From: Actinomycetes bacterium | Lineage (GTDB): Bacteria; Actinomycetota; Actinomycetes; Actinomycetales; Dermatophilaceae | DNA length: 64,000 nucleotides | Direction of reading: 5' to 3' | NCBI GenBank assembly: GCA_029552065.1 | Contig: JAKPEG010000021.1 | Span: 1-64,000 of the forward strand | Shown: in pieces, positions 1 to 64,000 of the stretch | Layout of the letters: each line of letters starts with the position of its first letter | Numbering within the stretch: the stretch's first letter is position 1 | Position numbers and translations under genes: made by a program | The notes under the pieces: generated by a model | Seen by the model: the letters and a program-made list of their open reading frames with translations, nothing else | Databases searched by the model: none | Told to the model about the DNA's origin: nothing

Positions 1-2
1 CG

Positions 3-1394
3 TCACAGGGCCTTGACGATGTCTTCCACACGTTCCTTGGCGTCGCCGAAGAGCATCGCCGAGTTGTCCTTGAAGAACAGCGGGTTCTGGACGCCGGCGT
101 AACCGGTGTTCATCGAACGCTTGAAGACGACGACCTCGGCCGACTTCCACACCTCGAGCACCGGCATCCCGGCGATCGGCGACGTGGGGTCGTCCTGGGC
201 GGCCGGGTTGACCGTGTCGTTGGCACCGATGACGAGCACGACGTCGGTTTCGGGGAAGTCCTCGTTGATCTCGTCCATCTCCAGGACGATGTCATAAGGG
301 ACCTTGGCCTCGGCGAGCAGGACGTTCATGTGGCCCGGGAGCCGCCCGGCCACCGGGTGGATGCCGAACCGGACATTGACCCCGCGCTTGCGCAACTGGG
401 AGGTGAGTTCCGCGACGGCATACTGCGCTTGGGCGGTCGCCATGCCGTAACCCGGCGTGATGATCACCTCGTGCGCGTTCTTGAGCGAATCGGCCACCTC
501 GATCGCGTTGGTCTCGCGGTGCTCGCCATAGTCCTTGGCCTCGCCGACGACGGCGCCGTCGGAGCCGAATCCGCCCGCGATCACCGAGATGAACGAGCGG
601 TTCATCGCCCGGCACATGATGTAGGACAGATAGGCACCGGAGGAGCCGACGAGGGCGCCGGTGATGATGAGCAGGTCGTTGTTGAGCAGGAAGCCCGCTG
701 CGGCCGCTGCCCACCCTGAGTAGCTGTTGAGCATCGAGACGACGACCGGCATATCGCCGCCGCCGATCGAGGCCACGAGGTGCCAGCCGAGGAAGAGCGC
801 AAGCACGGTCATGATTCCCAGCAGCAGTTGCCGCAGGAAGACGTTCTCGTGCGGCACGAGGATGTAGACGACCATCATGACGACGAAGGCGACGATGATG
901 CCGAGGTTGAGCACATGGCGGCCCGGCAGCACGAGCGGCGCCGACTTCATCTTTGCGGACAGCTTGAGATAGGCGACGATCGAGCCGGTGAAGGTCACCG
1001 CGCCGATGAAGACGCCGACGAAGACCTCGCCGTCGTGGATTCCCGGGTAGGCCGCGCTCTCGTAGGAGGAGTTCCAGCCGACGATGACGGCGGCGAGCCC
1101 CACGAAGCTGTGCAGCATGGCGATGAGTTCGGGCATGCCGGTCATCTCGACCTTGCGGGCCAGGGTGATGCCCACGACTGCGCCGATGGCCATCGCCACC
1201 GCGATGATCCCGAGGGCGTCGAAGCCGGCGCTCTTGGTGGCCAGCCACAGCGTGGCGACCAGCGCGATGGCCATGCCGACGATGCCGTACTTGTTGCCCT
1301 GGACGGCGGTCTCGTGCTTGGAGAGCCCGGCGAGCGCGAGGATGAACAGCAGGCCGGCGATGATGTAGGCGCCCTGGATGAGGGTCTCGTTCAT
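3..1394 (-). CDS. pntB: NAD(P) transhydrogenase subunit beta
   Basis: Translation [38 protein letters not shown]...; PntB membrane plus NADP-binding domain ([24 protein letters not shown]). ATGA overlap with pntA. Confidence 0.96.
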
Positions 1395-2935
1395 CGGGCG
1401 GTGTCCTCTCGCTTGAACATCTGCAGCATCCGGCCCGTCACGGTGAAGCCACCGAAGACGTTGATGCTCGCGACCAGCGCTCCCACGAAGGCGATGATCG
1501 TGATCGCCCACTTGCCGTCGTGGCCGATCTGCAGGAGGGCGCCGACGACGATGATCCCGCTGATCGCGTTGGTCACCGACATGAGCGGCGTGTGCAGGGC
1601 GTGGTGGACGTTGCCGATGACGTAGTAGCCGATGACCACCGAGAGCATGAACACCATGAAGTGCCCGAGGAACGGCGCCGGTGAGGCATTGGCCAACACC
1701 AGGAAGAGCAGCGCCCCCAGGCCCATGAACACGAGCCGTCGCCTCGGGTCCGGTGGCGGTTTGGGAGCCTTGGGCTCGAGCACCGTCGCGACGACCACGG
1801 GCGCGGCCGACACCTGGACCGGCGGCGGCGGCCAGGTCTTCTCGCCGTCCTTGGCCACGGTCATCCCGCGGACGATCACGTCGTCCCAGTCGAGGACGGC
1901 CTGGCCGTCCTTGCCCGGGGTGAGCAGCTTCATGAGGTTGACGATGTTGGTGCCGTAGAGCTGACTGGCCTGCGTGGGCAGCCGCCCGGCGAGGTCGGTG
2001 TAGCCGATGATCTTCACCCGGCCCGGGGTGATGACGATCTGGTCGGGCACCGAGCCCTCGACGTTGCCGCCGTTGGAGGCGGCCATGTCGACGATGACCG
2101 AGCCCGGCTTCATCGAGTCGACCATCTCCTTGGTGATGAGCCGCGGAGCCGGCTTGCCAGGGATGAGGGCCGTCGTCACGACGATGTCGACGTCCTTGCA
2201 CTGCTCGGCATACATGAGCGCGGCGGCCGCGGCGTAGTCGGCACCCATCTCCTTGGCGTAGCCGTCGGTGCTCACCTCGCCCTCGGCGACGTCGGGCTTG
2301 ACGAACTCGGCGCCCATCGATTGGACCTGCTCGGCCACCTCGGGTCGCACGTCGGTCGCCCGGACGATGGCACCGAGGGAGTTGGCCGTGCCGATGGCCG
2401 CGAGCCCGGCGACGCCGGCGCCGGAGATGAAGACCTTGGCCGGAGGCACCTTGCCCGCCGCGGTGACCTGACCGGTGAAGAAGGACCCGAATTCGTGGGC
2501 CGCCTCGAGCACGGCGCGGTAACCGGCGATGTTGGCCATCGAGGACAGCACGTCGAGCGCCTGGGCGCGGGAGATGCGCGGCACGGCGTCCATCGCCATC
2601 GCCGTGACACCCGCGGCAGCCAGCTTGTCGACGAGCGCCGGGTTGATGGCCGGCTGGGCGAGGCTCACGAGGATCGCTCCCCGGCGCATGGCGGCCAGTT
2701 CGGAGTCGTCCGGCGGGTTGATCTTCGTGACGATGTCGGCCGCCCAGACCGTGGCGCGGTCGCCGACGGAGGCGCCGGCGGCGGCATACGCCTCGTCGGC
2801 GAAGCTCGCGCCGTGACCGGCACCGGCCTCGACGACGACCGTGTAGCCGAGCTTGACGAGCTGCTCGACGGTCTTGGGGGTTGCGGCGACCCGGGCCTCG
2901 CCCGGTCGTGACTCTCGTGGGACACCGATGAGCAC
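1391..2935 (-). CDS. pntA: NAD(P) transhydrogenase subunit alpha (fused alpha1-alpha2)
   Basis: [31 protein letters not shown]... with C-terminal membrane segment [35 protein letters not shown]. Confidence 0.95.
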
Positions 2936-3221
2936 GTGTTCTCCCGTCGTCGGTGGCGTCCCCGCGGCACACAGGCACGCGGTATAGCCGGCGTCGATCC
3001 CGGTTACGTGGCCAACCTAGGGGAGTCCGACGCTGCCTCACCGGGACCTAGGTCAGTCGTGGCCACCCTCACACGTGGGGATGCCGTGCGAGCATCCGCG
3101 AGTATGCCGTGTGCTCGCCGCCGGTGTCGCGGCCGTCCACGGCCGGTCGGTGGCCGGCTGGTGGCCGGCCCGGATCGAACCGACCGGCGTTCGGACCGAG
3201 AATCATCGGCCCCGGACATGA

Positions 3222-3259
3222 CGGAAGCCCGCGAGACAGGGGGACATCGCGGGCTTCCG
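3222..3259. terminator. Strong hairpin, candidate terminator downstream of the pirin gene
   Basis: Perfect 13-bp inverted repeat CGGAAGCCCGCGA (3222-3234) / TCGCGGGCTTCCG (3247-3259), 12-nt loop, ~70 bp after the pirin stop on the minus strand. No U-tract. Confidence 0.5.
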
Positions 3260-3329
3260 GTCCATGGGCATCGGTAGAAGGTTGAGACTTCATCCTCCGC
3301 AGGGCGCGAGCATAGCCGACCCTGGCCGT

Positions 3330-4268
3330 CTAGTCCAGTCGGCCCAGCCGCCCCGCCTGGTAGTCCTCGAAGGCCGTGACGAGCTCCGCGCGGGTGTTCA
3401 TCACGAACGGTCCCGCCCAGGCGATCGGCTCACGGATCGGCTGGCCGCCGAGCAACACGACCTCGAGCTCGGAGTCGGCACGCACGCGCACGGCGGACCC
3501 GGCTCCGAAGACGGCGAGCTGCCCGGCCCCGATCGCCGCCTCGGCGCCCTCCGGCCCGACCCGGCCGTTGCCGGACATCACGTAGCACAGGGCGTTGAAG
3601 TCCGGTCGCCACGGCAGCTCGAGCTGGGCGCCCCTCGCGAGCGTCGCGTGGACCATCGTCATCGGGGTGTGGGTCTGCCCGGGGCCTAGATGTCCCTCCA
3701 CCTCGCCGGCGATCACCCGCACGAGTGCGCCGCCGTCGGGCGAACTCGCGAGTGCGACCCGGTCGGGCGCGAGGTCCTGGTAGCGGGGGGCAACCCCCTT
3801 GTCCGCCTTGGGCAGGTTCACCCACAGCTGCAGACCGTGGAACAGGCCGCCACTCGCCACAAGCTCGGGCGGCGGGGCCTCGATGTGCAGGATGCCCGAC
3901 CCCGCGGTCATCCACTGGGTGGCTCCGCCGGTGATCGTCCCGCCGCCGCCGTGGGAGTCCTCGTGGACGAAGGTGCCGTCGAGCAGGTAGGTCGCGGTCT
4001 CGAAACCGCGGTGTGGGTGCCACGGGGTCCCCTTGGCCTCACCCGGCGGGTAGTCCACCTCGCCCATCTCGTCCATCATGACGAACGGGTCGAGCAGGCG
4101 AAGATCGACGCCGGCGAAGGCGCGCTTGACCGGAAAGCCCTCGCCCTCGAGGCCGTGCGGAGCCGTGGTGACGCTCACGACGGGGCGCTGCGGCTGGTCC
4201 GGCCCGGGCACGGCGATGCGGGGCAGGACGGTGAGGTCCGCGACGGTGACGGCTGGCACGACGACCAC
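3330..4268 (-). CDS. Pirin family protein
   Basis: DPFVMMDEMGEVDYPPGEAKGTPWHPHRGFETATYLLDGTFVHEDSHGGGGTITGGATQWMTAGSGILHIE is a pirin signature. Confidence 0.93.
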   Translation of the reverse strand: MVVVPAVTVADLTVLPRIAVPGPDQPQRPVVSVTTAPHGLEGEGFPVKRAFAGVDLRLLDPFVMMDEMGEVDYPPGEAKGTPWHPHRGFETATYLLDGTFVHEDSHGGGGTITGGATQWMTAGSGILHIEAPPPELVASGGLFHGLQLWVNLPKADKGVAPRYQDLAPDRVALASSPDGGALVRVIAGEVEGHLGPGQTHTPMTMVHATLARGAQLELPWRPDFNALCYVMSGNGRVGPEGAEAAIGAGQLAVFGAGSAVRVRADSELEVVLLGGQPIREPIAWAGPFVMNTRAELVTAFEDYQAGRLGRLD

Positions 4269-4277
4269 TCCTCAGAT

Positions 4278-4293
4278 AGTTTCAGATTCAACT
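4278..4293. promoter_or_regulatory. Imperfect palindrome upstream of pirin, candidate MarR-type operator
   Basis: AGTTTCAGATTCAACT, AT-rich dyad (AGTT...AACT) 10 bp upstream of the pirin start. Confidence 0.3.
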
Positions 4294-4357
4294 GTATGCC
4301 CGTACAACGCGTGACGGCTAGCCCCCATTCCCGGGGATCACGGCATACGGTGGTGGG

Positions 4358-4729
4358 GTGACCACGGACGAGGCTGCCGTCGACCTGCAGGGGACCGGCG
4401 AGCGGCTGCTCGCCCAGGCACGGGACAGCAGTGCCCGAAAGGCGGCCCAGGCCGTCTTCGTCGGCCCGGGGCTGCGGGCCGTGCTCGTCGCGCTCGCGGC
4501 GGACGGCGCGCTTGCCGAACACAACGCCCCGGCCGCGGCGACCCTCCAGTGCCTGCGTGGGCGGGCCCGGCTATGGGCCGCCTCCAGCAGCTGGGAACTC
4601 GCTCCAGGCGACCTCGCCGCCGTCCCGCCCGAGCGCCACGGGGTCGACGCCCTCGAGGAGTGCGTCCTGCTGCTCACGGTCGCGGCCGGCCGCGCACCCG
4701 AGCCGGTCGAACTGGCCGTCCCACGCTGA
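4358..4729 (+). CDS. Small cupin-domain protein
   Basis: 123-aa ORF; LRGRARLWAASSSWELAPGDLAAVPPERHGVDALEECVLLLTVA resembles a cupin fold. Confidence 0.7.
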   Translation: MTTDEAAVDLQGTGERLLAQARDSSARKAAQAVFVGPGLRAVLVALAADGALAEHNAPAAATLQCLRGRARLWAASSSWELAPGDLAAVPPERHGVDALEECVLLLTVAAGRAPEPVELAVPR

Positions 4730-4742
4730 GTAGACCGGCGGC

Positions 4743-6476
4743 CTACATCTGCTCGGGGGTGGCGATGCCGAGCAGGCCCAGGCCGGTCGAGAGCACGTGG
4801 AAGGTGAGTGCCGCCAGCCCCAGCCGGGACTCTCGCAGCTGCGCGGTGGGGGCCTTGAGCACCGGACAGTGCTCGTAGAAGGCCGAGAAGGTCTGGGCGA
4901 GCTCGAAGAGATAGGCGCACAGCCGGTGTGGGGCGAGCTCGGCGCCGACCGTGCGCACGACCGGCCCGAACTCGAGCAGGGCGAGGGCGAGCGCCCGTTC
5001 GGTCGGCTCCCCGATCTCGATCGGTCCCGGGACTGTCGCGATGTCCCGCCCCGCGGAGCGGAAGATCGAGCGGATCCGCGCGGCGGCATACTGCAGGTAG
5101 GGGCCGGTGTTGCCGGTGAGCGAGACCATCCGCGCGAGGTCGAAGACGTATTCGCTGTCGTGCGCGACGGACAGGTCGGCGTACTTGATCGCCCCCACCC
5201 CGATCTGCCGCGCGAGGGTATGCCGCGTGGCCGGGTCGAGGTCCGGGCGCGCCTCGTCGAGCACGGCGAGGGCCGCCTCGATCGCGTCCTCGACGAGCAC
5301 CATGAGGCGCAGGGAGTCACCGGCCCTGGTCCGCAGGATCTTCTTGTCGGGTCCGAGCACGTTGCCGATCTGCACATGCGTGAGCGTGGTCGTCTCGGGC
5401 AGCCAACCGGCCAGGCGGGCTGCCGACCACGTCATCCGGAAGTGCAGCGCCTGGGTCGCACCCACGACATAGATCACCCGATCCGCGTGCAGCCGCCGGA
5501 CGACGTCGCGGACCATCGCCAGATCCGTTGTCGCATAACCGTATCCACCATCGGACTTGCGCACGATGAGTGGCAGCGGAGCCCCGTCGCGCCCCACGAA
5601 CTCGTCCTGGAAGACACACAGTGCCCCGTCGGACACCACGGCGATGCCCGCCTGCTCGAGCTCGGCACACACCCGAGGGAGGTCCTCGTTGTAGCTCGAC
5701 TCCCCCGCCAGGTCGGCGTCGGTGAGGGTGACCTCGAGCAGCGCGTAGATCCGGTTGAAGTAGTGCTTGGACAGCTCGACGAGCGCACGCCAGAGCCGCA
5801 GGGTCTCCGGATCGCCGCCCTGCAGCAGCACGACCCGCTCGCGGGAGCGGGTGGCGAAGGTCTCGTCGTCGTCGAACTGCGCGCGGGCCGCCTGGTAGAA
5901 GGCGTTGGGATCGCTCTCGAGGACCAGCGCCTGCGCGGATCCCTCCCCCACGTCGAGCAGCTGCTCGATGAGCATCCCGAACGGGGTGCCCCAGTCGCCG
6001 ATGTGGTTCTGCCGGATGACCTCGTGCCCGAGGAACTCCAGGGTGCGGGCCAGCGCGTCGCCGACGACGGTCGTGCGCAGATGCCCGACGTGCATCTCCT
6101 TGGCGACGTTCGGCGAGGAATAGTCGATGACGATGCGCTGGACCTCGACCGGGGGGACGCCCAGTCGGGGGTCGGCCGCCACCTCGCAGACCGCCCGGTC
6201 GATCCATCGGTCGGAGAGGGTGAGGTTGACGAAGCCCGGCCCGCTCACCTCGATCCGGTCGCAGATCCCCTCGAGGTCGAGCGCGGCCACGAGGCGCGAC
6301 GCGACCTCGCGCGGCGGCATACCCACGCGCTTGGCGAGAGCGAGCGGGGCGTTGCACTGGAGGTCGGCGAACTGGCTCGGCCGCAGCACGGGGTCGGCGC
6401 CGCGGTAGTCGTCCCCGAAGGCGGCCGCGATGGCGGCCGACACCCGAGGTCCGATGGTGTCGTGCGGGGAGGGCAT
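4743..6476 (-). CDS. argS: Arginyl-tRNA synthetase
   Basis: MPSPHDTIGPRVSAAIAAAFG...IVIDYSSPNVAKEMHVGHLRTTVVGDALARTLEFLGHEVIRQNHIGDWGTPFGMLIEQL (HVGH motif; anticodon-binding C-terminus). Confidence 0.96.
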   Translation of the reverse strand: MPSPHDTIGPRVSAAIAAAFGDDYRGADPVLRPSQFADLQCNAPLALAKRVGMPPREVASRLVAALDLEGICDRIEVSGPGFVNLTLSDRWIDRAVCEVAADPRLGVPPVEVQRIVIDYSSPNVAKEMHVGHLRTTVVGDALARTLEFLGHEVIRQNHIGDWGTPFGMLIEQLLDVGEGSAQALVLESDPNAFYQAARAQFDDDETFATRSRERVVLLQGGDPETLRLWRALVELSKHYFNRIYALLEVTLTDADLAGESSYNEDLPRVCAELEQAGIAVVSDGALCVFQDEFVGRDGAPLPLIVRKSDGGYGYATTDLAMVRDVVRRLHADRVIYVVGATQALHFRMTWSAARLAGWLPETTTLTHVQIGNVLGPDKKILRTRAGDSLRLMVLVEDAIEAALAVLDEARPDLDPATRHTLARQIGVGAIKYADLSVAHDSEYVFDLARMVSLTGNTGPYLQYAAARIRSIFRSAGRDIATVPGPIEIGEPTERALALALLEFGPVVRTVGAELAPHRLCAYLFELAQTFSAFYEHCPVLKAPTAQLRESRLGLAALTFHVLSTGLGLLGIATPEQM

Positions 6477-6519
6477 GGGGCTGAGGATATCGGCGGGCCG
6501 CCCCAGCCCCCGCGGGCGT

Positions 6520-7065
6520 TCACCGGGGCAGCGCGAGTGCGAGAACCTCGGCACCGGGCAGCGCAGCGAGCTCGCGTGCCTCGACGAGCAGCTTGGCCCC
6601 TCGGACCCCCGCACCGACGACGACGACGCCGGCGTCCAGGACCGCGTGGTCGACGAGGATCCGCCAGTCCGCCGGGAGTCCGATCGGGGTGATCCCTCCC
6701 TGGCGCATCCCCGTGTATTCCTCGGCGGCCGGTTGTCCCATGAAGGAGAGCTTGCGCACGTCGAGCTGCCGCCGGATGACGCCGTTGACGTCGGCCCGGT
6801 CGACGGCCAGGACGAGCACCGCGGCCCGCACGACCCGTTCGCCCCGCCGCCCCTCGAGGACCACGCAGTTCGCCGACGCCTCCGGCGCCACCCGGTATGC
6901 CGCGCAGAAGGCGGCCGTGTCGGCGAACTCCGCGTCGATGACGGCCACCTCGGCCGAGGGCACGAGCCCGGCAGCGGCGGCGACCGGGGCGGCCACGAGC
7001 GGGAGAGCGCTGCCGAGGGGCACCCAGTCGAGCGTGCCGCGGGCGACGGAATCCTCGAACGGCAT
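6520..7065 (-). CDS. YbaK/EbsC-type aminoacyl-tRNA deacylase family protein
   Basis: MPFEDSVARGTLDWVPLG...RRQLDVRKLSFMGQPAAEEYTGMRQGGITPIGLPADWRILVDHAVLD. Confidence 0.85.
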   Translation of the reverse strand: MPFEDSVARGTLDWVPLGSALPLVAAPVAAAAGLVPSAEVAVIDAEFADTAAFCAAYRVAPEASANCVVLEGRRGERVVRAAVLVLAVDRADVNGVIRRQLDVRKLSFMGQPAAEEYTGMRQGGITPIGLPADWRILVDHAVLDAGVVVVGAGVRGAKLLVEARELAALPGAEVLALALPR

Positions 7066-7164
7066 GACGGCCAGCGTAGCCGGGGTCGAGCGACGGCCCT
7101 CCCCGAGAACGCCGGCCCCGAACCTCGCGGATGTCGCACGCGCGGGCGGCCCACCCGCCACACT

Positions 7165-8016
7165 ATGACGGTGGATTCACCCGCACTTCCCACCACCCCG
7201 GCCTTCCCGATCGGCGCCGCGCCCGGGTGGCGGCCGGATCCGGCCAGGCCGGGCCTGGAACGTCTCTGGGACGGCTCGCACTGGACCGACCACGTGCGCC
7301 CGATCGATCGCTCGCAGCCGGAGCGGGCGGCCCTGCGGGCGACGCCGGGACGCGCGCTGGCCGTCGTCGTCCAGGTGCTGCTCGGCGCCGGCGCACTCCT
7401 GAACGGCGCCCTGCTCATCTTCTCCCTCTACGCGGGCAACGCCCTCGCCGTCTGGCGGATCCGCCCCGAGGGGAGTTCCGCGACCGATCGCGCCTTCCTC
7501 GCCCGCCTCGGTCTCACCCTCGACGCGTGCGCCGTCACGCTCTGGGTCGTCACGGGCGTGCTGTTCCTCCTCTGGCTCGTGCGTCGCTACCGGGACCCGC
7601 GGGTGAATCCGACCCTCCTGCGCCGCACGCCCACCATGGCGGTGCTCTCCTGGTTCGTCCCCCTGCTCAACCTCTGGTGGCCGGCCCAGTGCCTCAAGGA
7701 CCTCTGGCATGCGAGCCGGCCCGAGGCGCGCTCGATCCTCGGCCCCGTCCGCCAGCCCATGCCGGCGGTCATGTGGCCGTGGTGGCTCGGCTGGCTGGCC
7801 AGATCGGTGATCGTCGTCGAGCCCTTCTACTTCGCCCTCGGGGTCCTGCCGCCCGCGACGGCGGACTTCGGCCTCGCCTGGGAGCCGTTCGGTTTCGGTG
7901 CCGCGATCCTCAGCGCGGTGTGCCTCGTCGTCGTGATGAACCAGATCGAGGACGCCCTCGTCGCCCCGGACCTCTCCGCGCAGACCCGGCGTGGCGAGTC
8001 CGCTCAGCCGGCGTAG
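7165..8016 (+). CDS. DUF4328/DUF2510-type membrane protein
   Basis: N-terminal APGWRPDPARPGLERLWDGSHWTDHVRP, then several TM helices with VLSWFVPLLNLWWPAQCLKDLW. Confidence 0.75.
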   Translation: MTVDSPALPTTPAFPIGAAPGWRPDPARPGLERLWDGSHWTDHVRPIDRSQPERAALRATPGRALAVVVQVLLGAGALLNGALLIFSLYAGNALAVWRIRPEGSSATDRAFLARLGLTLDACAVTLWVVTGVLFLLWLVRRYRDPRVNPTLLRRTPTMAVLSWFVPLLNLWWPAQCLKDLWHASRPEARSILGPVRQPMPAVMWPWWLGWLARSVIVVEPFYFALGVLPPATADFGLAWEPFGFGAAILSAVCLVVVMNQIEDALVAPDLSAQTRRGESAQPA

Positions 8017-9824
8017 GCCGCAGCCGCGAGCACCTGCGCCCAGGCCACCCGGCGCGGTTCGGCCGCATCGACGACGGGTATGCCGCCCAGCGCCCGCCGC
8101 CGCTCGTCGCCGCGGAGTTCGTCACCGAACCGGTCCACGAGCAGCCACAGCCGGGGCCGGGCCAGTCCGCCGAGGGTCTCGCGCACGCATCGGCCGAGGT
8201 CCGGGGCGACCACGGCCGGGTCCATGGCCGCAGCCCGCGGATCGAGCACGACTGCCGCCGCGAGCACGCGGGCGCCCATCTGGTCCCGTCGTTCGAAAAC
8301 GTCGGCCGCGACGACGAAGGGGTGTTCGAGGAGGATCGCCCGGACCTCGCAGAGCGAGACGAGCTGACCGGACACCGAGACCACCTCGTCGGTGCGCCCG
8401 AGGAACTCCAACCTCCCGCCCTCGTCCAACCGGGCCAGGTCCCCCGTCGCGTAGACGTCCTCCCCGAGCGCCCAGTGCGACTGCGCCGAGGCGGGCGGCC
8501 CCGACCAGCCCACGAGCGCTCCGGCCCACGGACGCCGCAGGACGAGTTGCCCCTGCACCCCTGCGGGAACGGGTCGGCCTTCGGCATCGACGATGAGTTC
8601 GCCGAGTTCGGGCATGGCGTCCGCCCGGACCGGCGCGTCGAGGCGGACGATGCCCCCGAGTTCGACCTGTCCCCAGCCGTCGGCAACCGACACGGGACGA
8701 CCGTCGATCCCCTGCCCGGCCCACTCCCGCACCTCCGGGTCCATCGGTTCGCCGAAGGCCACGACCCGCCGGACCGGGGTGGCCAGGTCGCTGCGGTCGA
8801 CCTCGAACGACCAGGCACGCAGCATCCGCAGGACGGAGGGTGTGGTGAGCAGGGTCGTCACGTCGTAGCGCCGCATGATCTCCCAGGCCCGGGCGTGGGT
8901 CGGCTCGTCGAGGGTGCCCTCGTACATCACCGCGCTCTCGCCGGCGAGCAACGGACCGTAGATCCCGTGGACCTGCGTGCCCAGCCAGGACACGTCGCCG
9001 GCGCACCAGAGGACCGCGCCGTCGGCGAGCCCCGCCCGGTGCGCGACGAGAGCGCCGACGAGGGTCGGGCCGGTGCCCAGGGTCACGGTGACCGGGCGAC
9101 CGTGGCGGTGGGCGAGGCTCACGAGTTGGAAGGGGTGCCGGGCGGGAAGGTCGACGGGAGGCACCGCGCCGGTGTCCTCGCGCGAGCGACCGGGCCGCGC
9201 TCCGACGAGCAGGTCGTGATACCACCGGTCGCCCTCGAACCAGGCCACGTCGATCCCGGTGCGACGCACGACGACGGTGTGCTCGATTCCGCCGACGCCG
9301 GAGAGGGCCTCGTCCGCCCTCGCCTTGAGCGGGAGCACCGTCCCGTGCCGCCAGGCCCCGTCCTGGGTGAACAGCACCCGGGGGGCCAGCGTGGTGAGTC
9401 GGTCGGCGAGCGCCTCTGGCGGCAGCGGGGTCGGGATGACCGCATGGGTGGCCCCGATCCGGGCACAGGCGAAGATCGCGACGACCGTCTCGGGCAACCA
9501 GCCGAGGTGAAGGGCGACGACGTCGCCCGACTCGACCCCGAGGCCGCGCAGCGCCCTGGCCAGCGCGCCGACCTCCTCGTCGAGGGCGGCATAGGTGAGG
9601 GCACGGCGGTCACCCGGTTCGCCCTCCCACCAGACGGCGACCGCGTCGGGGGTGCCTCGGGCGTGGACACCGACACAGGCGGTGGCCGCGTTGATCCGCC
9701 CGGAGTCGAACCAGGTGCCGTGTCGGGGACCAGGCGTCCAGAGCGGGTCGGGGGGTTGGGTCCAGGGCAGGGCGGCGATGGCCTGCGCCCATCGGTCCGG
9801 ATCGGGGCCGATGGCCTCAGCCAT
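8004..9824 (-). CDS. Divergent acetyl-CoA-synthetase-like protein (ANL superfamily) with degenerate catalytic motifs
   Basis: ACS-like blocks DVSWLGTQVHGIYGPLLAGESAVMYEG and YATGDLARLDEGGRLEFLGRTDEVVSVSGQ. The expected TSGTTGKPKG loop is replaced by SLAHRHGRPVTVTLGT. Confidence 0.8.
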   Translation of the reverse strand: MAEAIGPDPDRWAQAIAALPWTQPPDPLWTPGPRHGTWFDSGRINAATACVGVHARGTPDAVAVWWEGEPGDRRALTYAALDEEVGALARALRGLGVESGDVVALHLGWLPETVVAIFACARIGATHAVIPTPLPPEALADRLTTLAPRVLFTQDGAWRHGTVLPLKARADEALSGVGGIEHTVVVRRTGIDVAWFEGDRWYHDLLVGARPGRSREDTGAVPPVDLPARHPFQLVSLAHRHGRPVTVTLGTGPTLVGALVAHRAGLADGAVLWCAGDVSWLGTQVHGIYGPLLAGESAVMYEGTLDEPTHARAWEIMRRYDVTTLLTTPSVLRMLRAWSFEVDRSDLATPVRRVVAFGEPMDPEVREWAGQGIDGRPVSVADGWGQVELGGIVRLDAPVRADAMPELGELIVDAEGRPVPAGVQGQLVLRRPWAGALVGWSGPPASAQSHWALGEDVYATGDLARLDEGGRLEFLGRTDEVVSVSGQLVSLCEVRAILLEHPFVVAADVFERRDQMGARVLAAAVVLDPRAAAMDPAVVAPDLGRCVRETLGGLARPRLWLLVDRFGDELRGDERRRALGGIPVVDAAEPRRVAWAQVLAAAAYAG

Positions 9825-10575
9825 GACCGAGCGTCCGCAGCGCGGCGGCGATCGCGCGGTCGCAATGGGCGACCGTCTCGCGGACCCGCTCCGGTGCGGG
9901 ATCCCGAGGCAGGTCCACGCAGAGGGCGGCCAGCGGCGAGCCGCTCGGGTCGACGACGGCGACGGCGACCTCGGTACCTGCACCCAGGTAGTCAGCGGAG
10001 ACCGTGATGACCTCGGCCTTCGACCACGCCTCACGCTCGCTCTCGGCGAGCGCACGCAGTTCCTCGTCGGCCTCGGCCATTACCAGCTTCCAGAGTTCGT
10101 CATCGCCACGGGCAGCGAGTGCCCTGCCACCGGCGGTGGACAGCGCCGGCCGGACACCGGCGACCTCCCGATAGAGCCCGACCTCCGGTCCGGAGACCCG
10201 ATCGCCGTCGACGACCTGGGTGCCGACGAGCAGTTCGACGCGGACGGTGGCTCCGACGGCGTCGCGCAGCTGGGCGAGATAGGGCGCGAGCGCCCCGAGC
10301 ACCGGGAGCCGGGCGAGGTAGCGGTGGGCCAGCCGGACGAGGTGAGCTCCCAGCCCGTAGCGCGAGGACCGAGGGTCCTGCTCGACCAGGCCGGCGAGGA
10401 CGAGCGAACGCAGCAGACGGTGGACCGTGGGCAGGGACAACCCCGACCGGTCCGCGAGGTCGGTGAGCTGTTGGTATGCCGGCCCCTCGGCGAGCAGGTC
10501 GAGCAGGAGGACCGCATTGCGCACCGTGCCGAGGGATCCCGGAGCCTCCTGCAGGGCCTCGCTGAGGGGAGCCAC
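9817..10575 (-). CDS. IclR family transcriptional regulator
   Basis: GTG start; GTVRNAVLLLDLLAEGPAYQQLTDLADRSGLSLPTVHRLLRSLVLAGLVEQDPRSSRYGLG (HTH) plus IclR effector domain. Confidence 0.9.
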   Translation of the reverse strand: MAPLSEALQEAPGSLGTVRNAVLLLDLLAEGPAYQQLTDLADRSGLSLPTVHRLLRSLVLAGLVEQDPRSSRYGLGAHLVRLAHRYLARLPVLGALAPYLAQLRDAVGATVRVELLVGTQVVDGDRVSGPEVGLYREVAGVRPALSTAGGRALAARGDDELWKLVMAEADEELRALAESEREAWSKAEVITVSADYLGAGTEVAVAVVDPSGSPLAALCVDLPRDPAPERVRETVAHCDRAIAAALRTLGHG

Positions 10576-10621
10576 TCCACCGCTCCTTCGCGTCGGCCGA
10601 ATGGGGCCTTCACTGTAAGCC

Positions 10622-10660
10622 GGTGCGTTTTCCTTCCACAAGAAGCCGTTGCGTTTCCGG
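10622..10660. promoter_or_regulatory. Candidate operator in the iclR/livG divergent region
   Basis: Direct repeat GGTGCGTTTTCC ... GTTGCGTTTCCGG (26-bp spacing), flanked by TTCACT (10609-10614) and AGTGAA (10663-10668). Confidence 0.35.
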
Positions 10661-10719
10661 ATAGTGAAAACATATGCTGCGTCACATCCGTTCCGTCGAG
10701 GTCGACGCGAGGAGTAGCC

Positions 10720-11568
10720 GTGCGCAGCCGGGCCTACGAGCACACGCTCAACTCCTCCGCCGTTCCGGTCGGGCACCCCGTTCTGCAGATCCGCGACGTC
10801 GAACTGCGCTTCGGCGGCGTCGTGGCCCTGCACGACGTGGGATTCGAGGTCACCCAGGGGCACATCCACTCGGTCATCGGACCCAACGGCGCAGGCAAGT
10901 CGAGTCTGCTCAACTGCGTGAGCGGCCTCTACCACCCGCAGCGCGGTTCGATCCGCCTCCATACCGGTGGCACCGGGTCGGTGGAAGCCACCCACGAGCT
11001 CACCGCGCTGCCCCCCTACCGGATCGCCCGGCTCGGCGTCGCGCGCTCGTTCCAGAACATCGAGTTGTTCTCCCAACTCACCGTGCTCGAGAACCTCATG
11101 CTCGGGCGGCATACCCGGATGCGCCACGGCGTGCTGTCCTCGCTCGTGTGGTTCGGTCCGGCCAGGGCGCAAGAGATCGCCAACCGGGGGATCGTCGAGG
11201 AGGTCATCGACCTGCTCTCCCTCCAGCCGTTCCGCCACCTGCCGGTCGGGGCCCTCGCCTACGGCATCCAGAAGCGGGTCGAACTCGGTCGCGCCCTGTG
11301 TCTGCAGCCCTCGCTGCTGCTCCTCGACGAGCCGATGGCGGGCATGAACTCCGAGGAAAAGGAGGACATGGCCCGCTACATCCTCGACGTGCACGAGCTC
11401 GCCGGGGTCACCGTCATCCTCATCGAGCACGACATGGCCGTCGTCATGGACATCTCCGACCGGGTGTCGGTTCTCGACTTCGGCCGCCTCATCGCCGACG
11501 GTACGCCGGATGAGGTGAAGGTCAACCCGGCCGTCGTCGAGGCCTACCTCGGGGCGGAGGACCTCTGA
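10720..11568 (+). CDS. livG: Branched-chain amino acid type ABC transporter ATP-binding protein (LivG-like)
   Basis: GPNGAGKSSLLNCVSGLYHPQRG ... GIQKRVELGRALCLQPSLLLLDEPMAGMNSEEKEDMARYILDVHE; GTG start after a purine-rich RBS. Confidence 0.9.
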   Translation: MRSRAYEHTLNSSAVPVGHPVLQIRDVELRFGGVVALHDVGFEVTQGHIHSVIGPNGAGKSSLLNCVSGLYHPQRGSIRLHTGGTGSVEATHELTALPPYRIARLGVARSFQNIELFSQLTVLENLMLGRHTRMRHGVLSSLVWFGPARAQEIANRGIVEEVIDLLSLQPFRHLPVGALAYGIQKRVELGRALCLQPSLLLLDEPMAGMNSEEKEDMARYILDVHELAGVTVILIEHDMAVVMDISDRVSVLDFGRLIADGTPDEVKVNPAVVEAYLGAEDL

Positions 11569-13610
11569 TGACCGAGCACGCGGGCACAGCACCCACGACG
11601 ACCTTCCCCCGCCTGTTGCAGGGGCTGGCGGCCACCCGGCCCGAGCAGACCGCCCTCCAGGAGAAGCGTTACGGCATCTGGCAACCGATGAGTTGGCAGG
11701 TCTACGCCGCCCGGGTCGCCGACTTCGCCCACGGTCTGGCCGCGCTCGGAGTCGGGCGTGGCGAGGTCGTCGCGGTCCTCGGCGACAACCGGCCCGAATG
11801 GCTCATCGCCGAACTCGCGGCCCAGAGCATCGGTGCGGCCGTCGTCGGGATCTACCCGACGAGCATCGGGGAGGAACTCAGCCACATCCTCACCCTCGCC
11901 CGGGTGAGGGTCGTCGTCGCCGAGGACCAGGAACAGGTCGACAAGCTCATCCGGCTCATCGCGGATCGCGACCAGGGAACCGAGGCTGCGACCGGCGACG
12001 GCTCCGCAAGCGGCGCGGCCGCCCCCGAAGGCCCTCCCCTCCTGCTCGAGACGGTCGTCTACTACGACCCGCACGGCCTCGAGCAGTACACCGAGTCCTA
12101 TCTGCGCGACTTCACTGCCGTCGAGGCCCTGGGCCGTGACTGGGGTGCCGAACATCCGGGCTGGCTCGACGAACAGGTCGCGCAGGGCTCGAGCGAGGAC
12201 GTCGCGGTCATCTGCACGACCTCGGGCACGACGAGCCGGCCGAAGCTCGCCGAGCTGTCCCACGCCAACCTGCTCGCCATGGCCGAGCACCTCACGGCGA
12301 TCGACCCGATCGACGGGAAGGACCGCTACGTGTCCTTCCTGCCCTTCGCGTGGATCGGCGAACAGATGCTCGCGGTCGCGTGCGGGCTGTCCAGGGGACT
12401 CACCTTGAGCTTTCCCGAGGATTCGGCGACCCAGAAGGCCGACATGCGCGAGATCGGCCCGGACGTGATGTTCTCGCCGCCGCGAATCTGGGAGGGGATG
12501 CTCTCCGAGGTCCAGGTACGCATCGACGAGGCCGGTCGACTCAAGCGGGCGGTCTTCGGCTGGGGCTATGCGATCGGCGACAAGGTCGCCGAGCGGCGCA
12601 TCCACGGCAAGGGGGCCGGCGCGCTCGCCCCGGTCCACTGGTTGGCCGACCAGGTCGCCCTGCGCCCGGTGCGCGACCAGTTGGGCCTCGCCCGCAACGG
12701 GCACGCCTACACCGGAGGCGCCCCTCTCGGCCCGGACGTCTTCCGGTTCTTCCACGCGATCGGGGTCAACCTCAAGCAGATCTACGGCCAGACCGAGATC
12801 TGCGGCATCGCCGTCGTCCACCGCGACGACGACATCGCCTTCCACACCGTCGGCACCCCGATCGCCGGCACGGAGATCCGGATCGACGACAACGGCGAGA
12901 TCCTCCTGCGATCCGCCTCGGTCTTCCAGGGCTACCACCGCAACCCCGAGGCGAGCGCCGAGGCCGTCGACTCCGAGGGGTGGCTGCACACGGGCGACGC
13001 CGGCTATCTCGACGAGCGAGGTCACCTGGTCGTCATCGACCGACAGAAGGACGTCCTCACGACGGCCGACGGCACCCGCTTCTCCTCGGCGTTCATCGAG
13101 AACAAGCTCAAGTTCAGCCCCTACATCGAGGAGGCGGTCACCTTCCCGCCAGAGGAGGGCGGTCAGGGGATGACCGCGATCGTGACGATCGACCCGCTCA
13201 CGACCGGCTCCTGGGCCGAGCACGAGCGACTCTCCTACACGACCTACACCGACCTCGCCGGCAAGCACGAGGTGCAGGACCTCGTCGCCGAGGAGATCAC
13301 CCGGGCCAACGAGGACCTTCCCGAGAGCATTCGGATCACCCGATTCGTGTTGTTGCACAAGCAGTTCGACCCCGACGACGACGAGATCACCCGCACCCGC
13401 AAGGTGCGCCGCAATGTCATCCAGACACGGTATGCCGCGATCATCGACGCGCTGGCCCGCGGCGACGAGCGCGTCGGGATCACGACGACGGTGACCTACC
13501 AGGACGGCACGACGATCGAACGCACCATCGACCTACGGATCGTCGACCTCACGACCTTCCGCGTCCCCGAGGGACGCGGCCGACGCCCGGTGTGGAGTGG
13601 TCGCCGATGA
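11568..13610 (+). CDS. Long-chain-type acyl-CoA synthetase / AMP-binding protein embedded in the liv operon
   Basis: MTEHAGTAPTTTFPRLLQGLAATRPEQTALQEKRYG...TTSGTTSRPKLAELSHANLL...YGQTEICG...LHTGDAGYLDERGHLVVIDRQKD; 1-bp overlap with livG and ATGA overlap with livH. Confidence 0.9.
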   Translation: MTEHAGTAPTTTFPRLLQGLAATRPEQTALQEKRYGIWQPMSWQVYAARVADFAHGLAALGVGRGEVVAVLGDNRPEWLIAELAAQSIGAAVVGIYPTSIGEELSHILTLARVRVVVAEDQEQVDKLIRLIADRDQGTEAATGDGSASGAAAPEGPPLLLETVVYYDPHGLEQYTESYLRDFTAVEALGRDWGAEHPGWLDEQVAQGSSEDVAVICTTSGTTSRPKLAELSHANLLAMAEHLTAIDPIDGKDRYVSFLPFAWIGEQMLAVACGLSRGLTLSFPEDSATQKADMREIGPDVMFSPPRIWEGMLSEVQVRIDEAGRLKRAVFGWGYAIGDKVAERRIHGKGAGALAPVHWLADQVALRPVRDQLGLARNGHAYTGGAPLGPDVFRFFHAIGVNLKQIYGQTEICGIAVVHRDDDIAFHTVGTPIAGTEIRIDDNGEILLRSASVFQGYHRNPEASAEAVDSEGWLHTGDAGYLDERGHLVVIDRQKDVLTTADGTRFSSAFIENKLKFSPYIEEAVTFPPEEGGQGMTAIVTIDPLTTGSWAEHERLSYTTYTDLAGKHEVQDLVAEEITRANEDLPESIRITRFVLLHKQFDPDDDEITRTRKVRRNVIQTRYAAIIDALARGDERVGITTTVTYQDGTTIERTIDLRIVDLTTFRVPEGRGRRPVWSGRR

Positions 13611-14488
13611 ACGAGTTCGCCCGCTTCGTCTCCCTCACCGTCTACGGCCTCGCCGACGGCGCGATCCTCGCGTTGGCCGCCCTCGGCTTCGTCCTCATCT
13701 ACAAGGCGACCCGGGTGATCAACTTCGCCCAGGGCGAGTTCCTCCTCGTCGGCGCCTATACCTTCTACACGGCCTTCGTCCTGCTGCGCCTGCCGCTCGT
13801 CCTCGCCGTGCTCGTCGGAGTCGCCTTCGCGATCCTGCTCGGTGTGCTCGTCGAACGCTTCGTCCTGCGACCGCTCGTCGGCGAGCACGCGATCAGCGTG
13901 ATCATGGTGACGATCGGGCTGTCCTCGGTCCTCAAGGCCGGCGTCCAGATGTTCTTCGGCACGGCGGTGCGCGAACAGCCCAAGATCCTCCCGACCGGGA
14001 GCATGGAAGTCGCCGGCGTCACGGTGCCGGTCAACCGGCTCCTGGTCATCCTCATCGCTGCCATCGTCCTGGCCGCCTTCACGGTCTTCTTCCGCAGGTC
14101 CCGTCACGGCGTTGCCATGCGCGCCGTCGCCGACGACCAGCAGGCCTCGCTCACCATGGGCATCTCGGTGCGCACGATCTTCGCCCTCGCCTGGGCGTTG
14201 GCCGCCGTGAGTGCCCTCATCGCCGGCGTCCTGCTCGCCGACCTGTCGGCGGTCGATCAGAACATCGCCTCGTTCGGCCTCATCGTCTTCCCGGTCGTCA
14301 TCCTCGGCGGGCTCGACTCGGTGCCCGGCACCATCGTCGGCGGTCTCACCATCGGACTGCTCAAGCAATACGTCTCCGGCTATGCAGATCCCGGCCTCGC
14401 CGAGGTCGTCCCCTACGTCGTCCTCGTGGCGATCCTCATGGTGCGCCCCTATGGCATCTTCGGCGAGACGCGGATCGAGAGGGTCTGA
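13607..14488 (+). CDS. livH: Branched-chain amino acid ABC transporter permease (LivH-like)
   Basis: MNEFARFVSLTVYGLADGAILALAALGFVLIYKATRVINFAQGEFLLVGAY. Confidence 0.93.
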   Translation: MNEFARFVSLTVYGLADGAILALAALGFVLIYKATRVINFAQGEFLLVGAYTFYTAFVLLRLPLVLAVLVGVAFAILLGVLVERFVLRPLVGEHAISVIMVTIGLSSVLKAGVQMFFGTAVREQPKILPTGSMEVAGVTVPVNRLLVILIAAIVLAAFTVFFRRSRHGVAMRAVADDQQASLTMGISVRTIFALAWALAAVSALIAGVLLADLSAVDQNIASFGLIVFPVVILGGLDSVPGTIVGGLTIGLLKQYVSGYADPGLAEVVPYVVLVAILMVRPYGIFGETRIERV

Positions 14489-14490
14489 CG

Positions 14491-15537
14491 ATGGCGACCG
14501 CGACCGGCATACATCATCGCTCATATCGCGCGGAGTTGCGCCTGCGGCATACCAAGGCCGAGTGGTTCCGTTTCGGCCTGGTCGTCGTGCTCCTGCTCGT
14601 CGTGCCCTACCTGCTCAACACCTATTGGCTGGGCATCGCCAACTCGATCCTCATCGCGGTGGTCGGCGCGGTCGGCCTCAACATCCTGGTCGGCTTCACC
14701 GGCCAGATCTCCCTCGGCCAGGGCGGCTTCCTCGCCGTGGGCGCCTACACCTCGGCGATCCTGTCCACCCGGGCGGGACTGCCCGTGCCGCTCGCGGTCG
14801 TCGTCGCCGTGCTCGTCACGGCCGGGGTCGGGGCGCTCTTCGGCCTGCCCGCCCTGCGCCTCAAGGGGCTCTATCTCGCGATCGCGACGCTCGCCTCGCA
14901 GGAGATCATCATGTTCGTCGTCCGACGGTGGGGCTTTCTCACCGAGGACCGCGGATACATCGAGGTCCCCCGGCTGGGCTTCATCGAGCGGGAGACCTTC
15001 GAGGTGCAGTGGTATTGGGTGCTCCTGCCGATCACCTTCCTCGCCGTGCTCATGGCCCGCAACCTCTTCCGCACCGCCCTCGGCCGCTCGTTCATGGCCG
15101 TGCGGGACCAGGACATCGCCGCCGAGGCCATCGGCGTCAACATCACCCGGACCAAGGTCACCGCCTTCGCCGTCTCGAGCGGCTTCGTCGGGCTCTCCGG
15201 CGCGCTCTCGGCCTACTACACCGAGACCGTGACCTGGGAACGGTTCACCCTCGACGTCTCCGTCCTCTATCTCGCGATGATCATCGTCGGCGGCCTGGGC
15301 AGCATCGCCGGCTCGGTCTACGGCGCGATCTTCATGATGCTGCTGCCCGCTCTGCTCACCGAGGTCGGCGACAAGGTGCGCGACGGTGCGCCGTTCATCG
15401 CCGAGCAACTACCCGCCATCAAGAACGCCGTCTTCGGCATCGCCATCATCACCTTCCTGCTCATCGAACCGCGCGGCCTCGATCGGATCTGGTCGCGCAT
15501 GAAGGACTACGTCCGCTTCTGGCCGTTCCGCTACTGA
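14491..15537 (+). CDS. livM: Branched-chain amino acid ABC transporter permease (LivM-like)
   Basis: LNILVGFTGQISLGQGGFLAVGAYTSAILSTRAGLPVPLAVV...GRSFMAVRDQDIAAEAIGVNITRTKVTAFAVSSGF. Confidence 0.93.
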   Translation: MATATGIHHRSYRAELRLRHTKAEWFRFGLVVVLLLVVPYLLNTYWLGIANSILIAVVGAVGLNILVGFTGQISLGQGGFLAVGAYTSAILSTRAGLPVPLAVVVAVLVTAGVGALFGLPALRLKGLYLAIATLASQEIIMFVVRRWGFLTEDRGYIEVPRLGFIERETFEVQWYWVLLPITFLAVLMARNLFRTALGRSFMAVRDQDIAAEAIGVNITRTKVTAFAVSSGFVGLSGALSAYYTETVTWERFTLDVSVLYLAMIIVGGLGSIAGSVYGAIFMMLLPALLTEVGDKVRDGAPFIAEQLPAIKNAVFGIAIITFLLIEPRGLDRIWSRMKDYVRFWPFRY

Positions 15538-15538
15538 C

Positions 15539-15575
15539 GGTATGCCGGGTGGTCGCCACGGCCACGCGGCATACC
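15539..15575. repeat. Inverted pair of the GTATGCC motif (intergenic hairpin)
   Basis: GGTATGCCG (15539-15547) and CGGCATACC (15567-15575), a perfect 9-bp dyad immediately after the livM stop. Confidence 0.8.
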
Positions 15576-15656
15576 CCTTCCCCCTCCGTCCCTCCGAGAG
15601 CCGCCCACCGGCATACGCAGTGCACCCGCAGGATCCCGGCAAGAACTGGAGTCTCC

Positions 15657-16853
15657 ATGACACACCTCACCCGGCGCGTTCTCCTCGCCGCCACCACCTC
15701 GCTCGTGCTCGGACTCACCGCATGTGGCGGGGGCGGCAGCAGCAGCAGCTCGGACACCACCCCGATCAAGGTCGGCATCATCGCCGACCTCACGGGTGCG
15801 ACCGGCGACGTCGGCAAGCCCTACCACGAGGGCATGCTCGGTTACATCGACTGGCTCAACGCCAAGGGCGGCATCAAGGGCCACAAGATCGAGGCGATGG
15901 CCAACGACTACGCCTACCAGGTCCCCAAGGCCGAGGAGCTCTACAAGAAGTACGTCACCGACGGGGCAGTCGTCATCCAGGGCTGGGGCACCGGCGACTC
16001 CGAGGCCCTGCGCACGAAGGTGGCCTCGGACAAGCTGCCGTTCATGAGCGCCTCCTACGCCGAGGTGCTCACCGACCCCAAGCAGTCGGCCTACAACTTC
16101 GTCGTCGCCCCGACCTACTCCGACCAGATGCGTGTCGCGCTCAACTGGATCGCCAAGGACGCCGGCGCTCAGGCCGAGGTGGCGGTCTTCCACAACGACA
16201 GCCCCTTCGGCACCGCACCGGTCGCCGACGGACAGAAGTGGATCACCGAGAAGGGTCTCAAGCTCGGTTACAAGGCCTACCCCATGCCCAAGACCCCCAA
16301 CTTCGTCGGACTGCTCTCGCAGGCCCAGTCGCAGGGTGCGAAGTACATCGTCATCCAGAACGTGTCCTCCCCCGCCGCGCAGGTGGCCAAGGACATCAAG
16401 GCGCAGAACCTCGGGATGAAGATCGTCTGCCTCAACTGGTGCGCGGACGAGCTGTTCGTCAAGACGGCCGGAGCAGAGAACGCCGAGGGCCACGTGATGC
16501 TCCAGCCGTTCGCCCCGGCCTCGGCCGGCAAGGAGGGCAACAAGGTCATCGACGACTACCTCAAGACCAAGAGCTCCACGCTCGACGCCAAGGGCCTGCA
16601 CTACGCCCAGGGCTGGTACACGATGGACGTCATGGCCAAGGGCATCGAGAAGGTGCTCGCCGGTGGCGGCAAGCTCACCGGTGAGGCGATCCGGTCCGCC
16701 CTCGAGACGATGGACGCGGTCGACACCGGCGGTGTCGTCGGCACCGGCAAGGTGAAGTTCTCGGCGGACTCCCACCGTGGCTCCACCGGCACGGGCATCT
16801 ACCAGGTCAAGAACGGCAAGTTCGTCGAGATCGCAGCCAACCAGGTCCCGTGA
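15657..16853 (+). CDS. livK: Branched-chain amino acid type ABC transporter substrate-binding lipoprotein
   Basis: MTHLTRRVLLAATTSLVLGLTACGGGG lipobox, then PIKVGIIADLTGATGDVGKPYHEGMLGYIDWLNAKGGIKGHKIE. Confidence 0.92.
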   Translation: MTHLTRRVLLAATTSLVLGLTACGGGGSSSSSDTTPIKVGIIADLTGATGDVGKPYHEGMLGYIDWLNAKGGIKGHKIEAMANDYAYQVPKAEELYKKYVTDGAVVIQGWGTGDSEALRTKVASDKLPFMSASYAEVLTDPKQSAYNFVVAPTYSDQMRVALNWIAKDAGAQAEVAVFHNDSPFGTAPVADGQKWITEKGLKLGYKAYPMPKTPNFVGLLSQAQSQGAKYIVIQNVSSPAAQVAKDIKAQNLGMKIVCLNWCADELFVKTAGAENAEGHVMLQPFAPASAGKEGNKVIDDYLKTKSSTLDAKGLHYAQGWYTMDVMAKGIEKVLAGGGKLTGEAIRSALETMDAVDTGGVVGTGKVKFSADSHRGSTGTGIYQVKNGKFVEIAANQVP

Positions 16854-16860
16854 CGGTGCC

Positions 16861-17709
16861 ATGACCGGCACGACGACGTCTGCGGGGGTGGCCGGAGCAC
16901 CGGCCACCCCCGAGGGGGGCGAGCTGCTCACCCTCAACAACATCGAAGTCATCTACGACGACGTCATCCTCGTCCTGCGAGGACTGTCGCTGCGGGTCCC
17001 CGAGGGCAAGGTCGTCGCTCTCTTGGGCTCCAACGGCGCCGGCAAGTCGACGACCCTCAAGGCGATCTCCGGCCTGTTGCCCACCGAGCACGGCGAGGTG
17101 ACCGACGGCTCGATCGTCTTCGGCGGCAAGGACGTCACGCACCTCGACGCCGCCGCTCGGGTCAAGCTCGGCCTCTCGCTGTGCATGGAGGGCCGGCACG
17201 TCTTCGAGCACCTCACGGTCGCGGAGAACCTCGTCGCCGGTGCCTACTTCCGCGGCGGCGCCGATCCTCGCGACCTCGCGACCGTCTACCACCTGCTGCC
17301 CAAGCTCAAGGACATGACCAACCGGGTGGCCGGCTACCTGTCCGGTGGCGAACAGCAGATGCTCGCGATCGGGCGGGCCCTCATGGGAAAACCGAAGCTG
17401 CTCATGCTCGACGAACCCTCACTGGGGTTGGCACCCCTGCTCGTCAAGGACATCTTCGGGTTCATCAAGCAGATCAACGAGGAGCTGGGACTCACCGTCC
17501 TGGTCATCGAGCAGAACGCCAGGCGCGCGCTCGAGGTCGCCGACCACGGCTACATCATGGAGCAGGGCCGGATCGTGCTCGAAGGTTCGGCGGCCGAACT
17601 GCGGGAGAACCCCGACGTCAAGGAGTTCTATCTCGGACTCGGCGACTCGGGGAGCCGCAAGAGCTTCCGCGAGGTCAAGCACTACAAGCGCCGCAAGCGC
17701 TGGCTCTGA
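16861..17709 (+). CDS. livF: Branched-chain amino acid type ABC transporter ATP-binding protein (LivF-like)
   Basis: GSNGAGKSTTLKAISGLLPTEHGEVTDGSIVFGGKDVT ... YLSGGEQQMLAIGRALMGKPKLLMLDEPSLGLAPLLVKDIFGFIKQI. Confidence 0.93.
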   Translation: MTGTTTSAGVAGAPATPEGGELLTLNNIEVIYDDVILVLRGLSLRVPEGKVVALLGSNGAGKSTTLKAISGLLPTEHGEVTDGSIVFGGKDVTHLDAAARVKLGLSLCMEGRHVFEHLTVAENLVAGAYFRGGADPRDLATVYHLLPKLKDMTNRVAGYLSGGEQQMLAIGRALMGKPKLLMLDEPSLGLAPLLVKDIFGFIKQINEELGLTVLVIEQNARRALEVADHGYIMEQGRIVLEGSAAELRENPDVKEFYLGLGDSGSRKSFREVKHYKRRKRWL

Positions 17710-17738
17710 CACCCGGATCGCAGGAAAGGACATCCTCC

Positions 17739-18959
17739 ATGGGGGCGCTGCACGCTGCCATCGACAGGTATGCCGCGGGCCTGGCTCCCGCGGTCGCCGC
17801 CACCGTCGCCGCGGGCCGGGACCAGGTCCCGGCCCTGGCCGACCGCCTCGCCGCGCACGGGATCGAGCTCGACGGCGGCCCGGAGGAGATCCTCGCCGCC
17901 CTCGATCGGCTGCCCGTGCTCGCCAAGGACGACGTGCTGGCCCGCCAGCAGGCCGACCCGCCGTTCGGCGGCATGCTGTCGGCGACGGCCGACGTCCGCC
18001 GGGTCTTCCAGTCCCCTGGGCCTCTCTACGAGCCGCAACTGGCCGGTCCTGACCCATGGCGCTGGGAGCCCTCACTGCGTGCCGCCGGGTTCGGCGCCGA
18101 GGACCTCGTGCTCAACTGCTTCGGCTATCACCTGTCCCCCGCGGGGGCGATGTTCGAGGAGGCCGCCCTCGCCCTCGGCGCGCGCGTGTTGCCCGGCGGG
18201 ATCGGCAACCAGGACCTGCAGGCGCAGGCGATCGCGGATCTCGGGGTGACGGCATACACCGGGCTGCCGAGCTATCTCAAGGCGATCCACGACCGCTTCG
18301 TCGAGCTCGGTCTGCCGCCCGCGCGCTGGCGGCTCACCAAGGCGCTCGTGACGGCCGAGCCGCTGCCCGAATCGTTGCGCGACCTGCTGCGTGAGTGGGT
18401 GCCGACCGTGCTCATGGCCTACGGGACGGCCGAGGCAGGGCTCATCGGCTTCGAAACCGAGCCTGGCGCCGGGCTCGTCCCGGCGGCCGGGCTCCATGTC
18501 TCCGTGTGTGACCTCGACACCGGCGCACCGCTCGTCGAAGGCGAGGGCCAGGTCGTCGTCACGCTGCTGCGCCCCGACTATCCGCTCGTGCGCTTCGGCA
18601 CGGGCGACCTGTCGGCCTGGCGGCTCGGCCCGGACGGCGACCTGCGGCTCGCCGGGGTGCTCGGGCGGGTGGGTGCCGCGGTCAAGGTCCGCGGCATGTT
18701 CCTGCACCCACGCCAGGCCGCTGCCGTGCTCACCGGTGTCCCCGACATCGAGGGATGGCGGTTCGTCATCGACCGGGTCGACCACCGGGACGAGCTCTCC
18801 TGCGAGGTCGTCGTGGCACCGGGCGCGGCGAGCGACAGCGTGCTCGCCACCGTCGCCGACCGGATCCGCTCCGGATTGCGCTTCGCGTGCAGTGTCGCCG
18901 CGGTCGGCGGGCTGCCTGCGGACGCCTCGCCGATCGAGGACCGGCGCGACTGGAACTGA
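17739..18959 (+). CDS. Phenylacetate-CoA ligase-like (PaaK-related) ANL family protein
   Basis: VRRVFQSPGPLYEPQLAGPDPWRWEPSLRAAGFGAEDLVLNCFGYHLSPAGAMFEEAALALGARVLPGGIGNQ...LMAYGTAEAGLIGFE...GDLSAWRLGPDGDLRLAGVLGRVGAAVKVRGMFLHP. Confidence 0.8.
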   Translation: MGALHAAIDRYAAGLAPAVAATVAAGRDQVPALADRLAAHGIELDGGPEEILAALDRLPVLAKDDVLARQQADPPFGGMLSATADVRRVFQSPGPLYEPQLAGPDPWRWEPSLRAAGFGAEDLVLNCFGYHLSPAGAMFEEAALALGARVLPGGIGNQDLQAQAIADLGVTAYTGLPSYLKAIHDRFVELGLPPARWRLTKALVTAEPLPESLRDLLREWVPTVLMAYGTAEAGLIGFETEPGAGLVPAAGLHVSVCDLDTGAPLVEGEGQVVVTLLRPDYPLVRFGTGDLSAWRLGPDGDLRLAGVLGRVGAAVKVRGMFLHPRQAAAVLTGVPDIEGWRFVIDRVDHRDELSCEVVVAPGAASDSVLATVADRIRSGLRFACSVAAVGGLPADASPIEDRRDWN

Positions 18960-18961
18960 GT

Positions 18962-20266
18962 TCAGTCCTTGGCGAAGCCGTGCCGCCTCGCGTTGTCGGC
19001 GTCGATGAACCACACGTCCGCGGTGATCTGGTCGTACCAGGGGTCGCCCGGTTCCTGGAAGCGCATCCAGGCCCGGTTGGCCTTCACCGGGTGCCCGAGG
19101 GGCATCGCGCCGTCGAAGACCGGCGCCGCCGATCCCCAGCCGTATCCCCCGTCGACGACCTCGGCGAAGGTCGAGATCTCGCGGCCGTCGTCGGTGCCGC
19201 TCGTCCACTCACCGCCCACGCCGCCCGCTGCCGCGTCGGCCTCGCCGATCACCGTGTCCGCCGAATCCGACTCGACGTCCGATTCGGGATCCGATTCGAC
19301 GTCACCGGCCGGTTCGACGACGTCCGTTTCGAGGACGGTCGCCCTTGCCGCGGGCTGCTCGGCGAGCGCGTCCCGCTCGGCCGTCATCTCGTCCAGTGCG
19401 GCCTGGTAGTCCGACTCGGCCGACGAGTCCGCCCCGAGGGCCTCCTCGTCAGCGAGCAACTCGGCCTCGTGGTCGACGCCCTCCGCCGGCTCGCTGGTCT
19501 CGACGGCCTCACTGGTCTCGACGGCCTCTACGACGGCCTCTACGACGGCCGGGTATGCCGCCGCCCCGCCATCGGCGTCCGCGTCGGACTCCGGCTCGAC
19601 GCTCGGTGCTTCCGGGGTCACCCCCGACCCTCCGTGGATCCGTGCGCGGGCGGCGGCAGCCGCCTCGTCCGCAGCCGACAGCCGCATGGGTCCCTCCGAC
19701 GGAACCCACACACCCGACCCGTCCTCGGCGCCGCCGCTCGAGTCGACGCCCGCGGCGGCGTCGTCGGTGTGGACGATGTCGACGGTGTCCACGATGTGGA
19801 CGGTGTCCTCGGCGTCGACGGTGGTCACGATGTCGACGGTGTCCTCGGCGTCGACGGACTCGGCCGGCACGTCGAGCGACTCGACGTATTCCTCACGTTC
19901 GACGGACTCGACGGAGTCGGCTGCCGGTGCGGCCCACAGCTCCTCGGCAACCGCCACCCCCGCCTCGCCCCCTCCCGGCACAGCCACCGGCACGGCGACG
20001 GCATACTCCTGGCCTTCGAGCGGAACCGGAACCGAGGCCATCCCGCCCGCGAGCCCGGCCTCGCTCACGCCCGCACCGACGGCCATCGGGCCCGCTGCCC
20101 ACCCGGACTCGACGTCCGACCCGGGACCGGGGGCAGGGAACAGCAGCGCCGTGCCCGACTGGCCGAGCGCGTCGGACTCCGCGCGCCGGCGGCGCACGAC
20201 GATCACGACGAGGAAGATGACGACGAGCGCCGCGAGGAGCAGCAGCCACGCAAGTGTGCCGGGCAT
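18962..20266 (-). CDS. Single-pass membrane protein with acidic repetitive linker and C-terminal 'sunset'-like domain
   Basis: N-terminal TM (LAWLLLLAALVVIFLVVIVVRRRR), long Asp/Glu/Ser/Val-rich repeats, C-terminal GHPVKANRAWMRFQEPGDPWYDQITADVWFIDADNARRHGFAKD. Confidence 0.65.
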   Translation of the reverse strand: MPGTLAWLLLLAALVVIFLVVIVVRRRRAESDALGQSGTALLFPAPGPGSDVESGWAAGPMAVGAGVSEAGLAGGMASVPVPLEGQEYAVAVPVAVPGGGEAGVAVAEELWAAPAADSVESVEREEYVESLDVPAESVDAEDTVDIVTTVDAEDTVHIVDTVDIVHTDDAAAGVDSSGGAEDGSGVWVPSEGPMRLSAADEAAAAARARIHGGSGVTPEAPSVEPESDADADGGAAAYPAVVEAVVEAVETSEAVETSEPAEGVDHEAELLADEEALGADSSAESDYQAALDEMTAERDALAEQPAARATVLETDVVEPAGDVESDPESDVESDSADTVIGEADAAAGGVGGEWTSGTDDGREISTFAEVVDGGYGWGSAAPVFDGAMPLGHPVKANRAWMRFQEPGDPWYDQITADVWFIDADNARRHGFAKD

Positions 20267-20363
20267 ATTCCCACCTTCGAGTTCGTGACCGAGCGCGCGG
20301 CCGCGTGCCCCGTCCGGAGGGCAAACCTACCCGTGCGCCCCTGAATCGTCCCAGAGGTGGCCT

Positions 20364-21992
20364 TCAGCCGCCCAGGAGGCCGAGCCGCGCGGCGGACATC
20401 TCACGCATCTCCACCTTGCGGACCTTGCCCGTCACCGTCATCGGGAAGTCCTCGACGATCTCGACATAGCGAGGGATCTTGTAGTGGGCGAGTTTGCCGG
20501 TGGCGAAGGCCCGCACGGCCGCGGCGTCGAGAGGCTGCGCGCCGGGCTTCATCCGGATCCACGCGCACAACTCCTCGCCGTACTTCGGGTCGGGCACCCC
20601 GATGACCTGGGCGTCGAGGACGTCCGGGTGGGTGTAGAGGAATTCCTCGATCTCGCGCGGGTAGATGTTCTCGCCGCCGCGGATGACCATGTCCTTGATC
20701 CGGCCGGTGATCTGGACGTTGCCGGCCCCGTCCATGACGGCGAGGTCTCCCGTGCGCATCCAGCCATCGACGACCGACTCGGCGGTCTTGTCGGGCTGGT
20801 TCCAATAGCCGAGCATGACCGAATAGCCCTTGGTGACGAATTCGCCGGACTCCCCGCGGTCGACGAAACGCCCCGAGGACGGGTCGATGATCCCGATCTG
20901 CAGATGCGGCATCACCCGCCCGACAGTGCCGACCTTGATGTCGAAGGAGTCGTCGGTGCGGGTCTGGGTCGAGACCGGCGAGGTCTCGGTCATCCCGTAA
21001 CAGATCGTCATCTCGTCGACCCCCGCGCTGATGAGCTTCTTCATGAGTTCGCTCGGGCAGGGTGCGCCGGCCATGATGCCGGTCCGCACGGTCGCGAGGT
21101 CGGTAACCGCCGCCTTGCCCTCGTCGATGAGCTGCCACTCGGCGACGAACATCGTCGGCACCCCATAGAGCGAGGTGCACTTCTCCTCGCGGACCACGCG
21201 CAGGGTGATGGCCGGGTCGAAGCCGGGAGCGGGGATGACCATGCACGAGCCGTGGCTCGTGGCCGCGAGGTTGCCCATGACCATGCCGAAGCAGTGGTAG
21301 AAGGGCACCGGGATGCAGATCCGGTCTTCCTCGGTGTAGTGGAGCACCTCGCCGACGTGGAAGCCGTTGTTGAGGATGTTCACGTGACTGAGCGTCGCGC
21401 CCTTGGGGAATCCCGTGGTGCCCGAGGTGTATTGGATGTTGATCGGGTCCTCGGGCGACAGCCCGGCCGCGATCACCTCCACGTCCTGCTGGCTCACCGA
21501 CTCCGCGGCCGTCCACAACGCGTCCCACGAGTCACGCCCGATGAGGACGACCGACTCGAGACTCGGCACCTCGCCGCGGACCTCCTCGATCATCCCCGCG
21601 TAGTCGCTGGTCTTGAAGGACGGTGCCGCGACGAGCATCCGGATCCCCGCCTGGTTGAGCACATACTGCAGTTCGTGGGTGCGGTAGGCCGGGTTGATGT
21701 TCACCAGGATCGCGCCGATCTTCGCGGTCGCGTATTGGACGAGGGTCCACTCGCCGCAGTTGGGTGCCCAGATCCCCACCCGGTCGCCCTTGACGATGCC
21801 CGAGCCGGCGAAGCCGCGGGCGAGTCGGTCGACATCGACCTTGAGCTGCGCATAGGTCCAACGCCGGCCGGTCGAGGCGTCGACCATGGCCTCGCGGTCC
21901 GGGAAGCGCGCGGCCGTCGCGTCGAGGTTGTCCGGGATGGTCTGGTGGAGCAGCTCGACGTCGGTCTCGCCGGTGGCGATGGACTCGCTCAT
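20364..21992 (-). CDS. Fatty-acyl-CoA synthetase / AMP-binding protein
   Basis: MSESIATGETDVELLHQTIPDNLDATAARFPDREAMVD...INIQYTSGTTGFPKGATLSHVNILNNG...YGMTETSPVS...MRTGDLAVMDGAGNVQITGRIKDMVIRGGENIYPREIEEF...VTGKVRKVEMRE. Confidence 0.93.
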   Translation of the reverse strand: MSESIATGETDVELLHQTIPDNLDATAARFPDREAMVDASTGRRWTYAQLKVDVDRLARGFAGSGIVKGDRVGIWAPNCGEWTLVQYATAKIGAILVNINPAYRTHELQYVLNQAGIRMLVAAPSFKTSDYAGMIEEVRGEVPSLESVVLIGRDSWDALWTAAESVSQQDVEVIAAGLSPEDPINIQYTSGTTGFPKGATLSHVNILNNGFHVGEVLHYTEEDRICIPVPFYHCFGMVMGNLAATSHGSCMVIPAPGFDPAITLRVVREEKCTSLYGVPTMFVAEWQLIDEGKAAVTDLATVRTGIMAGAPCPSELMKKLISAGVDEMTICYGMTETSPVSTQTRTDDSFDIKVGTVGRVMPHLQIGIIDPSSGRFVDRGESGEFVTKGYSVMLGYWNQPDKTAESVVDGWMRTGDLAVMDGAGNVQITGRIKDMVIRGGENIYPREIEEFLYTHPDVLDAQVIGVPDPKYGEELCAWIRMKPGAQPLDAAAVRAFATGKLAHYKIPRYVEIVEDFPMTVTGKVRKVEMREMSAARLGLLGG

Positions 21993-22083
21993 GTCAGGTG
22001 CCTTCCGTCCTGCGGTGGAGAGTGCTGCCAGGCATGGGCAGTCCACCCCGTCGCACCGCTGCAGCGCAACCCCCATAGGTCCC

Positions 22084-22113
22084 GTATGCCGCCTGGTGAC
22101 ACGCGCGGCATAC
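22084..22113. repeat. Inverted pair of the GTATGCC motif (intergenic hairpin)
   Basis: GTATGCCGC (22084-22092) / GCGGCATAC (22105-22113), perfect 9-bp stem, 12-nt loop; a third copy (GGCATAC) at 22198. Confidence 0.8.
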
Positions 22114-22258
22114 CGCGCCTGGGCGGCCCGCCCACGCCGCCCACGTCCGGTCGTTGGCCCGGCGCCCGGGGTGACCGAGGCGCGGACCCGAGCGGGCGGC
22201 ATACCGGCGGGGTCGCTAGCGTGTGAGCGCTCGTAGCGGCCCGTCCGAAAGGAGAGCC

Positions 22259-23599
22259 ATGCCCACGCTCGTGCGCGCCAGTCTGGACACCGGCGACACC
22301 GCATGGCTGCTCGCCGCCAGCGCCCTGGTCCTGCTCATGGCCCCGGGGCTCGCCCTCTTCTACGGCGGGATGGTCCGTTCCAAGAGCGTCCTCAACATCA
22401 TGATGATGACGGTCGGCGCGCTCGCGGTGGTCAGCGTGGTGTGGACGCTCGTCGGCTATTCGCTCGCCTTCGGCGACGACCTCGGCGGTGGTCTGCTCGG
22501 CAATCCCTGGCAATACGCCGGACTGGGACAGCTGCTCGATCCCGCGAGCAACGGCAGTTCGACCGTGCCGGTCATCCTCTTCGCCGTCTTCCAGGGGCTC
22601 TTCTGCGTGATCACCGGGGCACTGGTCTCCGGGGCGATCGCCGACCGGGCGCGCTTCGGCGCGTGGCTGGTCTTCGTGTCGGCCTGGACGTTGCTCGTCT
22701 ACGCCCCGATCGCGCACTGGATCTTCGATTTCTCGTCCGGCAGCCACGTGGGCGGATGGCTGGCCAACCAGGTCGGTGTCATCGACTTCGCCGGCGGAAC
22801 CGCCGTCGAGATCTGCTCGGGTGCATCCGGGCTGGCTGTCGCGCTCGTTCTGGGCCGTCGGGTGGGTTTCGGCCGCGACCCCATGCGCCCGCACAACCTG
22901 CCCCTCGTCATGCTCGGAGCCGGGCTGCTGTGGTTCGGCTGGTACGGCTTCAACGCCGGTTCGGCGTTGGGCGCCAACCAGAAGGCCGCGGTCGTCTTCG
23001 TCACGACGAGCCTGGCCGGGGCCGCCGGCATCCTCGGCTGGCTGCTCCTCGAGCGACGCCGCGACGGCAAGGCCACCTCGCTGGGCGCGGCGTCGGGGAT
23101 GGTCGCCGGGCTCGTCGCCATCACCCCCTCGTGCGGCTCCCTCTCGCCGATCGGCGCCCTCGTCATGGGCTTCGTCGCCGGCGTCGTCTGCAGCGCTGCG
23201 GTGGGCCTCAAGTACCGCTTCGGCTACGACGACTCGCTCGACGTCGTGGGCGTCCACCTCGTCGGCGGGCTCGTCGGCACGCTCGGGATCGGACTGCTCG
23301 CGACCGCGGCGGCCCCGACCGGAGTCGACGGTCTCTTCTACGGTGGCGGCTTCGCCCAGCTGGGCCGCCAGCTCGTGGGCGCCGGCGTCGTGCTCGTCTA
23401 CGCCTTTGCCCTGTCCGCTGCCCTCGCGTATGCCGTGCACCGCACGATGGGCTTCCGGGTCGTTCGCGAGCACGAGGTGAGCGGCGTCGACCTGCAGATC
23501 CACGGCGAGACGGCATACGACTTCCACACCGTGAGCGGCGGGCGCGTGGGCGGCCACGGGATCCTGCGCCAGATCACCCACCCCGATGAGGAGGACTGA
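22259..23599 (+). CDS. amtB: Ammonium transporter
   Basis: LDTGDTAWLLAASALVLLMAPGLALFYGGMVRSKSVLNIMMM...DFAGGTAVEICSGASGLAVALVLGRR; Amt family. Confidence 0.95.
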   Translation: MPTLVRASLDTGDTAWLLAASALVLLMAPGLALFYGGMVRSKSVLNIMMMTVGALAVVSVVWTLVGYSLAFGDDLGGGLLGNPWQYAGLGQLLDPASNGSSTVPVILFAVFQGLFCVITGALVSGAIADRARFGAWLVFVSAWTLLVYAPIAHWIFDFSSGSHVGGWLANQVGVIDFAGGTAVEICSGASGLAVALVLGRRVGFGRDPMRPHNLPLVMLGAGLLWFGWYGFNAGSALGANQKAAVVFVTTSLAGAAGILGWLLLERRRDGKATSLGAASGMVAGLVAITPSCGSLSPIGALVMGFVAGVVCSAAVGLKYRFGYDDSLDVVGVHLVGGLVGTLGIGLLATAAAPTGVDGLFYGGGFAQLGRQLVGAGVVLVYAFALSAALAYAVHRTMGFRVVREHEVSGVDLQIHGETAYDFHTVSGGRVGGHGILRQITHPDEED

Positions 23600-25278
<1,679 letters not shown>

Positions 25279-25288
25279 CGGCGGGACC

Positions 25289-27007
25289 TCAGATGACCTC
25301 GACCGCTGGGTAGGTCGGCTGCCACATCCGGGTGTAGATGTCGTCGATGGGGTCGGTGAGCGGCGCCCGGGCGACCCCCTCCTCGGCCGCCGCGGCGGCC
25401 ACCGCGAGCGCGACGTGGGCCGAGACCGGGCGAAGGTCGGCCATCGAGGGCAGCAACGAGGCCCCCGGGCGATAGGCGTTGACCCGTCGGGCGAGGGCTT
25501 CGGCGGCAGCCGCGATCATCGCGTCGGTGATCCGGCTGGCCCGGCAGGCGGCGACCCCGAGCCCGAGCCCCGGGAAGATGAGGGCGTTGTTGGCCTGGGC
25601 GATGAAGTGCCGGACCTCGCGGTGGTCCACCGGGTCGAACGGGCTGCCCGTGGCGACGAGCGCGCGCCCGTCGGTCCAGTCGATGAGGTCCGCCGGCGTC
25701 GCCTCGGCCCGTGACGTGGGATTGGACAGCGGCATGATGATCGGCCGCTCGCAGTGGGCGGCCATCTCCTTGACGATCGCCTTGGTGAAGGCGCCGCCCA
25801 TCGTCGAGGTCCCGATGAGGATCGTCGGGTGGGCGTTGCGCACGACGTCGCCCAGGCTCACGCCGCGGGCTGTCCCGTCGGCGAGGGTCCAGCCGTCGAT
25901 CTCGGAACGGGGGCGGGCATAGGGCCGCTGGAACTCGCGCAGGCGGAGCTCGTCGTCGACGAACAGCCCCCGGCTGCCCAGGGCGTAGAACTGGGCGACG
26001 GCCTCCTCGCGCGGCATTCCCTGGCGCACGAGGGTGTCGCGCAGGAGGTCGGCGATGCCGATGCCGGCCGTCCCGCCGCCGAAGATGACGATCCGGTGGT
26101 CTCGCAACGGCATACCGGTGACGTCTGCCCCCGCCAGGACGGCGGCGAGCGCGACCGCGGCGGTCCCCTGGATGTCGTCGTTGAACGTGCAGTGGGTATG
26201 CCGGTACTTCTCAAGGATGCGGTGCGCGTTGCTCGCACCGAAGTCCTCCCAGTGGAGCATCGCATGCGGGAAGAGTTTCGTCGCGGTCTTCACGAAGCGG
26301 TCGACGAAGGCGTCGTAGCGTTCGCCGCGGACCCGGGCATGCCGCTCGCCGAGGTAGAGGTCGCTGTTGAGCAGGCCGAGGTTGTCGGTGCCCACGTCGA
26401 TCATCACCGGCATCACCCGACCCGGATGCACCCCGGCGGCCGCGGTGTAGACCGAGAGCTTGCCGATGGCGATCTCGATGCCCCCCACGCCCTGGTCGCC
26501 GATCCCGAGGATGCCCTCGGCGTCGGTCGCGACGATGAGGTCGACGTCGTCGGCGCCCAGGCCGTGGTCGAGCAACGACTGCTCGATGTCCTCCGGGCGG
26601 TCAATGGAGACGAACACCCCACGGGGACGGTGGTATTCGACCGAGAAGCGCTCGATCACCTCCCCGATCGTCGGGGTGTAGATGATCGGGAGCATCTCCT
26701 CGATGTGGTCGGCGAGCAGCCGGTAGAAGAGCACCTCGTTGCGGTCGCGCAGGCTCGCGAGGTAGTTGTGCTTGGCGAACGGGGTCTTGGCCGACTGATA
26801 CTGCTGGTAGACCCGACGCACCTGGTTGCCCATGGGCGTGACCTCGCTGGGCATGAGGCCGACGAGCCCGAGATAGCGGCGTTCCTGGACGGTGAAGGCC
26901 GTGCCGCGGTTGGTCATCGGATTGGACAGCACCGCGCGCCCGCGCGCCGAGATGCGGATGGGTGCGTCGCGGCGGGTCGTGTCGAGTTCGTAGTCCTCGT
27001 TGATCAT
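25289..27007 (-). CDS. NAD-dependent malic enzyme
   Basis: LLADHIEEMLPIIYTPTIGEVIERFSVEYHRPRGVFVSI ... DIQGTAAVALAAVLAGA ... IVIFGGGTAGIGIADLL; 572 aa. Confidence 0.95.
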   Translation of the reverse strand: MINEDYELDTTRRDAPIRISARGRAVLSNPMTNRGTAFTVQERRYLGLVGLMPSEVTPMGNQVRRVYQQYQSAKTPFAKHNYLASLRDRNEVLFYRLLADHIEEMLPIIYTPTIGEVIERFSVEYHRPRGVFVSIDRPEDIEQSLLDHGLGADDVDLIVATDAEGILGIGDQGVGGIEIAIGKLSVYTAAAGVHPGRVMPVMIDVGTDNLGLLNSDLYLGERHARVRGERYDAFVDRFVKTATKLFPHAMLHWEDFGASNAHRILEKYRHTHCTFNDDIQGTAAVALAAVLAGADVTGMPLRDHRIVIFGGGTAGIGIADLLRDTLVRQGMPREEAVAQFYALGSRGLFVDDELRLREFQRPYARPRSEIDGWTLADGTARGVSLGDVVRNAHPTILIGTSTMGGAFTKAIVKEMAAHCERPIIMPLSNPTSRAEATPADLIDWTDGRALVATGSPFDPVDHREVRHFIAQANNALIFPGLGLGVAACRASRITDAMIAAAAEALARRVNAYRPGASLLPSMADLRPVSAHVALAVAAAAAEEGVARAPLTDPIDDIYTRMWQPTYPAVEVI

Positions 27008-27034
27008 CGGGCCTCCCAGGGGCTGGCGCTCACT

Positions 27035-28513
27035 CTAGAGCCGCCCGACCACCGCCGTGAGCAGGGTCGCGCGCAACGGCGGCGGGCAGGCGGCCAGGAG
27101 CGCGTGGATGGGGGCCATCCGCTCGGGCATCCGTAGCCCGGCCTCACCCGTTGACGCGTCCGCGCCCGCCGCGAGCCCGGCGGCGGCGAGGAGTCCGGCA
27201 AGGGTCGGCTCGTCCAGCCGGGCGGGCTCGAGCGACCCGAGCAGCCCGGCGAGGCCGGGGTCCACCGTGACCGGACCAGCCGCCCGGGCGGCCTCGACCG
27301 AGGCACGCAGGGCATCGACGAAGTCCGGCACGTGGGCGGCCGTCGCCGCCGAGAGGCTCAGGTGCAGGCTCGCCGGACCGCCCCGGAAGGGCAGCTGCGG
27401 TTGGGCGAACCACCCGCGGGTGAGCAACTCGTCGACCACCGTGTAGGGGTCGCAGGACTCGTCGGTGGCGACCGCGAGCAGGGTCGAGTCCGGGGGCGCG
27501 AGCACCCGAATCCCGGGTATGCCGTCCACGGCGGCGGCGATCTCCAGCGTGGCCGTGCGCGCGGTCCGGGCGAGGGCGGCATAGCCGGGGCCACCGAAGG
27601 AGCGGATGGTCGCCCAGGCCGCCGCCAGTGGTCCACCGGACTTGGTCGACTGAAGGGTGGCGTTGACGACGCCGTAGCCGGGCCAGTCGGCGGTCGCCCA
27701 GAACTGGCTGGCTCTCAGCAGCCCCGACCGGTGGACGAGCACGGAGACGCCCTTGGGGGTGTAGCCGTACTTGTGCACGTCGGCCGAGATGCTCGTCACC
27801 CCGGGCACGGCGAAGCTCCACGCCGGTGTGCTCGCGGCCTCCGCGCCTCCCGCGCCGCCCGCGCCGTCGAGGAAGGGCAGCACCCAGCCCCCGATGCAGG
27901 CGTCGACATGGCAGCGGATGTCCCGCTCCGCGGCAGCCGCCGCGATCGGCCCCACCGGGTCGACGACACCGTGGGCATAGGACGGGGCGCTCACCGCGAC
28001 GAGGACGGTCCGGTCGGTGAACGCCGCCGCCATCGCCGCCGGATCGGCGCGGAAGGTCGTCGGGTCGACGTCGACGAGGACGAGCTCGAGTCCGAACAGG
28101 TGGGCCGCCTTGTGGAAGGCCGCGTGGATCGTCGTGGGCGCGACGAGCTGGGGACGGTCGAGGTCCGGGCGGGCGTCGCGGGCGGCGAGGACCGCCAGCA
28201 GGCAGGACTCCGTGCCGCCCGAGGTGACCGTGCCGGCACACCCGTCGGGCGCGTCGAGCAGGCGCGCGGCGAAGCCGACGACCTCGCGCTCCATCGCGGC
28301 GAGCGAGGGGAAGGCCGTCGGGTCCAGGCCGTTGCTGCCCGCGTATGCCGCGAGCGCCTCACGCGCGAGTGCGTCGACCTCGGGGTGGCCGGAGTCGTAG
28401 ACGTAGGCGAGCGTGCGCCCGCCATGGGTCGGCAGGTCGCCGGAGCCCAGGGCGACCAGGGCCGCGCGGACCTCGTCCGCGGCAACGGCTTCGGGTAGGT
28501 CTCGAAGGGTCAT
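27035..28513 (-). CDS. PLP-dependent aspartate aminotransferase-fold / group II decarboxylase-like (sphingosine-1-phosphate-lyase-like) protein
   Basis: GTVTSGGTESCLLAVLAARDA...ISADVHKYGYTPKGVSVLVHRS (PLP lysine motif DxHKY). Confidence 0.85.
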   Translation of the reverse strand: MTLRDLPEAVAADEVRAALVALGSGDLPTHGGRTLAYVYDSGHPEVDALAREALAAYAGSNGLDPTAFPSLAAMEREVVGFAARLLDAPDGCAGTVTSGGTESCLLAVLAARDARPDLDRPQLVAPTTIHAAFHKAAHLFGLELVLVDVDPTTFRADPAAMAAAFTDRTVLVAVSAPSYAHGVVDPVGPIAAAAAERDIRCHVDACIGGWVLPFLDGAGGAGGAEAASTPAWSFAVPGVTSISADVHKYGYTPKGVSVLVHRSGLLRASQFWATADWPGYGVVNATLQSTKSGGPLAAAWATIRSFGGPGYAALARTARTATLEIAAAVDGIPGIRVLAPPDSTLLAVATDESCDPYTVVDELLTRGWFAQPQLPFRGGPASLHLSLSAATAAHVPDFVDALRASVEAARAAGPVTVDPGLAGLLGSLEPARLDEPTLAGLLAAAGLAAGADASTGEAGLRMPERMAPIHALLAACPPPLRATLLTAVVGRL

Positions 28514-28520
28514 CAGTGGA

Positions 28521-29894
28521 TCACGTCCCCGGGCCGTGGATGGCGTTCCCGCGCGGCAACGAGCCATAGCCGCGCAGGAGGAGCAGGGAGAGCAGGACGA
28601 GCACGGCCGGCACTGCGGAGAAGCCGAGCGTGATCGCCGTGACGGCCGAATCAGGTTGGGCCGCATCGGATCCCGTGGACGAGATATAGCCCCCGGCGGC
28701 GAGGACGAGCCCGTAGACGAAGGGCCCGAGCGCCATGCCCAAGGTTTCGCCGGCGGTCCACACGCCGGTGAAAACCCCGACCCGGTTCTCCCCCGAACGG
28801 CGAGCGTCCTCGGCTGCGACGTCGGGGAGCATCGCGAGCGGGAAGAGCTGGGCCCCGGCATAGCCGATGCCCACGAGGGCGACCGCGAGGAAGACGAGCG
28901 CCGTGGGCAGGCTGCGCGCCGCCACGAGCAGGACCGCCCCCGCGGCGAAGAGGACCGTCGCCACCGCGTAGCCGCCCTTCTTGCCCAACCCCCGGGCGAG
29001 GCGCTGCCAGGCGGGCGTGCAGACGAGCGCCGGGCCGACGAAGCAGACGAACAGGATCGACCCGGCCCCGGGATCGTGCAGGACGTGGCGCGCGACATAG
29101 TCGACGCCGGCGAGCATCGCCCCCGTCGCGAGCGCCTGGAGGACGAACGTCGCGAGCAGCGCGCGGAAGTCCGAGTGGTGGGCGACGAGGTCGAGCTGTC
29201 GGCGCAGCCCCTCGTCGCCCGCCCGGACCGTGCTCGCCGGCGCACCCCGCGTCCCTCGCCACGCGCCGAGCGCGCCGACCGCGATGAGCAGAGCGACGAA
29301 CAGGCCCATCGCGGCATACCCGCGTTCGGGCCCCACCGTGTTGCGGACGACGGGGGCGAGCCCACCGCTCACGAGGATCGCGAGGGCGAGCACGGCCACC
29401 CGCCAGGTCATGATCCGGGTGCGCTGGCCGGGGTCGTCGGTGAGCTCCGCGGGCAGTGCGACAAAGGGCACCTGGAAGAACGCGTATGCCGTCGCGCAGG
29501 CGAGGAAAAGCACGGCCACCCAGGTGACCGCGAGCCCCTGGGGCGCGGCCGGCCCGGCGAACAGGAGCGCGAAACACACGGCAAGCGCGAGCCCGGCGCG
29601 CAGGAGGAACGGGCGACGAGGGCCGTCGCGATGGTGGCTGCGGTCGCTGATCCGGCCGGCGACGGGGTTGAGCACGACGTCCCACGCCTTGGGCACGAAG
29701 ACGAGGACGCCGGCGAGGGCCGCCGACACCCCGAGCCGCTCGGTGAGGTAGGGCAGGAGCATGAGCCCGGGAACGGTGCCGAAAGACCCGGTCGCCACCC
29801 CGCCGAGCGCGTAGCCACGGACCACCCGCCCGGGAAGCGCTCGGCTTCCGACGTCGCCGGCGCTCTCCGGCGGGATGGGGTCGGGCATGGGCAC
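28521..29894 (-). CDS. MFS transporter (GPH sugar:cation symporter-like)
   Basis: VPKAWDVVLNPVAGRISDRSHHRDGPRRPFLLRAGLALAV...; 12 TM-like organisation. Confidence 0.85.
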   Translation of the reverse strand: MPMPDPIPPESAGDVGSRALPGRVVRGYALGGVATGSFGTVPGLMLLPYLTERLGVSAALAGVLVFVPKAWDVVLNPVAGRISDRSHHRDGPRRPFLLRAGLALAVCFALLFAGPAAPQGLAVTWVAVLFLACATAYAFFQVPFVALPAELTDDPGQRTRIMTWRVAVLALAILVSGGLAPVVRNTVGPERGYAAMGLFVALLIAVGALGAWRGTRGAPASTVRAGDEGLRRQLDLVAHHSDFRALLATFVLQALATGAMLAGVDYVARHVLHDPGAGSILFVCFVGPALVCTPAWQRLARGLGKKGGYAVATVLFAAGAVLLVAARSLPTALVFLAVALVGIGYAGAQLFPLAMLPDVAAEDARRSGENRVGVFTGVWTAGETLGMALGPFVYGLVLAAGGYISSTGSDAAQPDSAVTAITLGFSAVPAVLVLLSLLLLRGYGSLPRGNAIHGPGT

Positions 29895-29937
29895 TCAGCG
29901 TAGGGTCGTCGTCCCGCCGACGGGAGCCCCCGGGTTC

Positions 29938-30681
29938 TCAGTCGGCGTCGATCTCGAGACCCAGCTGCTCGACCGGCACCCGCAGGTCGGCCAGGGCGGC
30001 GTGGGCCCCGACGAGCAGGGCGTTGGGCTGGTCGACCCGTTCGACCCATTCCCGCGCTGCCGAGGGGCTCTTGCCGAAGGCGATGTGCCGGGCGAGCAGC
30101 CGCCGAAGCCGCTCGTCCTCGGCGAGTTCGACGAACCAGACCTGCACCATGCACGACCGCGCGCGGCACCAGTCGCCATCCGGCAGCAGCAGGTAGTTGC
30201 CCTCGGTGACGACCAGGCGCGCGTCGGGGCCGATCCGGACGGCTTCGGGCACGGGCTCCTCGATCGTCCGGTCGAAGCCGGGCGCGGTGACGGCATCGTC
30301 GGTGCCGGTCACGCGGGCGAGGGTCGCGGCATACCCCGCGGCGTCGAAGGTGTCCGGCGCTCCCATCCGGTCGCGGCGGCCGAGCGCGCGCAGCCTCGCC
30401 TGGGGCAGGTGGAAGCCGTCCATCGGCAGGTATGCCGTCCGCCCACCTTCCCCGCTGCCGTCGGGTCCGGGCCGGTCGAGCCGGGTGACGAGCGCCCGCG
30501 CGAGCGTGGACTTGCCGGCGCCCGGCATACCGGCGATGCCGAGGACCACGCGACGGCCCGGGCGGACGAGGGCCCGGGCCCGGGCGGCGAGCACGTCGAG
30601 GTCCGAGCGGGCCCGTGCCACGGTCGGCTCGCCGGGCGCCGCGGTCGGCTCGCCCCGCGCCGCCGTCGGTTCGGTGCTCAC
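29938..30681 (-). CDS. Nucleoside/nucleotide kinase family protein (uridine/pantothenate-kinase-like P-loop kinase)
   Basis: VLGIAGMPGAGKSTLARALVTRLD (Walker A), YLPMDGFHLPQARLRALGRRDRMGAPDTFDAAGY, VVTEGNYLLLPDGDW. GTG start. Confidence 0.85.
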   Translation of the reverse strand: MSTEPTAARGEPTAAPGEPTVARARSDLDVLAARARALVRPGRRVVLGIAGMPGAGKSTLARALVTRLDRPGPDGSGEGGRTAYLPMDGFHLPQARLRALGRRDRMGAPDTFDAAGYAATLARVTGTDDAVTAPGFDRTIEEPVPEAVRIGPDARLVVTEGNYLLLPDGDWCRARSCMVQVWFVELAEDERLRRLLARHIAFGKSPSAAREWVERVDQPNALLVGAHAALADLRVPVEQLGLEIDAD

Positions 30682-33224
30682 AGCCGGCGCAGCCCGGTGG
30701 CGAGGACGACCGCCTCGCCGGCGGCGTCCGAGGCGTCGAGGTCGACCCGCGCCTCGATCACCCAGTCGTGGTTCTCGTCGGGATCGGCGAGCGTCTGGCG
30801 CAGCAGCCACGCGCGAGCGCCCTCGGGATCGGGAGCTACGTGCAGGTGGGCCGGTCCGCGGGCGTCGGCGTCGAGGCGGATCTCGTCGTGCTCGGCCCAG
30901 TAGTCGCCGAGCGCGCCGTCCCAGCCCGCAACCGACACGAGCACCGCGGACGGCGGATCGGTGAGGGCCGCGGTGGCGAGGTCGACGGCATACAGGCCCT
31001 CGACGTCGTCGCGAGCCGCCAACTCGACCCGTCGCCACATGGCCTTGCGCACCATCGCGCGGAAGGCCTTCTCGTTGGCGGTGAGCGGCCGAGGTGGGGT
31101 CGGGGCGACCCGATGGCCACCCTCGGGCGGGAGCGCGTCCGGGTGGGTGAGTGCCTCCCACTCGTCGAGCAGCGAGGAGTCGGTCTGGCGCACCGTCTCG
31201 CCGAGCCACTCGACGAGTTCCTCGAGCTCGGGGCTGCGGTGCGACTCCGGGACCGTCTGGCGCAGGGTGCGGTAGGCGTCGGACAGGTAGCGCAGCACGA
31301 CGCCCTCGGACCGGGCGAGCCGGTAGCGCCCGATGAGATCCGTGAACGAGAGCCCCTGCTCCCACATGTGCCGGACGACCGACTTGGGCGCGAGCGCGTC
31401 CTCGGGCAGCCACGGGTGGGTCTGGCGATAGACCTCGTATGCCGCCTCGAGCAGCTCCGCGAGCGGCTGCGGCCAGCCGACGTCCTCGAGCGCCGCCATC
31501 CGCTCCTCGTAGTCCAGGCCATCGGCCTTCATCTCGGCGACGGCCTCGCCCCTGGCCTCCCACTGCTGGGCGAGCAGGACCGGCCGCGGTGGGTCGAGGA
31601 CGGCTTCGACGACCGAGACGACGTCGAGCGCGTGCGTCGGCTGCTCCGGATCGAGCAGGTCGAGGGCTGCCAGGGCGAAATGGGCGAGCGGCTGGTCGAG
31701 CGCGAAATCCTCGGGCAGCTCCACCGTGAGACCGAGGGTCCGACCGGTGGGATCGGGCTCGGGCAGGCGCACGACGACACCGGAGTCGAGCAGGCTGCGC
31801 CCCAACCGGATCGCGCGGCGGGCCAACCGCGCACGACCGGCCGCGTCATCGTGGTTATCGCGCAGGAGCCGCGAGAGCGTGCGGACCGGATCGCCCGGTC
31901 GGGCGATGATCTCGAGGATCATCGCGTTGTCGACCTTCATCCGGGACACGAGCGGTTCGGGGGGCGCGGCCACGAGCCGGTCGAAGGTCGCCTCGTTCCA
32001 CACGATCCGCCCCGGCTCGGGCTTCACCCGCTGGACCCGCTTGACCTTCACCGGATCGTCGCCGGCTCGGGCCAGCCGCCGGGCGTTCTCGATGAGATGC
32101 TCGGGCGCCTGGACAACGACCTCACCACGATCGTCGAAGCCGGCCCGGCCCGCGCGACCGGCGATCTGGTGGAACTCCCGGGCCTTGAGCAGCCGCTCGC
32201 GTTGCCCGTCGAACTTGGTGAGCTGGGTGAGCAGCACGGTGCGGATGGGCACGTTGATCCCCACCCCGAGGGTGTCGGTCCCACAGATGACCTTGAGCAG
32301 CCCGGCCTGGGCGAGCTGCTCCACGACCCGACGGTAGCGGGGCAGCATTCCGGCGTGGTGGACACCGATCCCCTTGCGCAGCAAGGCACTGAGCGTCTTG
32401 CCGAAGCCGGCCGCGAAGCGCACCGGCCCGATCCGTCGCGCGATCTCGTCGCGCTCCTGCGGGGTGAGCAGGGGCAGGCCGGTGATCGACTGGGCGTGTG
32501 CGGCGGCCGCCGCCTGGGAGGGGTGGACGACGTAGACCGGGGCCCGCCGTGTGCGGACGATCTCCTCGACCATCTCGGCGAGCGGGGTGAGTGACCAGAT
32601 GTAGGTGAGCGGCACCGGCCGCTCGGCCGAGGTGACCTCGGCGACCTCGCGTCCGGTGCGCCGCTGTAGGTCGCCGGCGATCCGCGACATGTCGCCGAGG
32701 GTGGCGGACATGAGCAGGAACTGCGCGTCGAGCAGCTCGAGGAGCGGCACCTGCCAGGCCCAGCCACGCTGCGGGTCGGCGTAGTAGTGGAACTCGTCCA
32801 TGACGACGAGTCTCGGCGCAGCGGCGCGGCCCTCCCGCAGGGCGATGTTGGCCAGTACCTCTGCGGTGCAACAGATCACCGGGGCCTCAGGGTTGACCGA
32901 GGCGTCACCGGTGAGCAGGCCGACCCGATCGGCTCCGAAGACCTCGCAGAGGGCGAAGAACTTCTCGTTGACGAGGGCCTTGATCGGCGCCGTGTAGAAG
33001 CTCACCGTGTCGGCCGCGAGCGCCGCGAGATGCCCGGCCGTGGCGACGAGCGACTTTCCGGAGCCGGTGGGAGTGGACAACACGACATGACTGCCGGACA
33101 GCAGCTCGAGGACCGCCTCCACTTGATGCGGATAGGGCTCGAGGCCCTGGGCACGCACCCAGGTGAGCAGCGCGGCATACACGTCGTCCGCGTCGCCGCC
33201 GGGGGGAGGTTCGAGCCGGGCCAT
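30678..33224 (-). CDS. DEAD/DEAH-box RNA helicase, DUF3516 type
   Basis: MARLEPPPGGDADDVYAALLTWVRAQGLEPYPHQVEAVLELLSGSHVVLSTPTGSGKSLVATAGHL; DEFH box; QIAGRAGRAG; C-terminal DUF3516-like region. Confidence 0.9.
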   Translation of the reverse strand: MARLEPPPGGDADDVYAALLTWVRAQGLEPYPHQVEAVLELLSGSHVVLSTPTGSGKSLVATAGHLAALAADTVSFYTAPIKALVNEKFFALCEVFGADRVGLLTGDASVNPEAPVICCTAEVLANIALREGRAAAPRLVVMDEFHYYADPQRGWAWQVPLLELLDAQFLLMSATLGDMSRIAGDLQRRTGREVAEVTSAERPVPLTYIWSLTPLAEMVEEIVRTRRAPVYVVHPSQAAAAAHAQSITGLPLLTPQERDEIARRIGPVRFAAGFGKTLSALLRKGIGVHHAGMLPRYRRVVEQLAQAGLLKVICGTDTLGVGINVPIRTVLLTQLTKFDGQRERLLKAREFHQIAGRAGRAGFDDRGEVVVQAPEHLIENARRLARAGDDPVKVKRVQRVKPEPGRIVWNEATFDRLVAAPPEPLVSRMKVDNAMILEIIARPGDPVRTLSRLLRDNHDDAAGRARLARRAIRLGRSLLDSGVVVRLPEPDPTGRTLGLTVELPEDFALDQPLAHFALAALDLLDPEQPTHALDVVSVVEAVLDPPRPVLLAQQWEARGEAVAEMKADGLDYEERMAALEDVGWPQPLAELLEAAYEVYRQTHPWLPEDALAPKSVVRHMWEQGLSFTDLIGRYRLARSEGVVLRYLSDAYRTLRQTVPESHRSPELEELVEWLGETVRQTDSSLLDEWEALTHPDALPPEGGHRVAPTPPRPLTANEKAFRAMVRKAMWRRVELAARDDVEGLYAVDLATAALTDPPSAVLVSVAGWDGALGDYWAEHDEIRLDADARGPAHLHVAPDPEGARAWLLRQTLADPDENHDWVIEARVDLDASDAAGEAVVLATGLRRL

Positions 33225-33329
33225 CCCCCCATCCTCCCAGCCCACGCGGCCGCGCCGTGGACGCCCGTATGCCGCGCCGCTCGCGGGTGCCGCGCCGCTT
33301 GGTTCTGCCGGCCGGTCCTCCCCGCCCGG

Positions 33330-33740
33330 GCAACACGCGGGGAGTTCCCCGGCCGGGAGACCGGCCAGCTCCGACCGCCGGCCAACTCGACACGTGAGGA
33401 GTTCCTTGGCCGGGAGACCGGCCACAGCCCAAGACAACCTCACATGTGGGAAGTTGCCCGCGCCGAGCAGCGCTGAGGCCCCCGACAACCCGACACGTGG
33501 GAAGTTCCCCGGCCCAGCAGGGAGAGCTGCCAGCTCCGACCGCCGGGTAACTCGACACGTGAGGAGTTCCTTGGCCGGGAGACCGGCCACAGCCCAAGAA
33601 AACTTCACATGCGGGAAGTTGCCCGCGCCGAGCAGCGCTGAGGCCCCCGACAACTCGACAACTGGGCAGTTGCCCCGCAACCTCAGCGCACCAGAGCAGC
33701 CCACAACTCCACCCGCGTGCAGTTGTGGGCTGCTCCCGGA
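33330..33740. repeat. Intergenic array of ~52-bp palindromic units, including a 165-bp tandem duplication
   Basis: About 8 units start near 33331, 33383, 33435, 33486, 33548, 33600, 33651 and 33703. Core is roughly CAACTcgACACGTGgGgAaGTTcCC. Copy 33364-33528 is repeated from 33529. Confidence 0.9.
33694..33735. terminator. Perfect 15-bp hairpin at the end of the repeat array
   Basis: GAGCAGCCCACAACT (33694-33708), 12-nt loop, AGTTGTGGGCTGCTC (33721-33735); ~80 bp downstream of the ligC stop. Confidence 0.6.
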
Positions 33741-33817
33741 CACGGCCGCAGGCCGGGGAGAGGCGAACCCAGGGGTCGGCCTTCTCTGACCGCGGCGGTC
33801 TGCGGCGCGTCCGTCGC

Positions 33818-36060
<2,243 letters not shown>

Positions 36061-36975
36061 TCAGCTCTCCTCGGGCCAGTACAGCCGCATGGGATTGTCG
36101 ACGAGCAACGCCTGCTGCTGCGCGGGCGTCGGGGCGATGTGGGGGATGAAGTCGACGAGCAGTCCGTCGTCGGGCATGTGGTCGGTGAGGTTGGGGTGGG
36201 GCCAGTCGGTGCCCCAGAGGACCCGGTCGGGGAACTCCTCGACGACTCGCCGGGCAAAGGGCACGACATCACGGTATGCCGCCTGCTCGCCTCCCAGCGC
36301 GGGTGGCCCGGTGCGGGAGAGACGCTCCGGGCAGGTGACCTTGCACCACACGTCGGGCTTGGCGCGCATGAGGTCGAGGAAGCCCTCGAACTGGGGACCC
36401 TCGGGGTCGAGCGACACGTCGGGCCGGCCCATGTGGTCGACGACGAGCGGCACGGGCAGGTCGAGGAAGAAGTCGCGCAGCTCGGGCAGCTCTTCGGCCT
36501 CGAAGTAGATGACGATGTGCCAGCCGAGCGGGGCGATCTGCTCGGCGACCTGGCGCAGGCCGTCGCGGGGGAGCACGTCGACGAGCCGCTTGACGAAGTT
36601 GAACCGCACCCCGCGCACCCCGCCCGCGTGCAGCCGGGCGATCTCGTCGTTAGGCGTGCCCGGTTTGACCGTGGCGACTCCCCGAGCCCGACCGTCGGAG
36701 TAGGCGATCGCGTCGAGCATGGCCCGATTGTCAGCGCCGTGGCAGGTCGCCTGGACGATGACGTTGCGGCTGAAGCCGAGCCGGTCGCGCAGGACGAACA
36801 GGTCGTTCTTCGAGGCGTCGCACGGGGTGTACTTCCGCTCGGGAGCGAAGGGGAATTCTTCGCCCGGGCCGAAGACGTGGCAGTGCGCGTCGACCGCCCC
36901 GGCGGGGAGGGTGAACTGCGGGCGGCTCGGACCGGCATACCAGTCGAGCCAGCCGGGAGTCTTCTCGAAGGCCAT
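36061..36975 (-). CDS. ligI: 2-pyrone-4,6-dicarboxylate hydrolase (amidohydrolase)
   Basis: LPAGAVDAHCHVFGPGEEFPFAPERKYTPCDASKNDLFVLRDRLGFSRNVIVQATCHGADN...VLWGTDWPHPNL. Confidence 0.92.
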   Translation of the reverse strand: MAFEKTPGWLDWYAGPSRPQFTLPAGAVDAHCHVFGPGEEFPFAPERKYTPCDASKNDLFVLRDRLGFSRNVIVQATCHGADNRAMLDAIAYSDGRARGVATVKPGTPNDEIARLHAGGVRGVRFNFVKRLVDVLPRDGLRQVAEQIAPLGWHIVIYFEAEELPELRDFFLDLPVPLVVDHMGRPDVSLDPEGPQFEGFLDLMRAKPDVWCKVTCPERLSRTGPPALGGEQAAYRDVVPFARRVVEEFPDRVLWGTDWPHPNLTDHMPDDGLLVDFIPHIAPTPAQQQALLVDNPMRLYWPEES

Positions 36976-36979
36976 CGGG

Positions 36980-37669
36980 TCAGTCCTCGTAACGCAGGCC
37001 GAGCGCGGCGAGCGGCTCGCGCATGCCGTAGATGTCCAGGCCGAGCGTGCCCTCGCGGAACTGCGCCCGCTTGCCCTCCTCGTTGGCCTCACGCGCCCCG
37101 GCGGCTGCCGCGACCTGGGCGACCTTGGCCCGGGGCACGACGACGACCCCGTCGATGTCGCCGAGGACGACGTCGCCCGGGTTGACGAGGGCATTCGCGC
37201 AGACGACCGGCACATTGACCGAGCCGAGGGTGGCCTTGACGGTGCCCTTGGCGTTGATCGCCCGGCTGAAGACGGGGAAGTCCATCTTCTCCAGGTCGGC
37301 CACGTCACGGACGCCACCGTCGATGACCAGACCCCGGCAGCCGCGCGAGCGCAACGAGGTCGCTAGCAACTCCCCGAAGAAGCCGTCCTCGCTCTCGGTC
37401 GTGCACGCGGCGACGAGGACGTCGCCCTCGCGGACCTGTTCGGCGGCGACGTGGAGCATCCAGTTGTCGCCCGGCTGGAGCAGCACGGTCACGGCGGGAC
37501 CGCACACCCGCGCGGCCGGATAGACCGGCCGGATGTAGGGGCGCAGCAGGCCGACGCGGCCCATCGCCTCGTGGACGGTCGCCACGCCGTATGCCGCGAG
37601 CGCGGCGACGTCGGCGGGGTCGGGACGGGCGATGTTCGTGTGGACGACACCGAGCTCGTCGTTGGCCAT
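36980..37669 (-). CDS. ligK: 4-carboxy-4-hydroxy-2-oxoadipate aldolase (RraA-like fold)
   Basis: [49 protein letters not shown]...[45 protein letters not shown]. Confidence 0.92.
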
Positions 37670-37692
37670 GGTGGGCTGCTCCTCGGGGGTGG

Positions 37693-38718
37693 TCAACGGC
37701 CTTGGGCGGTGAGAATGCGGTCGAGCCGCGGGTAGACGCGACGGGCGTTCGCGGCATACACGTCGGCGCGTTGGGCATCATCGAGATTCGCCGTGGCGTC
37801 GACGTAGCGCTTGGTGTCGTCGTAGTAGTGACCGGTGCGCGGATCGATGCCGCGGACCGCCCCGATCATCTCGCTCGCGAAGAGCACGCTCTCGTGCGGG
37901 ATCACCCGGGTGAGCAGGTCGATCCCCGGCTGGTGGTAGACGCAGGTGTCGAAGACGACGTTGCGCAGCAGCTCTTCGGGGTCGGGCTTGCCGAGCATGT
38001 CGGCCAGGCCCCGGAAGCGCCCCCAGTGGTAGGGCGCGGCTCCGCCGCCGTGCGGGACGATGAGCCGCAGGGTGGGGAAGTCGGCGAACAGGTCGCCCTG
38101 GACGAGTTGCATGAAGGCCGTGGTGTCGGCGTTGAGGTAGTGGGCGCCGGTCGTGTGGAAGGCCGGGTTGCACGACGTGCTCACGTGGACCATGGCCGGC
38201 ACGTCGAGCTCGACGAGGGCCTCGTAGACGGGGTACCAGCTGCGGTCGGTGAGCGGCGGGCTGTCCCAGTGGCCGCCCGAGGGGTCGGGGTTGAGGTTGA
38301 CGACGACCGCGCCGAGTTCCTCGACCGAGCGGCGCAGCTCGGGCACGACCGTGGCCGGGTCGACGCCGGGAGACTGCGGGAGCATCGCCCCCATGGCGAA
38401 CCGGGTCGGGTAGAGCGTGCTCACCCGGTGGCACAGGTCGTTGCAGATCCGCGACCAGGTCGAGGACACCTCGAAGTCGCCGATGTGGTGGGCCATGAAA
38501 CTCGCCCGGGGGGAGAACACCGTGACATCGGAGCCCCGCTCGTCCATGAGCCGAAGCTGGTTGCCCTCGATGGTCTCGCGGATGTCGTCATCGGAGATCG
38601 CGAGGTCGTCGGGATCGGGGGCGTTGGTCGGGTCGCCGATCGCGGCCACCTGCCTGTTGCGCCACTGCTCGAGCTGCGCCGGCGCGGTCGTGTAGTGGCC
38701 GTGGCAGTCGATGATCAC
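37693..38718 (-). CDS. ligJ: 4-oxalomesaconate hydratase (amidohydrolase family)
   Basis: GTG start; [80 protein letters not shown]. Confidence 0.92.
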
Positions 38719-38817
38719 GCGATGCGCTCCGCTCGTGTCCGGGGTGCTGTCCAGATGGCCGGGGCCGGCCACCGTCAGGGCACGGTCGCATCCGCTCCCG
38801 AGCCGGGTCACCGCCAG

Positions 38818-38832
38818 TTCCGCGTGACGGAA
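38818..38832. promoter_or_regulatory. Candidate IclR-type operator in the ligJ divergent promoter region
   Basis: TTCCG-CGTGA-CGGAA dyad about 100 bp upstream of the ligJ start. Confidence 0.35.
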
Positions 38833-38950
38833 TAGACGGTGGCCACAGACGGCCTCCGCTTCCTAGCCTGCACGGTATGCCGTGTGCCCCCCACGCGCGG
38901 GCCCTCCCGCCCGGTGACCGTCCAGCCGAGTCCTCGACCGGGACCTACCG

Positions 38951-39646
38951 ATGAGCGCGCCCGAGGTCCGCGGGCTGTCCTCGATGGCCACCCGTACCCT
39001 GCTCGCCGAGCTGGCCGCTCAGGTCTCCGCGGCTGGCCCGACCCGAGTGTCCTTCGAGTCGGCCGGCGGGGTGGAGGTCGCGAAACGAATCCGCGCCGGG
39101 GCCACAGCCGACCTCGTCGTGCTCGCGGCCGACGCCATCGAGCGGCTCGTGCACGACGGCCTGCTGCGCCGGGAGACGGTCGTGCCGTTGTTCCGCTCCG
39201 AGGTGGTCGCCGCGATCCCCGAGGGGTCCGCCCCACCCCCCGTCGGCACGGTCGAGGAACTCCAGGCGGCCCTGCTCGCCACGCGCCGGATCGGCTATTC
39301 CACCGGCCCGAGTGGCGACGCCCTGCTCACGATGGTGGACCGGTGGGGGCTGGGCGAGCGGCTCGCCGGCCGACTCGTCCAGGCGCCGCCGGGTGTTCCG
39401 GTGGGCCGATTGCTCGCCGAGGGGGGCGCCGACCTGGGCTTCCAGCAGCGCAGCGAACTGCTCGGAGTGCCGGGTGTCCGGGTTCTCGGCGAGCTGCCCG
39501 AGGGCGCCCGGATCACGACGATCTTCACCGGCGCGGTGCTCACGGCGGCGGCCGACCCGCAGGGTGCGCGGTCGGTGCTCAGCGCGCTCGGGTCCGCGGA
39601 CCTCGACCCGATCGTCCTGCGGCACGGGCTCGCGCCCGCGCGTTGA
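38951..39646 (+). CDS. ModA-like substrate-binding domain protein without signal peptide
   Basis: VRGLSSMATRTLLAELAAQVSAAGPTRVSFESAGGVEVAKRIRAGATADLVVLAADAIERLVHDG...; the fold starts at the N-terminus. Confidence 0.8.
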   Translation: MSAPEVRGLSSMATRTLLAELAAQVSAAGPTRVSFESAGGVEVAKRIRAGATADLVVLAADAIERLVHDGLLRRETVVPLFRSEVVAAIPEGSAPPPVGTVEELQAALLATRRIGYSTGPSGDALLTMVDRWGLGERLAGRLVQAPPGVPVGRLLAEGGADLGFQQRSELLGVPGVRVLGELPEGARITTIFTGAVLTAAADPQGARSVLSALGSADLDPIVLRHGLAPAR

Positions 39647-39699
39647 GCCGACAGAGCCGACAGGGCCGACTGGGCCGAGCACACGGCATACCGGCGTGG

Positions 39700-39746
39700 G
39701 ATCCTGCTGCGGACCCCACGCCAGTGCACGTGGGTCGAGCGGGATC
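39700..39746. terminator. Bidirectional terminator-like imperfect hairpin between convergent genes
   Basis: GATCC...GGACCCCACG-ccagtg-CACGTGGGTC...GGATC between the ModA-like gene and pobA. Confidence 0.45.
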
Positions 39747-40956
39747 AGTCGCCGCTGCGGGCCGGCCAACCCGTGTACTGCTCGGCGAGGTAGGTGCGTC
39801 CGGCGCGGGTGTTGACGACGTTGTCGAGTTCGCCGAGCTGGCGACGGACGTCGAAGTCCAGCGCACCGGGGGGCGTGTGGAGCATCTGGGTCATCCACCA
39901 GGAGAAGTTCTGGGCCCGCCACACCCGACCGAGGGCGGCCGGCTCGTAGTCGGCGAGGGCGGCCTCGCCCTCGCCGCCCAGCGCCCGCACGAGGACGTCG
40001 GCAAGGATCTTCACGTCGTGCAGGGCGAGGTTGAGGCCCCGGGCGCCGGTCGGAGGCACCGTGTGGGCGGCATCGCCGGCAAGCAGGAGGGAGCCCCACC
40101 GCATCGGCTGCTGGACGAAAGAGCGGAAGATGAGGACCGACTTCTCGGTGACCGGTCCCTCGACGAGCTGGAAGCCGTCGTCGCCGGCCACCCGCGCCTG
40201 CATGGTCGCCCAGATCCGGTCGTCACTCCACGCGTCGGCGGAATCGTCGGGGCTGCACTGGAAGTACATCCGCTGGACCGACTCGGTCCGTTGGCTCACG
40301 AGGGCGAAGCCGTGCTCGGAGTGGGCATAGACGAGCTCGGGAGCGCTCTTCGGGGCGTCGCAGAGGAAGCCGAACCACGCGAAGGGGTATTCGCGGAAGA
40401 ACTGGGTCCGCTGATCGGCCGGGACGAGGTTGCGGCAGATGCTGCGCGAGCCGTCCGACCCGACGACGTAGCGGGCCCGGATCTCGTGCCGGGTGCCGTC
40501 GGCGGCGGTGAAGCGGACGATCGGCCGCTCGGTGGTCTCGCCGACGACCTCCGTGTCGCGGACCCCGAAGTGGACGGTGCCGCCGTCGCGGGCGCGGGCG
40601 TCGGCCAGGTCGATGAAGACGTCCGTCTGCGGGTAGAGCCACACCGACTCGCCGACCTGGGCCTGGAAGTCGATCCGGTGGCTGCGTCCGCCGAAGCGCA
40701 GGTCGACGCCCTCGTGCTCGAAGCCGTCGCGCAGGATCCGGTCGGAGACCCCCAACTCGATGAGGTCGCGGGCAGCGTCGGCCTCGATGATCCCGGCCCG
40801 CTGGGTGATCTCGATCTCTTCGCGACTGCGGATGTCGATGGCGACGGTGTCGACGCCGGCGCGGGCGAGTCGGTGCGCGAGCATGAGGCCCGCGGGTCCG
40901 GCGCCGACGATGGCGACGGGAACTTCGGTGACGGTGTCGACGGGCTGCTCGGCCAT
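39745..40956 (-). CDS. pobA: 4-hydroxybenzoate 3-monooxygenase
   Basis: VPVAIVGAGPAGLMLAHRLARAGVDTVAIDIRSREEIEITQRAGIIEADAARDL...GDAAHTVPPTGARGLNLALHDVKILA. Confidence 0.93.
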   Translation of the reverse strand: MAEQPVDTVTEVPVAIVGAGPAGLMLAHRLARAGVDTVAIDIRSREEIEITQRAGIIEADAARDLIELGVSDRILRDGFEHEGVDLRFGGRSHRIDFQAQVGESVWLYPQTDVFIDLADARARDGGTVHFGVRDTEVVGETTERPIVRFTAADGTRHEIRARYVVGSDGSRSICRNLVPADQRTQFFREYPFAWFGFLCDAPKSAPELVYAHSEHGFALVSQRTESVQRMYFQCSPDDSADAWSDDRIWATMQARVAGDDGFQLVEGPVTEKSVLIFRSFVQQPMRWGSLLLAGDAAHTVPPTGARGLNLALHDVKILADVLVRALGGEGEAALADYEPAALGRVWRAQNFSWWMTQMLHTPPGALDFDVRRQLGELDNVVNTRAGRTYLAEQYTGWPARSGD

Positions 40957-41037
40957 GGGGACCTCCAGGGGAACGGGCCCCGGGCGTCCGGGGCGATGGC
41001 GTGAAGGCTGACAGGGCCCCCGAGCCCGCGATAGCGC

Positions 41038-41058
41038 CCCTTCCGTCGAGCGGAAGGG
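41038..41058. terminator. Hairpin downstream of the iclR gene
   Basis: CCCTTCCG-TCGAG-CGGAAGGG, between iclR and pobA. Confidence 0.5.
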
Positions 41059-41064
41059 CGGGGG

Positions 41065-41835
41065 TCAGCGACTCCCTGCGCCCGCCCGTCGCCCCAACTC
41101 GACCGAGATGCCCCGGGCCGCGAGCAGGAGGGGCTCGCGCAGGCTGCGGACCCGCCCCGCGCCCCGCGCCGCCACGACGATCCCCAGGGCAGCCTGGACC
41201 GGCCCGGACGGCCCGAACCGCACGGGGACCGCCACCGCGACGGTGTCCTCCGACAGTTGTCGGTCGCTCACGACGTAGAGCTCCTTGCGAATGCGCGCGA
41301 GCTGCGCGCGCAGCGCCTTGGGGTCGGTGACCGTGTGCGGGGTCCGGGCCTCGATCGGGCCGCCGAGGACGGCCTCCTGGATGTCGGTCGGCGCGAAGGC
41401 GAGCAGGACCCGACCCATCCCGGTCGCGGCGAGCGGGAAGCGGGACCCCACCATCGTCAGGAGCTCGACCGAGCGGTGCCCGGCGATCCGTTCGACGAAG
41501 ACGAGTTCGGTGCCCTCGCGGACGGCCAGCTGGATGTTCTCGTGGGTGCCCTCGTAGAGGTCCTGCATGAACGGCAGCGCCACCTCGCGCAGGATCTGCC
41601 CCCGGGGGCACGCCGACCCCACCTCCCACAGCCGCAGCCCCACGTGCCAGGCGCCCTCGGGGGTGCGTTCGAGCGCCCCCCACGCGGCGAGTTCCCCCAC
41701 GACCCGATGCGCCGTGCTCAACGGCATGCCGGTGCGGCGGGCGATCTGGGACAGGGTCTGGGCGGGTTGCTCCCGCCCGAAGGTAGCGAGCACGGCGAGT
41801 ACCTTGCCGGCCGCCGTCGCCCTCGCCTGGGTCAT
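41065..41835 (-). CDS. IclR family transcriptional regulator (probable pob/lig regulator)
   Basis: KVLAVLATFGREQPAQTLSQIARRTGMPLSTAHRVVGELAAWGALERTPEGAWHVGLRLWEVG...; located upstream of pobA. Confidence 0.9.
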   Translation of the reverse strand: MTQARATAAGKVLAVLATFGREQPAQTLSQIARRTGMPLSTAHRVVGELAAWGALERTPEGAWHVGLRLWEVGSACPRGQILREVALPFMQDLYEGTHENIQLAVREGTELVFVERIAGHRSVELLTMVGSRFPLAATGMGRVLLAFAPTDIQEAVLGGPIEARTPHTVTDPKALRAQLARIRKELYVVSDRQLSEDTVAVAVPVRFGPSGPVQAALGIVVAARGAGRVRSLREPLLLAARGISVELGRRAGAGSR

Positions 41836-41927
41836 GCGGCACAGTCTGTCAGTCGGAGCCGCCCGGGGCGGCGGACATCCGCGACCAGCCCGGGGGGCGG
41901 ACGGACCCACGCCTAGACTCGACCGTC

Positions 41928-43112
41928 ATGTCGCAACAGCAGGGACCGGGCTTCTGCACGCTCGCCATCCACGCCGGCCAGGAGCCGGATCCGGCAACCG
42001 GGGCCGTCGTCCCACCCATCTACCAGGTCTCCACCTACAAGCAGGACGGGATCGGGGGGCTGCGGGGCGGCTACGAATACTCCCGGTCGGCCAATCCCAC
42101 CCGGACGGCGCTCGAGGAATGCCTGGCCGCGCTCGAGGGCGGCGCGAGGGGCTTCGCCTTCGCCTCCGGCCTGGCCGGCCAGGACGCGGTCGTGCGCGCG
42201 CTCACCGGCCCCGGGGACCACGTGGTCGTCCCCACCGACGCCTACGGCGGGACCTACCGCTACGTCGCCCGGGTCGCCGGCCCACAGGGCCTGGCCCACA
42301 CGGCTGCCGCGATGTCCGACCTCGACGCCGTCCGGGCAGCCGTCCGGCCCGGACACACGCGCCTCGTCTGGGTGGAGACCCCCTCGAATCCCCTGCTCGG
42401 CATAGCCGACATAGCCGCCCTCGCCGAACTCGCCCACTCCGCCGGTGCCCTGCTCGTCGTCGACAACACGTTCGCGACCAGTTACCTCCAACAGCCGCTG
42501 GCCCTGGGCGCGGACATCGTCACCCACAGCACGACGAAGTATGCCGGTGGCCACAGTGACGTCGTCGGCGGTGCCGTCGTCGTCGCACGCGAGGTGAGCG
42601 GGGCGGCATACGCCGATGCGAGCGAGCGGATCGCCTTCCACCAGAACGCGATCGGTGCGGTCGCCGGACCCTTCGACGCGTGGCTGGTGCTGCGTGGACT
42701 CAAGACCCTCGCGGTGCGGATGGAACGACACTGCGACAACGCCGAGCGGGTGGCAGCGTTTCTCGCGGGCCACGACGCCGTCGCCCAGGTGCTCTACCCG
42801 GGCCTGTCCAGCCACCCGGGCCACCCCATCGCAGCGCGGCAGATGCGCCGCTTCGGGGGAATGGTGTCCTTCCGGTTGCGTCGGGGCGAGGACGCCGCCG
42901 TCAAGGCCGTTGCCACCACCCGGCTCTGGACGCTCGGGGAGTCGCTCGGTGGCGTCGAGTCACTTATCGAACATCCGGCACGGATGACTCACGCCTCGGT
43001 CGCCGGAACGGCGCTCGAGGTCCCGGCCGACCTCGTCCGCCTGTCGGTGGGGATCGAGGACGTCGAGGACCTGCTGGCCGACCTCGGCGAGGCGCTGGAC
43101 ATCCCCGGCTGA
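41928..43112 (+). CDS. metB: Cystathionine gamma-synthase
   Basis: STYKQDGIGGLRGGYEYSRSANPTRTALEECLAALEGG...THSTTKYAGGHSDVVGG; Cys/Met metabolism PLP enzyme. Confidence 0.94.
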   Translation: MSQQQGPGFCTLAIHAGQEPDPATGAVVPPIYQVSTYKQDGIGGLRGGYEYSRSANPTRTALEECLAALEGGARGFAFASGLAGQDAVVRALTGPGDHVVVPTDAYGGTYRYVARVAGPQGLAHTAAAMSDLDAVRAAVRPGHTRLVWVETPSNPLLGIADIAALAELAHSAGALLVVDNTFATSYLQQPLALGADIVTHSTTKYAGGHSDVVGGAVVVAREVSGAAYADASERIAFHQNAIGAVAGPFDAWLVLRGLKTLAVRMERHCDNAERVAAFLAGHDAVAQVLYPGLSSHPGHPIAARQMRRFGGMVSFRLRRGEDAAVKAVATTRLWTLGESLGGVESLIEHPARMTHASVAGTALEVPADLVRLSVGIEDVEDLLADLGEALDIPG

Positions 43113-43340
43113 GCCTCGCGCGCCCCGCCTGGCCGGCGGCAACTGCTCCGCCCCGGACGCCGGCGAGTCCCGGCCGGCGGCCGATGCGGCGGCCGATGCT
43201 CGGTGACGAGGAATCCGCCGACGAGGTAGACCACCGCGGCAGCCAGGAACCACGGGGACGCTCCACGTGCCCCCGCCTGCCGATGCATGACCGCGGTCCC
43301 GGTCCCGCACCTCGGGCGAAGGCCTATGCCGCCTGGGGAC

Positions 43341-44333
43341 TCAACGGGGCCGCGAAAGTCCGCTTCGCGCGTGCCGAGACTCGAGCGCGTCTTCGAAGCG
43401 CGTGGGGGCGCCGGGCGGCCGGGCACCCGAGGCGACGAACGACGCCACCTGGGTCGAGGTGAAGTGCGAGGCAAGGGCCGCCAGATTCGGGTCTGTCGCG
43501 CCGACGATCTGCCGGAAGCGCAGCTCTGCCACCGGGCCGAGCAGGTCGTGGATCTCGATGAAGCAGCGCCGGGCTCGTTCGCGCGGCCAGCCCTCGGGCA
43601 GCAGCTCGGCAGGCAAATCGGGGTCGATCTCGGGGAAGTCGCGCCAGTCGCTGCGCAGGGCAGTGCGAAGCGCCAGGGCGTCCGCCGGGCTCACGTCCCC
43701 GGCCCGGATCCGGTCCAACAGCGGTTCGTAGCGCTCGGCGAACTCCCGGTAACGCGTGGCAAGTTCGTGCAGGTCGAAGGCACTGGCCAGCGGCACGAGG
43801 CGCGATCCCGTGATTGGCTCGCGCACACGGAGGACGGTCGCCGTGCTGACTCCCAGCCGTTCCAGCAGTGCGCAGGCGGCCGACACCCGGTCATGCGGCG
43901 TGACCCACAGGCCGTCGTAGAGCACCCCGAACTGCAGCGCCCGGAGCCCGGCGCGAAGGGATGCACGGACTTCGCGATCGCCCTCGGGCACCGAGAACGC
44001 GACCGTCGTCCATTGCCCGTCCCACGGCTCGTTCGCGCCCCCGAAGAAGAGCATGCGGTGGATCCGGCGCATGACGAACTCCGAGGTGCGTTCGGGGATT
44101 GCGTATGCCGTCGTGCGCCCCGTGCGGCGCAGCCGGAGCAGACCTCGGGCCGTGAGCCGTCGGATAGCGGCACGGGCACCGTCCTCCGAGATGTCGAACT
44201 CAGCCAGCAGCCGCACCAGCGTCGCCGAGGGGATGTGTTCGTCGCGCAGGTACCAATAGTCGCCGAGCACGGTGGTGAGCAGCCGCTGGGGCTCCGGCCC
44301 GGTCTGTGCCCGCGGCAGATCGATTGTCGTCAT
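43341..44333 (-). CDS. PaaX family transcriptional regulator
   Basis: LLTTVLGDYWYLRDEHIPSATLVRLLAEFDISEDGARAAIRRLTARGLLRLRRTGRTTAYAI...DGQWTTVAFSVPEGDREVRASLRAGLRALQFGVLYDGLWVTP. Confidence 0.88.
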   Translation of the reverse strand: MTTIDLPRAQTGPEPQRLLTTVLGDYWYLRDEHIPSATLVRLLAEFDISEDGARAAIRRLTARGLLRLRRTGRTTAYAIPERTSEFVMRRIHRMLFFGGANEPWDGQWTTVAFSVPEGDREVRASLRAGLRALQFGVLYDGLWVTPHDRVSAACALLERLGVSTATVLRVREPITGSRLVPLASAFDLHELATRYREFAERYEPLLDRIRAGDVSPADALALRTALRSDWRDFPEIDPDLPAELLPEGWPRERARRCFIEIHDLLGPVAELRFRQIVGATDPNLAALASHFTSTQVASFVASGARPPGAPTRFEDALESRHARSGLSRPR

Positions 44334-44466
44334 CGCCGGCACTGGTCGACACACCTCATGCCGCACATCGTAGACGTGCCTCCGCGGGCGGCCGCGCATT
44401 GATCTCGCGCGACGTCACGGATCACGTCTGCTTTGGAGCGAGTTCCGGCGCAACGCTTGCCAACAT

Positions 44467-44513
44467 GCGACAGTTTATGTCACGCTCGTTGTCTGATGCG
44501 ACGCGTGATGCGA
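44467..44513. promoter_or_regulatory. Candidate PaaX-type operator region
   Basis: Imperfect dyad GCGACAGTTTATGTCACGC (44467-44485) and 12-bp-spaced direct repeats TGATGCGA (44494-44501, 44506-44513) upstream of the operon. Confidence 0.35.
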
Positions 44514-44544
44514 AGCACTACCCACATCTTCGAAAGGCGAGGCG

Positions 44545-45465
44545 ATGACCATGACACGAAGGCTGAACGTGGCGGCCGTGTCCGCGACTGCCGCGGCAGC
44601 CCTGCTGTTGGCAGGCTGCTCGTCCGGGCCGACCTCGTCGACTGGCGCCACGTCCGGAGGGTCTGCTGCCACCGCCAACACGGTGCTGCACGACGCCCTC
44701 CCGCAGGCCATCAAGGACGCGGGAGTCATCACCTTCGCAGGCGACTCCCACCCGCCCTACCGCACGGTGGAAGCCGACGGAAGGATCACCGGCATCGACC
44801 CCGACATCCAGGAAGCCCTCGCGCGGATCCTGGGAGTCAAGGCCAAGACCGAGACGGTCGCCAGCCTGCCCGCGGCCTTGCAGGGCATGCTCTCCGGTCG
44901 CTACGACGCCTTCAACGGTCCCGTGAAGGCCACCGCCGAGCGCGAGAAGGACTTCGACTCGATCACGTGGATGACCACGCGCACGGCATACATCGTCCCC
45001 AAGGCGACGGGCGCGGGGGTGGCGGCCACGGACGACCTGTGCGGGAAGACGGTCGCCGTCGTCACGGCGAGCATCGTCGAGGAACAGCTGAAGAAGCTGT
45101 CCGCCTACTGCGAGGGCAAGGGTGCCTCGGCAATCCAGGTGCTCGGATTGGCCGACACCAACTCGACCCTGTTGGCGGCGAACGCCGGACGCGCGGCAGC
45201 GGCCGGGATGACCGAGGCGGCGGCGATCGACGTCCGCAGCAAGGAGCCGGACAAGTACCTCTACGTGCGCCAGACCGAAGCCCAGGGCGCGACCACGGAC
45301 AACCTGGCGACACTCGTGCCCAAGAGCAGCGGCCTCGGACCGGTGCTCATGAAGGCCTTCCAGGAGTTGTTCGCCAACGGCGACTACCGGCGAATCATGG
45401 AGAAATACCACATCGAGGGTGTCGCCGTTCCGGCTCCTATCCTCAACGTCGCGTCGAAGGGATGA
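44545..45465 (+). CDS. Amino-acid type ABC transporter substrate-binding lipoprotein
   Basis: AAALLLAGCSSGPTSS lipobox; AGVITFAGDSHPPYRTVEADGRITGIDPDIQEALARILGVKAKTE. Confidence 0.9.
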   Translation: MTMTRRLNVAAVSATAAAALLLAGCSSGPTSSTGATSGGSAATANTVLHDALPQAIKDAGVITFAGDSHPPYRTVEADGRITGIDPDIQEALARILGVKAKTETVASLPAALQGMLSGRYDAFNGPVKATAEREKDFDSITWMTTRTAYIVPKATGAGVAATDDLCGKTVAVVTASIVEEQLKKLSAYCEGKGASAIQVLGLADTNSTLLAANAGRAAAAGMTEAAAIDVRSKEPDKYLYVRQTEAQGATTDNLATLVPKSSGLGPVLMKAFQELFANGDYRRIMEKYHIEGVAVPAPILNVASKG

Positions 45466-46439
45466 GCACCTCCGCAGCCGGCGCGCCGCTCCCGCCCCCG
45501 GCGTCCCTCGCGGCGTCGTCGTCGCGCGCGGCCCCGCCGGAGGACATCGCCACAGCCGGCCGACGCCTGCGCCCCATGCACTGGCTGGTCACCCTCCTGC
45601 TCCTGCTCGTGGCCGCCCAGATCGCCTGGTTCCTGTGGACCAACCCTCGGTTCGAGTGGAAGGTCGTCGCGCAGTACCTGTTCGAGCCGACGATCCTCAA
45701 AGGACTGGGGACGACTCTCTTGCTGGCGCTGGCCGCGATGGTCGGTGGCTCGGTGGCGGGAGGCCTCCTCGCGGCGGCACGGATGAGTGAGCTGCTCCCC
45801 GCCCGCTGGGCGGCCACGACCTTCGTGGCCGTCTTCCGGGGCATCCCGCCGCTGGTCCAGCTGATCTTCTGGTTCAACCTGGCCTACCTCGTCCCGCGGC
45901 TGTCCCTGGGGATCCCCTTCGGACCCTCGTTCGGCGACTGGTCGACCAATGCCGTGATCACGCCGGTCACCGCCGCGATCGTGGGGCTCACCCTCGTGGA
46001 GTCGGCCTACATGGCCGAGATCATCCGCGCCGGCGTGCTGTCGGTCGACATCGGCCAACGCGAGGCGTCCAAGGCGATGGGCTTCACCGCCGGTCAGAAC
46101 TTCTTCCGGATCGTGCTGCCCCAGGCCATGCGGGTGATCATCCCGCCGTCCGGGAGCCAGTTCATCAGCGTCGTCAAGGGGACGGCACTGGTGAGCGTGA
46201 TCGGGATGAGTGACCTGCTCTACTCGGTGCAGGTCATCTACAACCGCACCTACCAGATCATCCCCATGCTCATCGTGGCCTGCCTCTGGTACCTCCTCGT
46301 CGTCACCCTGCTGAGCATGGGCCAGTCGCGGCTCGAGCGACGGTTCTCCCGGGGCCATTCCCGCCACGCACCCGAACGCCGAAGCCGGCTGTTCGCGGCT
46401 ACTCGACGACCGCCCCGAAAGGGTAAGGAACAGCCATGA
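45462..46439 (+). CDS. Amino-acid type ABC transporter permease (HisM/GlnP-like)
   Basis: LLALAAMVGGSVAGGLLAAARMSELL...FRGIPPLVQLIFWFNLAYLVP...YMAEIIRAGVLSVDIGQREASKAMGF. Confidence 0.92.
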   Translation: MSTSAAGAPLPPPASLAASSSRAAPPEDIATAGRRLRPMHWLVTLLLLLVAAQIAWFLWTNPRFEWKVVAQYLFEPTILKGLGTTLLLALAAMVGGSVAGGLLAAARMSELLPARWAATTFVAVFRGIPPLVQLIFWFNLAYLVPRLSLGIPFGPSFGDWSTNAVITPVTAAIVGLTLVESAYMAEIIRAGVLSVDIGQREASKAMGFTAGQNFFRIVLPQAMRVIIPPSGSQFISVVKGTALVSVIGMSDLLYSVQVIYNRTYQIIPMLIVACLWYLLVVTLLSMGQSRLERRFSRGHSRHAPERRSRLFAATRRPPRKGKEQP

Positions 46440-47302
46440 CCGACTCTCGATCCGCCGGTACACCCGGGGGCGACGGGGCCGCCGAGGCCGCACTCTCGGG
46501 CTCCGAATCGGGCCCCGTGGTCCTTTCCCTGCACGACGTCCGAAAAGCCTTCGGCGATCATCAGGCTCTCGACGAGGTCAGCCTCGATGTGCACGAGGGT
46601 GAAGTGGTCGTCGTCATCGGCCCGTCCGGTTCGGGCAAGTCCACCCTCGTCCGCTGCGTGCACCAGCTCGAGCAGATCGACGGCGGCTCCATCCATCTCG
46701 ACGGGGAGCTCCTTGGCTACGAGCACCACGGCAACGGACTCCGGCCGCTCAGCGAGCGGGAGATCGCCAGCCAACGTCGCCGAATGGGAATGGTCTTCCA
46801 GAACTTCAACCTCTTCCCGCACTTCACAGTCCTTCGCAACATCGTCGAGGCACCAGTGCACGTGCACGGGATCCCGCGGGCCGAGGCCGTGGAACGGGCG
46901 CGGAACCTGCTGGACCGGGTCGGGTTGAGCGACCAGGCCGGGAAGTACCCGCGGCAACTCTCGGGAGGCCAGCAGCAGCGCGTGGCGATCGCGCGCGCGT
47001 TGGCCCCCGAGCCACGCATCCTCCTGTTCGACGAGCCGACCAGCGCCCTGGACCCCGAACTCGTCGACGAGGTCCTCAGCGTGATGCGCGACCTTGCCGA
47101 CCTCGGCAAGACGATGGTGGTCGTCACCCACGAGATGGCCTTCGCTCGTGAGGTCGCCGACCGCTGCGTCTTCATGGAGGCCGGCCGGATCGTCGAGACG
47201 GGTCCTCCCACGAAGCTCTTCAGCGACCCTTCCTCGCCCCGGCTGCGCGCTTTCCTCTCGCGCTATACCGACGACCGCACCCGCGGGACGGCGACGGCAT
47301 GA
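46436..47302 (+). CDS. Amino-acid type ABC transporter ATP-binding protein (GlnQ-like)
   Basis: VVIGPSGSGKSTLVRCVHQLEQIDGGSIHLDGE...QLSGGQQQRVAIARALAPEPRILLFDEPTSALDPELVDEVL. Confidence 0.94.
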   Translation: MTDSRSAGTPGGDGAAEAALSGSESGPVVLSLHDVRKAFGDHQALDEVSLDVHEGEVVVVIGPSGSGKSTLVRCVHQLEQIDGGSIHLDGELLGYEHHGNGLRPLSEREIASQRRRMGMVFQNFNLFPHFTVLRNIVEAPVHVHGIPRAEAVERARNLLDRVGLSDQAGKYPRQLSGGQQQRVAIARALAPEPRILLFDEPTSALDPELVDEVLSVMRDLADLGKTMVVVTHEMAFAREVADRCVFMEAGRIVETGPPTKLFSDPSSPRLRAFLSRYTDDRTRGTATA

Positions 47303-48531
47303 ACGGTGAGCTGACCATGCTCTCGGTCGGGGACATCATCCTCGACGAGCCGGATCCCGGTTCCTTCCTCGAACCGGCCGCCCCCGTGCTGCACGCCGCC
47401 GACCTCGTCGTCGGCCACGTCGAGGTACCGCACACCGACACCACCGCGTCGACGAGCACTGACGTTCCGGCGCCACCGGCGGACCCGCGGGCGCTCGCGG
47501 CCCTCAGCAGAGCCGGCTTCGACATCGTCACCCTCGCGGGGAACCACATCTACGACTCCGGCGATGCCGGTGTGCTCGACACGGTGCGACACGCGCGTGC
47601 CGCCGGGTTGCAGACGGCCGGCGCGGGAGCCAACCTCTCCGCGGCTCGCCGACCGGCCGTCGTGGAACGGGACGGCATCCGGGTAGGGGTGCTGAGCTTC
47701 AACTGTGTCGGCCCCCGCGAATCCTGGGCGACTTCGGCGAAGGCCGGTTGCGCCTACGTCCACATCCTCACTCACTACGAGCTCGACCACGCCAGCCCGG
47801 GAGGTCCACCGCGCATCTACACGTTCGCCGATCCCGACAGCCTCGACCGGATGGCCGAGGACGTCGCAACCCTAGGGGAGCACGTCGACATCGTGGCCGT
47901 GTCCTTCCACAAGGGGGTCGGCCACACCCCGGTGACCGTTGCGATGTACGAGCGTCAGGTGGCCCGTGCCGCCATCGACGCCGGAGCGCACGTCGTCGTC
48001 GGCCATCACGCCCACATCATGCGCGGCGTCGAGGTCTACCGTGGGCGACCCATCTACCACGGCCTGGGCAACTTCGTCACGGTCACCCATGCGCTCACGC
48101 CGAGCGACTCGAGCGCCGGGGAGCTGGCCGTGTGGGCGCGCCGCCGGGTTGCCCTCTACGGCTTCGCGCCGGACCCTGCCATGCCCTTCTATCCCTTCCA
48201 TCCGCAGAGTCGCAACACCGCTGTCGCCAGCGTCCGGGTCGACCGAGGGGGAGTGGTCGAGGCCGGGCTGGTCCCGTGCTGGATCGACGCTTCGGGTCGC
48301 CCACAGCCCCTCACGAGGGACGCGACGGGAGAGGCCGTCGTCGCCTACATCCAACAGATCTCGACCGAGGCTGGTTTCGACACGGTGCTGCAGTGGAGCG
48401 GCGACCACGTGCGCATCGAGGGGGTCGGACCTGCGGCCGACTCCGCCGCGCCCCGCCCCTCCCCCGCGCCCGAGCCCTGGGACGGCCACAACGCCACCAC
48501 CGCCCACGAGTTGACTGGAGACACCCCATGA
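47299..48531 (+). CDS. CapA family (PGA biosynthesis-type) metallophosphatase-like protein
   Basis: LTMLSVGDIILDEPDPGSFLEP...VTLAGNHIYDSGDAGVLDTVRHARAAGLQTAGAGANL...VSFHKGVGHTPVTVAMYERQVARAAIDAGAHVVVGHHAHIMRGVEVYRGRPIYHGLGNFV; no signal or TM segment at the N-terminus. Confidence 0.87.
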   Translation: MNGELTMLSVGDIILDEPDPGSFLEPAAPVLHAADLVVGHVEVPHTDTTASTSTDVPAPPADPRALAALSRAGFDIVTLAGNHIYDSGDAGVLDTVRHARAAGLQTAGAGANLSAARRPAVVERDGIRVGVLSFNCVGPRESWATSAKAGCAYVHILTHYELDHASPGGPPRIYTFADPDSLDRMAEDVATLGEHVDIVAVSFHKGVGHTPVTVAMYERQVARAAIDAGAHVVVGHHAHIMRGVEVYRGRPIYHGLGNFVTVTHALTPSDSSAGELAVWARRRVALYGFAPDPAMPFYPFHPQSRNTAVASVRVDRGGVVEAGLVPCWIDASGRPQPLTRDATGEAVVAYIQQISTEAGFDTVLQWSGDHVRIEGVGPAADSAAPRPSPAPEPWDGHNATTAHELTGDTP

Positions 48532-49760
48532 CCACCTCGCCACTGGCCGGCGCCGTCGTCCTCGACCTCACCACCGCGTTGGCCGGCCCCTATGCGACCC
48601 TCCTGCTGGCCGGATTGGGTGCCCGCGTCATCAAGGTCGAGAACCCGGCCACCGGTGGCGACTCCGCCCGCAACAACGCTCCGTACGCCGGCCGCGACGG
48701 GCTCACCCTCGGGCGCCGCCATGCGGACGACATGTCCGTGTCCATGCTCGTGCGGGGGCGCAACAAGGAGAGCATCACCCTCAACCTCAAGGATCCGCGG
48801 TCCCGCTCGGTGTTCCTCGACCTGGTGGCGCGCGCCGACGTGCTCGTCGAGAACTACAGCGCCGGGGTCACCACCCGCCTGGGCATCGACTATGCCTCCA
48901 TCCGCGAGCACAACCCGCGGCTCGTCTACACCTCGATCAGTGGCTTCGGCGCCCAAGGCGGGCCTGGTTCGGGCAAGGCGATGGACTCGATCATCCAAGC
49001 GCTCAGTGGCGTGATGATGACAGCCGGCGAGCCCGACGAGGGCCCCGTGCGATTCGGCCTGCCGATCGGCGACCTGCTCGCCCCCCTGTATGCCGTCATC
49101 GGCACCGTCTCGGCGCTGCTCCAGGCCGAGCGCACCGGGGTCGGCCAACACGTCGACGTGTCCATGCTCGGGGCACTGACCTCGCTCATGGCGTGCGAGC
49201 CGTTCGACGCCTACGACGCGGTCGGGCTTCCGCAGCGAACCGGCTCGATGGTCCCGCGTCTGGCACCCTTCGGGATCTTCGAGGCTGCAGACGGGCACGT
49301 GGCCCTGTGCGCTCCCACAGACCCGTTCGCCCGCGGGGTGTTCCGCGCGATGGGCCGCGAGGAGCTCCTCGGCAGCTACGCCACGAGGGACGCCCGGGTC
49401 GCCAACGCGGACGAGGTCCACGGTCTCATCGGCGCCTGGATGAAGGAACTGACGGTGGACGAGATCCTCGATCGGTTGGTGCGCGAAGGCGTTCCGGCGG
49501 CGAAGGTGCGCGACCCTCACGAGGCGGTCCACGATCCACTGGTTCGCGAGCGAGGCGAGGTGGTCACGCTCCGTCACCGCACCTATGGGGACGTCGCCGA
49601 CCTGTCCGGCACCGGGATGCCCATCCTGTTCTCGGGGGCGGATGTCGGCTTCGACGAACCGCCGCCAGATCTCGGGGAACACAACCACCGGGTCTACGGC
49701 GGTCTGCTGGGCTACTCCGACCAGGACGTCGCGCGCCTGGCCGAGCAGTCGGTCATCTGA
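48528..49760 (+). CDS. CaiB/BaiF (class III) CoA-transferase
   Basis: LAGAVVLDLTTALAGPYATLLLAGLGARVIKVENPATGGDSAR...NKESITLNLKDPRSRSVFLDLVARADVLVENYSAGVTTRLGIDYASI. Confidence 0.94.
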   Translation: MTTSPLAGAVVLDLTTALAGPYATLLLAGLGARVIKVENPATGGDSARNNAPYAGRDGLTLGRRHADDMSVSMLVRGRNKESITLNLKDPRSRSVFLDLVARADVLVENYSAGVTTRLGIDYASIREHNPRLVYTSISGFGAQGGPGSGKAMDSIIQALSGVMMTAGEPDEGPVRFGLPIGDLLAPLYAVIGTVSALLQAERTGVGQHVDVSMLGALTSLMACEPFDAYDAVGLPQRTGSMVPRLAPFGIFEAADGHVALCAPTDPFARGVFRAMGREELLGSYATRDARVANADEVHGLIGAWMKELTVDEILDRLVREGVPAAKVRDPHEAVHDPLVRERGEVVTLRHRTYGDVADLSGTGMPILFSGADVGFDEPPPDLGEHNHRVYGGLLGYSDQDVARLAEQSVI

Positions 49761-49776
49761 GCCAGGGGTGCCCGAG

Positions 49777-50913
49777 ATGCCGCCTTCCGCCCTGGACCGA
49801 CTCGAGCTCATCTACCGAAGCGGGCCGTCGACCGCGATCCGCAGCGGCGCGGGTTCGGCTCCCGTGGTGGGCTATGTGGGGGCCGACGTCCCGGTCGAGC
49901 TTCTCGACGCCGCCGGGGTCTTCGGAGTCCGACTCGCCGGCGACCCGACGGCCGACCGATCCCGGGGCGACCGTCTCCTCGGTCGCGGCCTCGACCCGGC
50001 CACCCGATCGCTCATGAGCCAACTGGTCTCCGGGCAGTTCGACGGGCTGGACGCGCTCGTCGTCTCCCGGGACTGCGAGGCCTCCCTGCGACTGTTCTAT
50101 GCCGTCCGGGAACTGCGCCGTGTCGACCCCGGCTGCGGCCTGCCTCCGGTGCATCTGCTCGACCTGTTGCACCTGCCCTACCGGACGACGACGACCTACA
50201 ACCTCGCGCGGCTCACCGGGCTACGGGATTGGTTGCGGGCCTGGACCGGCAATCCGGTCACCGACGACGACCTCGCCCGGAGCGTGCTGGCCCATGGGGA
50301 GGTCCGGGAGCAGCAGCGCCGCGTCGCCGCCTATCGTCGTGGCCCCCAGGCCCGGCTGACTGGAACTCAGGCGCTGGCCGTGGTGGGTGCTGGCACGCGG
50401 ACGCCGTTGGCGGCATACCGGAGTCTGTTGGGCGACCTCCTCAGCCAACTGGAGCAGGGGTCCAGGCCGCCGATCGGCGGAGTGGCGACCTTCCTCACGG
50501 GCAGTTCCCACGACAACCCGCACGTGTATGCCGCACTCGAAGCCCAGGGTGTGCGCATCGTGGGCGAGGATCACGACTGGGGGGACCTCTTGATCGACCG
50601 CCAGGTCGATCGGCCCACGCTGTTGGGCCTCGCGGAGACCTATCAGCACCAGACGCCCACAGCCCAGCGGGGGTCGATCCGTGACCGCGGTGTCCAGACC
50701 GCCGTCGGTCTCGACCGCTCCGGAGCCCAGCTGCTCGTCGGCTACCTCCGAGAGTGCGACGAAGGGCCGCCCTGGGACTGGCCGGAGCAGAGTCGCCTCG
50801 CGACCCAACGAGGTGTCGACACGATCCTGTTGGCGCACCAGGGCTACGGCGCGGTCGACATCGACACGCTCGGCACGACCGTGGCCCTTTCGACGAGCGG
50901 AGGGACACGATGA
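49777..50913 (+). CDS. 2-hydroxyacyl-CoA dehydratase / benzoyl-CoA reductase (HGD-D) family-like protein, subunit 1
   Basis: Architecture like HgdB/FldC: FDGLDALVVSRDCEASLRLFYAVRELRR ... LGDLLSQLEQGSRPPIGGVATFLTGSSHDNPHVYAALEAQGVRIVGEDHDWGD ... ECDEGPPWDWPEQSRLATQRGVDTILL. Confidence 0.65.
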   Translation: MPPSALDRLELIYRSGPSTAIRSGAGSAPVVGYVGADVPVELLDAAGVFGVRLAGDPTADRSRGDRLLGRGLDPATRSLMSQLVSGQFDGLDALVVSRDCEASLRLFYAVRELRRVDPGCGLPPVHLLDLLHLPYRTTTTYNLARLTGLRDWLRAWTGNPVTDDDLARSVLAHGEVREQQRRVAAYRRGPQARLTGTQALAVVGAGTRTPLAAYRSLLGDLLSQLEQGSRPPIGGVATFLTGSSHDNPHVYAALEAQGVRIVGEDHDWGDLLIDRQVDRPTLLGLAETYQHQTPTAQRGSIRDRGVQTAVGLDRSGAQLLVGYLRECDEGPPWDWPEQSRLATQRGVDTILLAHQGYGAVDIDTLGTTVALSTSGGTR

Positions 50914-52199
50914 CGCAGCCGCCCGGGACACGCGGGCCCACGACCGGCCAGACCCTGCCGTCGGCAGTCACCGCGAAGCGCTTTCAACGCGCGTGGTTCG
51001 CCGAGGTGAGGGCGCAGGCGGCCTCCGGCACGCCCATCGCACTCGTCAACGCCGACGCGCCGCAGGAAGTGTTCCGGGCGATGGGCATTCCATATGTCGT
51101 CAATCAGTGGTGGGCATCCATCGTCGCCGCAAAGCGGCGCTCGGCGGACTACCTCGAGTTGCTGCGGGCCCAGGGACTTCCCGACTACACCGACCAGTAC
51201 AGCTCACTGTCGTTGGCCTCGGCCTTCGACACCGACGAGGCGAACGCACCGTGGGGTGGGCTGCCTACTCCTCGCATCGTCCTCGCGGAGGTCACCGGCG
51301 ATGCCTCCCGCAAGATCTTCGACGTCTGGGGGCAACGGCCCGGCGTCGACTTCTACGCCCTGGAGTCCAGCGCCGCCAACGAGGTGCAGCCCCGGTGGTG
51401 GGAGCGGATGCCGTGGGACTGGGAGGAGCTCATCGGCAAGGACCGGATCGACCTGTTGGCCGGTGAGTTGCAGGGGCTTATCCGATTTCTCGAGACGACC
51501 ACCGGGAGGGTCTTCAGCGAATCACGGTTCCGCGAGGTGATGGCGTTGGTCAACGAGCAGGAGGAATGGAACCGGCGCACCCGGGACCTCATCGCAGCGA
51601 GCACCCCTTGCCCGATCAGCGTCGTGGACAGCATCCCGGCGGTGATGGTGCCCCAGTGGCATCGCGGGACCGAGTGGGCCCGCGATGCGGCGATCACCCT
51701 GCACGACGAGGTCGCCGCCCTCGTCGCCGAAGGCGCGGCCGTCTGCCCGGACGAGCGGGTCCGGCTGATGTGGATCGGTCGCGGCCTCTGGATGGATATG
51801 GGCTTCTACCGCCACTTCCAGGACACCTACGGCGCCGTCTTCGTGTGGTCGATGTATCTCGCCATCGCCGCGGACGGCTATCTGCGCTACGGCGAGGACC
51901 CGGTGCGGGCCCTGGCTGCCCGCTTCGCCGCCTTCAGCGACCAGCTCTACGCCCCTCCGTGGTCGGCCGAGTGGTATGTCAAGGAGGCGCTGTCTCATCG
52001 GGTCGACGGCGTGGTGCATCTGGTGTCCGACGACCCCCGCGGCAGCTACTTCACGACCCGCGCGCTGCGCGCGGCCGGCGTACCGGTCCTCGAGCTGCGG
52101 GCCGACAACGTGGACAGCCGCGCCTATGACGGCGCGACGACCCAGGACATCGTGAGCCGGTGGCTCGAGGAGGAGATCCTGCACTCGCCGCCTGCTTGA
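50910..52199 (+). CDS. 2-hydroxyacyl-CoA dehydratase / benzoyl-CoA reductase (HGD-D) family-like protein, subunit 2
   Basis: GTPIALVNADAPQEVFRAMGIPYVVNQWWASIVAAKRRSADYLELLRAQGLPDYTDQYSSLSLA ... HRVDGVVHLVSDDPRGSYFTTRALRAAGVPVLELRADNVDSRAYDGATTQDIVSRWLEE. Confidence 0.7.
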   Translation: MTQPPGTRGPTTGQTLPSAVTAKRFQRAWFAEVRAQAASGTPIALVNADAPQEVFRAMGIPYVVNQWWASIVAAKRRSADYLELLRAQGLPDYTDQYSSLSLASAFDTDEANAPWGGLPTPRIVLAEVTGDASRKIFDVWGQRPGVDFYALESSAANEVQPRWWERMPWDWEELIGKDRIDLLAGELQGLIRFLETTTGRVFSESRFREVMALVNEQEEWNRRTRDLIAASTPCPISVVDSIPAVMVPQWHRGTEWARDAAITLHDEVAALVAEGAAVCPDERVRLMWIGRGLWMDMGFYRHFQDTYGAVFVWSMYLAIAADGYLRYGEDPVRALAARFAAFSDQLYAPPWSAEWYVKEALSHRVDGVVHLVSDDPRGSYFTTRALRAAGVPVLELRADNVDSRAYDGATTQDIVSRWLEEEILHSPPA

Positions 52200-52251
52200 G
52201 CCGCAGCGGCTCGTCATTGTCGGGCGACGCAGCGGCAGGCGCCGGGCGGGG

Positions 52252-53631
52252 TCAGCGGGCGAGGAAGCCGAGCAGGTCCGCCCGAGTGAGGACTCCCACC
52301 GGCTTGCCCTCGTCGACTACGAGCACGGCATCGGCCCGCTCGAGCTCGGCGCGCGCGGTGGTGACCGGCTCCCCCGCGCCCACGAGCGGAAGGCCGGGCT
52401 CCATGTGCCGCTCCACCGAGTCGGTGAGCTGCGCCCGCCCGGTGAACAGCAGCTCGAGCAGGTGCCGCTCGCTCACCGAGCCGGCGACCTCGCCGGACAT
52501 CACCGGCGGCTCGGCCTTGACCACGGGCATCTGGGAGACGCCGTATTCGCGGAGGATGTCGACGGCCTCGCGCAGTGTCTCGTTGGGATGGGTGTGGACG
52601 AGGGCCGGCAGACCGCCGGTCTTCGCGCGCAGGACGTCGCCGACGGTGCGTCGGGCACCGTCGCGCAGGAAGCCGTAGGAGGACATCCACTCGTCGGAGA
52701 AGACCTTGGACAGATAGCCCCGGCCGCCGTCGGGGAGCAGCACGACCACGACGGCCTCGGCGGGCAGGTCACGGGCCACCTGCAGCGCGGCGACCACCGC
52801 CATCCCGCACGATCCGCCGACGAGCAGCCCCTCCTCGCGGGCCAGCCGCCGGGTCATCGCGAAGGACTCCGCATCGGACACCGCGACGACTTCGTCGACG
52901 ACGCTCGGGTCGTATGCCGTGGGCCAGAAGTCCTCGCCGACCCCCTCGACGAGGTAGGGCCGCCCGGTGCCGCCGGAGTAGACCGAGCCCTCAGGGTCGG
53001 CACCGACGATCCGGACCTGGCCTGGCCGGTCGGCCGCAGTCGCCTGGTCCTTGAGGTAGTGGCCGGTGCCGCTGATCGTGCCGCCGGTGCCGATGCCGGC
53101 GACGAAGTGCGTGACCCGGCCGTCGGTATCCGCCCAGATCTCCGGTCCGGTGCTCGCGTAGTGGCTGGCTGGGCCCTCGGGGTTGGAGTATTGGTCGGGC
53201 TTCCAGGCCCCCTCGGTCTCGCGGACGAGCCGGTCGGAGACGCTGTAGTAGGAGTCGGGATGCTCGGGGGCCACCGCCGTCGGGCAGACGACCACCTCGG
53301 CGCCATAGGCGCGCAGGACGTTGCGCTTGTCCTCGCTCACCTTGTCGGGGCAGACGAAGATGCACCGGTAGCCGCGTCGCTGCGCGACGAGGGCGAGACC
53401 GACCCCCGTGTTGCCGCTCGTCGGCTCGACGATCGTCCCGCCCGGGCGCAAGGCCCCCGACTGCTCGGCGGCCTCGATCATCCGCAGCGCGATACGGTCC
53501 TTCACCGACCCGCCCGGGTTGAGGTATTCGAGCTTGGCGAGCACCGTCGCGGCGACGCCCTCGGTCACCCGGGAGAGCCGGACCAAGGGGGTGTCGCCCA
53601 CGAGGTCGCTCACGTGTTCGGCATAGCGCAT
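52252..53631 (-). CDS. cbs: Cystathionine beta-synthase with C-terminal CBS domains
   Basis: VGDTPLVRLSRVTEGVAATVLAKLEYLNPGGSVKDRIALRMIEAAEQSGALRPGGTIVEPTSGNTGVGLALVAQRRGYRCIFVCPDKVS; C-terminal CBS pair. Confidence 0.94.
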   Translation of the reverse strand: MRYAEHVSDLVGDTPLVRLSRVTEGVAATVLAKLEYLNPGGSVKDRIALRMIEAAEQSGALRPGGTIVEPTSGNTGVGLALVAQRRGYRCIFVCPDKVSEDKRNVLRAYGAEVVVCPTAVAPEHPDSYYSVSDRLVRETEGAWKPDQYSNPEGPASHYASTGPEIWADTDGRVTHFVAGIGTGGTISGTGHYLKDQATAADRPGQVRIVGADPEGSVYSGGTGRPYLVEGVGEDFWPTAYDPSVVDEVVAVSDAESFAMTRRLAREEGLLVGGSCGMAVVAALQVARDLPAEAVVVVLLPDGGRGYLSKVFSDEWMSSYGFLRDGARRTVGDVLRAKTGGLPALVHTHPNETLREAVDILREYGVSQMPVVKAEPPVMSGEVAGSVSERHLLELLFTGRAQLTDSVERHMEPGLPLVGAGEPVTTARAELERADAVLVVDEGKPVGVLTRADLLGFLAR

Positions 53632-53706
53632 CCGGCCATCATCACAGATGACGCCGTATGCCGCGCCGACAACCGGTCGCGTCGGCGACCGCCGCGCTCG
53701 GCTGGG

Positions 53707-53805
53707 TCAGCCGCCCGGGTTCCGGGTGCAGATGAGGTGGGCGACGAGGGCCGACCAGCCGGTCTGGTGGGAGGCCCCCAGGCCACGGCCGGTGTCTCCG
53801 TGGAA

Positions 53806-53808
<3 letters not shown>
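53707..53808 (-). pseudogene. Remaining C-terminus of the GH63-like protein beyond the premature stop
   Basis: Same frame after [35 protein letters not shown] then TGA. Confidence 0.75.
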
Positions 53809-56379
<2,571 letters not shown>

Positions 56380-56511
56380 CTGCGCAGTCTCCTCCCCTGG
56401 CGGGCTGCCGGCGACCCGGGTCGGTCGGCGTGGGACGGGTTCGCGTGGCAGGCTGTGACGTCGAGCCGACCACAGGCCCGACCCTCTGCACCGAAGCCAA
56501 GGAGACACCCA

Positions 56512-57294
56512 GTGCATTCCTCGTCGCTCGCCGGCAAGAGCATCATCGTCACCGGGGGTTCCACGGGGATCGGTGCCGCCATAGCCGCCACCGCCGCAGC
56601 TGCGGGCGCCAACGTCCTCGTCGACTACGTCGCGGACCCCGGCAGTGCCGACGCGCTCGCGACTCGCCTCGGACAGAGCGATCCGAGCGGTTCGGTCGAG
56701 GCCTTCGACGCCGACGTCAGCAAGGTCGAGGACGTCACCGCCCTCGTGCAGGAGGCGGTCCGCCGCTTCGGTCGGCTCGACGTCCTGGTCAACAACGCCG
56801 GCATGGAGACCCGCCACTCGCTGCTCGACACGAGCGAGGCCGACTTCGACAAGGTCCTCGCCGTCAACCTCAAGGGTGCGTTCTTCGCCGCCCAGGCGGC
56901 CGCGCGGCAGTTCGTCGCCCAGGGCGGCGGAGGCGTCATCGTCAACGTGTCCTCGGTCCACGAGGACTGGCCGATGCCCGGCAACACGGCATACTGCGTG
57001 TCCAAGGGCGGCATGCGGATGTTGACCCGCACGGCCGCAGTCGAATTGGGCTCTCACGGCATCCGGATGGTGGGGGTCGCGCCGGGCGCGGTCGACACTC
57101 CGATCAACGCGCAGACCGTGGCCGACCCAGCGAAGGTCAAGGCCCTCGACGACGCGATCCCGCTGGGCCGGCTCGCCGAGCCCGACCAGATCGCCGCGGT
57201 CGTCGCCTTCCTGGCCAGCGACGCGGCCTCCTACATCACGGCCACGACGGTCGTCGTCGACGGAGGTCTCATGCAGATGTCCCCCGGTTTGTGA
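56512..57294 (+). CDS. SDR family oxidoreductase (glucose 1-dehydrogenase-like)
   Basis: GTG start; LAGKSIIVTGGSTGIGAAIAATAAAAGANVLVDYVADPG...LVNNAGMETRH...NTAYCVSKGGMRMLTRTAAVEL. Confidence 0.92.
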   Translation: MHSSSLAGKSIIVTGGSTGIGAAIAATAAAAGANVLVDYVADPGSADALATRLGQSDPSGSVEAFDADVSKVEDVTALVQEAVRRFGRLDVLVNNAGMETRHSLLDTSEADFDKVLAVNLKGAFFAAQAAARQFVAQGGGGVIVNVSSVHEDWPMPGNTAYCVSKGGMRMLTRTAAVELGSHGIRMVGVAPGAVDTPINAQTVADPAKVKALDDAIPLGRLAEPDQIAAVVAFLASDAASYITATTVVVDGGLMQMSPGL

Positions 57295-58094
57295 GCCGAC
57301 CTCGCGCGTCGCTCTCCCGTTGGCACGACCTCGAACGTGCTGCGTGCCGCGACAGCTGGTCGCTCTATGCGGCTGAGGCGATCGGCACCGCGCTCCTGCT
57401 CGTGGGCGGCCTGTCCGCGGTCGTCCTCGTCACCTCCCCGCAGTCGCCGGTCGCCGCCCTGGGACTGCCCTCGTGGGTGGCCCGCGGGGTGGCCGGTGGA
57501 CTGTTCGGGCTGACCGGCGCCCTCGTGACGATCTCGCCGATGGGTCGGCACTCGGGCGCTCATCTCAATCCGGCGATGACCCTGGCCTTCCTCCTGCGCA
57601 AGCGAATCAGCCTGTCGCATGCCGCCTTCTACGTGCTCGCTCAGTGTCTGGGCGCCGTGGTCGGGGCCGCGGTGATCCTGCTCTGGGGCGGCATCGGCAC
57701 CCCGGTCCGCTTCGGTGCGACCGTCCCGGCCCCGGGGCTGCGCCCCACGCTCGCCACGGCGCTCGAGGCGATGGCCACCGTCGTGCTCGTCGGGGTCGTC
57801 TTCACCTTTCTCGCGCACGCGCGTCTTCGCGCCCTCACCCCGTGGACGATGCCGGTGATGTATGCCGTGATGGTCGCCGTCGAGGCGCCGTGGACCGGCA
57901 CGAGCACCAATCCGGCCCGCTCGCTCGGTCCGGCCGTCGTCACCGACACATGGACCCTCTTCTGGGTGTATGTCGTCGGCCCGGCGCTCGGCGCCGTCGT
58001 GGCAGTGGCCGCCGTCGCCCTGCCGGGGCGGCATACGGTGCGTCCCGCCGAGGCCCGGATCGCCGCGCACCCGGCTTCGCCACACCACTCGTAG
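57291..58094 (+). CDS. Aquaporin / MIP family channel
   Basis: SGAHLNPAMTLAFLLRKRISLSHAAFYVLAQCLGAVVGA ... GTSTNPARSLGPAVV; two NPA motifs; GTGA overlap with the SDR gene. Confidence 0.9.
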   Translation: MSRPRASLSRWHDLERAACRDSWSLYAAEAIGTALLLVGGLSAVVLVTSPQSPVAALGLPSWVARGVAGGLFGLTGALVTISPMGRHSGAHLNPAMTLAFLLRKRISLSHAAFYVLAQCLGAVVGAAVILLWGGIGTPVRFGATVPAPGLRPTLATALEAMATVVLVGVVFTFLAHARLRALTPWTMPVMYAVMVAVEAPWTGTSTNPARSLGPAVVTDTWTLFWVYVVGPALGAVVAVAAVALPGRHTVRPAEARIAAHPASPHHS

Positions 58095-58143
58095 CCGAGC
58101 GCTGGTCTATCAGCGTCCGGCACCGCCGTCGGGTCGGATCCGC

Positions 58144-58443
58144 TCACCTCGGCGCTGCAAGCCGGGCGCGGGCGGCGGCATACTCGGGTCGATCGAGGTA
58201 GACGATCTTGAGCGCGACCGTGATGTCGTTGCTCTGGACGGGAAGGATCCCGTAGACATCCCCAGGCGCGAGCCCGAGCGCCCCGATGTACCACGCGATC
58301 ATCACCTCCTCGGGTCGCCCCTGCAGCGGCAGCTGATCGACGATGGCGCGCGGCGCCTCGGGCGGCAACGACGCATAGACCTGCTCCATCATCGCGGCCA
58401 CCTGTGCCTGCCCCCGGGCCTGGAGGTCCTCGAGCCAACCCAT
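58144..58443 (-). CDS. Hypothetical protein (99 aa)
   Basis: MGWLEDLQARGQAQVAAMMEQVYASLPPEAPRAIVDQLPLQGRPEEVMIAWYIGALGLAPGDVYGILPVQSNDITVALKIVYLDRPEYAAARARLAAPR; coherent composition. Confidence 0.6.
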   Translation of the reverse strand: MGWLEDLQARGQAQVAAMMEQVYASLPPEAPRAIVDQLPLQGRPEEVMIAWYIGALGLAPGDVYGILPVQSNDITVALKIVYLDRPEYAAARARLAAPR

Positions 58444-58518
58444 GCCTTCAGCATGACGGGCCCCGGGCCGAGCCACGGAGGATTCGACCAATCCGTGCCG
58501 GGTCGGGAAGCCGACGGA

Positions 58519-58765
58519 CTACCGGCGAGTTGCGCCTCCCCGATCCACGGTCAGCCCGCGGATCGACAGCCCGGTGCCGACGAGGGCGAGCAGTGCCGCC
58601 AGGCCGAGGGCCGCCCGGAAACATGCCACCGACTGGGCCGCCGGTGCCCCACCCGAGGCATCGGCCGCCCACGCGTAGCCCCCGACCATCACAGACGCGC
58701 CGGTGACCGACCCGATCGGGGTGTCCGGAGCCGACCCGGCGTGCCCGCAGCCGACTTCCTCGATT
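58519..58765 (-). pseudogene. Possible C-terminal remnant of an MFS (DHA2-like) transporter
   Basis: TPIGSVTGASVMVGGYAWAADASGGAPAAQSVACFRAALGLAALLALVGTGLSIRGLTVDRGGATRR* without an upstream in-frame gene body. Confidence 0.35.
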
Positions 58766-58932
58766 CAGCCAAGAACCAGGTCAAGCCTGGCCTGGCGCCG
58801 CCGTCGGGACGTGACCGTCGGGACCGGGCGGCCTGTGTCGTCCCCGGACGCGTCGCTGAGCGAACTCGCGGGCTAGTGAGCCGTTTGTGGGCCAGAGTCG
58901 GACCGATTCGCCGTGCCGGAATCCCCGCTGGG

Positions 58933-59830
58933 CTATCCGAGCAAGGCGAGGGGGACGACGGCAATCCCGTCGGACCGGCGGTATGCGTCCGAGCCGGTGG
59001 TCACGACGACGGCGTCGGCCAACCGGTCGCCCAATTCGTCGCGTAGCCATCGCAGGTGCCGCACATCCGAGTCGGCCACCGTTGCCGAGAGCTTGACCTC
59101 GATGGCGACCACACTCCCGTCGTAGCGTTCGACCACGAGGTCGATCTCGTGGCCACCGTCGCGGGTGCGCAGGTGCCCGACGTTGGCCTCCTGCGCCTGG
59201 GCCGCCGCACGAACCGTCAGCGTGGCCAGCGACTCGAACAGCTGGCCGAGCAACTCAGCGGACCCCGGTCGAGGCTGCAGCAACGTCTCGGGGGTGTGGT
59301 TGAGCAATCGGGCTGCCAGGGCCGGGTCGGCGAGCTGATGCTTCGGGGCCAGCTTGAGCCGGGACAGGTGTCCCCCGGCGGGCGTCCAGGCCGGCACCGG
59401 GTCGAGGATCCAGATCTGGGCTAGCAGGTCCCGATAGGCGATCGTCGTGGTCTTGGCCGGCTTGGCCGACTCCCCCGCACTGGATGCGTCCAGGATCGTC
59501 GTGTAACTGGCCGACGTCGACGACGCGGCGGCATACGCGTTCATCCACCGGCGCAGCGTGTCGGGGCGGCGCACGGCGACCCCCTGGTCCGGGATGTCGC
59601 GGTCGATGATTCGCGCCAGATAGCCGTCCAATTGGGCTCGCTGTCGCCGTGGCGGCAGGGCATGTATCGCCGGGAAGCCGGACGCGCAGATCTCCCGGGC
59701 GTAGTCGACCAAACCCCACGACGTGTGACCGGAAACCCGCGCACTCAACGGAGGACCGCGAGAGCGCCGGCGCAGGGCTCTCGTCACGGCGAGGTCAATC
59801 AGGCGAGCTCGGCGCCCCAGGCGTGGGCGC
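58933..59830 (-). pseudogene. DUF4143 ATPase-family protein, N-terminal AAA domain missing
   Basis: LSARVSGHTSWGLVDYAREICASGFPAIHALPPRRQRAQLDGYLARIIDRDIPDQGV...GGHEIDLVVERYDGSVVAIEVKLSATVADSDVRHLRWLRDELGDRL; no Walker A upstream, 5' end runs into the flavodoxin gene. Confidence 0.7.
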
Positions 59831-60275
59831 GTTCCAACTCGCCCTCGGCGAGGGGACCGTCTGTCCCGCCGACGAGGAAGCTCGTGCGGGCGACGATCGT
59901 CACCCCGTGACGACGCAGCCGTTTGCCGATGCCCCTGGCCGCGGATCCCGAGAAGAAGCCGGTGCCGGTGACCGTGTCGAAGACGGCTGCCGAACCGCCG
60001 AGCGTGCGAGGGAGGGCATCGAGCCACTCGGCGACACCGGTCACTCCCGGATTGCCGCCCTTGTCGCGGGCCTGTCGCCGTGAACCGGGCCCTGGCAGGC
60101 CCATGTTGTGGGTCGGAGCCCCGACCAGCAGCAGGTCGACCCCGCTCGGGTCTGGTTGCGACGCGGCGTCGGCCACGGTGACCGCAGCGCCCTTGGACTG
60201 CAACCCAGCCGCGACGGCCCCGGCCACCCGAGCGGTGTTCCCGAAGCAGGATTCGGTGACGACGAGGACGTTCAC
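59799..60275 (-). CDS. Flavodoxin-like protein
   Basis: GTG start; NVLVVTESCFGNTARVAGAVAAGLQSKGAAVTVADAASQPDPSGVDLLLVGAPTHNMGLPGPGSR. Confidence 0.85.
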   Translation of the reverse strand: MNVLVVTESCFGNTARVAGAVAAGLQSKGAAVTVADAASQPDPSGVDLLLVGAPTHNMGLPGPGSRRQARDKGGNPGVTGVAEWLDALPRTLGGSAAVFDTVTGTGFFSGSAARGIGKRLRRHGVTIVARTSFLVGGTDGPLAEGELERAHAWGAELA

Positions 60276-60315
60276 GAGAGCTCCGATCTGAGATTCATGG
60301 CCGAGGCGGCGGCAG

Positions 60316-60804
60316 TCAGCCCTGTCGAGTGGCCACCGGGGGCTGTGGCGCGTCGGCGCGCGACCTGCGCACCTGAGCCAGGGCGACGCAGACAGCGGTG
60401 ACGATGATGACGACCCCGAGCCGTGCGAGGGTGGCGCAGACCAGTGCGCCCGCCGCGGTGATGAGGACCGGCAGGTATGCCGCGCCGTGACGACGCAGCC
60501 GCATCGACACCGCCGCGAGGATCGCGGCGACAACCCCGAGGATGGCGTGCCACAGGGCCTTGTCCCCGTTACCGCCGAATACCTCGCCGCCAGAGGCCGA
60601 CCTGCCCCAGAACGTCACGAGTCCGAGCAGGACCTGCAGGTGGACGAGCCCCACGAAGATGACCTGCGCGCGTCGGCTGGCGGAGGACCACGCGTGGCTG
60701 CGGGTCTCGACGACGAGCGTCCCGACAACTGCGCAACCGACGAGCAGGACCGCCCACGCGTTCCAGGCATGGACAAACCTCGCGACATCGATCAGGGTGT
60801 GCAT
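60316..60804 (-). CDS. Small integral membrane protein
   Basis: MHTLIDVARFVHAWNAWAVLLVGCAVVGTLVVETR...; four or more hydrophobic helices. Confidence 0.65.
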   Translation of the reverse strand: MHTLIDVARFVHAWNAWAVLLVGCAVVGTLVVETRSHAWSSASRRAQVIFVGLVHLQVLLGLVTFWGRSASGGEVFGGNGDKALWHAILGVVAAILAAVSMRLRRHGAAYLPVLITAAGALVCATLARLGVVIIVTAVCVALAQVRRSRADAPQPPVATRQG

Positions 60805-60885
60805 GCCGAACCTCCTGGGAGTGGGAGCTGCTGTCGGGTGACTGCCGTTGAGTTCAGCTGTGCCGTCCACCGACCGTTCGCACTA

Positions 60886-60928
60886 CCTTGGTACTTGGTG
60901 TACGGTATTTGGTATATCAGATTCCAAG
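60886..60928. promoter_or_regulatory. AT-rich repeat-containing operator candidate upstream of the TetR gene
   Basis: CTTGGTACTTGGTGTACGGTATTTGGTATATCAGATTCCAAG: repeated TTGGTA/TTGGTG and outer CTTGG/CCAAG dyad. Confidence 0.4.
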
Positions 60929-60969
60929 TTCCCGACGCAAGCGACGAGAAGACAAACGACAGGAGACGC

Positions 60970-61833
60970 ATGACCATCACCCGGGGATTTGGGCGTCGCC
61001 CGAGGCTCAGCGATGTGGAAACCGAGCGACGGATGCTCCAGGCCGGGGTGCGCTTCGTCGCTGAGCAAGGTCTGTCCTTGAGCCTTGAGCACCTGAGCAT
61101 CGAGGAGCTCATCCAGGCTGCGGGTGTGTCGCGCACCTCGTCCTATCGCCGCTGGCCCACCAAGGACCTCTTCGGCGCCGACCTGCTGCTGCTCTTGGCT
61201 TCCGCCACCGAACTCTCCGGTGAGATCGCCGGGCTGTCCGATGCGCTCGCCAGCATCGACCTCGAGCTGCTCAAGTCGATCGACACCGAGCAGGGGCGAC
61301 GCGACGCAGTGGTGGCGATCTTGCGCGTCGTGATGGAGACCGACTTCCTCGCCATGCTCGACTCGACCGAGTGGAGGCAATACACCGCCCTGCGGGCCGC
61401 CCACGTCGGGCTGCCCGACAGCGACCTGCGTGAGCGCGTGGCCAGCGAGCTGCGCGACGCCGAGCGGCGCTTCACCCAGGCTCGCGCGACCGCGCTGCAG
61501 GTGTTGACCAGTCTGGTCGGCTATCGCCTGCGTTGCCCGGACGCCGATGCGTGGGAACGGCTTTCGCTCACCTTGGGGGCGGTGTCGACGGGCATGCTCG
61601 TGCGCGGATACTCCGACCCGGAGGCCGTCCGCAGCACGACGACCCTCTCCCCCTTTGGTTCGTCGGTCGCGGCCCCGTGGAGCGTCGCGACGTTGGCGTC
61701 GGTCGGGATCCTGCTCGACTCGGTCGAGCCGGACCCCACGCTGATGTGGGACGAGGCCCGCATCGCCGCGCTGCGGGCGCGCGTCGCGGATATCGAGGGC
61801 ACGATCCGACACGTCCAGGGACGCCCGGGCTGA
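60970..61833 (+). CDS. TetR family transcriptional regulator
   Basis: ERRMLQAGVRFVAEQGLSLSLEHLSIEELIQAAGVSRTSSYRRWPTKDLFGADLLLLL. Confidence 0.85.
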   Translation: MTITRGFGRRPRLSDVETERRMLQAGVRFVAEQGLSLSLEHLSIEELIQAAGVSRTSSYRRWPTKDLFGADLLLLLASATELSGEIAGLSDALASIDLELLKSIDTEQGRRDAVVAILRVVMETDFLAMLDSTEWRQYTALRAAHVGLPDSDLRERVASELRDAERRFTQARATALQVLTSLVGYRLRCPDADAWERLSLTLGAVSTGMLVRGYSDPEAVRSTTTLSPFGSSVAAPWSVATLASVGILLDSVEPDPTLMWDEARIAALRARVADIEGTIRHVQGRPG

Positions 61834-61849
61834 GCAGGCGTCCGTCGAT

Positions 61850-62312
61850 GGCCCACCGGTCCAGCCAGGGCAGGGCTGCTTCGGCGAGGTCGACGCTGGT
61901 GGCGGGGCCTTGGTGGCGAGGAGGGCGGTGCTGACGACGATGAGGATGTCGTGGAAGCCATCCGGCTCGAGGACCTGGCGGAGCCGTCGGATCGTCTGCT
62001 GGTCGTCGGCGGCAGCCTTGGTCGGGGTCGGGATGCGTGGGTAGCCGAATGTGGCCGGAAGGTCGCGCAGGGTGGCGGCCCGTTCGTCGCGCAGATCGTC
62101 GTCGTCGACATCGAGGTCGGGTATGCCGTAGCGGTCTGGTCGGCCTCGAACTTGTGCAGGTGGCTGTCGGTCCAGCCGATGCCGGCCTGCAGCAGCTCGT
62201 GCATCTCGGGCAGGGTCGCGGCGCTCGGCACGTCCAGGACGCGTACCACGGGGGGCTCCACCTCCTGCAGTCTCACCCATAGCCGCGTCGTCCGCACGGC
62301 GCCCAAGCCCAC
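61850..62312 (-). pseudogene. Plasmid pRiA4b ORF-3-like protein, frameshifted remnant
   Basis: Frame 1 LQEVEPPVVRVLDVPSAATLPEMHELLQAGIGWTDSHLHKFEADQ, then frame 2 RYGIPDLDVDDDDLRDERAATLRDLP; shift near 62130-62137. Confidence 0.55.
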
Positions 62313-62363
62313 GACCCCGCCAGCGGGCCGCCGCCGGGTGCGCGAGCCCGCCGCCGCGTCCGC

Positions 62364-64000
62364 TCAGGCGCGCCGGGTGCGCCGGGTGCGCAGGGTGCGC
62401 AGGGTTGAGGTGGTCGCGGCGTCGTCGAGCTCCCGGCGGAAGGCGACGTGCCGGGGGAAGCGGGCCCGCACGGCGGCGAGGTAGGCGTGGGCCTCGGCCA
62501 CCCGGTCGAGGCCGGCGAGGGTCTCGGCGTGCGCATGGGCCAGGGACGCGGCGCGGGCGTAGGCGCCGCGGTGCTTGCCGGAGACGATCGCGGAGACCCT
62601 CGCGTGCGTGACCGCGGCGGCGGCAGCCAGCCATGCCTCGCGGCGATCGGCGTCGACGGTCAGGGCACGGATGGCGTCGGCGAGCAGGCCAGTCAGGGCG
62701 GGCCCGGCCGGCCCGGTCGGCCCGGCGGGCTTGGCTCGGGCGGTCGGACCGCCCGTGGGGGGCCAGTCCTCGAGCCGGGGCAGGGCGGCCGGGTCGTGGT
62801 CGATGTCGGCGAACAGCGCCCCGAGGTGGCCGGCCTCTGGGGCCGGTGCCTCACCGAGCGCGGCGGCCCACAGGACGGGCAGGACGACCGGGCCGGGGTG
62901 GCCGGCGTGGTGCCAGCCGAGCGGGTCGGAGCCGGTCAGGGCGGCGGTCGCCTCGTGGAGGCGGCCGGCGAGCACTAGCAGCGCGCAGCCGAGCCGGTCG
63001 GGGCCGCTACCGGCCGGGGCGGCGTTCGCGGTGGCGGTGAGGTCGTCGGCCTCGGCGGCGAGGGTCTGGGGGAGCACGCCCGCGTCCAAGCTGGCGGCGG
63101 CCATCGCGAGCAATCGTTCCCGGGTGGGCTGGCTGGTCCAGGCGCGCCGCCGCGCGGCCACGGCTGCGTCGGGGTCGCCCAGGGTCGCCTCCAGGTCGGC
63201 GAGCCGGTCGGCGGCCTCGGCCCGGTGGGCGGCGTCGGCGCCGGGCAGGTCGAGGGTCTCCCGCGCCGCCGCCCTCGCCTCCTCCTGCCGGCCGGCGGCG
63301 GTCAGGGCGCTGATACGGGCCAGGCCGATGCCGCCCTGGTGCGGGCCGGGACGCGCGGCCAGGCCGGTCAGCGCGTCCACGCCGCCGGCCAGGGTGGCGG
63401 CCTCGGCGAGCAGCCGGACCCGGTCACGCACCGGCCGCGTGTCGGTCTGGGTCAGTAGGTGCTCGATCCAGCCCGGCAGGAAGGCGTCCAGGTCGGGCAT
63501 CGGCTCGCGGCGGGTGCCCGACAGGTCGGCCAGGGTCAGCGTCGGGTGGCTGGGCAGGTCCAGCCAGGCCCGGTGCACCGCGGCGGCCCGCCCGCCGGCC
63601 GCGGTCGTCTCGTACACGCAGCGCAGGTACCGGGCCAGCATCTCGGGCACGTCGGTGGACTCCAGCTGCCACAGCTCCAGCGACCAGTCGTCGTCACCGC
63701 CGAGCCCGAACGGCGCCAGCAGCCGCTCGTATGCCGCCCGGGCGGCCTCGAGGTCGCCGGCAAGGAACACCTCGCCGACCCCGGCGAACAGGGCGTCGGC
63801 GTCCGGGACCCACACCGCGGCCTCCTCGTCGACCCAGCCGTAGCCGTCCCAGCGGCACCCCTCGTCCTCGGCATACTCCCCGGCGGCGACCCGGGCCGCG
63901 AACGCGTCGATCCCGGCCAGCAGGTCCGCCCGAGACGTCCCTGCCGACCCGGCCGGGGCGTCCGCCGGGTCGGGGAAGATGTCGAGGAACGCCTGCCGGT
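62364..64000 (-). CDS. Large TPR-like hypothetical protein (5' end beyond window)
   Basis: RQAFLDIFPDPADAPAGSAGTSRADLLAGIDAFAARVAAGEYAEDEGCRWDGYGWVDEEAAVWVPDADALFAGVGEVFLAGDLEAARAAYERLLAPFGLGGDDDWSLELWQ...; alanine-rich helical repeats; open to window end. Confidence 0.65.
   Translation of the reverse strand, partial: RQAFLDIFPDPADAPAGSAGTSRADLLAGIDAFAARVAAGEYAEDEGCRWDGYGWVDEEAAVWVPDADALFAGVGEVFLAGDLEAARAAYERLLAPFGLGGDDDWSLELWQLESTDVPEMLARYLRCVYETTAAGGRAAAVHRAWLDLPSHPTLTLADLSGTRREPMPDLDAFLPGWIEHLLTQTDTRPVRDRVRLLAEAATLAGGVDALTGLAARPGPHQGGIGLARISALTAAGRQEEARAAARETLDLPGADAAHRAEAADRLADLEATLGDPDAAVAARRRAWTSQPTRERLLAMAAASLDAGVLPQTLAAEADDLTATANAAPAGSGPDRLGCALLVLAGRLHEATAALTGSDPLGWHHAGHPGPVVLPVLWAAALGEAPAPEAGHLGALFADIDHDPAALPRLEDWPPTGGPTARAKPAGPTGPAGPALTGLLADAIRALTVDADRREAWLAAAAAVTHARVSAIVSGKHRGAYARAASLAHAHAETLAGLDRVAEAHAYLAAVRARFPRHVAFRRELDDAATTSTLRTLRTRRTRRA

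Follow-up and report, generated by a model that had tools for sequence, protein, structure and literature searches.

What defines the enzymes of the BCR/HAD family is radical chemistry at [4Fe-4S] clusters, which an ATP-driven activator feeds; most of the characterised members are oxygen-sensitive. In their canonical mechanism, the cluster sits on three cysteines and a glutamate lies beside its free iron site. The window, by which we mean the whole 64,000-nucleotide stretch of an actinomycete contig that was analysed, carries two adjoining genes for paired HGD-D subunits, and a sequence-only reading of it had proposed a non-canonical or cluster-less member of the family. The locus raises the question of whether such a pair has given up the cluster and, if it has, what kind of reaction it might carry out. 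In the open-access text searched, neither a paper on members of this kind nor a characterised one was found.

A pair of HGD-D subunits

The ATG of the large-subunit gene overlaps the stop codon of the small-subunit gene by 4 bases, so the start at 50910 given in the earlier reading was right. Both products scored above the curated cut-off (28.4 bits) of the HGD-D superfamily profile, Pfam PF06050 (Table 1). For the NCBIfam equivalogs (HadB, BzdO, BzdN, BcrC and double-cubane), both subunits were far under every cut-off.

AlphaFold models, each made for a single subunit, were of good quality (pTM 0.88 for the large and 0.89 for the small subunit; pLDDT in Table 1). In Foldseek searches, the large subunit matched HadB, MbdO and BzdO, and the small subunit matched BzdN and HadC, with a TM of about 0.83. 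Sequence searches of the PDB with the family profiles gave MbdO (99.7 bits), BzdO (92.1 bits) and HadB (75.4 bits) for the large subunit and BzdN (112.7 bits), HadC and MbdN for the small one. Each subunit thus matched its counterpart; the large subunit is of the catalytic type.

Table 1. Features of the operon and codons at the former cluster and catalytic positions (positions in the window).
Feature	Position	Strand	Evidence
PaaX-type transcriptional regulator, divergent from operon	43341..44399	-	Pfam PaaX, PaaX_M, PaaX_C; TIGR02277 131.6 bits; homologue at 55/80 loci
Solute-binding protein SBP_bac_3 (polar-amino-acid ABC importer type)	44545..45465	+	Pfam 63.4 bits; 55/80 loci
ABC importer permease (start approximate)	45459..46439	+	Pfam BPD_transp_1; 55/80 loci
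ABC importer ATPase	46436..47302	+	Pfam ABC_tran; 55/80 loci
CapA/PGA_cap calcineurin-like metallo-hydrolase-fold protein	47299..48531	+	Pfam PGA_cap 191.5 bits; 68/80 loci
Family III CoA-transferase, catalytic-type Asp210 in HVDVSM	48528..49760	+	Pfam CoA_transf_3 357.8 bits; 78/80 loci
Small HGD-D subunit (HadC/BzdN-like), 378 aa; ligand columns D73, C100, D328	49777..50913	+	Pfam HGD-D 88.9 bits; AlphaFold pLDDT 91.1; TM 0.84 to BzdN
D73 codon, HadC C72 / BzdN C73 ligand column	49993..49995	+	Cys 54/54 canonical, Asp 77/77 in this group
C100 codon, HadC C99 / BzdN C100 ligand column; sole ligand kept	50074..50076	+	Cys 66/77, Ser/Thr/Asn 11/77
D328 codon, HadC C325 / BzdN C327 ligand column	50758..50760	+	Cys 54/54 canonical; Asp 76/76 aligned rows and 7/7 distant members
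Large HGD-D subunit (HadB/BzdO-like), 429 aa	50910..52199	+	Pfam HGD-D 132.6 bits; AlphaFold pLDDT 87.5; TM 0.82/0.88, 2.6 Å to HadB 3o3m_A
Q66 codon, in place of catalytic Glu (BzdO E65)	51105..51107	+	Glu 26/26 canonical, Gln 80/80 actinobacterial; E65 role from PMC11971306
D95 codon, ligand column 1 (HadB C84, BzdO C95)	51192..51194	+	alignment
G130 codon, ligand column 2 (HadB C117, BzdO C128)	51297..51299	+	alignment
P376 codon, ligand column 3 (HadB C346, BzdO C380)	52035..52037	+	alignment

Loss of the cluster ligands and the catalytic glutamate from the large subunit

The cluster of BzdO has Cys95, Cys128 and Cys380 as ligands and water or hydroxide as the fourth (PMC11971306). When the subunits were aligned jointly in MAFFT with HadB, HadC, BzdN and canonical members, and by HMM with PDB chains, D95, G130 and P376 of the large subunit fell at these positions. 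They lie in exactly the three segments that the earlier reading had listed as lacking Cys. In the window protein and its homologues at 79 further loci (actinobacterial or close relatives, with the Chloroflexi MAG locus L083 set apart), none of the 80 sequences had Cys at any of the three columns, which mostly read E-G-A or E-G-P; all 26 canonical sequences had C-C-C.

Only two cysteines are present in the large subunit, C234 (STPCPIS) and C279 (AAVCPDE), and both are outside the ligand columns, as had been noted before. The earlier reading had allowed that these two, with a third, might still ligate a cluster. The sequences do not place them so, because C234 was kept in only 45 and C279 in only 62 of 81 homologues, and two of the 81 had no Cys at all. 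Relocation of the ligands to other cysteines of the large subunit was likewise rejected, since no Cys is invariant there. The ligand pattern suggests that the protein carries no cluster.

The column of the catalytic glutamate (BzdO E65) had Gln in every one of the 80 large subunits versus Glu in the canonical ones (Table 1). Tyr97 and Tyr316, aligned with the Tyr97 and Tyr298 that in BzdO make hydrogen bonds to the thioester oxygen (PMC11971306), were conserved in all 80. At pocket positions, assigned by alignment to published structures, new invariant residues were found (N47, A48, D49, W67, W68, W250, H251 and W313). In total, 112 positions were at least 97% conserved across the 81 homologues, and many of them belong to the pocket-lining segments N47-D49, Q66-S70, Q249-G253 and F311-Y316.

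The small subunit and a possible metal site

BzdN binds its double cubane through Cys36, Cys73, Cys100, Cys263, Cys293 and Cys327 (PMC11971306). The small subunit of the window keeps one of the three proximal-cluster cysteines, C100, and has D73 and D328 in place of the other two. The earlier reading was thus correct on the large subunit but understated the loss, as the partner is also without two of three ligands. Of the two cysteines that it had seen kept in the partner, C100 (SRDCEAS) is indeed in a ligand column, but C327 (LRECDEG) lies one residue before the column now occupied by D328.

These replacements bring up the main rival explanation, a non-classical metal centre (a mononuclear or dinuclear site, or a mixed Asp/Cys cluster) that would act as a Lewis acid in the old cluster pocket of the small subunit, using D73, C100, D328 and the nearby D267 and H266. 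The two Cys ligands were replaced by invariant Asp, not by varied residues; D328, W333 and D129 are retained even in distant members, and D267 stands in for a double-cubane Cys in most members. However, 11 of the 77 small subunits have Ser, Thr or Asn instead of C100, distant members have other residues there, and D73 is not kept beyond the actinobacterial group. Conserved Arg residues, R52 and R325, also occupy former cluster positions, and the Asp residues may be mere salt bridges replacing the cluster. Moreover, the ligands would be in the non-catalytic subunit. We consider such a centre unlikely.

Absence of the activator

The activator profile TIGR00241 had no match over its cut-off in 46 of 50 host genomes, including the window's own. 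In the latter, it had 0 matches and PF01869 had one sub-threshold match, and a hidden activator elsewhere in that genome was rejected on these grounds. The absence from this draft genome alone is weak evidence because the draft is 88% complete; the absence from 46 of 50 is not weak. In the four exceptions (L120-L123), the activator adjoins a separate, canonical C-C-C large subunit. The window's genome had no HGD-D proteins other than this pair.

The two kinds of HGD-D protein, canonical and non-canonical, coexist in one genome in Amycolatopsis acidicola, A. acididurans and Rhodococcus jostii (L121, L122 and L123). A conjugative plasmid of Rhizobium leguminosarum (L089, 7833-13261) carries a canonical C-C-C pair with two acyl-CoA dehydratase activases, near two rhodanese genes.

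The fold and the paired-subunit layout are those of ordinary 2-hydroxyacyl-CoA dehydratases and benzoyl-CoA reductases. It is very improbable, however, that the pair is such an enzyme, with its ligands moved to other cysteines and its activator encoded elsewhere: the large subunits share no invariant Cys and two have none, the catalytic Glu is lost, and 46 of the 50 genomes gave no activator.

Gene neighbourhood

The operon runs in the order SBP_bac_3, permease, ATPase, CapA, family III CoA-transferase, small subunit and large subunit, with the PaaX-type regulator divergent. Promoter and terminator scans found nothing. Among the 80 loci, the CoA-transferase was present at 78, the small subunit at 77, the CapA protein at 68 and the complete importer set at 55. 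The CoA-transferase has an invariant D210; its nearest NCBIfam family is succinyl-CoA:mesaconate CoA-transferase, with a score far under the cut-off. The CapA/PGA_cap protein has a fully conserved metal site (D12, N82, H83, D86, H204, H237 and H239, all invariant) in an operon of a catabolic type.

The importers vary between loci (SBP_bac_3, SBP_bac_5, TRAP, branched-chain type ABC and MFS). Esterase-type accessory hydrolases recur and are also varied (CocE/PepX, DUF6351, PETase-like and Abhydrolase_10). At a Rhizobium plasmid locus, MmgE/PrpD and enolase-superfamily genes accompany two CoA-transferases. Because importers and hydrolases differ between loci, no single substrate follows from them, and naming the substrate from the neighbours was rejected.

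The stable company of the CoA-transferase bears on another explanation, in which the pair is a catalytically dead scaffold, or a carrier or sensor of a CoA thioester, that holds the product of the CoA-transferase or regulates the operon. All the known catalytic parts, the three ligands and Glu65, are lost, as this explanation would have it. The picture looks more like that of an enzyme, however, given the stable CoA-transferase neighbour and the strongly conserved positions of the large subunit, many of them in the pocket-lining segments. We regard this explanation as distinctly unlikely.

Distribution and selection

A genome scan gave 80 loci with 54-75% identity, nearly all in Actinobacteria plus Chloroflexi MAGs. 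The host genera were Amycolatopsis, Pseudonocardia, Streptomyces, Nonomuraea, Actinomadura, Nocardia, Rhodococcus, Nocardioides and Geodermatophilus. Streptomyces, Amycolatopsis and Nocardia are typically aerobic. With 6 of 346 genomes of the class and none of 7 other genomes of the family carrying it, the gene is rare and patchily distributed, a pattern expected of an accessory catabolic island. A Chloroflexi contig (L154 in genome G506, 7515-17042) bears two HGD-D pairs of the clusterless type, separate from each other, along with CapA, a P450, two CoA-transferases and two SBP_bac_5 proteins.

For eleven gene pairs, dN/dS of the large subunit was 0.06-0.23, which indicates purifying selection and therefore argues against decay. 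A decaying gene, a sequencing error or a mis-assembly in one draft genome might be suspected because the window's genome is fragmented (239 contigs). The chance of this is negligible, as about 80 separate genomes share these substitutions and the operon is intact; decay and error were refuted by these homologues under purifying selection. Judged from the aligned proteins, ligand loss is a family trait, not a quirk of one genome.

Trees and order of ligand loss

Trees were built with the ligand columns left out, by quick searches and with SH-aLRT values, not bootstraps, as support. The non-canonical large subunits formed a single clade (SH-aLRT 99) on a stem of 1.74 changes per site, and the non-canonical small subunits also formed a single clade (SH-aLRT 99). 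The family tree suggested in the earlier reading, as a way to see whether Cys loss defines a clade, therefore gives one clade of all non-canonical members for both subunits.

Members outside the Actinobacteria differ in their ligand columns. The large subunits on sphingomonad plasmids (L085-L087) retain Cys in the first two columns (CCN) and that of the Chloroflexi MAG locus L083 reads CCV, while a Rhizobium plasmid copy (L088) and the two Chloroflexi copies of L154 have no ligand Cys. In the simplest reading of these columns, loss of the third ligand would have come first, and that of the remaining two would have followed on two or three occasions. The inner order is uncertain, as several branches are long. 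The two Cys kept in these relatives count against the clusterless reading, and some kind of metal site may thus have persisted in the family.

The diverged small HGD-D subunits of the sphingomonads (L085, 5970-6851; L086, 6991-7869; L087, 7000-7887) are annotated as hypothetical proteins of about 294 amino acids and have also lost C100. They match the small-subunit profile with an E-value of about 1e-18 or better, and they directly precede a 700-aa CoA-transferase. In the MAG contig L083 (7195-9216), the small subunit is represented by its C-terminal part alone, behind a hydrolase fragment; this layout is probably an assembly chimera or a deletion.

A proposed non-radical reaction

The pair keeps the fold and the residues holding the CoA substrate but has lost the catalytic glutamate, the activator and the ligands of the iron-sulfur cluster, and it probably does a different, non-radical reaction. 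Its substrate would be an acyl-CoA. Its most likely working mode, we infer, is polar chemistry on a CoA thioester supplied by the neighbouring CoA-transferase. We consider it fairly probable that the heterodimer is an oxygen-tolerant enzyme that transforms acyl-CoA by acid-base chemistry and has given up the [4Fe-4S] radical machinery. Points for a clusterless acyl-CoA enzyme are the ligand loss, the change of Glu to Gln, the missing activator, the tyrosines, the CoA-transferase, importer and CapA neighbours, dN/dS, the fold and the aerobic-type hosts. Against it are the activator in 4 of 50 hosts, there beside a separate canonical large subunit, and the varying neighbouring enzymes, which do not pin down the pathway.

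In such a pathway, the ABC system would take up a small organic acid, the CapA protein might trim or epimerise it, and the family III CoA-transferase would load it with CoA. The large subunit may then take the thioester into the ancestral CoA channel, where Tyr97 and Tyr316 would hold its carbonyl. The rebuilt pocket (N47, D49, Q66, W67/W68, W250/H251/R252 and W313) might carry out a non-redox step: an elimination, a hydration, an isomerisation or a C-C cleavage. The PaaX-type protein would be a repressor that senses a CoA thioester.

A wider proposal, more tentative, is that a clade of the mostly anaerobic superfamily of radical 2-hydroxyacyl-CoA dehydratases and benzoyl-CoA reductases turned into an acyl-CoA enzyme that tolerates oxygen, carries no Fe-S cluster and catalyses a new reaction. 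The clade may have lost its ligands stepwise, the third Cys before the other two, with the CoA channel kept, and may have spread in aerobic Actinobacteria and some Proteobacteria within a catabolic operon. That a coherent clade under selection is without ligands, catalytic Glu and activator shows that radical chemistry does not follow from an HGD-D annotation, often worded '2-hydroxyacyl-CoA dehydratase family protein'; genes in many genomes of aerobes are thus misleadingly named. The sphingomonad and Chloroflexi members with two of three Cys are intermediates for following the loss of a metallocluster from an enzyme.

Comparison with known systems

We place the pair in the HGD-D superfamily but outside the BCR/HAD radical enzymes (HadBC, HgdAB, BcrBC and BzdNO), because it has the fold, the pairing and the thioester tyrosines but lacks the cluster Cys set, the Glu and the activator. 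The proposal of a non-canonical or cluster-less member is supported by ligand loss in every actinobacterial homologue, by the single clade, by Gln for Glu in 80 of 80 and by the absence of the activator from 46 of 50 genomes.

HadBC, the (R)-2-hydroxyisocaproyl-CoA dehydratase of Clostridioides difficile (PDB 3o3m/3o3n), shares the fold of both subunits, their pairing and the Tyr pair at the thioester, and HadB can be aligned over the full length of the large subunit. It differs in that C84/C117/C346 of HadB correspond to D/G/P, and C72/C99/C325 of HadC to D/C/D, in the window pair, which also has Gln for the catalytic Glu and no activator. The class I benzoyl-CoA reductases BzdNO and MbdNO (PDB 8s02, 9g87) were the best profile matches, and Tyr97 and Tyr298 of BzdO are conserved, but the window pair is without the [4Fe-4S] and [8Fe-9S] ligand sets, an equivalent of E65 and a BzdPQ/BcrAD-type ATPase.

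The double-cubane cluster protein DCCP (PDB 6eno) and Escherichia coli YjiM are of the same superfamily and fold (TM about 0.7-0.8). Unlike the window pair, neither has a second subunit, and YjiM keeps the ligand Cys and adjoins an activator-type ATPase, YjiL. The plasmid homologues of the sphingomonads Croceicoccus and Novosphingobium belong to the same clade, with 37-40% identity, CapA and CoA-transferase neighbours and a diverged small subunit. They differ from the window pair in keeping two of the three large-subunit Cys, in a TRAP importer instead of an ABC importer and in a small subunit annotated as hypothetical.
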